From: a virus
Reading direction: 5' to 3' (one strand)
DNA: 30,531 nucleotides
IMG/VR virus record: IMGVR_UViG_3300013286_000794
Coordinates: 1-30,531 of that record
The translations under genes were made by a program, and so were the position numbers. The stretch's first letter is position 1. The number at the start of each line of letters is the position of its first letter. Below are positions 1-30,531 of the stretch, in pieces. Under the pieces are notes generated by a model. It searched no databases, was not told the origin of the DNA, and saw only the letters and a program-made list of their open reading frames with translations.

Positions 1-141
1 GGCGGCCCCTAAGTTTGCTTGGGTACGTACACGATTGATCAACATGTATTCGTTGTTGTCAAAGCGGGCCATCATATATGCATCAATCAATGCACAACCG
101 GAAAGGCTCCATATTGCTAAAATCACTAATAATTTTTTCAT
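1..141 (-). CDS. Small lipoprotein, partial (C-terminus outside window)
   Basis: The frame is open from an ATG at 141-139 to the left edge, so 47 residues are visible and the end is missing. The N-terminus is a textbook lipoprotein signal: MKKLL, a hydrophobic stretch, then LSGC at residues 13-16, so Cys16 would be lipidated. The start codon overlaps the stop of the upstream lipoprotein gene as ATGA, so the two are translationally coupled. It is the fourth gene of a lysis-type cassette (endolysin, two-TM coiled-coil protein, lipoprotein, this gene). A second envelope lipoprotein in that position could be an accessory to outer-membrane disruption or an exclusion lipoprotein. I do not recognise the family and the visible part is too short to decide. 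Confidence 0.7.
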   Translation of the reverse strand, partial: MKKLLVILAIWSLSGCALIDAYMMARFDNNEYMLINRVRTQANLGAA

Positions 142-401
142 TTGATGCCCTCAAATATTTTCTTCTGACTGTTGTACCACTGTGTCCACGCATCTATCTT
201 AATTTTACATTCTTGATATTGGCCATAATTTTCACTAACGCTACTGACAACTTCGCTTAGTTTAGTAGTGCCTTCGGGGATAGTTTTTAAATCTGGACAA
301 GATGTTTTTAATTCTTCAGGAACTTGTGGAAAATTCATAGTAACTGGAACAGTACTAGCGCACCCTGATAAACATAATACTAGTGCTATAATATATTTCA
401 T
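138..401 (-). CDS. Outer-membrane spanin-like lipoprotein (Rz1-like)
   Basis: This is an 87-residue protein with a lipoprotein signal peptide (MKYIIALVLCLSGC) and a lipobox LSGC at residues 11-14, giving a mature protein of about 74 residues. The mature part has the composition seen in phage Rz1-like proteins: a short proline-containing stretch (FPQVPEELKTSCPDL), then a helical segment with a Cys and a Trp-rich end (DAWTQWYNS). Its start overlaps the stop of the two-TM coiled-coil gene as ATGA, the arrangement expected for an inner-membrane/outer-membrane spanin pair that fuses the membranes of a Gram-negative host at lysis. The lipoprotein call is seen directly. The spanin role rests on context and general resemblance. 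Confidence 0.7.
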   Translation of the reverse strand: MKYIIALVLCLSGCASTVPVTMNFPQVPEELKTSCPDLKTIPEGTTKLSEVVSSVSENYGQYQECKIKIDAWTQWYNSQKKIFEGIK

Positions 402-850
402 TTCTTACCTCCAGCGGCTTGATTTAAAATGCTAATTGCACTTGAATCTACTTTACATTCTGCATCCATTTGCGCGGCCTCTTTAACAATACGCTCTTGT
501 ATAACTACTTGTACTTCTTTGACAGTTTTTACTTTGTCTCTGTATTGTGTTTGAATAACAGTGTTTGTTTCTTTAGATTTAGCCTCTGCCGCTACTACTT
601 TTGCTTCAGCTTCTGCAACCTTGGTACGCCATGCTAGCTCTGTATCATAACCTCCACGTAACCATACACCCAATATTACTAAGGCAATACCCACTGGTTT
701 AATAAAACCTATGTAGCGTCCGTACATAGGAATAAATTTGCCAAACCATCCGGCAAACATTCCTGTAACACCTAATGCAATAATAAACCAGTAGACCCAG
801 TTGAGTACTGCATCTGGTATAATGCTAAACATCCAAGTAAATTGCCCCAT
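398..850 (-). CDS. Two-TM coiled-coil membrane protein, inner-membrane spanin-like (possible holin-spanin)
   Basis: This is a 150-residue protein with two hydrophobic segments (about residues 14-36 and 48-64). A long Ala/Glu/Lys-rich helix follows (about 71-128), with a heptad look typical of a coiled coil, then a short tail containing Cys132. Rz-type inner-membrane spanins usually have one N-terminal TM and a periplasmic coiled coil. Here there are two TMs, so the N-terminal half could also supply holin function, and no other holin is visible nearby. It sits 3 nt after the endolysin stop and overlaps the lipoprotein gene by ATGA. The membrane topology is read from the sequence. The lysis role is inferred from gene order and architecture. 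Confidence 0.65.
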   Translation of the reverse strand: MGQFTWMFSIIPDAVLNWVYWFIIALGVTGMFAGWFGKFIPMYGRYIGFIKPVGIALVILGVWLRGGYDTELAWRTKVAEAEAKVVAAEAKSKETNTVIQTQYRDKVKTVKEVQVVIQERIVKEAAQMDAECKVDSSAISILNQAAGGKK

Positions 851-853
851 GGC

Positions 854-1483
854 TTATCCTTGTAATACCTGTATTGCGTGTGCGTAATGTTTTTGACGAT
901 CTTCTAAACCAAGTGTTCCACCGTTGATACGTTTGGTCATTGTTAAGATGTCGCCGTTGTCGGCAAACTGATTTAAATTGTTTGCTTCCCAGAACCAAGC
1001 CGCACTTTGTACACAACCTTCAAAAGTTGTTAAGTGTTCACTTGCTTCATCTAAACTTTGTTCTGTGCTAGCCGCATAACGACTATAGTTGTCCTTGCCC
1101 GTTAACTGGATAAGTCCACGGCCGCAAAACTTCCAACCGTCCCCTGATTCTTCTGGACCATTACCCATACGGTTTGCGTATGCTCTGTTGGCAATCTTTT
1201 CTGGTTGCTGTGCGTAAGCATTAGCAACATCCATGTTAGGAAAATAACGTGGCCATACTTTACAAAGACTTTCGGCCTTGTAGTTTAAATTTTCTTTAAT
1301 AGCACGGAAGCCACCACTTTCATGTGCGCATTGCGCTAAAAATGCAGCCACACGCGGCACTGTATTAATATCATAGTCTGGTAGAATTTCACAAAGTGAT
1401 TCATACCAATGGTCCAAGTTAGGGTTACCTGGAATAATCTGTGCTAGTTTTTCTTTAGTAAAGTTAAATTCAAAATCCGACAT
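854..1483 (-). CDS. Endolysin, glycoside hydrolase family 19 (chitinase-like muramidase)
   Basis: This 209-residue protein has the compact phage/bacterial GH19 fold signature. AQCAHESGGF at 50-59 carries the likely catalytic Glu55. ENLNY follows at 64-68, with Glu64 as candidate second acid. GRGLIQLTGK at 121-130 and INGG near residue 186 are further family hallmarks. GH19 enzymes of this size in phages cut peptidoglycan glycan strands. There is no signal peptide, so it needs a holin or equivalent to reach the periplasm. The gene overlaps the upstream 247-aa gene by 14 nt and is followed after 3 nt by the two-TM coiled-coil protein, completing a lysis cassette. The family call is firm; the exact bond cleaved is not visible. 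Confidence 0.92.
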   Translation of the reverse strand: MSDFEFNFTKEKLAQIIPGNPNLDHWYESLCEILPDYDINTVPRVAAFLAQCAHESGGFRAIKENLNYKAESLCKVWPRYFPNMDVANAYAQQPEKIANRAYANRMGNGPEESGDGWKFCGRGLIQLTGKDNYSRYAASTEQSLDEASEHLTTFEGCVQSAAWFWEANNLNQFADNGDILTMTKRINGGTLGLEDRQKHYAHAIQVLQG

Positions 1484-2213
1484 GTGCTTTCTCCAATATT
1501 AGTGCATGGTTATTTTTTTCAAAGACGTATTGATTACCGATTTTAGTGATATTAAAATCTCCAATGTACTTGGTTAAAAATAAAGACTCTGACATGTCTT
1601 TACCTTCTAATCGTATCGCTCCGGTTATCGAATCATAAATGTCATATTTGTTTCCAAAATCGACAATTTTAAGTTCGATAGGGTCTTTGTATATACGTTT
1701 AAATTTAATGTTTTCTCCTAGTAAACTTATGTCATCGACATAACTATCTCGGAAAAAATTACTAAAATTGTTTAACGTACTTTCTTGTACCTGCTGATCG
1801 TAACTGTTAGGATCGACAGGAATTTTACTAGATAAATTTTCTTCTGTTGCTTCGACACTTTTGAATTCTTTGTGATAACGAAAACGTACATCTTCCATAC
1901 CGGTAATCTTTTTAAGACCATCGACGAGTTCTACAATTTGTTCTGCAATATGTTTATTACGTTCTATTTCTACAAACACGCGATATTTGCCATCATCCAT
2001 TTCACCGCTGGTAGCTTCTGCATCCATAACAAATTGATAACCCATTTCGAAGAATCTTTCTAAGTCATCAGCAGGATCTTTGCTTTCCACAGTAAATGAC
2101 AGCACACAGATATCTCTATCGTTGCCAATTTTACTTTTATGCGAATCGATATCAAAAACATTTTTTACTAAATGTTTTAAATCATTAGGTCTTAATGCTT
2201 CTGAAATATTCAT
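1470..2213 (-). CDS. Hypothetical protein, 247 aa
   Basis: This is an acidic, soluble-looking protein with no TM segment or signal peptide. The N-terminal half (about 35-115) alternates strands and helices (CVLSFTVESKD, a helix, then YRVFVEIERN, a helix, then VRFRYHKEF), which looks like a small alpha/beta domain. The C-terminal half (about 140-247) is rich in beta strands with short charged turns. I do not recognise a family. Its start shares one base with the upstream 211-aa gene stop (TAATG) and its 3' end overlaps the endolysin start by 14 nt, so it is co-transcribed with the lysis genes. Late expression and a virion-related role are plausible but unproven. Confidence 0.8.
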   Translation of the reverse strand: MNISEALRPNDLKHLVKNVFDIDSHKSKIGNDRDICVLSFTVESKDPADDLERFFEMGYQFVMDAEATSGEMDDGKYRVFVEIERNKHIAEQIVELVDGLKKITGMEDVRFRYHKEFKSVEATEENLSSKIPVDPNSYDQQVQESTLNNFSNFFRDSYVDDISLLGENIKFKRIYKDPIELKIVDFGNKYDIYDSITGAIRLEGKDMSESLFLTKYIGDFNITKIGNQYVFEKNNHALILEKAHVGF

Positions 2214-2848
2214 TATGCTGGTGCTCCTGCTGGTGCTGGGCCTCCTGGAGGAGCTCCCATTGGTGCTCCAGCTCCACCGCCTGGAGTAGGTGCCCCACCG
2301 CTACCACCAGGTGCCCCACCCATTGGAGGTGCGCTTGGCATTGGACTAATTTGTTGAGCGGCATTTGTATCTAATGGAGTTGGGGTATTAGTTTTCAATC
2401 CATCAGCTCCCATTTCTTCACGCATCTTGTTCATGTAACCTTTGTATACATCAAACACTAATTTTTTAGGCATAGTTACTTCTACTACCCAAACTGGTTT
2501 GCGATCTAACTTGCCTTTCTTTGTACCTGGGCGAATGTCTTCCGGCTTGCGTATTTTACGTGCTTCTAACAAATGACTTTTTTGATATGTAATGCGGCAT
2601 CCTAATTCTAGCAATCTTTTGCCTGCTTCTGGGTCTGGCATTTTATCTTTTGGCCACATAAACCCTGCTGTGATCCAATGACGATCAACACGCGGCCCAT
2701 AGGCTAATTCACCATCGATCCAGTTTTTAAATACGTACATATCCATTTCGTCTAGCACACGCTCAAAGTCTTTTAAAGCGGCTAGATTACTATTGTTTTC
2801 GTATAGTTCTTGAACGTTTTGTATCACGTCTAATATGTCATGGTGCAT
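2213..2848 (-). CDS. Hypothetical protein with Gly/Pro/Ala-rich C-terminal tail, 211 aa
   Basis: Residues 1-150 form a charged, mixed helical domain (EFERVLDEMDMYVFKNW-like segment, a WP/DP-rich centre, then a basic stretch near KKGKLDRKPVW). Residues about 155-211 are a low-complexity tail dominated by Gly, Pro and Ala (GGAPGGSGGAPTPGGG), likely disordered. A GGAAG-like SD (GGAAGA) lies just before the ATG. An octamer GCTAAATA sits 25 nt upstream at 2881-2874 and matches the late-promoter-like series elsewhere in the window. It is the first gene of the minus-strand string leading into the endolysin. I do not recognise the family. Late expression suggests a structural or assembly protein. Confidence 0.8.
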   Translation of the reverse strand: MHHDILDVIQNVQELYENNSNLAALKDFERVLDEMDMYVFKNWIDGELAYGPRVDRHWITAGFMWPKDKMPDPEAGKRLLELGCRITYQKSHLLEARKIRKPEDIRPGTKKGKLDRKPVWVVEVTMPKKLVFDVYKGYMNKMREEMGADGLKTNTPTPLDTNAAQQISPMPSAPPMGGAPGGSGGAPTPGGGAGAPMGAPPGGPAPAGAPA

Positions 2849-2873
2849 AATGTCTTCCAGAGTTTTCTATACT

Positions 2874-2881
2874 TATTTAGC
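2874..2881 (-). promoter_or_regulatory. Late-promoter-like octamer GCTAAATA
   Basis: On the minus strand the octamer reads GCTAAATA, 25 nt before the ATG at 2848. T4 late promoters are TATAAATA and related phages use NATAAATA, so this is a one- to two-base variant. The identical octamer occurs on the plus strand at 29399-29406 before another gene. Confidence 0.5.
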
Positions 2882-2933
2882 TGGTTCAAAACGATAACGT
2901 ATTAGTTTATTATTCTGCATATTTGTTAAATAA

Positions 2934-2973
2934 TAGTGTAGGACCTCTGTAGTTATCAAGGGCGGTCACTACA
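2934..2973 (+). promoter_or_regulatory. phoH 5' leader with inverted repeats
   Basis: TGTAGT (2948-2953) and ACTACA (2968-2973) form a perfect 6-bp inverted repeat around a 14-nt loop. An alternative pairing uses GACC (2942-2945) with GGTC (2964-2967), extended by TAGT (2934-2937) and ACTA (2968-2971). The two folds are mutually exclusive. A GTTAAATA octamer (2925-2932) just upstream could be the promoter, giving a leader of roughly 70 nt. Whether the leader is regulatory is inference. Confidence 0.3.
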
Positions 2974-2994
2974 AGTCTTACTTTTTATAAGAGT

Positions 2995-2999
2995 AGGAG
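2995..2999 (+). promoter_or_regulatory. Ribosome binding site of phoH
   Basis: AGGAG lies 8 nt before the ATG at 3008. It fixes the start of the only plus-strand gene in the left half of the window. Confidence 0.75.
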
Positions 3000-3007
3000 C
3001 AAACTAG

Positions 3008-3727
3008 ATGAGTAAACAACGAGTGAAAAAGCGTTTTACATCAGAAGTTAATATCATTGATTTTCAGCCGTATCTTCCGGCAAAAAAGCAACGTGTGAGC
3101 ATTAATGCACGTAACGCTAATCAGAAACTATATCTCAGTAAATTGTACGCAGAGCATACTAGCATAGTACTTGCTATTGGCCCTGCCGGCACGGGTAAAA
3201 CCATGTTGGCTGTACAGTACGGAATTAAATTGTTTCAGGAAGGGAAAGTTGATAAGATCGTGGTAACAAGACCCGCCGTGTCCGTAGATGAGGATTTAGG
3301 CTTTTTACCAGGCGACTTAAATGAAAAAATGGCGCCATGGACAAGACCTATATTCGATGTATTGGGCGAATATTATCAGAAAAAAGAAATAGCAAATATG
3401 CTGGAGGAAGGTACTATTGAAATAAGCCCGCTCGCTTATATGCGAGGACGTACATTTAAAAACGCATACATAGTTGCAGATGAAATGCAAAATGCTACGC
3501 AGAATCAAATGAAAATGCTACTAACCCGTTTAGGAGAGGGTTCCAAAATGGTGGTGACAGGCGATCTAGCACAAGCAGACCGAGTGAGCGATAATGGTCT
3601 GATTGATTTTTGCAATCTACTCGAACAAAAGGAATATTTGGAACATATCGACATCATTCGATTTGACGCCAAGGACATCGAACGCCATAATGCCGTGAAG
3701 GAGGTGTTAGCGGTTTATGGAGAATAA
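3008..3727 (+). CDS. phoH: PhoH-like P-loop ATPase
   Basis: This 239-residue protein carries a Walker A GPAGTGKT at residues 58-65 and a Walker B-like IVADEMQNAT near 154-163, followed by the TRLGEGSKMVVTGD segment diagnostic of PhoH. TRPAVSVDEDLGFLPG near 93-108 is also characteristic. Its length matches the single-domain PhoH common in marine and freshwater myophages, where it is widely used as a marker gene. Its role in infection is unknown; RNA-related ATPase/helicase activity has been proposed for the family. It is transcribed opposite to its neighbours, starts from a good SD (AGGAG), and ends in a strong hairpin terminator shared with the convergent dCMP deaminase gene. Confidence 0.95.
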   Translation: MSKQRVKKRFTSEVNIIDFQPYLPAKKQRVSINARNANQKLYLSKLYAEHTSIVLAIGPAGTGKTMLAVQYGIKLFQEGKVDKIVVTRPAVSVDEDLGFLPGDLNEKMAPWTRPIFDVLGEYYQKKEIANMLEEGTIEISPLAYMRGRTFKNAYIVADEMQNATQNQMKMLLTRLGEGSKMVVTGDLAQADRVSDNGLIDFCNLLEQKEYLEHIDIIRFDAKDIERHNAVKEVLAVYGE

Positions 3728-3752
3728 AGTAGCGATACTTTAGATTGTCAAC

Positions 3753-3776
3753 AAAAGGGCCTACGGGCCCTTTTTT
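3753..3776 (+). terminator. Bidirectional rho-independent terminator between phoH and dCMP deaminase
   Basis: A perfect 9-bp stem, AAAAGGGCC / GGCCCTTTT, encloses the loop TACG (3762-3765) and is followed by a T run on the plus strand. On the minus strand the A run becomes a U run, so it can serve both convergent genes. The dCMP deaminase stop codon (TAG, 3763-3761) lies inside the hairpin. Confidence 0.85.
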
Positions 3777-4213
3777 ACTTGTGTGACTTCAATTCCCGAT
3801 TTCTCGAGAAACGTAACGCCACCAGTATCCCTATAAGCGTCACGATATAGAACGTGGCTAATACCGCTTTGGTAGATAAGTTTGGCACAGTCCAAACATG
3901 GAGCATGGGTAATAAACATAGTAGCACCCAGACCAGATTCGTTAGACTTAGCAAGTTTCGCAATGGCGTTAGTTTCTGCATGTAATACTTCCGGTTTAGA
4001 CTTTAATATAGTAATTGGCTCATCGTCGCCGTTATCTTCATAAATTTCATATTCGCAATCGTTATCCCAACCGCTTGGCATACCGTTATAACCAATACTA
4101 ATAATGCGATCATCCTTGACTACAATAGCACCAACATGAAGTCTACGTGCATGACTAAGTTCTGCAAATGTTTCCGCAGTCTTCATATAAGCATCTACTA
4201 ACTTTTGTTTCAT
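3761..4213 (-). CDS. Deoxycytidylate (dCMP) deaminase
   Basis: This is a 150-residue zinc-dependent cytidine/deoxycytidylate deaminase. The metal and catalytic motifs are complete: HAE at 78-80 (His78 ligand, Glu80 proton shuttle) and PCLDC at 105-109 (Cys106 and Cys109 ligands). GYNGMPSGW near 41-49 is the substrate-side loop typical of dCMP deaminases. The enzyme makes dUMP for thymidylate synthesis and so feeds phage DNA replication. The start overlaps the clamp-loader stop by 4 nt. It is the last gene of the early operon that begins at the sigma70 promoter near 5545-5517, and its stop codon is embedded in the bidirectional terminator. Confidence 0.93.
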   Translation of the reverse strand: MKQKLVDAYMKTAETFAELSHARRLHVGAIVVKDDRIISIGYNGMPSGWDNDCEYEIYEDNGDDEPITILKSKPEVLHAETNAIAKLAKSNESGLGATMFITHAPCLDCAKLIYQSGISHVLYRDAYRDTGGVTFLEKSGIEVTQVKKGP

Positions 4214-5127
4214 AGATTAGCAATTCTAATAAGTGTTGCGGCCAGGTTGATTTCTGGATCAATTACTAATGTATGATCTACTAGGCCTTGTTTGATAATG
4301 ATAATAGCTTTATCTTGTAGTGCAGGATCTTTACTAACAATTTCGATATTGTCATACATCCATCGATAAATCTCGCCCATCTCTTCTGGTCTAGCTTTAT
4401 TGCATAGTAGTTTACGTGCTTCTTGAATCTTACCTGTTTTAAACAGTTCAACCATTTCAAATTTGTAATCTAAACTACCTGCATCTTCTTTATGCGGACT
4501 GTGCAGTTGTTTACTATTGGTATTTTGTTGTAGCAAGTTGATACACTTACGCAAATCTGGATAAGTAGAACTAACATACAAGTCCAGTGTTTCTAAATCA
4601 AATTCTACTTCTTCTTCGCCCAAAATAGTTGCCGCACGAACTGTAAACTCTGTTTGATCCAATTTAGTAAAGTGAAACTGCTGACAACGACTATGTAATG
4701 CTGGAACAACCATGTTTGCATTGTTACAAGTTAGGATAAATCTAGCGTATGCTGAATATTGTTCAATAATACCTTTTAAGCTATCTTGTGCTTGCGGACT
4801 CAGTCGATCTGCTTCGTCTAGTAGCACGACTTTAAATGGTCCCCACGCAATGCTACTAATGAACGGAACAATTTTATTACGAATGAAATCAATACCGGTT
4901 TCACGACTGGCATTAACTTCTAATAAATCAGCAGATTCGATACCAATTTCATTGACTAAAATCTTAGCCATAGTAGTTTTGCCAATACCAGGAGTACCAC
5001 TTAATAGTAGATGCGGAATACTCTTTTCAGTTACCCAGCTTTCAACTTGTTTGCGCTGTGCGCTATCACGCCATACATATCCTTCCAACTTAGTTGGACG
5101 ATATTTGTCTACCCATAATTCAATCAT
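4210..5127 (-). CDS. 44: Sliding-clamp loader ATPase subunit (T4 gp44-like, RFC/DnaX AAA+)
   Basis: This 305-residue AAA+ ATPase starts with the RFC signature WVDKYRPTKLEGY. It carries Walker A GTPGIGKTT (44-52), Walker B VVLLDEAD (100-107), sensor-1 TCNN (133-136) and the SRC arginine-finger motif (146-148). Length and order match T4 gp44, the ATPase that loads the gp45 clamp with gp62. Neither gp45 nor gp62 is recognisable in this window, unlike the contiguous 45-44-62 block of T4. The gene overlaps its upstream 74-aa neighbour and its downstream dCMP deaminase by 4 nt each, so the replication genes form one coupled unit. Confidence 0.95.
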   Translation of the reverse strand: MIELWVDKYRPTKLEGYVWRDSAQRKQVESWVTEKSIPHLLLSGTPGIGKTTMAKILVNEIGIESADLLEVNASRETGIDFIRNKIVPFISSIAWGPFKVVLLDEADRLSPQAQDSLKGIIEQYSAYARFILTCNNANMVVPALHSRCQQFHFTKLDQTEFTVRAATILGEEEVEFDLETLDLYVSSTYPDLRKCINLLQQNTNSKQLHSPHKEDAGSLDYKFEMVELFKTGKIQEARKLLCNKARPEEMGEIYRWMYDNIEIVSKDPALQDKAIIIIKQGLVDHTLVIDPEINLAATLIRIANL

Positions 5128-5348
5128 TGTAAATTTGGCCTTTCAAATGTTTTAACTTTATCTCTGCTTGCTGAAATGTTATCAACAATGCGATTATAAT
5201 CATCTTCGCTCATTGCACTTTTGTAAATGGTTAGTGCCTGTGCCATCATAATGGCGGCAACTTCCATAGGACTATGCTCTATGCACATGTGATCTGCGAA
5301 TTCTAAAAATGTGCCGTACAATCGCTCCAACTGCGTGTCTGTATTCAT
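5124..5348 (-). CDS. Small hypothetical protein, 74 aa, in the replication operon
   Basis: This is a mostly helical acidic protein (HSPMEVAAIMMAQALTIYK centre, then MSEDDYNRIVDNISASRDKV). It has no TM or metal motif. AAGGA about 7 nt before the ATG supports the start. It overlaps the clamp-loader start by 4 nt and follows the 46-aa membrane peptide. It is far shorter than T4 gp62 (187 aa), so I do not call it the clamp-loader small subunit, although it occupies a neighbouring slot. It resembles small conserved proteins I associate with T4-like cyanophage genomes; that is recollection, not a search result. Confidence 0.75.
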   Translation of the reverse strand: MNTDTQLERLYGTFLEFADHMCIEHSPMEVAAIMMAQALTIYKSAMSEDDYNRIVDNISASRDKVKTFERPNLQ

Positions 5349-5357
5349 TGTATATCC

Positions 5358-5498
5358 TTATAAAATACTAAGTAGTGAATGTAAATCATAGCCAACTAAA
5401 CAGGCCCAAAACATAGCCGATCCAAAACGGTACTCATCGTATTCTCGTTTGGCAAAATAAACTGCTACTAAAGTTAAAACTACGGTTAGTAAAAACAT
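5358..5498 (-). CDS. Membrane microprotein, 46 aa
   Basis: A short frame not reported by length-cut-off gene calling reads MFLLTVVLTLVAVYFAKREY and ends LHSLLSIL. It has a hydrophobic N-terminal segment (residues 2-16), a charged middle (KREYDEYR) and a second weaker hydrophobic stretch (about 26-38). An AGGA SD (5508-5505) precedes the ATG, and its stop lies just before the SD of the next gene. It is the first gene after the near-consensus sigma70 promoter, so it would be made early and strongly. I do not recognise it. Small early membrane proteins often act on the host envelope or on superinfection, but that is only a possibility here. Confidence 0.65.
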   Translation of the reverse strand: MFLLTVVLTLVAVYFAKREYDEYRFGSAMFWACLVGYDLHSLLSIL

Positions 5499-5516
5499 AT
5501 AAAGTCCTTTTTGCTT

Positions 5517-5545
5517 ATTATATAGAAAAAAATAGGGCTAGTCAA
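5517..5545 (-). promoter_or_regulatory. Near-consensus sigma70 promoter (TTGACT-17-TATAAT)
   Basis: On the minus strand, TTGACT (5545-5540) and TATAAT (5522-5517) are separated by exactly 17 nt. Transcription should start near 5510, a short distance before the SD of the 46-aa gene. It likely drives the replication operon 5498-3761 as an early, host-polymerase promoter. The first five bases of the -35 box are the loop of the preceding terminator hairpin. Confidence 0.8.
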
Positions 5546-5555
5546 TAGCCCTATT
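5526..5555 (-). terminator. Rho-independent terminator after the GroES-like gene
   Basis: A perfect 10-bp stem, AATAGGGCTA / TAGCCCTATT, encloses the loop TTGAC, and five further Ts extend the U run. It lies 18 nt past the stop of the GroES-like gene and should end the upstream minus-strand transcript. Confidence 0.88.
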
Positions 5556-5573
5556 GCTCGAATAGTAAGAAAT

Positions 5574-5987
5574 TTACCCCCGTTGTCCTTCATACATTGG
5601 TGCTGTAAAGTCACTAGGATCATAAACAGATCCATGATTTGCAGAAACAATTCCTACTGTGATTTCGTTTGGAGGAGCTTCTTTAGATGTCATTATAATA
5701 CAGTTTGTATCTACTCGACGAATTTTTATAATTTCTCCATCCTCGCGTTCAATTTGTACTGAACGGGTCCAACGGCCGTGCTCAATTAAAATCCAATCTC
5801 CAATTTCGACATCATGTTGTTCAGGCCCAATAGCCCAGACTCGACCCCAACGCGGTTTAATGCCTTCGCTTTTGCCATCGTCGCTTAATACAACAATGCC
5901 GCTGGCAGTGCGTTGTTCTTCAAAATTCATGTCCGTAATCAGGATATTATCTTTGATTGGTTTTAAATTGCCTTTTACTACACTCAT
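5574..5987 (-). CDS. GroES/gp31-like co-chaperonin
   Basis: This is a 137-residue Cpn10-like protein. The N-terminus (LKPIKDNILITDMNFEEQ) is the first Cpn10 strand and ASGIVVLSDDGK follows the expected mobile-loop position. Then come WGRVWAIGPEQHDVEIGDWI and the strand with IKIRRVDTNCIIM, matching the order (GxVxAVGxG..., VGD.V..., ...D.I) of GroES. It is longer than GroES (about 97 aa), with an extra C-terminal segment (about 110-137) ending in a Pro/Gly-rich tail. T4 gp31 replaces GroES on GroEL to fold the capsid protein, and a similar role is expected. It overlaps the 72-aa gene upstream by 4 nt and is followed by a strong terminator. Confidence 0.82.
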   Translation of the reverse strand: MSVVKGNLKPIKDNILITDMNFEEQRTASGIVVLSDDGKSEGIKPRWGRVWAIGPEQHDVEIGDWILIEHGRWTRSVQIEREDGEIIKIRRVDTNCIIMTSKEAPPNEITVGIVSANHGSVYDPSDFTAPMYEGQRG

Positions 5988-6202
5988 ACGCCACCTGTTG
6001 CATCGTTAGATTTTTCCCGGTCTGCGGCAAGCTGTTCCCGAGTTTTAATAATTTGCCCGCCTGGCCCTAATTGATCGCCGCGAGCATTTACTTTCATATT
6101 GCCCACAGCAACACTCATTTCATTTTGAGCAATAAGTTTGCCCATATCGATTTCTTTACCTTGCATGGTTCGATATACTTGTCTTGTTGTGTTATTTGCC
6201 AT
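5984..6202 (-). CDS. Small hypothetical protein, 72 aa
   Basis: This is a polar, Gln/Asn/Lys-rich protein with no TM. The central part (IDMGKLIAQNEMSVAVGNMKVNARGD) is followed by QLGPGGQIIKTREQLAADREK, probably a beta turn then a helix. An AAGGAG SD stands 7 nt before the ATG, which supports the start. It overlaps the GroES-like gene by 4 nt. I do not recognise the family. Its fixed pairing with the chaperonin and structural genes suggests a virion or assembly accessory. Confidence 0.75.
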   Translation of the reverse strand: MANNTTRQVYRTMQGKEIDMGKLIAQNEMSVAVGNMKVNARGDQLGPGGQIIKTREQLAADREKSNDATGGV

Positions 6203-6229
6203 ATAAATCTCCTTGGATTATAGTAGTAC

Positions 6230-6742
6230 TTATCTCAAGAATTCCTGCCAGTCTAAATTATATTTGATACTGTCGATTTTATGGACACCTATCAAAAACA
6301 ATATATAGCTGGCTACACTTGATCCTCTGCCAACACCCCAAACTATACCTTCAGTTCTACAAGTATCTACAAAATACTTTAACCAACGCAATAAATCTAT
6401 CATGTTGCGTTCTTTGAAAGCCTCTAGTTCTTCAGTTACTCTGATATGTTGTGGATCCCATGGCGGAGTTTGCGACCAAATCCATTCTTCGATATCCAGA
6501 GTTTTATACTCGTCGGGCATATTCCAATTACTTTGGCAAGCCCGATCATAGTCTGCTATATCAAAATGAGTTTCGTAAGGTTCTAAGAATTTAAAACCTA
6601 ATTGAGTTTCTAATTGTTTGATGGTATCATTGCGTTGTTCAACTAGCAATGTATCGTTGGCAGAAAATTCATAGCCTTTGTACAAGGCATCAAATAAGTC
6701 TTGATCGTTAAAAACGGGATTGGAATACTTGTCTAGGCGCAT
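6230..6742 (-). CDS. C-family DNA polymerase (DnaE-like) fragment protein, 170 aa
   Basis: The C-terminal 60 residues match the start of the bacterial Pol III alpha catalytic core. NMIDLLRWLKYFVDTCRTEG (113-132) corresponds to the helix before the active site, and GVGRGSSVASYILFLIG (137-152) to the conserved GPGRGSxxGSLVxYxLxI motif. IDSIKYNLDWQEFLR (156-170) corresponds to the 'D/PL-x-FxLLFERFLNPER' segment. The protein then stops at a genuine TAA, just before where DnaE carries the catalytic PDxDxDF aspartates. Residues 1-110 (Trp/Asp/Glu-rich) are not recognised, and no PHP domain is visible. It cannot be a stand-alone polymerase. It may be a repurposed nucleotide- or DNA-binding piece, or one part of a split polymerase. 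The surrounding genes overlap cleanly, so it does not look like random debris. Confidence 0.7.
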   Translation of the reverse strand: MRLDKYSNPVFNDQDLFDALYKGYEFSANDTLLVEQRNDTIKQLETQLGFKFLEPYETHFDIADYDRACQSNWNMPDEYKTLDIEEWIWSQTPPWDPQHIRVTEELEAFKERNMIDLLRWLKYFVDTCRTEGIVWGVGRGSSVASYILFLIGVHKIDSIKYNLDWQEFLR

Positions 6743-6752
6743 AGCCTATAGT

Positions 6753-6983
6753 TTAACTGAGTTTAATTAAACTGTCAAGGCTTTGATTGTTCGATTTTTG
6801 TATTTCGGCTGTCTGGCGTGCCGCACGAGTCCTGGCTTCTAATCTTAAATCGTCTAACACGCCGGCCATTTGCCATTGTACATTTGGATTTCTAGTCATG
6901 AAGTACTTTTTAGTAAGATCATTAATCCTGGCATATAGCTCGGAATCTTTCAGATCAGACAAATCAGTAACTAGTGGATGCAT
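6753..6983 (-). CDS. Small hypothetical helical protein, 76 aa
   Basis: This is an all-helical, charged protein (LSDLKDSELYARINDLTKKYF, then a segment rich in Arg/Ala, RLEARTRAARQTAE). It has no Cys and no TM. Its start overlaps the stop of the 443-aa fibre-like gene by one base (6983), so it is translated with the tail genes and may be a small tail or assembly factor. I do not recognise the family. Confidence 0.75.
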   Translation of the reverse strand: MHPLVTDLSDLKDSELYARINDLTKKYFMTRNPNVQWQMAGVLDDLRLEARTRAARQTAEIQKSNNQSLDSLIKLS

Positions 6984-8314
6984 TATTTGTATTCGCCTAC
7001 ATAACGCATGTAAACAGTTGTACCACCATCGTAGCTTGATGCTTCGATAAGTTTTGGATTTCCAGTAGTGCCAGAAGTAATTGCGGCCGATGCAACTGTA
7101 CTTGTACCACCACCACCGGTAAATGTAACAGCTGGAGTAGCTGTATAGCCGTTACCACCGTATGTAACAGTAATCAAATTGACACCAAAACTTAATACTA
7201 AACGTGCGCCATACCCAACACCAATGATTGGACTAGTATCGTAAGATCCAACAATTGGAGAACTAAATGTTCCGCCACTAGTAACAGTTAATGCACCGAT
7301 GGGCCCAGTTGAACTTGCATAGGTAATAACGTTTGCTGTAGTTGTAGCTGTACAATTTGCTGGCGTAGTATGGTCCAACGTTAGTACTAAATTAACATAG
7401 TAGCCATTAGCACCACCTGCGCTTCCTTGAACACCGGCTGAACTGATTTCAACCCCAGCTGGAATGCCCGATACAGCTGAAAGAGCTACGCCTGCACCTA
7501 AATTTAAAATATTTGAAATATTAGTTATTGTTGCATTACCGTTAGTAGTATTGCCAGTGAATGTGAGATTCAAACTTGATACACTTAATACCACATTAGT
7601 ATTGGCGTTGATAGTAATAGTGTCATTTACAGCATAACTATTTCCAGGATATCCACCAATTACAGTTGCACTAACAACTTTATAATTTGCAGTTGCAGTT
7701 GCAGTTGTTCCAGTAGCTTGTTGACTACCACCACTAAATCCTACTGCTACTGCGCTAGTATAACCTGAACCGGGATTGCTTACAGTAACACTGGATACTT
7801 TTTCCCCGCCAACAACAATTCCAGGTGTTACTGAATTAGGTAATGTTGGAAATGCTGTATCGTATTTTAATGTAGTTCCAGCCGCTGTCGCAAAAGCTGG
7901 TTGGCGAACACCACTGCCATCGCTGAATACAAACACCCGAACAGTTCCGTATGAACCGCTGGCCGGCCAGTTTCTAAATGTCAGCGTAACATTGTTTGAT
8001 AGATATACTGACTGAACAGCACCTAATTGTAAATTAATGTCCTGATTGGTGCTAACAGTACCAAGCGATGTAAACGTTCCGTAGAATTGATTAAAAATTG
8101 CGTTGGTAAGCGTATTACCCCCGAAGTTATTAGGAGCATTTACAAACGCGGCATTCTGCTGTAGTGCTGTAATTTCAGTACTAGCTTGGCCCAGTCCTGA
8201 TTTTATGGATCCAAAATTATCTCGGAATCCTTGGCTATTGTTATCCTGCCCTGCAACAGGGTATGTGGCGTCAATTGAGCCGAAATTAATTAAACTTGAT
8301 GTTGGGTTTGTCAT
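6983..8314 (-). CDS. Tail-fibre-like structural protein, 443 aa
   Basis: The N-terminus (INFGSIDATYPVAGQDNNSQGFRDNF) is a divergent copy of the 'I.IG..NDGTGD.LR.AF.KIN.NF' module that opens three other structural genes upstream. A coil/strand stalk (about 40-130, STEITALQQNAAF then TNQDINLQLGAVQSVYLSN) follows. A long Gly/Thr/Ser-rich beta region fills the rest, with paired 'VSNPGSGYTSAV.VGFSGG' and 'VTYGGNGYTATPAVTFTGGG' repeats. A segment (FTGNTTNGNATITNIS, near nt 7450-7560) recurs in the 4821-aa protein. Composition and context indicate a virion fibre or baseplate-decorating protein. An AGGA SD and an upstream GATAAATA octamer support the start at 8314. The ATG overlaps the stop of the peroxidase-fusion gene (ATGA). 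Confidence 0.82.
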   Translation of the reverse strand: MTNPTSSLINFGSIDATYPVAGQDNNSQGFRDNFGSIKSGLGQASTEITALQQNAAFVNAPNNFGGNTLTNAIFNQFYGTFTSLGTVSTNQDINLQLGAVQSVYLSNNVTLTFRNWPASGSYGTVRVFVFSDGSGVRQPAFATAAGTTLKYDTAFPTLPNSVTPGIVVGGEKVSSVTVSNPGSGYTSAVAVGFSGGSQQATGTTATATANYKVVSATVIGGYPGNSYAVNDTITINANTNVVLSVSSLNLTFTGNTTNGNATITNISNILNLGAGVALSAVSGIPAGVEISSAGVQGSAGGANGYYVNLVLTLDHTTPANCTATTTANVITYASSTGPIGALTVTSGGTFSSPIVGSYDTSPIIGVGYGARLVLSFGVNLITVTYGGNGYTATPAVTFTGGGGTSTVASAAITSGTTGNPKLIEASSYDGGTTVYMRYVGEYK

Positions 8315-11300
8315 ACGGTTATCCTATCGTTTTTGAACACTAGATATTTATCGTTTGAATATCCGTCCACAGAATCTATTATGTAGCGGTCCACTGTATA
8401 ATCCAGTGTTCTAAAGTCAAAACCGCTGTGTTTTATGTTTAAAATTATGCTATCCGCAGTACCGGGTTTACAGTAACATAGCGGAACAGCTAATTTGAAT
8501 CCTAGTTGTTGTTTTTCTCCCGGTTGAATAGTTCGCATCCAAACCGGCAAATAGTTACGTTCAGCAAGGCCTATACCTTCAATATTACGTTGCCAGTTGG
8601 TGATACTGCTGGGATAGAATATATTCGTACCAGTATTGCTTACTTGAAACGCATTGCTATCTACAGTAACATTATCAATAGGGCGATCTAACCAAGATTC
8701 TGCAAGATTCATAGTTGCAAGATTGGTAGCAAGTTCGTCAGGAGTATTTCCTACCGCGGCTACTTGTATGGCATTACTGATGTCTGCGGTAGTTTTTACA
8801 CTTCGCGAGGTATTATACTTGATGCTATGCGGCAAGGAATTACCATTAGCCTCCAACGGGTCTATCATTTCAATATAAATTACTTCATAGGCAGTGGTAT
8901 TGTTTATCTTAGCCACAGCTTTTTTTACAGATCCAAAATGGAATCTTTTATTTTTATGGTTTAGACCCATTGCTCCTATGTATACCGCCGCTTGTTTAGT
9001 TTCGATGCCGGCATACACCAACATACCTAAATCTGTTCTTGTTCCAAAGTTTGGATCAGCTGGTCTATATATACTATTAATTGAAAATATAGTAGGATCG
9101 TTAATAAACGTTGTCCATGCACTACGTTGTGTGGGTTTTAAATATGGCTGAGTTCTAATATTAGAGTATAATATTTGATTAGGGGTACTTACTTCTAATT
9201 GAAACTGTTGTTTACTCACAGCAAAGCCATACTGGTCAGTCGCTTGAACGGTAAATTTATAAATTCTATCAAAGGAAGTGCGGCCGCTGTCGATATTAAA
9301 ACCTGTATCTTGATCAAATAATATTAATCCTCTTGGCCCAACAATATCATATTGATGGTTGGTATCTATAGTTGTAAACTTCCTATCTAAATACCAATTA
9401 CCGTTTTCAAAAGTAGTTACTCGATGAATACTTTGTACACCGAATTGATTAACTTTTCCTGTAATTTCTCCGCTTACATCTAAGCTCAACCCTGGCGGCA
9501 ATCCAATTTCTGAAGGCTGTTTTGATAGACTGTAAATTAGTATGACATTCGGATCTTGAGCGGTAGCCTGTACACTTAAATTACTATTATAATTTGCTGG
9601 AATAGATCCTAAATTAAAATTAGTAATCCACGAAATAGTATTATTAATTTCTCCAATAACTGTTACTGTAAAAACTTTTTTAGTAATTGCTGGTTGTATA
9701 TCTGCACCAACTCTAGTTCCAAGTATAGCAAACGTATATGTTTTACTAATATTTGTTTGGAAGGGAATATAGCCTGCCAGGTACACAACGGATCCTACGG
9801 GAGAAAATGCCAAACCAGGCGGTAACGCTTGCTTGACCCAGTAAGTGATATTATTAACTATTGCATTAAATGTACCGGATGATTTATATGCAGTAGTACA
9901 TATATAAATTGATCCAAGATATGTAACAGCGATATCTACGGTATATTGAGTAAGGGCAGTCCATGCCGGAGCAGAATTTAAAATACTAAAAGTAGGACTA
10001 ACTGTTGTACTACTTGTAAATGTATTAATTTCAAGAGTGATATAATTATTAGCTCTGACAATGCCTAAATTGCTATCGGTAGAAAATAACGGCGCTTCGA
10101 GCGGAGTAACGTCAGCTGTGAATATTGTGGTATCGTCGGAGATAGCCGCGTCGTCTGCTGTTAGTAATTCGGGACTTACAACAAAAATACCAAACATTCG
10201 TTTTATAGTTTTATTTCCAGCTACCGCAGTGACAATAAATTCATATCGTTGATTAATACTTTTCGGAGGTAATGTTGGTGTACTAAAATCAAATGTTTGT
10301 TGATCGTATATATAGGAATCGTAACCGTTAGTTGGCCTACTGGCGAAATCATAAAATCCACTGTCATACAAATCTTGGTCAAATGCTCCTACTCCGGTAA
10401 CTGCTTCTGTTATAGCTAACACTGGGTTTACAAATCCAGTTAATGTGCCGCCGGCGGTTAACCTCACGCCTGGCGGCAGATCACCATCGCCGCTGGCAAT
10501 ATAATATGTAACTGGTAAATTGTCTAAATCTTTAGCAACTAACTGGTAATTGATAAAACTGTTGTTTAAAATATAACGCTGATTATGTACACCTATCGGC
10601 AATAGTCCGCCGTCTGTTTGCCATACAGGCGGGCCGCCTGTAGCTACTTTAATATTGAATGTACGGTCAGCAATGTCTTTTCCATCACTTGCTCTTATAC
10701 AAAATGTATAGGTCGTATCTCGTACTACACCGTACGGGATTCCTTTTATGGTATTGCCGACAACGGCCAATCCTGGAGGAAGTGCGCCCGAGATTAGTGA
10801 AAAGGTTATTGGATTTATTGGTGCAGGAGGTTGTGCAGGAGGTGTAGGATATGTTCTAGCAGTTATAGATGCAACTGTTCCGTTGTAAAGATCGGCACGT
10901 TCTACAGCTACAAACGCATCAGGTTGCATAGCTTGTGTAGATGTATTGCGCAGTATCATGTCGGACAATGTGACACCATGCAACCATAACAAATCCTCAG
11001 GACTCCATAGTTTATTTTCCCACCACAAAGCATCACCGTCTCGTACTTTAGTTAATTGGTCGATCATTATGGCTCGGAAGGTAGGTCCGACCATAGCACC
11101 GTTAATTGGATCTTCTGCCAGTCCACCTATCCATAAATCTATATCATTTATATTAGTATAAGCCGCTTTTAACCCAGCAACTACTGTGGCATCTATAGTA
11201 ATTTGTTCAAAACTAGTATAAGCAAATAATCCTAATATTTGTCTCATTTGATTTAAACTAGGTAAACCTAAATCACGACCACGTTGAATATTTGTTGCGG

Positions 11301-12597
11301 CAAGATCCATTGCGGCAGGCGGGTCGTTAAGTAGATTACGTAAATCTTCAATAATATGTGCATCTAGTTTGTTAGATATATCGCTGGCCAATTTTCTTAA
11401 GAATCCATCAGCACCGCCATTACGTTCGTATTGTGCAGGAGTTAAGAAAAATGCTTGTCCTAGTGTTACCGATTCTGTGATGTTGCCGTGTTCATCCACC
11501 CGATCCTGTGCGCCCGACACAATGCTATGGCCAAATCGCATGGCGGCTGCGGCGAACTCTATTCTTATAGTAGCATCTATGTTGTCTTTAAATCCTGTAT
11601 ATGCAGGAATCGCTCCGGCACCGACGACTTTTGGCACCCACTCTTTATATGTAATAATTTGTTCTTCGGCAATAACTAATGCACGGGCACGTTGATATAA
11701 TTGTTCGCCTGTCCAAGTCGGATACTGCGTAGTTAATCTAGCAACATGCCAATTATGTTCTCTAATGAGTAATGTTTGTACACTGGTCAGATCTGGGTTT
11801 TCTGTTCCTCTAGGATCTCCAAATATAAACATGCCGGTGCTAGGATTGATAGGTCCATACAAACCGCCGCTAGACGTTAGTAGTTTTCCTGTAGTAGCAT
11901 TGATGCCGCCTTCGCGTAAGTTAACTGGATTTTGAAATACAGTAGTACCTTGGGGAATACCGGGAGGATAAGTAAGTCCGTAAATCACGGTGCCATCGAT
12001 CCAGCCAGTAGTATCGTTGATAAAATTTGCTACTATTCCATTACGTCCAGTACCCGGCGCAAGCAATAATCTGTTAACTGGAATATGACTGCCTGGTGTT
12101 AAGAAAGCATCATTCGGTGGAACTATGACGTCGATATTTTGTGTACCAGCACGAGCAAAATCCATTTCGTGTGTTATAAACTGTCCCCAAGCGTACATAA
12201 ATCCGCTGTAGCCATTGGGGTCGGGTTGATTTCCTTGACTAACAGGATCATATACTACTAGATTACTTACAGTTCGAGGGTTAGGCAAATCAGTACGCAT
12301 TTTCCATATACCATCGACATAACTGTTTATCGGATATCTAGTAAAAGGTGTTCCTGCGGCATTTCTTAATGGGGCTGTAGGATGATGACCAGTACCGTCG
12401 TAGGGTACTGAATTAGTTGCGGTAGGCGCTGTAGTAGGAAGAATTACAGGTAATGGTAACAATACACTAATTCGTTCTACAATAGGGCCAACATCAAATA
12501 TTGTACGTCGCTGATCAAAATAGGTCGTACCGCCATCAAATCCAAACTGATTAGTTGACCAAGTATATCCTGAAGGTTTTGTCCAGATATTAAGCAT
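8311..12597 (-). CDS. Virion-type protein: animal-type heme peroxidase domain fused to Ig-like (He_PIG/cadherin-like) repeats, 1428 aa
   Basis: Residues about 65-560 align motif by motif with the animal heme peroxidase (myeloperoxidase) superfamily. WGQFITHEMDF carries Gln139 and distal His143. WIDGTVIYG (199-207) is the calcium-loop region with Asp201. DPRGTENPDLTSVQTLLIREHN gives catalytic Arg263 and the heme-ester-type Glu266. MRFGH gives Arg354 and proximal His357. NIQRGRDLGLPSLN gives Asn436, the proximal-His partner. IDLWIGGLAEDP and VRDGDALWWEN complete the domain. The myeloperoxidase Asp94 and Met243 heme links are Thr142 and Asn267, so at most one covalent ester link is expected. About 570-1060 holds four LPPG(L/V) Ig-like repeats. 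The C-terminal about 370 residues (up to LVFKNDRITV) look like a beta-rich phage structural domain. No signal peptide is seen. The gene lies between fibre genes, so it is probably a virion component. Confidence 0.85.
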   Translation of the reverse strand: MLNIWTKPSGYTWSTNQFGFDGGTTYFDQRRTIFDVGPIVERISVLLPLPVILPTTAPTATNSVPYDGTGHHPTAPLRNAAGTPFTRYPINSYVDGIWKMRTDLPNPRTVSNLVVYDPVSQGNQPDPNGYSGFMYAWGQFITHEMDFARAGTQNIDVIVPPNDAFLTPGSHIPVNRLLLAPGTGRNGIVANFINDTTGWIDGTVIYGLTYPPGIPQGTTVFQNPVNLREGGINATTGKLLTSSGGLYGPINPSTGMFIFGDPRGTENPDLTSVQTLLIREHNWHVARLTTQYPTWTGEQLYQRARALVIAEEQIITYKEWVPKVVGAGAIPAYTGFKDNIDATIRIEFAAAAMRFGHSIVSGAQDRVDEHGNITESVTLGQAFFLTPAQYERNGGADGFLRKLASDISNKLDAHIIEDLRNLLNDPPAAMDLAATNIQRGRDLGLPSLNQMRQILGLFAYTSFEQITIDATVVAGLKAAYTNINDIDLWIGGLAEDPINGAMVGPTFRAIMIDQLTKVRDGDALWWENKLWSPEDLLWLHGVTLSDMILRNTSTQAMQPDAFVAVERADLYNGTVASITARTYPTPPAQPPAPINPITFSLISGALPPGLAVVGNTIKGIPYGVVRDTTYTFCIRASDGKDIADRTFNIKVATGGPPVWQTDGGLLPIGVHNQRYILNNSFINYQLVAKDLDNLPVTYYIASGDGDLPPGVRLTAGGTLTGFVNPVLAITEAVTGVGAFDQDLYDSGFYDFASRPTNGYDSYIYDQQTFDFSTPTLPPKSINQRYEFIVTAVAGNKTIKRMFGIFVVSPELLTADDAAISDDTTIFTADVTPLEAPLFSTDSNLGIVRANNYITLEINTFTSSTTVSPTFSILNSAPAWTALTQYTVDIAVTYLGSIYICTTAYKSSGTFNAIVNNITYWVKQALPPGLAFSPVGSVVYLAGYIPFQTNISKTYTFAILGTRVGADIQPAITKKVFTVTVIGEINNTISWITNFNLGSIPANYNSNLSVQATAQDPNVILIYSLSKQPSEIGLPPGLSLDVSGEITGKVNQFGVQSIHRVTTFENGNWYLDRKFTTIDTNHQYDIVGPRGLILFDQDTGFNIDSGRTSFDRIYKFTVQATDQYGFAVSKQQFQLEVSTPNQILYSNIRTQPYLKPTQRSAWTTFINDPTIFSINSIYRPADPNFGTRTDLGMLVYAGIETKQAAVYIGAMGLNHKNKRFHFGSVKKAVAKINNTTAYEVIYIEMIDPLEANGNSLPHSIKYNTSRSVKTTADISNAIQVAAVGNTPDELATNLATMNLAESWLDRPIDNVTVDSNAFQVSNTGTNIFYPSSITNWQRNIEGIGLAERNYLPVWMRTIQPGEKQQLGFKLAVPLCYCKPGTADSIILNIKHSGFDFRTLDYTVDRYIIDSVDGYSNDKYLVFKNDRITV
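8345..8352 (-). promoter_or_regulatory. Late-promoter-like octamer GATAAATA
   Basis: The minus strand reads GATAAATATC 30 nt before the ATG of the 443-aa gene, inside the 3' end of the peroxidase-fusion gene. An AGGA SD follows between this octamer and the start. It would give the fibre gene its own late transcript. Confidence 0.55.
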
Positions 12598-12619
12598 TTG
12601 TTAATCCGTTATACTTAGA

Positions 12620-13411
12620 TTATACTGACGATAAACGGCCAAAGTCTAATCCATTTGAAATTGGTGAATTGATGTAACTCATATCTAAATTGATAGTAGA
12701 ATAATTACCAACAATACGCCCCATGTCAATCGTAAACGAGGTATTCTGCAATAACAATCCAACTAAGGCATTTAATACATCAACACGTATGCCATATACC
12801 GTAGATTGCACATCGCCGGTGTTATTATCCCCACGGATGATATGTCCGTTCAATAATAAATCTCCACCTAATCGGGGAGCAGTATCATTAACCAGACCTA
12901 GTCCGCTTTTGAAATCAATAGTACCGTCGGTGTTAGGAACGATATTAATACTATTGTCACTACTTTTAATACTGTTAAATTCTAATATATTTGTATTTTT
13001 ATCAGCAAAAATTCCAACACTGTTACTAATAATCACTGGAGTAGTTAGTGCAAATACTCCAGGGTTATATGGATAGGCTAGTGTAATAGTTGCGCCGTTG
13101 CTTGCAGTACAATAAAAATGTCCGTTGTATGCAGGTACTGAACAACCAGTTACATAGTAATATTGATTAATAGCTGGCACAACAGTTAATACAGCAAATG
13201 CAAATGTTACAAGATATGTTTGGCCATTCGCCACTGGCGAATTAGCATTGGTAACTGTAATGGTTTTTGTTGCTAAATTTGTTGCTTCTGCAACAGGGAT
13301 ATCTGTGCCTAAAAGCGCAAAATTATAATTAATTTTTGTAAATGCACTACGTAGGTCATCGCCAGATCCGTCGTTTGCGTACTGCCCAATATTGATTGTT
13401 TTAATTGCCAT
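12620..13411 (-). CDS. Fibre-family structural protein with shared N-terminal module, 263 aa
   Basis: Residues 6-31 (INIGQYANDGSGDDLRSAF then TKINYNFALL) are the N-terminal module shared with the 85-aa and 4821-aa proteins. Residues about 60-125 hold one copy of the 'YxVTG...AYNGxFxxxASxxxxITLxYPxxPG' beta module that occurs six times in the giant protein. The C-terminal part (GTIDFKSGLGLVNDTAPRLGGDLLLNGHIIRG) resembles collar/adhesin linkers of tail fibres, including the 'DTAPRLGGDLLLNGH' phrase common in phage tail proteins. It is likely a small fibre or adaptor on the same attachment site as its paralogues. An octamer CATAAATA precedes the start by 19 nt. Confidence 0.83.
   Translation of the reverse strand: MAIKTINIGQYANDGSGDDLRSAFTKINYNFALLGTDIPVAEATNLATKTITVTNANSPVANGQTYLVTFAFAVLTVVPAINQYYYVTGCSVPAYNGHFYCTASNGATITLAYPYNPGVFALTTPVIISNSVGIFADKNTNILEFNSIKSSDNSINIVPNTDGTIDFKSGLGLVNDTAPRLGGDLLLNGHIIRGDNNTGDVQSTVYGIRVDVLNALVGLLLQNTSFTIDMGRIVGNYSTINLDMSYINSPISNGLDFGRLSSV
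13040..13220 (-). repeat. Repeat family B copy in the 263-aa gene
   Basis: This beta module (YYYVTGCSVPAYNGHFYCTA, then ITLAYPYNPG) matches six copies in the giant gene near nt 16450-16620, 20590-20790, 20850-21020, 22910-23110, 24690-24915 and 25730-25925. The consensus there is IPTQ, YTVAGNSNTAYNG, ASTxxSITLxY, DPGxYGxxTT. Sharing across two genes points to duplication or recombination between fibre genes. Confidence 0.75.
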
Positions 13412-13430
13412 GGTTTGCGCTCTCTTTATG

Positions 13431-13438
13431 TATTTATG
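13431..13438 (-). promoter_or_regulatory. Late-promoter-like octamer CATAAATA
   Basis: On the minus strand CATAAATA sits in the 28-nt gap between the 85-aa gene stop and the 263-aa gene start, with 19 nt to the ATG. It matches the T4-group late consensus NATAAATA. Confidence 0.5.
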
Positions 13439-13439
13439 G

Positions 13440-13697
13440 TTAACTCAATGCTACTGACATTGCAATAGTGAATCCCTTGCTGGCTCCGGCCGTCTGTTGT
13501 ACAGTTCCATCTGGGAAAGTTAAATTACCATCTGCTCTAAGGGTAAGTGTATATGCACCGTTGGTCAGCTGTGTCTCACTTGCGCCCCCAGCATATAGTT
13601 CAGTGAAGTTGGCATTTATTTTAGTAAACGCCGTGCGCAACGGATCTCCGTTCTTGGCATTGGCCGCGGTACCTATATTGATTACTTGTTTTGTCAT
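13440..13697 (-). CDS. Minimal fibre-family protein, 85 aa (module plus one beta repeat)
   Basis: This short complete gene is made of two pieces. One is the shared N-terminal module (INIGTAANAKNGDPLRTAFTKINANFTELY, split here as residues 6-35). The other is one 'NGAYTLTLRADGNLTFPDGTVQQT' type beta unit (about 46-70), followed by a short hydrophobic end (GFTIAMSVALS). It overlaps the stop of the 4821-aa gene by one base, so translation is coupled. It looks like a stripped-down paralogue of the giant's N-terminus, perhaps a capping or competing subunit at the same attachment site. That role is inference. Confidence 0.8.
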   Translation of the reverse strand: MTKQVINIGTAANAKNGDPLRTAFTKINANFTELYAGGASETQLTNGAYTLTLRADGNLTFPDGTVQQTAGASKGFTIAMSVALS

Positions 13698-16600
13698 TAC
13701 ATTCTCCCTACGGCAACTTCAACAGTGCCAAACCCTGGATCTGTCTTATCTGCCAATGCTTTACCAATAATTGTACCAAATTGCGGATTTACTGCTTTGC
13801 ATCCGTAACCTGCTACACTTGCTGTAGTAATTAAGTCACCTTTTTTGATTGTTCCCAATACTCGAACTGGAGTACGACCTGCCAGCGCAATACAAGCTCT
13901 AGTACCAGTTAATCCGTCGTTCATAGTGTATGCTGGATTAGTTGTAACTACACCTGCCACACGACTATCACCAAATTCAGTTGTAGTTGTAGTTTCAGCT
14001 TCGCCACCAAATACCAATACAGTACCTGGAATATATTCTGCATCGGAAGTGTACCATTCGGCTAAGTCAGCATAGGTAGCTTGCAATTTACTAGCACCGG
14101 TTAGGGTATAAGTACCTTGCATTGTACAACCGCCGCCGTCTGTACCATCTGTAATAATGGATTTTACTTTTAATGTGTTAGAATTAGTGTTTAAATCAAA
14201 ACTACTATTAGCACTGAATCTCCATGAACCACTTAATGTCCCACTTGTTGTATTGTTTGCTGAACTGGTTCGTAAATCAGTTATTAAAACAATACTAGAT
14301 TGAACAGCAAAATCTTGTAGTCCGTAGTGTACTACGTTTGATCTCGTGTTTCCACTATCATAAGTAGCAGTCATAAACTTCTGACTTGAGCCGCTATTTG
14401 GAGTATAGAAACTTAATAGTGTACTTGAACTATCTATCATGTTTCCAACACTTGGCAAGCTGGCAAATTTAATACCTTTAATGTCAATATTACCAGAACC
14501 GTCAGTTTTAACTAGGCTATTATTAGCACCTGTAGTTGTAATTGCTGTCACATCGTATACTGCTGTTGGGCTAGCTTGTGTACGAATAATTGCACCGGTT
14601 GTACTAGTACTTGTTGGAATATCCTGATTACGTATACCGTCACCGTTAGCAACTAACGCTTGTGTAGTAACTACGGCAATGGCGCCAGGAGCACTGGCAG
14701 TAATATTTGCCAATGCACTGTTAGCAGGAATCCATTGCAATTTGCTTGGAGGAATACCATCAACACCTGTGGTAGTAGCAGAACCAGTAGCACTACCATC
14801 TTTAAGGGTTACCCAGCCGTTGTTAACAGTGAATATGTAAGAGCTATAACTGCTTAAACCATTGTTGGCTTGGATGCTGTCTAGTTCTGTCACACTACCT
14901 GTACCAGTACCTGCACCAGTCGCCTGGAATATTAAACCGCCTGTATTGCTTGCGGCTCCAATTAATGTAAAATCTGTGCTGCCAACAGTTGATATTACAT
15001 AACGTTTACCTGCAACAATGCTACCTGGGCTTAACAGATTATAAGTAGGCGCAGTATATCCGTTAGTAGTAGCCAACGTCATTGCTAGTTTACTTTGCTG
15101 TATAGCCGCATATTTGTAAACCTTGTTATTAATGACAACACCATCTCGTGTAAATGTTAATATACCGTTTGGTGTGGTATCTGGATCAGCACTTATTGTT
15201 AAAATAACAGTATTGACAATGTTAACAACTTTTTGTGAACTTGTAAATCCGATACCGGTAATAGTCATACCTGGAATAATTCCAGTTGTACTACTAACTG
15301 TTAGTTGTTTAGTACCACTATTATAACCAACATAGGTTGGAGTAATAATAGCACCTTGTAAAGTACTGGTTAATGTAGTACCGTCGTAAGTAATCAATAC
15401 GTCGCTAAACGCTGAACCTGAAACACCTTGAGAGAAAACAGCATTATTCCATTTGCTTGTAGTACTGTTATAAACTAATAAACTTTGGTTAACAGGATTA
15501 TTAACAGCAACATCACCAAGTTTTGATAAAGCATTAACTCCGCTGACTGTATTATCTACATAACCCTTTGTTGAAGCATCGGTGGCAAGTAACGGACTTC
15601 CTAAACTACCAATAGTGTAGCCGCCCATTGACATATTGCCTTTCATTGGCAATGTACCTTTAAGCTCCATGTAACCGTTACCAATCAATGCTGTTGCTGG
15701 AGTTGTAGAACCTGATTGTTGTACACCCAATCGATTATCGATATATCCACGAACTGCACTTTGTGTTGGAACAGTATCCGACGCATCGTTAGTCATTGTA
15801 GAGTCTGTTGAAAATTCAGCAATAACTACACCGCGTTTAAATCCAAGACCGTTCAAGTTACTCAACGCAATACTAGCTGAGAATGTAACTGTACCAGTAC
15901 CTTGGTCAACTGTAAAGTAACGTCCTACACGGAAAATACCATTTTGATCAGTGGTTACATAGAATACACGACCGACTGTTTCTTCTTTAATTTCTTTGGT
16001 TTGATCCGCTTTGATAAACGGATTACCGTAAATTTGATAAGGATAGTTGGTTGTATTATAACCACCAGTGCCGATATCTAATAAATCGTGTGCCGAACAA
16101 CGACAAGTACTAATACGTGTGGTAATTTGTGCAAAACTATTTGCTTGGTATCCAGCTTGTAACGCACTTGAAACAGCACTGTTCATCGGTTTACTAATAC
16201 CGCTAACATTGTTAGTAAACGATGTTGTACCAGTTCCATATGGAACAGTAAATGTAATATTACCTGTTGGAGTTCCAGCTGGGCTTGCACTGATAGTTAG
16301 TGTTAAACCATCTGTGCCCACACTAGACACAGTTTGTCCAGCAAAGAAACCTCCAGCTCCTCCACCGCGTATAACCATGCCTGCTACTATGCCAGTAGTA
16401 CTAGAAACTTTTAATGTAGTACCACTTGATCCTGATGGAACGTATGTTACTACAACTGTACTCTCTGGATCTGTTTGATATGCAAGAGTAATAGTGCTGG
16501 TTGTGCTTGCAGTTGCTTGAACCCAACCGTTGTATTTGTTATTGCTATTACCTGTTACATTATAATATACGTCAACTGTAGGAGCAGTTGCTTGTGTAGC

Positions 16601-19600
16601 AAATGTGAATGTTGTATAGTACGGGCCAGATGCATTACCCAATGCTGTGAATCCTAATACTCCAAACGGTGTACTATTTGGTGGAGCACTTAATGTAATT
16701 ACAGTAGTTGGTGCACCGCTAGCACTTGGAACAGCAGATATAACGGTTTGCCCGCTAGTAAATCCATTGCCAAATACAGTCATAGGTGTACCGGCACTAA
16801 CAATAGATGTAATGTACTGAGTCCTATCATTAGTGTACACAACCATAGTTGTGCTTAATGTAGTAGATTGTATAAATGAGCTAGCGGCAGTTGCACTTGC
16901 AGGAGCACTCATTACTAACGTGTTTGCAGTATAAGTAAAAGTCCACCCTGACTGGACACCAGTTGCCGCATTGTTTAATGTAATAGTTTGACTACCGGCA
17001 TCAAATGCGGCCACTGTGGTTGATCCTGGAATTGGACTGCTATTGCCGCCGCCGATTGGTGTACCTACTACAATATAAGTAAACACTGTTGCAGGAACAC
17101 CTGTTAATACTTTAGAAGGTGTAAATGTATTTCCAAATGTAAATGTTCTATCGCTAAGACCAGCTGTGGTAGTTACTGGTGTTGATCCGCCCTGAGTAGT
17201 TACCAAAGACAATGTGGTTGTTGTTGGCGCTGGAGTTGATGCAACATAGTAAGTACCTGAGGCGATGTATGCATTGGTTCCGCCTGATACTACAATCTGT
17301 GTACCTGGTGGAAGAGGAACGGTAGTTGATGAAAATCCACTAAGTGCTCCGCTTGCGGCAACTGTTATAGTACCAAGCAGAGTTGTGTTACCATTTGTAT
17401 TAGTATTAGCAGTAAATGTTCCGCCAGTATTCGTACTGAGGATATAATTGTCAGTTCTGCCTGTAATAGAACCGGTGGCAGTTGACACTGGAATAGCAGT
17501 GGTATTATAACCGTTATACAAATAGCTTGAATTAGAACCGTATGCATTTAATATAATCTGCGTAGAACTCAATACTTGTTTAATATAATAAGTGCTACTA
17601 TTAGTTAATCCGCCAAAACTTGCTCCACTGGTAGGATCAAAAGTTAAAGTATTACCAGCAACAATGGTTCCTGCTGTCGGGTTACTAATTGTTACAATAT
17701 TATTTGTACCAGTGATAGTTGTTGAAGAAACAGCAAGGTTAGTACTTGTTTGCCAAGTAGATCCGTTACCACTACCTGATATGTTAGCAGTAATATATGT
17801 AGGACCACTACTTGATACAAAGCCGTATTGCTTAAATGTTAATGAACCACTTGGAGTACTATCGGCAAAACCGCCGTTAGTTCCGCCAGTGATTGTAAAG
17901 CTAGTACTATTGATGATACTTGCAACAGTCTGGCCTGAAGTGAAACCAGTTCCGGTAATAGTCATACCAACTGCAATAGTTCCACCTGATGCACCGGATA
18001 TAGTTACAGTTGTACTTGACACGCCGCCTGATACGTATGTGGCTGTTACGGCTGTTATTGCACCAACTGTTGCATTGGTATAAGCGAAAGTTGTAATAGT
18101 TGGACTTGGACTTGCCAATACAGTAGCAGTTTGATTATATCCTGTTGGAGTTAATCCGCTAATTGTAACAGTACTGCCAGCAACATACGGGATACCGGCA
18201 ACACTGGTCCATGTACCGCTAGCACTAGTTACTCCTTGAATACTGCTGCCGTAACCTGTACTTACAGTAATTTGATTTGTTCCTGTATTAACACTTAAAA
18301 TATAATAAGTTGCACCTGAAGTAATTCCGCCCAATGATGCTCCTGCGGTTACAACACTTGATCCACTAGTAGTTGTTACTACAAAATTACTAGTGCCACC
18401 ATATGCACTTACTACGCTGAAGCTAGTAGCATTGATAACTTCACTTATGTAATAAGTTGTACCTGTGGCTAAGTTACCTAATGCAGTACCAAATGTTACC
18501 GGTTCTCCTACTACCAATCCTGCTGTACTTCCAACAGTGATTGAATTTGTTGTTGCAGTAATAGTTATAGGCCCAATTGGCACTGAATGATTTTGACTGA
18601 CAATCCAAGTTGACCCAGAACCTGAAACAATATATGTTCCGGCCAGTATACCAACACCAGTTAACTGCTGTCCAATCGCTGCCGCACCTGCTCCAACAGT
18701 TAATTGGAAACCGCTAATTGAACTGGTAGTAAGACTAACAGAAGAATTAACAGTTCCAGTAGCGGTTGTAGATTGTTGTACAGTAGTAAACACTATCTGT
18801 TGATTAACTGCTATGCCGGTTGTACTACTCAAGGTTAAGTATGAACCTGCTTGTGTTGTACCTAGTAAAGTTGGTGTTGGGGTGACCAATGTCATTGTAG
18901 CAGTGGTACCATTACCGCTAGTACCACTAATTGCATTGGTTTGTGCTACTACAACGTTTGGCCCAGTTAATTGCATACCGACTGCAACAGTTCCACTTGA
19001 AACAGTTCCAACGGTTAATACACCTGCTGAGCTAATTACACTACTAGTAGTTACCGCAATATTTTGCGTGGTAGTTGTTGCACTTACTACAACTTGTCCC
19101 GGAATACCTGCACCAGTAATAGTGGCACCTTGACCAATATTAGTTAAACTACTAATATTAATAATGTTTGTGCTACCATTTGTAGTGTTGCCGTAAAAGC
19201 TAACTGTTGGGAAGTAGGTAGCTACCACTTGTCCTCTGCTCTGTTGAGCTATAAATGGAACAGTAGTTGTTGAACCACCACCGCCGGCAATAGTATATTT
19301 GATACTGCCTAGTGTGATATAAGGAGTAGTTGAATAACTAAAAATTAATGTACCACTAGGAGTGCTATTTGGTGATGCGCTTATGATCAATGTGGTTGAA
19401 TTGCTAACACTGGAAATAGTTTGTCCTGATGTAAAACCAGTTCCTGTAATAATCATACCGGCAAACATACCGCTGGTTCCGCCGTATGTAATTGATAATC
19501 CTACAGTAGTTGCAGTCGCTGCCGCACTCAATGTTAGTGAATTGGTACTTAAATTAATACTAACAATAGTTGTACCAGCTTGTATTCCACTAACTGCACT

Positions 19601-22600
19601 TAGTATTTCTCCAACTACCAGTCCAGTGAAACTAGAAACATTCGTGACACTTGTTTGGTTATTTGCAATATTGGCTGTAAATGTGCCGCCAACAACAAGA
19701 GTGGTACCTGTACTACCTGTTGGATTGTATCCTGTGTAATAAGTAGTTGTTACCGGAGGAGTATAGCTAGCAATCGTATGTACTCTACCGCCCCACGCAA
19801 ATGCGTATGTGCCTTTATTAACTTGGTCGATATAACTTTGTGGGCCAAATGTGGTAACAGCAATACGAGTATCGCCGGGAGTAGCACCCATTGTTTTTGA
19901 TCCGCCATCAATTGGATCAGTTTTAGTAATTGAACCGGTGTCTGCTTGGAAAATATAATAAGCAAACGATTGATCTGTACTCAACACAGCCACGTGATTA
20001 GGTAATATTTCGTTGGTTGCTTCAGTTAAATTATATGCCAATACACGATAGATGCTTGACAAATTGTCATTGAACTGTGCGGCAGTACTTGGTCGTGTTG
20101 GATTAACGTTGTTGACATTGTAGAATTTAAAGTTTTGTAATGTACGGATTTGTATCATTTGTCCGTCGTACAACGGAGCTGCCAAACCTGTACTCGAGTA
20201 ACCGCTTGAACCTGAACTTGTACTTAGGTTTAGTGCTAGAACGTTTTGTCCGCCTAAATTAACGGAAGAATAATTACCAGCAGTTAAAACAATATTAAAA
20301 TAGGCATACTGGCCAGTACTACTACTTGAAGTGGCTACAATGTTAGAATATGTGGCGCTTCCACCGTATGCTCCATTACCTGAATATGTAAATGTACTAA
20401 CAGCACTATTAATCAATGTTTGTATATAGATTGTAATATCATTACCACTGTTTGTGGTATAGGTATTTCCAGCACCAGTTGCAGTTGCCGCATTGTTTAG
20501 AATAATTTGGTTGTTAGTGTATGTTGCTAATGCAGTAGATCCAAAAGGTAATCCAAATCCACGGATAGTAGATCCCATGAAGGTTACGGTAGTTGTACCG
20601 CTACCATATGCTCCGGGGTCTGTTACATATCTCAATGTAACGCTAGTCACAGTGCTTGCCGTAGAAACATACAACCCGTTATAACTTGTGTTACTATTTC
20701 CAGCAACAGTATAGTATCCGCCTACTAATGGAGGAACAGATTGTGTTGGTATTGTTAATGTAACTAATACACTTGGAGCACTGCCAGTTTTACTACTACC
20801 GCTTACTGTAAATCCAGGTTGCATAATAACTGCACTAGTAGCTTGACTAAATGTGCCAGGGTCGGTCGCATAGCGTATTGTGATAGTGTTTAACGAACTA
20901 GCTGATACTGTAGCACTTCCGTTGTAGGCTGTTGTGGTTGATCCATATACTGTATATCCGGCAGATACTGCGGGTTGTGCAGATTGAGTTGGAATATTAA
21001 ACACAACATCATATATGGTTCCACTTACTAATGTTTTAGTTACATAACCTGTTGTACTATAAGGAATAATTAATAATGCATTACTTGGAGTAACAGCAGA
21101 TAATGTGCTAACGCTTGTTATTACATTACTACCGATAACTGCATTAGCAGTTAATGATCCATCTTTTCCGCCTAATAAACTACCCGAAATAGTAATAGTA
21201 TCGCCAATGTACAATGTTCCGCTAGGTGTACTATCAGGAGCCGCATCTAATATTAAACTTATTCCGTCAGCTAAAACAGTTACGACCTGTTGCGCAGAAA
21301 TAAATCCTGTGCCTTTTACAGTCATTCCTGCTACAATACCTGTAGTACTTGAAACAACAAGTGTTGTACCGCTAGATCCACTAGCAGTATATGTAACTGC
21401 ATTAACAGCATAACCTGTACCTACACTTCCTGTTGGTACATAAATTGTAGTATGACTTATACTATTAACTTGATAACGTCCAATACCTTTACCAGCTAAT
21501 GAATGGTCAATTTCTAATTCACTAATATTAGTTGGATAGTAATCGTAATTTATAATATACAAGGTAGTCGCACCTGTATTCATACTATTATAAAATGCGT
21601 TATTTGTTTGACTCTGTGGTAATGTTGGTGGGTTATAAATCTTAGCAGTTTGTGCCAAGTTATTGGCTAAATTAACACTATCGGGTAATTCAGTTACGTC
21701 GTAACCCGATGCACGTAAAGCATATTGACCGTGTGCGCTTGAGCTACCAATAGAACGAATCTGTCCGCCGTTCAGCGCCCAGAAGCTTGTCCAACAATAG
21801 TATGTAAAGGTCGAAACTTGTTCTGTAATGCCGCCGTTAGTTGCCAAAATAGCATAGCCCAAATCATTAACTTGAGCATAGTCGTTAGCCAACATAGACT
21901 TATTACCACCCATCTCGATATTAATTGCTTGCCCAGTACCGCCGGTCCAGGGTGTTGATGTTGCCATTGAAAATATTACAGTACCACCGATAACATTTGA
22001 GTTAACATCGAACAGTTGTGAATAGCTGGTAATAGCATTAATTTGATAACGATTACCAGTTACATAAAATGCACAAGGTGCTTGAGGAGCACGTACATCT
22101 AAACCGCTACCAGCATTGCCAGTAACAGTAACAGTAAGACCGTCTGGAGTTGAACCAGTAATTGTTCCGAACAATCGTCCAGTAAATCCGTCGACAAATT
22201 GTCCGCCAGCAAATGTTTGTTTATTAATACTGCGTGAAAAACTTGTACATACTTGTCCGTAAGGTGATTTAGATTTAATCTGACCTTCTGGGTCAAGCAC
22301 CATCATAAAGCCGCCGTGCCCTTGACCGGTTAAGTTACTAATACGGACTGCATCATTACACAAGAACATATCAATTTCTTTATTGTTCAATGCTGTATTA
22401 GTTGAACTTTCTAATTGTGTTGGATCTTTTAAGTAATGACGTCCGTAGTTGTTTGTTGTATATAAATGCCAAGCACCTGCATTAATACTTGCTAGTACCA
22501 CACTACTAACTGTTGCAGTTGCACCGCTAGATGATCCAACAACAGTATTACTTGTGACAAATGTACCAGTAGTTGGGGTATAAGAAATACTTCCACTTAA

Positions 22601-25600
22601 CACGCTAGTAATAATACCCACAGCACCAGTGCTGGCCTGACTAATAGTTTCATTTACTTGGAAACTACCGATAACGTTAGTGATTGTAAGTGTTCCTGGA
22701 ATAGCGAACGGATAAATTACAGTACAATTCATGAAGTTACCAGACACGCTATTAACAACAGCCTGTCCTGGTTTACCGTATGAATCTACTGCGTCTGATT
22801 GGAACACATATCCTAACCAACTAACATTGGCCTGCGTATTTCCGCCAAGGGTAATTGTGATACTACCGCTTGAACCGCTTAATGCCGCACTAACTAAATT
22901 GTTAATGGTTGTAATTGTACTAGTACCATAAGTGCCAGGATCGCTTGGATATATTAATGTAATACTTCCACTTGAACTAGCATACGCAGAAAACGTACCA
23001 TTATAACTTAAATTGGTATTTCCACTAATAGTATATTGTAAAGCTGTGTTAGCCACACCATAAGCTGTTGGGATAGCAAACGTAACTCTGTATGTACTAC
23101 CAGAACCTGCGGTCTTAGTAGTATAACTTGATATATTGACAGTTGGGGAATAATCAGTTGCACCTATTCCGTTATTAATTGGTCCAATTTGTAAACCGTC
23201 GATAATACTATCGCGATAGAAGAATAAACTACGCCACGGGCTTTGACTAACACGATCTAATGGACGTACAATAGTTCTACGGAATTCGTCACCCCGCACT
23301 GATACGTTAGCTGCCACACGAATTGGGTAATCTTCGTAATAGATACCAGCTTCAACCATGATGGTAATTTGTTGATTACCCACACTTTCTGCATATTCCA
23401 ATTGCTCAGCAAATGTTATAGTACCGCTTCCAGTAGTAACATTGGCTATTAAATTTGCACTTAGTGTAATAGAAGCGCCGTTGACTCCAGTTACAGTCAC
23501 TCCGGCTGGAATACCAGACACACCGGATACTCCCATACCTATCTGAATAGTAGTTAATCCATTTCCTATGGTTGTTCCAGAAGCAGTAGTTACTGTTAAT
23601 GTATTAGTTCCACTAGTACCAGTAGCAGTAGTGGTAACGATTTGCCAGAAGCCAGGACTTGTTTGTCTTAAAGTTACATTGTCGTTACTGTTGGTTCCGC
23701 CTTGTGTGTAAGCAATAATAGTACCAGTCACACCGCTAGTGATACCTCGAATGATCTTACCAGCAAGAATTTTAATGTCGCCAGTCTGTCCTTGATCAAC
23801 ATAACCGTTACCGCCGTTGCCAAACGATAGGGTATATATGCCAGTTCCAAAACTTGGAGTAGGAGCCGCACTTACACCACTCTTAACAATGTTTAACATT
23901 GTAGCATAATTGTTTGTAAATGTTGAAACAGCAGTTATTGTAAATGTTAAGGTACCGCTTGGAGTACTATCAGAGCTGGTACTTAATGTAATGGTATTGC
24001 CGTTAACCGCAGTAACAATTTGTCCACTGGTGAAACCGGAGCCTGTTACGACCATACCGGTTTGTATTGTCCCGCTTACTGAGTTTACAGTTAAAGTTTT
24101 ACTTGAAACAGAAACATAAGATGCTGTGGCCACATAACCAGTATTAGGATTTTTATTACTATTATAAGTAGTTTGGGTTACCAATGTTTGATAACGATTA
24201 CCGCTTTGCTGATTTAATACTTGTAGTGATAAGTCTCGAGCAAATGCTATAGCATCTAATGTTTGTTTATTTTGCGTACCAATAGCAACTGTTTTAGCAC
24301 TTGAATTTTTATAGTAACTCTTACCAGCATTAATGCTTTGATATGTGCCACCGGTTAACAAGTCAATTGCCATTGCATCCACAATGTAACCGACGTCTCT
24401 GTAACAAGTTGCTTGATTATATGCAAACCCACCAGTGTAGGTTGCATTTAGATAAGCAGTTACCGCTTGAGAAATAGGAGTAGCATTATTTAGAATAACA
24501 CCCCTAACAGTGGTATATCCACTACTCGAGAATACACTATTAGTCAAATCAGGTGATGTTACAATCTGAACAGCATTAGTAGCGATAACACTGGTCATCA
24601 TGTTCCATAACGCAGTAATTAAACCACTCACTGTGGTATTTGTATTATCTGCATCTTTTGTTGGATAGTTATAAGTATCGATAAACTGAGCAATGATATA
24701 ATTAGTAGGAGTAGCATTACCCCATGTACCTGGATCGGCAGCATAACTTATGGTAATACTAGTAGTTGTACTGGCTACAACACTATTAGTAGCATTATAA
24801 CTTGTGTTTGATTGCCCTTGTAATGTTACGAGTGTTCCAATTGGTATTGGAATCACACGGGCAGTTGCTAAGTTTAAAGTTACAAGATACGGCCCAGTTC
24901 CGGTTTTACTACTGTAAGTTACATAGTTTGTTACACGGTCTTGATATACGGCACCAGGGCCGTTGTTGGTTGCAATATTTCCAAGTAAAGTCTGTAAGTA
25001 AGCAAACGCTTGCGATTTAATACTTGATTCCGATGTGTCAATAGTGCTTGTAAGATTATTGTTGCTGTTAAGGTACCAGTATTGACTAGCCGCTGTATAA
25101 CAACCGCTGTTGCCACCATACAACATATCGTAAGCAGTAGCTTCCATTAGTAGTTGTATATCTTTGGCAAATTGTTGTTGACCGTCAGCGGCCACGTAAG
25201 TGAAAGAACTTGATAGATTTTTAACCCAACCAATAATTTCTGCTTGTGCAAATGCATAATTTTTTGTTATCAACGTTGCAGAGTTTGCAATGTTGGCCGC
25301 TAAACTACTCGGCGCTGTGAATGTAAAGTTAGGTCTGTTTCCTAAACCTCCATTTAATACATCAGTTACAGTTTTAAATTTATTAGTCAGCCCTGTAATA
25401 GCGTTGCTGTTATTAATATACGGATATTGTATATTTAGATAGCTAATGGTGTTGTTAATAAATCCAGCAAATGTTGTACCATTACCGATACCACTCGAGC
25501 CGTAAACAAGTTGTCTTGCAGTAGGGCCGTTTGAAGTTGTTGGTGATACTAAATTAGGAGGTGTATTTGCAACTATTAAACCTTGAACTGTTCCTGTGAT

Positions 25601-28162
25601 AATAACTGCGGCATTGGCTAATGCTACGTTATTTCCGCTAGGGCTACCAGAAATTGTAAATGTTGTTGTGTTAACAATACTATTGATATAGTATGTTTGA
25701 CCACCTGTGATATTTCCTAAGAATGGAACAACAGTGGTAGTACCAGTACCATATGCACCAGGGTTACTTGCAAATGTAAAAGAAATACTAGATTTGGTAC
25801 TAGTTGAACATGTAAAGACGCCGTTATAAGCTGTATTGCTATTACCTGCAATGGTATATGATATAGCCGTTGTAGGTGCAGTGGTTTGTGTTGGAATTGC
25901 AAATGTAACAGTATAAGGCCCGGATCCGGCAATGGTCTGGAATCCAGATACTGTGATAGCTATCGGAGTTCCGAATGTAATTGGCATACCCACTGACAAT
26001 GATTTAGTGCTTGCAGTAGTAATATATGCATTCGAACTTGCAGTTGCAGTAACAACAACACTTGTACCACTAATAATTGCAATAAGATTTGCAATAGTTG
26101 ATGATTGAACCGAGCCAATAGGATAACTCAAATTCTGATATTGTATGACAGACGACTGATAAACTTGTGCAGGCGATTGATTTTGAATAGCCGCTTGCAT
26201 CATGACTCCTAAATAGGCCATTGCTGCCGCAGTTGCGGTTACTTCAGTCGAAGCAATTTGTTGGATGCTATTATACCAGTAGCGTTGGCCAGCATAAATT
26301 GTTCTGCTGTTACCGCCGTACAATTGATCGTAGGCAACGGCTTCAACAATGTATCCAACGTCTCGCTTGCAAGTAGCAGAGCTGAACGAAAGTTTGGGAT
26401 AAGTTGCACCTAAATAGGCAATAACTTCTGCTTGGAAAAACGAAATATTGTTCAACAATAAAATAGTAGCAGAATTAACACCAACCGGAGTTGTATAGAC
26501 ACTAGAATTTAATGCTGGCAAACTTACAGTAGGAGAATTACTACCTTGTACAATACTGATAATTATGTTGATATTATTCTTAATAAGTGTTTGTACTGCA
26601 TTGTTACTGTTAACAATGGATAGTGCATTAATTTGTGTGTACAAATAATTTAATGCGGCAACCATTTCAACTACAGTTACACCGGTATTGGCATTTGGAT
26701 AATAACGACCAATGATTATACTTTGATAATTGCTACCAAACAACATGTCGTAATTTACAGCATTAATAACACTAGTTAGATAACTGGTTAAATTATTTGT
26801 ATTGTATGCAAAACTTAATACTTGTGATTTAGCTTGGTTAATACCGTCGATAGTTTGAACCAACTGATTGCTGATAACATTAGCTGATTGTGGATTAAAA
26901 TATGCAGTGCCTATTTGTAAACTTTTAAAGTTAGTGCTTAACACCAAGTCTTCACTAGTTGCTCTTAAAATACCAACTACATTGCTTTGAAATAATGCTT
27001 GATCGTAAGTAAATGCGTTAACATATTTGTTGTTAACATACGCAATAGTTTCTGATTGTATAAATGTTTTATTTGTTTCTAACAAATATGCGGCATCGAG
27101 GAATCCTTGTGATGCATAATTACCGCCGGATAAGCTAAGGCCAGTGATTGAACTGTAGTATTGATTAGGACTAATTGTATAAGCAATACGTTGACGGTAA
27201 GGGCCAGGTTCTGCATTAGATAAATTAATTAATGTTTCTGCTTGAAGAGCAGCCGCGCCGATGGTCTTATAAGCATAATTCCAGAATCTTCCTTCGCTAC
27301 CCGATGGAGTTTTAAGTTGTGTATCATCTCCTGAGCTAGTTGAAACATATAAGTTAATACCCGATACAAATGTTTTATTATCTACATAAAATTTAGTTGC
27401 AGCCTGTCGGTCATCAGAGCCGTTTGGAGTACCTTGTCCAGCTGACGAACCTGGGTGATCGCTTAATGTTAGCTTACCAGTCATCGTATCGCCACCGCGA
27501 TAAACTACGTGCTTACGTTGTACAGCTTCAGTGGCTAACAAATTGCCTGTCAATGTTGGATCGTAACTAGTGCTTGCTGGATTTAACGGACTGTCGATAT
27601 CGGTAATATTTGGTGTTACTGGTTCTTCTCTTAAACGAATAGGACCGTTGACATTTTGTCCGTTGGCCGCTGCCAAATAATGGCTATCGGCATAACCTTT
27701 GCTTATAGGTAATCCTGCAAGGGTAGTACTGGCAAGTCCGGCAAAGGTAGAATTAAATTGTGTAACAATAGCATCAGACGGATCTGGAATATTTCCAATT
27801 GGTTGGAAATTTGCATCCATAGGATAACCTAAACGTGGCTGTTTATCGTTGGCCAAGTTAGATAATTGTCCGATAATTTTAAGTTGTGTTGGGCTACTAT
27901 TATCGATAGTAATACCAGTTTGTCCAACAATATCCTTGGCTAAAATACGTTTTAGTCCGTTTACCGTACCTGCAACAAACGTTTGCCCTACAGCATAACT
28001 TCCCGGAGCATCGCTTAAGGCTGTGAACGGAATAGTTCCACCGGAGCCAAAAACAGCATATATTTCGTTAAAATTAGCATTAACTTTACGGAACGAATCG
28101 CGAATACTATCGCCAGTACCGTCATTACCTTGTACGCCGATATCAATTATTTGTTGTGACAT
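13697..28162 (-). CDS. Giant repeat-rich virion/tail-fibre protein, 4821 aa
   Basis: One uninterrupted frame covers nearly half the window. Residues 1-32 are the shared attachment-like module (NDGTGDSIRDSFRKVNANF). GDTMTGKLTL near 221 is a classic tail-fibre collar phrase. Residues about 380-1290 carry several helical 'RDVGYIVxAxAYDxLYGGN' units. About 1595-2160 reads like a beta-helix core (VEAGIYYEDYPIRVAANVSV; GQIRSIGSSSAHGQYALRAS). About 2160-4010 is Ser/Thr/Gly-rich beta repeats of at least two families. Residues about 4015-4145 (CRCSAHDLLDIGTGGY; GRVFYVTTDQNGIFRVGRYF) are less repetitive. The C-terminus (about 4695-4821: YADLAEWYTSDAEYIPGTVL; AGVVTTNPAYTMN) resembles the Peptidase_G2/intramolecular-chaperone-type domain on myophage structural proteins. 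Receptor binding is the probable role. Start ATG at 28162 follows GGAG and lies 5 nt after the Fe-S carrier gene. Confidence 0.88.
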   Translation of the reverse strand: MSQQIIDIGVQGNDGTGDSIRDSFRKVNANFNEIYAVFGSGGTIPFTALSDAPGSYAVGQTFVAGTVNGLKRILAKDIVGQTGITIDNSSPTQLKIIGQLSNLANDKQPRLGYPMDANFQPIGNIPDPSDAIVTQFNSTFAGLASTTLAGLPISKGYADSHYLAAANGQNVNGPIRLREEPVTPNITDIDSPLNPASTSYDPTLTGNLLATEAVQRKHVVYRGGDTMTGKLTLSDHPGSSAGQGTPNGSDDRQAATKFYVDNKTFVSGINLYVSTSSGDDTQLKTPSGSEGRFWNYAYKTIGAAALQAETLINLSNAEPGPYRQRIAYTISPNQYYSSITGLSLSGGNYASQGFLDAAYLLETNKTFIQSETIAYVNNKYVNAFTYDQALFQSNVVGILRATSEDLVLSTNFKSLQIGTAYFNPQSANVISNQLVQTIDGINQAKSQVLSFAYNTNNLTSYLTSVINAVNYDMLFGSNYQSIIIGRYYPNANTGVTVVEMVAALNYLYTQINALSIVNSNNAVQTLIKNNINIIISIVQGSNSPTVSLPALNSSVYTTPVGVNSATILLLNNISFFQAEVIAYLGATYPKLSFSSATCKRDVGYIVEAVAYDQLYGGNSRTIYAGQRYWYNSIQQIASTEVTATAAAMAYLGVMMQAAIQNQSPAQVYQSSVIQYQNLSYPIGSVQSSTIANLIAIISGTSVVVTATASSNAYITTASTKSLSVGMPITFGTPIAITVSGFQTIAGSGPYTVTFAIPTQTTAPTTAISYTIAGNSNTAYNGVFTCSTSTKSSISFTFASNPGAYGTGTTTVVPFLGNITGGQTYYINSIVNTTTFTISGSPSGNNVALANAAVIITGTVQGLIVANTPPNLVSPTTSNGPTARQLVYGSSGIGNGTTFAGFINNTISYLNIQYPYINNSNAITGLTNKFKTVTDVLNGGLGNRPNFTFTAPSSLAANIANSATLITKNYAFAQAEIIGWVKNLSSSFTYVAADGQQQFAKDIQLLMEATAYDMLYGGNSGCYTAASQYWYLNSNNNLTSTIDTSESSIKSQAFAYLQTLLGNIATNNGPGAVYQDRVTNYVTYSSKTGTGPYLVTLNLATARVIPIPIGTLVTLQGQSNTSYNATNSVVASTTTSITISYAADPGTWGNATPTNYIIAQFIDTYNYPTKDADNTNTTVSGLITALWNMMTSVIATNAVQIVTSPDLTNSVFSSSGYTTVRGVILNNATPISQAVTAYLNATYTGGFAYNQATCYRDVGYIVDAMAIDLLTGGTYQSINAGKSYYKNSSAKTVAIGTQNKQTLDAIAFARDLSLQVLNQQSGNRYQTLVTQTTYNSNKNPNTGYVATASYVSVSSKTLTVNSVSGTIQTGMVVTGSGFTSGQIVTAVNGNTITLSTSSDSTPSGTLTFTITAVSTFTNNYATMLNIVKSGVSAAPTPSFGTGIYTLSFGNGGNGYVDQGQTGDIKILAGKIIRGITSGVTGTIIAYTQGGTNSNDNVTLRQTSPGFWQIVTTTATGTSGTNTLTVTTASGTTIGNGLTTIQIGMGVSGVSGIPAGVTVTGVNGASITLSANLIANVTTGSGTITFAEQLEYAESVGNQQITIMVEAGIYYEDYPIRVAANVSVRGDEFRRTIVRPLDRVSQSPWRSLFFYRDSIIDGLQIGPINNGIGATDYSPTVNISSYTTKTAGSGSTYRVTFAIPTAYGVANTALQYTISGNTNLSYNGTFSAYASSSGSITLIYPSDPGTYGTSTITTINNLVSAALSGSSGSITITLGGNTQANVSWLGYVFQSDAVDSYGKPGQAVVNSVSGNFMNCTVIYPFAIPGTLTITNVIGSFQVNETISQASTGAVGIITSVLSGSISYTPTTGTFVTSNTVVGSSSGATATVSSVVLASINAGAWHLYTTNNYGRHYLKDPTQLESSTNTALNNKEIDMFLCNDAVRISNLTGQGHGGFMMVLDPEGQIKSKSPYGQVCTSFSRSINKQTFAGGQFVDGFTGRLFGTITGSTPDGLTVTVTGNAGSGLDVRAPQAPCAFYVTGNRYQINAITSYSQLFDVNSNVIGGTVIFSMATSTPWTGGTGQAINIEMGGNKSMLANDYAQVNDLGYAILATNGGITEQVSTFTYYCWTSFWALNGGQIRSIGSSSAHGQYALRASGYDVTELPDSVNLANNLAQTAKIYNPPTLPQSQTNNAFYNSMNTGATTLYIINYDYYPTNISELEIDHSLAGKGIGRYQVNSISHTTIYVPTGSVGTGYAVNAVTYTASGSSGTTLVVSSTTGIVAGMTVKGTGFISAQQVVTVLADGISLILDAAPDSTPSGTLYIGDTITISGSLLGGKDGSLTANAVIGSNVITSVSTLSAVTPSNALLIIPYSTTGYVTKTLVSGTIYDVVFNIPTQSAQPAVSAGYTVYGSTTTAYNGSATVSASSLNTITIRYATDPGTFSQATSAVIMQPGFTVSGSSKTGSAPSVLVTLTIPTQSVPPLVGGYYTVAGNSNTSYNGLYVSTASTVTSVTLRYVTDPGAYGSGTTTVTFMGSTIRGFGLPFGSTALATYTNNQIILNNAATATGAGNTYTTNSGNDITIYIQTLINSAVSTFTYSGNGAYGGSATYSNIVATSSSSTGQYAYFNIVLTAGNYSSVNLGGQNVLALNLSTSSGSSGYSSTGLAAPLYDGQMIQIRTLQNFKFYNVNNVNPTRPSTAAQFNDNLSSIYRVLAYNLTEATNEILPNHVAVLSTDQSFAYYIFQADTGSITKTDPIDGGSKTMGATPGDTRIAVTTFGPQSYIDQVNKGTYAFAWGGRVHTIASYTPPVTTTYYTGYNPTGSTGTTLVVGGTFTANIANNQTSVTNVSSFTGLVVGEILSAVSGIQAGTTIVSINLSTNSLTLSAAATATTVGLSITYGGTSGMFAGMIITGTGFTSGQTISSVSNSTTLIISASPNSTPSGTLIFSYSTTPYITLGSIKYTIAGGGGSTTTVPFIAQQSRGQVVATYFPTVSFYGNTTNGSTNIINISSLTNIGQGATITGAGIPGQVVVSATTTTQNIAVTTSSVISSAGVLTVGTVSSGTVAVGMQLTGPNVVVAQTNAISGTSGNGTTATMTLVTPTPTLLGTTQAGSYLTLSSTTGIAVNQQIVFTTVQQSTTATGTVNSSVSLTTSSISGFQLTVGAGAAAIGQQLTGVGILAGTYIVSGSGSTWIVSQNHSVPIGPITITATTNSITVGSTAGLVVGEPVTFGTALGNLATGTTYYISEVINATSFSVVSAYGGTSNFVVTTTSGSSVVTAGASLGGITSGATYYILSVNTGTNQITVSTGYGSSIQGVTSASGTWTSVAGIPYVAGSTVTISGLTPTGYNQTATVLASPSPTITTFAYTNATVGAITAVTATYVSGGVSSTTVTISGASGGTIAVGMTITGTGFTSGQTVASIINSTSFTITGGTNGGFADSTPSGSLTFKQYGFVSSSGPTYITANISGSGNGSTWQTSTNLAVSSTTITGTNNIVTISNPTAGTIVAGNTLTFDPTSGASFGGLTNSSTYYIKQVLSSTQIILNAYGSNSSYLYNGYNTTAIPVSTATGSITGRTDNYILSTNTGGTFTANTNTNGNTTLLGTITVAASGALSGFSSTTVPLPPGTQIVVSGGTNAYIASGTYYVASTPAPTTTTLSLVTTQGGSTPVTTTAGLSDRTFTFGNTFTPSKVLTGVPATVFTYIVVGTPIGGGNSSPIPGSTTVAAFDAGSQTITLNNAATGVQSGWTFTYTANTLVMSAPASATAASSFIQSTTLSTTMVVYTNDRTQYITSIVSAGTPMTVFGNGFTSGQTVISAVPSASGAPTTVITLSAPPNSTPFGVLGFTALGNASGPYYTTFTFATQATAPTVDVYYNVTGNSNNKYNGWVQATASTTSTITLAYQTDPESTVVVTYVPSGSSGTTLKVSSTTGIVAGMVIRGGGAGGFFAGQTVSSVGTDGLTLTISASPAGTPTGNITFTVPYGTGTTSFTNNVSGISKPMNSAVSSALQAGYQANSFAQITTRISTCRCSAHDLLDIGTGGYNTTNYPYQIYGNPFIKADQTKEIKEETVGRVFYVTTDQNGIFRVGRYFTVDQGTGTVTFSASIALSNLNGLGFKRGVVIAEFSTDSTMTNDASDTVPTQSAVRGYIDNRLGVQQSGSTTPATALIGNGYMELKGTLPMKGNMSMGGYTIGSLGSPLLATDASTKGYVDNTVSGVNALSKLGDVAVNNPVNQSLLVYNSTTSKWNNAVFSQGVSGSAFSDVLITYDGTTLTSTLQGAIITPTYVGYNSGTKQLTVSSTTGIIPGMTITGIGFTSSQKVVNIVNTVILTISADPDTTPNGILTFTRDGVVINNKVYKYAAIQQSKLAMTLATTNGYTAPTYNLLSPGSIVAGKRYVISTVGSTDFTLIGAASNTGGLIFQATGAGTGTGSVTELDSIQANNGLSSYSSYIFTVNNGWVTLKDGSATGSATTTGVDGIPPSKLQWIPANSALANITASAPGAIAVVTTQALVANGDGIRNQDIPTSTSTTGAIIRTQASPTAVYDVTAITTTGANNSLVKTDGSGNIDIKGIKFASLPSVGNMIDSSSTLLSFYTPNSGSSQKFMTATYDSGNTRSNVVHYGLQDFAVQSSIVLITDLRTSSANNTTSGTLSGSWRFSANSSFDLNTNSNTLKVKSIITDGTDGGGCTMQGTYTLTGASKLQATYADLAEWYTSDAEYIPGTVLVFGGEAETTTTTEFGDSRVAGVVTTNPAYTMNDGLTGTRACIALAGRTPVRVLGTIKKGDLITTASVAGYGCKAVNPQFGTIIGKALADKTDPGFGTVEVAVGRM
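14878..15045 (-). repeat. Single 'VAGKRYVISTVGSTDFTLIG' module in the giant protein
   Basis: Residues about 4373-4428 read PGSIVAGKRYVISTVGSTDF, then LIGAASNTGG and ATGAGTGTGSV. I recognise this as a module that recurs in many unrelated tail-fibre proteins in aquatic phage metagenomes, so it is probably an exchangeable cassette. This rests on recollection of the pattern, not on a search. Confidence 0.5.
15150..24115 (-). repeat. Protein-level repeat family A (about 50-60 aa), at least seven copies inside the giant gene
   Basis: The consensus is roughly SGTTLxVSSTTGIVxGM, xIxGxGFxSGQxVxxV, then LxISAxPxSTPSGTLxF. Copies are near nt 15150-15330, 16250-16435, 16645-16820, 17835-18020, 19340-19480, 21190-21395 and 23935-24115. 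They are diverged rather than identical and are interspersed with other modules. They look like beta-sandwich or beta-prism units in a long fibre shaft. Confidence 0.75.
24298..26770 (-). repeat. Helical repeat family (YDxLYGGN) in the N-terminal third of the giant protein
   Basis: Four clear units lie near nt 26690-26761 (VNYDMLFGSNYQSIIIGRYY), 26272-26371 (RDVGYIVEAVAYDQLYGGN), 25065-25175 (LLMEATAYDMLYGGNSG) and 24298-24410 (RDVGYIVDAMAIDLLTGGT). Each has a tail like AGxxYWYN. Each unit is flanked by long helical stretches with TATYPxxxFxxATC-type linkers. The pattern alternates with beta modules. Confidence 0.75.
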
Positions 28163-28167
28163 TTATA

Positions 28168-28491
28168 TTAAACTCCGAAACTTGATCCGCAACCGCACGT
28201 TGTTTGTGCGTTGGGATTCTTTATTGTAAAACTGCTACCCATTAAATCTTCTTTGTAATCTATCTCAGCACCTGTAAGATATTGCATACTCATGCTATCT
28301 ACAAGTACTTTGAATTCGTCTAAGGGGATTTCAAAATCGTCTTCGTTCGCGATTTCGTCAAAAGTAAAGCCATAGCTGAATCCGCTACAACCTCCTCCTT
28401 GTACAAAAGTACGCAATGCTAAGTTAGGATTACCCTCTTCATAGAGTAAATCTTTAATTTTTGTCTTTGCTGATTCAGAAATTGTGATCAC
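28168..28491 (-). CDS. A-type iron-sulfur cluster carrier (ErpA/IscA-like)
   Basis: This 107-residue protein has the three invariant cysteines of A-type carriers: Cys35 in [11 protein letters not shown], and Cys99 and Cys101 in TTCGCGSSF near the C-terminus. Length and order match bacterial ErpA/IscA, which hold a 2Fe-2S or 4Fe-4S cluster and hand it to apo-enzymes. The start is GTG at 28491, supported by a GAGGG element about 8 nt upstream and a GATAAATA late-like octamer at 28517-28510. It lies 5 nt before the giant fibre gene and is probably co-transcribed with it, which is an odd pairing. It could help keep host Fe-S proteins working under oxidative stress; that function is inference. Confidence 0.92.
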
Positions 28492-28509
28492 AGTCGGCCC
28501 TCGATATGA

Positions 28510-28517
28510 TATTTATC
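28510..28517 (-). promoter_or_regulatory. Late-promoter-like octamer GATAAATA
   Basis: The minus strand reads GATAAATATC, 18 nt before the GTG start of the Fe-S carrier. It would drive the carrier plus the giant structural operon. The ten-base string is identical to those before the 443-aa gene and before the superoxide dismutase gene. Confidence 0.55.
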
Positions 28518-28550
28518 AAACCTATTTTATAATCTTAATGTAAATAGTTG

Positions 28551-28838
28551 ATGTTCTTAACCACTGAATTTAGAGAAAACCACTATGTGCGGGTCAGCAA
28601 GAAAGGTAAGACGCATACTTATAGTCGTAAAAAGACTGTACTAGTCATGAGATGTGATTGCTGTCAGGAAGTGTTTCAACGAGATAAAGGACAGATGGAT
28701 CCGCATCGATTGACCAATAGTGTTTATCATGTATGCGGTAATTGTGATGCTAAAAAGTTTGCCCAGGAAAAGGGTGTTGAAGCACGTAAGGTTTGGGATA
28801 TGCCAGTTAGCAGTCTTAAATCAATCAGCCAGCTGTAG
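28551..28838 (+). CDS. Small zinc-binding protein (two CxxC knuckles), 95 aa
   Basis: Two CxxC pairs (C35-x2-C38 in RCDCCQ, and C62-x2-C65 in CGNCD, counted from the ATG at 28551) are spaced 23 residues apart, as in a four-Cys zinc ribbon. The N-terminal third is basic (VRVSKKGKTHTYSRKKT), fitting nucleic-acid contact. A TTG three bases earlier is an alternative start, and no SD is visible, so the start is uncertain. The gene is on the plus strand and converges on the superoxide dismutase gene with a 14-nt overlap of coding ends and no visible terminator. I do not know its function; a DNA- or RNA-binding regulator is the simplest reading. Confidence 0.78.
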   Translation: MFLTTEFRENHYVRVSKKGKTHTYSRKKTVLVMRCDCCQEVFQRDKGQMDPHRLTNSVYHVCGNCDAKKFAQEKGVEARKVWDMPVSSLKSISQL

Positions 28839-29385
28839 GAACACGCCCGTTAATTATGACCCAGTCCATAATTTTCCACTGATTTTCAAGATACTTTTTC
28901 TTGTCTGCTTGATAATCTAATGCCCAAGCATGTTCCCACCAATCCACAAGTATAACTATATCGTGTTTGATCTGATGGTTCGTAATGGTTTTTATTTCGC
29001 CATTGCGGGCTAGATAGACCCAGCCACTACCTTGCACAGACATTGCTTCCTTTTGAAATTTATCTTTAAAATTATCAAAAGTTTTGAAATGTTTTATAAT
29101 GAATTCGTCTATTACACCGGTAGGTTGATTTGATCCAGTAGGTTTTTTAAATTGAGTGAACCAAATGTTGTGTAAAAATGCTCCTGCCTCATTGAAGTCG
29201 GCATTGCCTTCTCCGTCGTTGAATCTAGTAACGTACCCTTTGTATAACTTGCCGTAATGATAGTTTATAGTTTCTTCGCTCATGCTGGGCTCTAGATCAT
29301 CCTTGGCATAGGGCAATCTCGTTTGTGTTAACGTTTTAGGTGTCTTACCCTCGTTTAGGGTGATATGCTTAATAAAGTTGTACAT
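28825..29385 (-). CDS. Fe/Mn superoxide dismutase
   Basis: This 186-residue enzyme has the iron/manganese superoxide dismutase fold signatures. Metal ligands are visible as His43 (NYHYGK), His72 (AFLHNIWF), Asp148 and His152 (VDWWEHAW). GSGWVYLAR (119-127) is the classic GSGW.WL segment and Tyr51 matches the gateway tyrosine. The usual second-shell His pair after HYGK is replaced by Leu47-Tyr48. Position 68, which is Gln in FeSOD, is Gly, as in MnSOD, so the metal preference is open. It converts superoxide to O2 and H2O2. The ATG at 29385 comes only 5 nt after a GATAAATA octamer and has no SD, so the transcript may be leaderless. There is no signal peptide, so it acts in the cytoplasm. Confidence 0.92.
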   Translation of the reverse strand: MYNFIKHITLNEGKTPKTLTQTRLPYAKDDLEPSMSEETINYHYGKLYKGYVTRFNDGEGNADFNEAGAFLHNIWFTQFKKPTGSNQPTGVIDEFIIKHFKTFDNFKDKFQKEAMSVQGSGWVYLARNGEIKTITNHQIKHDIVILVDWWEHAWALDYQADKKKYLENQWKIMDWVIINGRVPTAG

Positions 29386-29390
29386 AATGA

Positions 29391-29398
29391 TATTTATC
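29391..29398 (-). promoter_or_regulatory. Late-promoter-like octamer GATAAATA before superoxide dismutase
   Basis: The minus strand reads GATAAATATC ending 5 nt before the superoxide dismutase ATG. It abuts a plus-strand GCTAAATA at 29399-29406, so the two form a compact divergent promoter pair. Confidence 0.5.
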
Positions 29399-29406
29399 GC
29401 TAAATA
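29399..29406 (+). promoter_or_regulatory. Late-promoter-like octamer GCTAAATA before the basic-tail gene
   Basis: On the plus strand GCTAAATA lies 19 nt before the ATG at 29426, with the SD AGGAG (29413-29417) in between. It is identical to the octamer before the 211-aa gene on the other strand. Confidence 0.5.
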
Positions 29407-29425
29407 TTCAACAGGAGATTTAACT

Positions 29426-29648
29426 ATGTTACATCACATTAAAAAACTATTTGGTATTAAGCCTAAGGCAGTAGAAGCGGAAGTTCCGTACAAAATTGAA
29501 ACACCGGCTGTTAGTTCAGTTGCTGAACAAGCTACTCAAGCAGTTGTTGAATCAATGGTACCAGCTAAAAAGCCAGCAGCCAAGAAAACTGCGGCTAAGA
29601 AAGCTCCAGCTGCCAAAAAGCCTCGAACACCAAAAGCGGCAAAATAAT
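29426..29648 (+). CDS. Small protein with histone H1-like Lys/Ala/Pro tail, 73 aa
   Basis: I chose the ATG at 29426 because AGGAG sits 8 nt upstream; a longer frame starting at 29360 would run back through the promoter region and the superoxide dismutase start. The stop is the TAA at 29645-29647. The N-terminus (MLHHIKKLFGIKPKAVEAE) is a short basic helix followed by an acidic/neutral helix. Residues 48-73 are AKKPAAKKTAAKK-type repeats, as in the C-terminal tail of histone H1 and bacterial HU/H1-like proteins. Such tails bind DNA or RNA without sequence preference, so a nucleoid-binding or genome-packaging role is plausible but unproven. The gene ends in a perfect hairpin. Confidence 0.78.
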
Positions 29649-29672
29649 ATAAGGGCCTTGTGCCCTTATATT
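29646..29672. terminator. Bidirectional terminator between the basic-tail gene and the 69-aa gene
   Basis: A perfect 11-bp palindromic stem (AATATAAGGGC / GCCCTTATATT) encloses the loop CTTGT. It overlaps the stop codons of both convergent genes. The flanks are A/T rich but lack a long U run, so its efficiency is less certain than the phoH terminator. Confidence 0.7.
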
Positions 29673-29880
29673 AAAACTTGTTTAACTGCTCAGAGTATCG
29701 AGCCATATCCTCTTGTATCTGAACTCTTCGTTGTTTGCTGATACCGGGGTTTTCTTCTAGCTCTTCCCTAAGAGTCTCCAACCTAAATATCAGTTGTTCT
29801 CGAGATAGCTTTGGGTTTGATTGGCGAGTAGTTTGCCGTTGTGTATTGTGTTGACCCTTTCTAGGATTGTTATTGCCCAT
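29671..29880 (-). CDS. Small helical protein, 69 aa
   Basis: The N-terminal third is polar and Gln/Asn/Arg-rich (NNNPRKGQHNTQRQTTRQSN), probably disordered. The rest is an amphipathic helix pair (SREQLIFRLETLREELEEN, then SKQRRVQIQEDMARYSEQLNKF) likely to form a coiled coil. AAGGA sits just after the UV endonuclease stop, 18 nt upstream of it, and serves as a distant SD. It is the last gene of that minus-strand unit and ends at the bidirectional hairpin. I do not recognise the family. Confidence 0.72.
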   Translation of the reverse strand: MGNNNPRKGQHNTQRQTTRQSNPKLSREQLIFRLETLREELEENPGISKQRRVQIQEDMARYSEQLNKF

Positions 29881-29898
29881 TGATTTGTTTAATTGTCC

Positions 29899-30531
29899 TT
29901 ATACCAATTTCAGTTCCACGGCCCTGTTGTATACTTGACCACTGGATAGGTTCTTGCCCTTGCTTTCGCACATGATGTCAAATTGATCCCAGAAGCTGAG
30001 AGCCCAATCAGTCACAGGTTGATTCCAATACCAGTCACTGTGTGCCCGCATCTTTTGTTTCTTGTAACCTGCGGCCAGCAATTGTGCATGATCCGGCATA
30101 ACATCAACGGGATGATCCACCAACACATCTTCACGGCTCACGGAGTAATGCATAGTAGGGCGAACACCACGCCATGAATCAAGTATGCGTTTGACTCTAT
30201 CATCTGTGGGCTGAATGTATTCTCCAGTTCGGATCCAGTGATGGTGAATGTCCAGTACCAGCGCACAATGATCCACCAGTTCAATACTGCTATCAACACC
30301 CCACGAGTTCTCATCATTCTCAATAGTGATGCAGTTGCGAGCCTCAGGGCTCAGCTTCTTCAGTGTTTCTTTGATGCCGTCTGGACCACGTTTGCCTGAA
30401 ATATGCACGTTAATCTTCATGTCCTGGAAGGTTTTACCAAAGCCCATCCAGCGAGCCATGTCAGCATGATATTCGAATTCTTCAATTGATCGTTCCACAA
30501 TGCCGGGATTTTCACTGCTTAGAACACAGAA
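29899..30531 (-). CDS. uvsE: UV-damage endonuclease, UVDE/UvsE type, partial (N-terminus outside window)
   Basis: The frame is open to the right edge, so 210 residues are visible. The GTG at 30498 is internal and not the true start, because the upstream residues (VLSSENPGIVERSIEEFEYH) continue the family pattern. Metal and catalytic motifs of the UVDE TIM barrel are present, numbered in the fragment: His43 (NVHISG), Glu71 (TIENDE), Asp94 and His97 (LDIHHHW), His128 (MHYS), His148 (DHAQLL) and Glu189 (MCESKGK). The enzyme nicks DNA 5' of cyclobutane dimers and 6-4 photoproducts, starting alternative excision repair. The end of the barrel is followed by a short tail (VYNRAVELKLV). T4 uses the unrelated DenV for this job. 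Confidence 0.9.
   Translation of the reverse strand, partial: FCVLSSENPGIVERSIEEFEYHADMARWMGFGKTFQDMKINVHISGKRGPDGIKETLKKLSPEARNCITIENDENSWGVDSSIELVDHCALVLDIHHHWIRTGEYIQPTDDRVKRILDSWRGVRPTMHYSVSREDVLVDHPVDVMPDHAQLLAAGYKKQKMRAHSDWYWNQPVTDWALSFWDQFDIMCESKGKNLSSGQVYNRAVELKLV

Follow-up and report, generated by a model that had tools for sequence, protein, structure and literature searches.

The window, which is the whole 30,531-nucleotide stretch of the viral record IMGVR_UViG_3300013286_000794 (IMG/VR), carries on its minus strand a gene encoding a protein of 1,428 amino acids, in which a heme peroxidase is inserted into a tail scaffold of the Ig-string type. The gene, its parts and its neighbours are as follows.

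8311–12597, minus strand: whole gene, 1,428 amino acids, Ig-string tail scaffold with inserted heme peroxidase (open reading frame; same layout in homologues)
12448–12597, minus strand: residues 1–50, conserved N-terminal stretch MLNIWTKPSGYTW...VERISVLLPLP (comparison with relatives without the peroxidase; He_PIG match in L127)
10912–12402, minus strand: heme peroxidase domain, the inserted module, residues 66–562 (PF03098)
12169–12189, minus strand: distal motif W137-G-Q139-F-I-T142-H143, with Thr142 at the usual position of the ester-forming Asp
11989–12009, minus strand: candidate Ca2+-site loop T197-G-W199-I-D201-G-T203, by alignment to the Thr/Trp/Asp/Ser ligands of CyanoPOX
11800–11811, minus strand: catalytic Arg263 and ester-type Glu266 (sequence alignment, letter check)
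11527–11538, minus strand: Arg354 and proximal heme ligand His357 (sequence alignment, letter check)
11281–11292, minus strand: Asn436, partner of the proximal His, and Arg439 (sequence alignment)
8314–10830, minus strand: residues 590–1428, rest of the first Ig-like domain, further Ig-like domains and conserved C-terminal domain (He_PIG; model; profile match to Atu_ph07 gp329)
12620–13411, minus strand: neighbouring tail gene, 263 amino acids, gp9/gp10-like start (phrog_677, baseplate wedge tail fiber connector)
13440–13697, minus strand: neighbouring tail gene, 85 amino acids, T4 gp9/10 N-terminal domain (PF07880, phrog_677)
6983–8314, minus strand: downstream gene, 443 amino acids, overlapping the end of the peroxidase gene (open reading frame; position kept in contig L167)
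3008–6742, no strand assigned: DnaE fragment, GroES-like, clamp loader and PhoH genes, which mark the jumbo-phage group

Residues 66–562 of the product match PF03098 at full length in a Pfam profile search (375 bits, E 6e-112; curated cut-off 25 bits), the match extending over profile positions 4–530 of 530. The earlier note, made from the sequence alone, had judged the domain to be full length and had named a catalytic set of Q139, H143, R263, E266, R354, H357 and N436. The profile search that it proposed agrees on the length, each of the residues was confirmed letter by letter, and the closing segment VRDGDALWWEN is present in the translation. The distal Gln-His, the catalytic Arg and the proximal His with its Asn and Arg are invariant in the phage copies that reach each position. 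The animal-type heme peroxidase family includes the lactoperoxidase of milk; the solved relatives closest to the window domain by sequence are the cyanobacterial CyanoPOX (8s6c, 254 bits), DdPoxA (6erc, 205 bits) and myeloperoxidase (169 bits). An AlphaFold model of the domain is of low to moderate confidence (mean pLDDT 51) because the alignment is shallow. Its best Foldseek matches nevertheless all belong to the peroxidase-cyclooxygenase superfamily (8s6c at E 3e-26, TM about 0.6), so the structure prediction suggested in the same note likewise points to a heme peroxidase fold.

In the alignment Glu266 is kept, while the Asp of the second heme ester is Thr142 in 22 of 22 phage copies, a replacement seen in none of nine bacterial relatives. 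With Thr142 in place of this Asp, the normal route to one of the two heme ester bonds typical of the family is closed. By alignment the phage enzyme is thus assigned to the single-ester type, like DdPoxA (peroxinectin A) of Dictyostelium, in which the Asp is also absent (Ile, for the Thr of the phages) and the Glu is likewise retained along with every other catalytic residue. Sequence and model together place the domain in the peroxidase-cyclooxygenase superfamily despite the predicted loss of one ester, DdPoxA being an accepted one-ester member. DdPoxA differs in being a secreted amoeba glycoprotein with disulfides, whereas the window's peroxidase domain contains no cysteine. The nearest sequences that we found are peroxidases of Bradyrhizobium (42–45% identity) together with CyanoPOX, which binds heme and is active when produced in E. 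coli. With these the phage domain has in common its full length, the distal Gln, His and Arg, the ester-type Glu, the proximal His, Asn and Arg, and the pattern of the Ca2+ loop; the phage copies differ in the Thr, in their insertion into a tail protein and in forming a separate clade.

Replacement of a conserved active-site Asp by Thr142 in all phage copies might suggest a degenerate, inactive passenger domain. DdPoxA is an active single-ester enzyme, so that the Asp is dispensable there (PMC5787809), and the evolution of the phage module also argues against decay. In diverged pairs dN/dS for the peroxidase module is 0.06–0.18, 223 of 497 positions are invariant across 18 complete phage copies, and no copy contains a stop codon. 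The module is shown to be under purifying selection, and we regard an inactive passenger as very improbable. The intact catalytic set and the strength of this selection support the earlier view that the domain is probably active.

The peroxidase does not stand at the front of the tail protein, as had been supposed, but within a loop of its first Ig-like domain. In relatives that lack the peroxidase, the stretch corresponding to residues 1–50 leads straight into the first Ig-like domain; in one homologue (L127) a He_PIG match at 8–93 bridges the insertion point, and the block common to the window gene and L003 comprises gene offsets 195–1719. Pairs with and without the peroxidase are clean and define one common insertion point. 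The scaffold is usually free of peroxidase, which is present in 17 of 161 distinct scaffold homologues. All additions of more than 300 residues among these 161 proteins are peroxidases, with the exception of the subtilase of phage Atu_ph07. Insertions of 80–190 residues in some homologues were considered as other enzymes in the same loop, and contain no enzyme by Pfam. The four LPPG repeats fused to the domain were correctly noted before, with motifs at residues 606, 707, 925 and 1033; Pfam identifies He_PIG Ig domains in the window protein, and a model of the scaffold gives Foldseek matches to cadherin and Ig strings.

More than 20 further contigs in IMG/VR show the same architecture, and therefore it is not a chimera of assembly. 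The carriers are a group of uncultured giant phages. Their peroxidases form a single clade on a long stem, apart from the cellular relatives, and the scaffold tree requires at least 12 changes in peroxidase presence. Synonymous divergence of the insert and of the rest of the same gene may be up to 10-fold or more apart (for example 0.20 for the insert vs 2.1 for the scaffold). The peroxidase is thus shown to have been gained, lost and exchanged between phages as a unit.

The setting of the gene is that of a tail operon, as previously proposed: tail genes with PF07880 and phrog_677 matches adjoin it, and the gene order of the window's tail cluster is the same in L167. The order DnaE–clamp loader–PhoH matches that of the PA5oct/Atu_ph07 group, the clamp loader is 54% identical to those of PA5oct-type phages, and GroES is also found in PA5oct. 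Core genes and their order, as tested on this contig fragment, indicate a jumbo myovirus akin to PA5oct and Atu_ph07 (Rak2-like) as the source.

The window also contains a gene for an Fe/Mn superoxide dismutase (Pfam), as do eight of the nine peroxidase contigs with 17 kb or more of sequence upstream. Peroxidases consume H2O2, and the enzyme could be an antioxidant that protects the particle or the late-infected cell, possibly with the phage dismutase. The pairing is not specific, because the dismutase is found in six relatives without peroxidase and is absent from one peroxidase contig (G041) despite 22 kb of upstream sequence; we therefore rejected a functional pair. Moreover, a dozen enzymes at 100 nM H2O2, with the DdPoxA rate constant (3.2e6 per M per s; PMC5787809), would turn over an estimated ~4 molecules/s, against a diffusive supply to a 75-nm particle of ~8e4/s. 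On this estimate the detoxification around the particle envisaged in the earlier note is unlikely, and a role in the cytosol would need no insertion into a tail protein. Overall, we consider an antioxidant function unlikely.

Atu_ph07 is an isolated jumbo phage with a cluster of virion proteins, CDS 284–329, defined by mass spectrometry, in which gp329 is the last (PMC6102473). The Ig-like and C-terminal scaffold of gp329 (AUZ95088 / YP_009611994, annotated as an extracellular serine proteinase) is homologous to that of the window gene. Both proteins carry an enzyme in the N-terminal part, and both belong to a tail-gene cluster beside a DnaE–clamp loader–PhoH block. They differ in that gp329 has a subtilase (Peptidase_S8) in place of the peroxidase, and a distinct N-terminus where the window protein has a loop insertion and an MLNIWT start. 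By analogy with this scaffold we infer that the window protein is a component of the virion. It might instead work within the infected cell or be freed at lysis, given that a profile search of the PA5oct genome found no scaffold homologue, and therefore the virion proteome of that phage cannot vouch for the window protein. Yet the neighbouring tail genes, the Ig-string architecture and the position of gp329 at the end of its virion cluster argue against this, and the protein sequence shows no start resembling a signal peptide; we hold a non-virion role to be improbable.

The reading that we favour, at about even odds, is that of an exchangeable peroxidase displayed on the tail by an Ig-string protein, which oxidises host-surface polymers during adsorption. 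The peroxidase would fold and take up heme b inside the infected cell, with the heme linked to the protein through at most one ester (Glu266). The protein would then become part of the tail, anchored by its conserved C-terminal domain and displaying its N-terminal end, an orientation suggested solely by which end is conserved. At the particle the enzyme would form compound I with H2O2 that is ambient or comes from the host; the source of H2O2 is a guess, and so is the substrate. Compound I might oxidise small donors such as phenolics, iodide and thiocyanate, not chloride, and the oxidised donors would attack polymers of the host envelope or extracellular matrix within nanometres during adsorption. 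The production of hypohalous oxidants proposed earlier was too broad, because the Asp is replaced by Thr142 and the closest characterised chemistry is that of DdPoxA. That enzyme oxidises I- and SCN-, does not oxidise Cl-, and hardly oxidises Br- (PMC5787809).

Position in a tail-protein loop and exchange between phages also resemble the properties of receptor-binding parts, and in peroxinectins a peroxidase is coupled with cell adhesion. The fold could thus serve mainly as an adhesin or as a heme-bearing ligand, for example of a heme uptake receptor, and catalysis would then be of lesser weight. However, the distal catalytic Gln, His and Arg, which go beyond what a heme ligand alone requires, are invariant in all copies, and the heme lies deep inside the peroxidase fold. 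A binding module of this kind is rather doubtful.

A displayed peroxidase would be an oxidative counterpart to the hydrolytic enzymes of other phage tails. Capsule depolymerases and similar tail enzymes are also exchangeable, carried on a tail protein and patchy across relatives; they are hydrolases or lyases, as are to our knowledge all phage tail enzymes so far, whereas the window enzyme is an H2O2-dependent heme oxidoreductase. The earlier impression that no characterised phage has this architecture is borne out by our searches: among 50,697 records of isolated phages there is no peroxidase match at E up to 1, full-text literature searches found no phage tail peroxidase (the top paper mentions KatG only), and a survey covering 224 jumbo phages says nothing of peroxidases. 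The wider proposal, that jumbo phages mount exchangeable enzymes on an Ig-string tail protein, among them a single-ester heme peroxidase acting on the host surface as a virion oxidoreductase in adsorption, we put at somewhat short of an even chance.

The pairs with and without the insert, together with the Atu_ph07 relative, make the idea of a tail peroxidase testable, and the phage-wide change of Asp to Thr predicts one heme ester and the oxidation of iodide and thiocyanate, not chloride. If the idea is true, oxidative chemistry would be added to the hydrolase and lyase repertoire of phage particles, an enzyme family of innate immunity and bacteria would be extended to viruses, and a natural instance of heme-protein display by a virion would be at hand.

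The protein encoded at 8311-12597 contains a complete animal-type heme peroxidase domain. In a Pfam profile search the match to PF03098 is full-length (375 bits, E 6e-112, profile positions 4-530 of 530), as the earlier note had supposed, and a chance match to the heme peroxidase family is excluded. Every active-site residue that the note named is found in the translation. The top-ranked solved structures by sequence are CyanoPOX of cyanobacteria (8s6c), Dictyostelium DdPoxA (6erc) and myeloperoxidase, and the best fold matches of the predicted structure, which is of modest confidence (pLDDT 51), all belong to the peroxidase superfamily.

8311-12597, minus strand: peroxidase gene, 1,428 aa (ORF)
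10912-12402, minus strand: animal-type heme peroxidase domain, residues 66-562 (PF03098)

The remainder of the protein, the scaffold, is a string of Ig/cadherin-like domains with a conserved C-terminal domain. This is a large family, with at least 577 relatives in one scan. The peroxidase is carried by 17 of 161 distinct scaffold proteins with a complete start, and the place of insertion is identical in all 17. The peroxidase-free homologue L072 matches the window protein on either side of the insert, and over 11 kb the flanks of the gene are 68-80% identical; L075 and L159 provide a second with/without pair (77-84% identical). In another peroxidase-free homologue, L127, a single He_PIG (Ig-like) match at residues 8-93 spans the insertion point. 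Thus the peroxidase is not merely fused to the front of the protein, as had been proposed, but is inserted into the first Ig-like domain, in one of its loops. Four scaffold homologues (L086, L088, L294 and L298) have 180-190 residues before the same point, with no Pfam match there. Weak mid-protein matches to the carbohydrate-binding module CBM5/12, under the Pfam cut-off, occur in the peroxidase-free L040, L143 and L025. A further homologue, L284, is unreadable in a single frame, due to a frameshift or to an assembly or alignment effect.

In this superfamily two ester bonds normally hold the heme, one to an Asp beside the distal His, the other to a Glu. The Glu is retained as Glu266, invariant across the phage copies together with Gln139, His143 and Arg263; Arg354, His357, Asn436 and Arg439 are invariant in all copies extending that far. 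The position of the ester-forming Asp is Thr142 in 22/22 phage copies, whereas it is Asp in 9/9 bacterial relatives in the alignment. The peroxidase of L060, a Bradyrhizobium jicamae contig, has a stop within the matched stretch. DdPoxA is the sole characterised enzyme we found in which the Asp is likewise replaced, there by Ile. Its heme is held by a single ester bond and its redox potential is lower; it is very fast on iodide and thiocyanate, hardly oxidises bromide and does not oxidise chloride (PMC5787809). By this analogy hypochlorous acid is an unlikely product of the phage enzyme, and the hypohalous oxidants of the earlier note probably do not extend to it. CyanoPOX produced in E. coli is active and binds heme without ester links (PMC11776367), making it plausible that the phage peroxidase acquires heme in the bacterial cytoplasm.

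The phage peroxidases form a single, fully supported clade, set apart by a long stem from the bacterial relatives found. On the scaffold tree, the pattern of peroxidase presence across the 90 rows implies no fewer than 12 changes, with partial support and sampling that favours near relatives. Synonymous divergence differs strongly between the two parts of the gene: dS is 0.20 for the peroxidase and 2.1 for the scaffold in L009/L010, and 0.12 and 1.85 in L161/L167, while L007/L014 show the opposite (0.83 and 0.13). L003 is 82% identical to the window in the peroxidase block, and 42% in the remaining protein. Neighbouring parts of one gene thus have separate histories, and the peroxidase moves between phages as a module. 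The domain is under purifying selection. A useless passenger would not be expected to show dN/dS of 0.06-0.18 in diverged pairs and 223/497 positions invariant across 18 complete copies; the window/L002 pair is near-identical, with too few changes for dN/dS to be judged.

The window comes from a 30.5-kb virus record in IMG/VR. Its clamp loader is 54% identical to those of PA5oct-type jumbo phages, and DnaE, GroES, clamp loader and PhoH follow the PA5oct order; in the isolated jumbo phage Atu_ph07, DnaE, clamp loader and PhoH likewise lie in that order. Next to the peroxidase gene are tail genes whose start resembles T4 gp9/gp10, an order seen again in L167. One tail-type gene with such a start (13697-28162, minus strand; 4,821 aa) fills about half of the contig and has no match in Pfam. 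Beyond it lie:

28168-28491, minus strand: Fe-S cluster assembly protein adjoining the SOD gene (Fe-S_biosyn, phrog_17776; Pfam and phrog)
28825-29385, minus strand: Fe/Mn superoxide dismutase (SOD), ~16 kb upstream of the peroxidase gene (Pfam)
29899-30498, minus strand: UvdE-like UV-endonuclease gene, at the edge of the contig

SOD genes are frequent in peroxidase-bearing and in peroxidase-free contigs alike, and a dedicated SOD-peroxidase pair is therefore not supported.

Atu_ph07 gp329 is a homologue of the scaffold, with profile matches to the Ig-like and C-terminal parts, and ranks third among the fold matches; it bears a subtilase (Peptidase_S8). The Atu_ph07 virion clusters identified by mass spectrometry include CDS 284-329 (PMC6102473). 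The cluster-end CDS 329 is the gp329 gene, by gene count from the annotated DnaJ gp293, checked against the tail fibre gp327. Together with the tail-gene neighbours, this makes a virion location of the window protein probable.

The enzyme superfamily is known; its carrier here is new, the change in the active site is specific to the phage copies, and in Atu_ph07 the scaffold type bears a protease. No INPHARED phage record matches the peroxidase domain at E up to 1, and searches of open-access papers turned up no heme peroxidase on a phage tail, in keeping with the earlier note, which knew of no characterised phage of this architecture.

What might the peroxidase do? Detoxification of H2O2, suggested previously, would have the enzyme clear peroxide around the particle, in bulk or locally. 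This is unlikely: in a simple diffusion estimate using the DdPoxA rate constant and assuming about a dozen copies, removal is too slow by some four orders of magnitude. Local oxidation at adsorption is the most likely role. The peroxidase would be loaded with heme and the protein incorporated into the tail. Since the Atu_ph07 protein still shares the C-terminal domain and differs at its N-terminal end, the C-terminal part would be the anchor and the N-terminal end the displayed, exchangeable part. At adsorption the enzyme would then oxidise nearby material of the host surface or matrix, its putative substrates.
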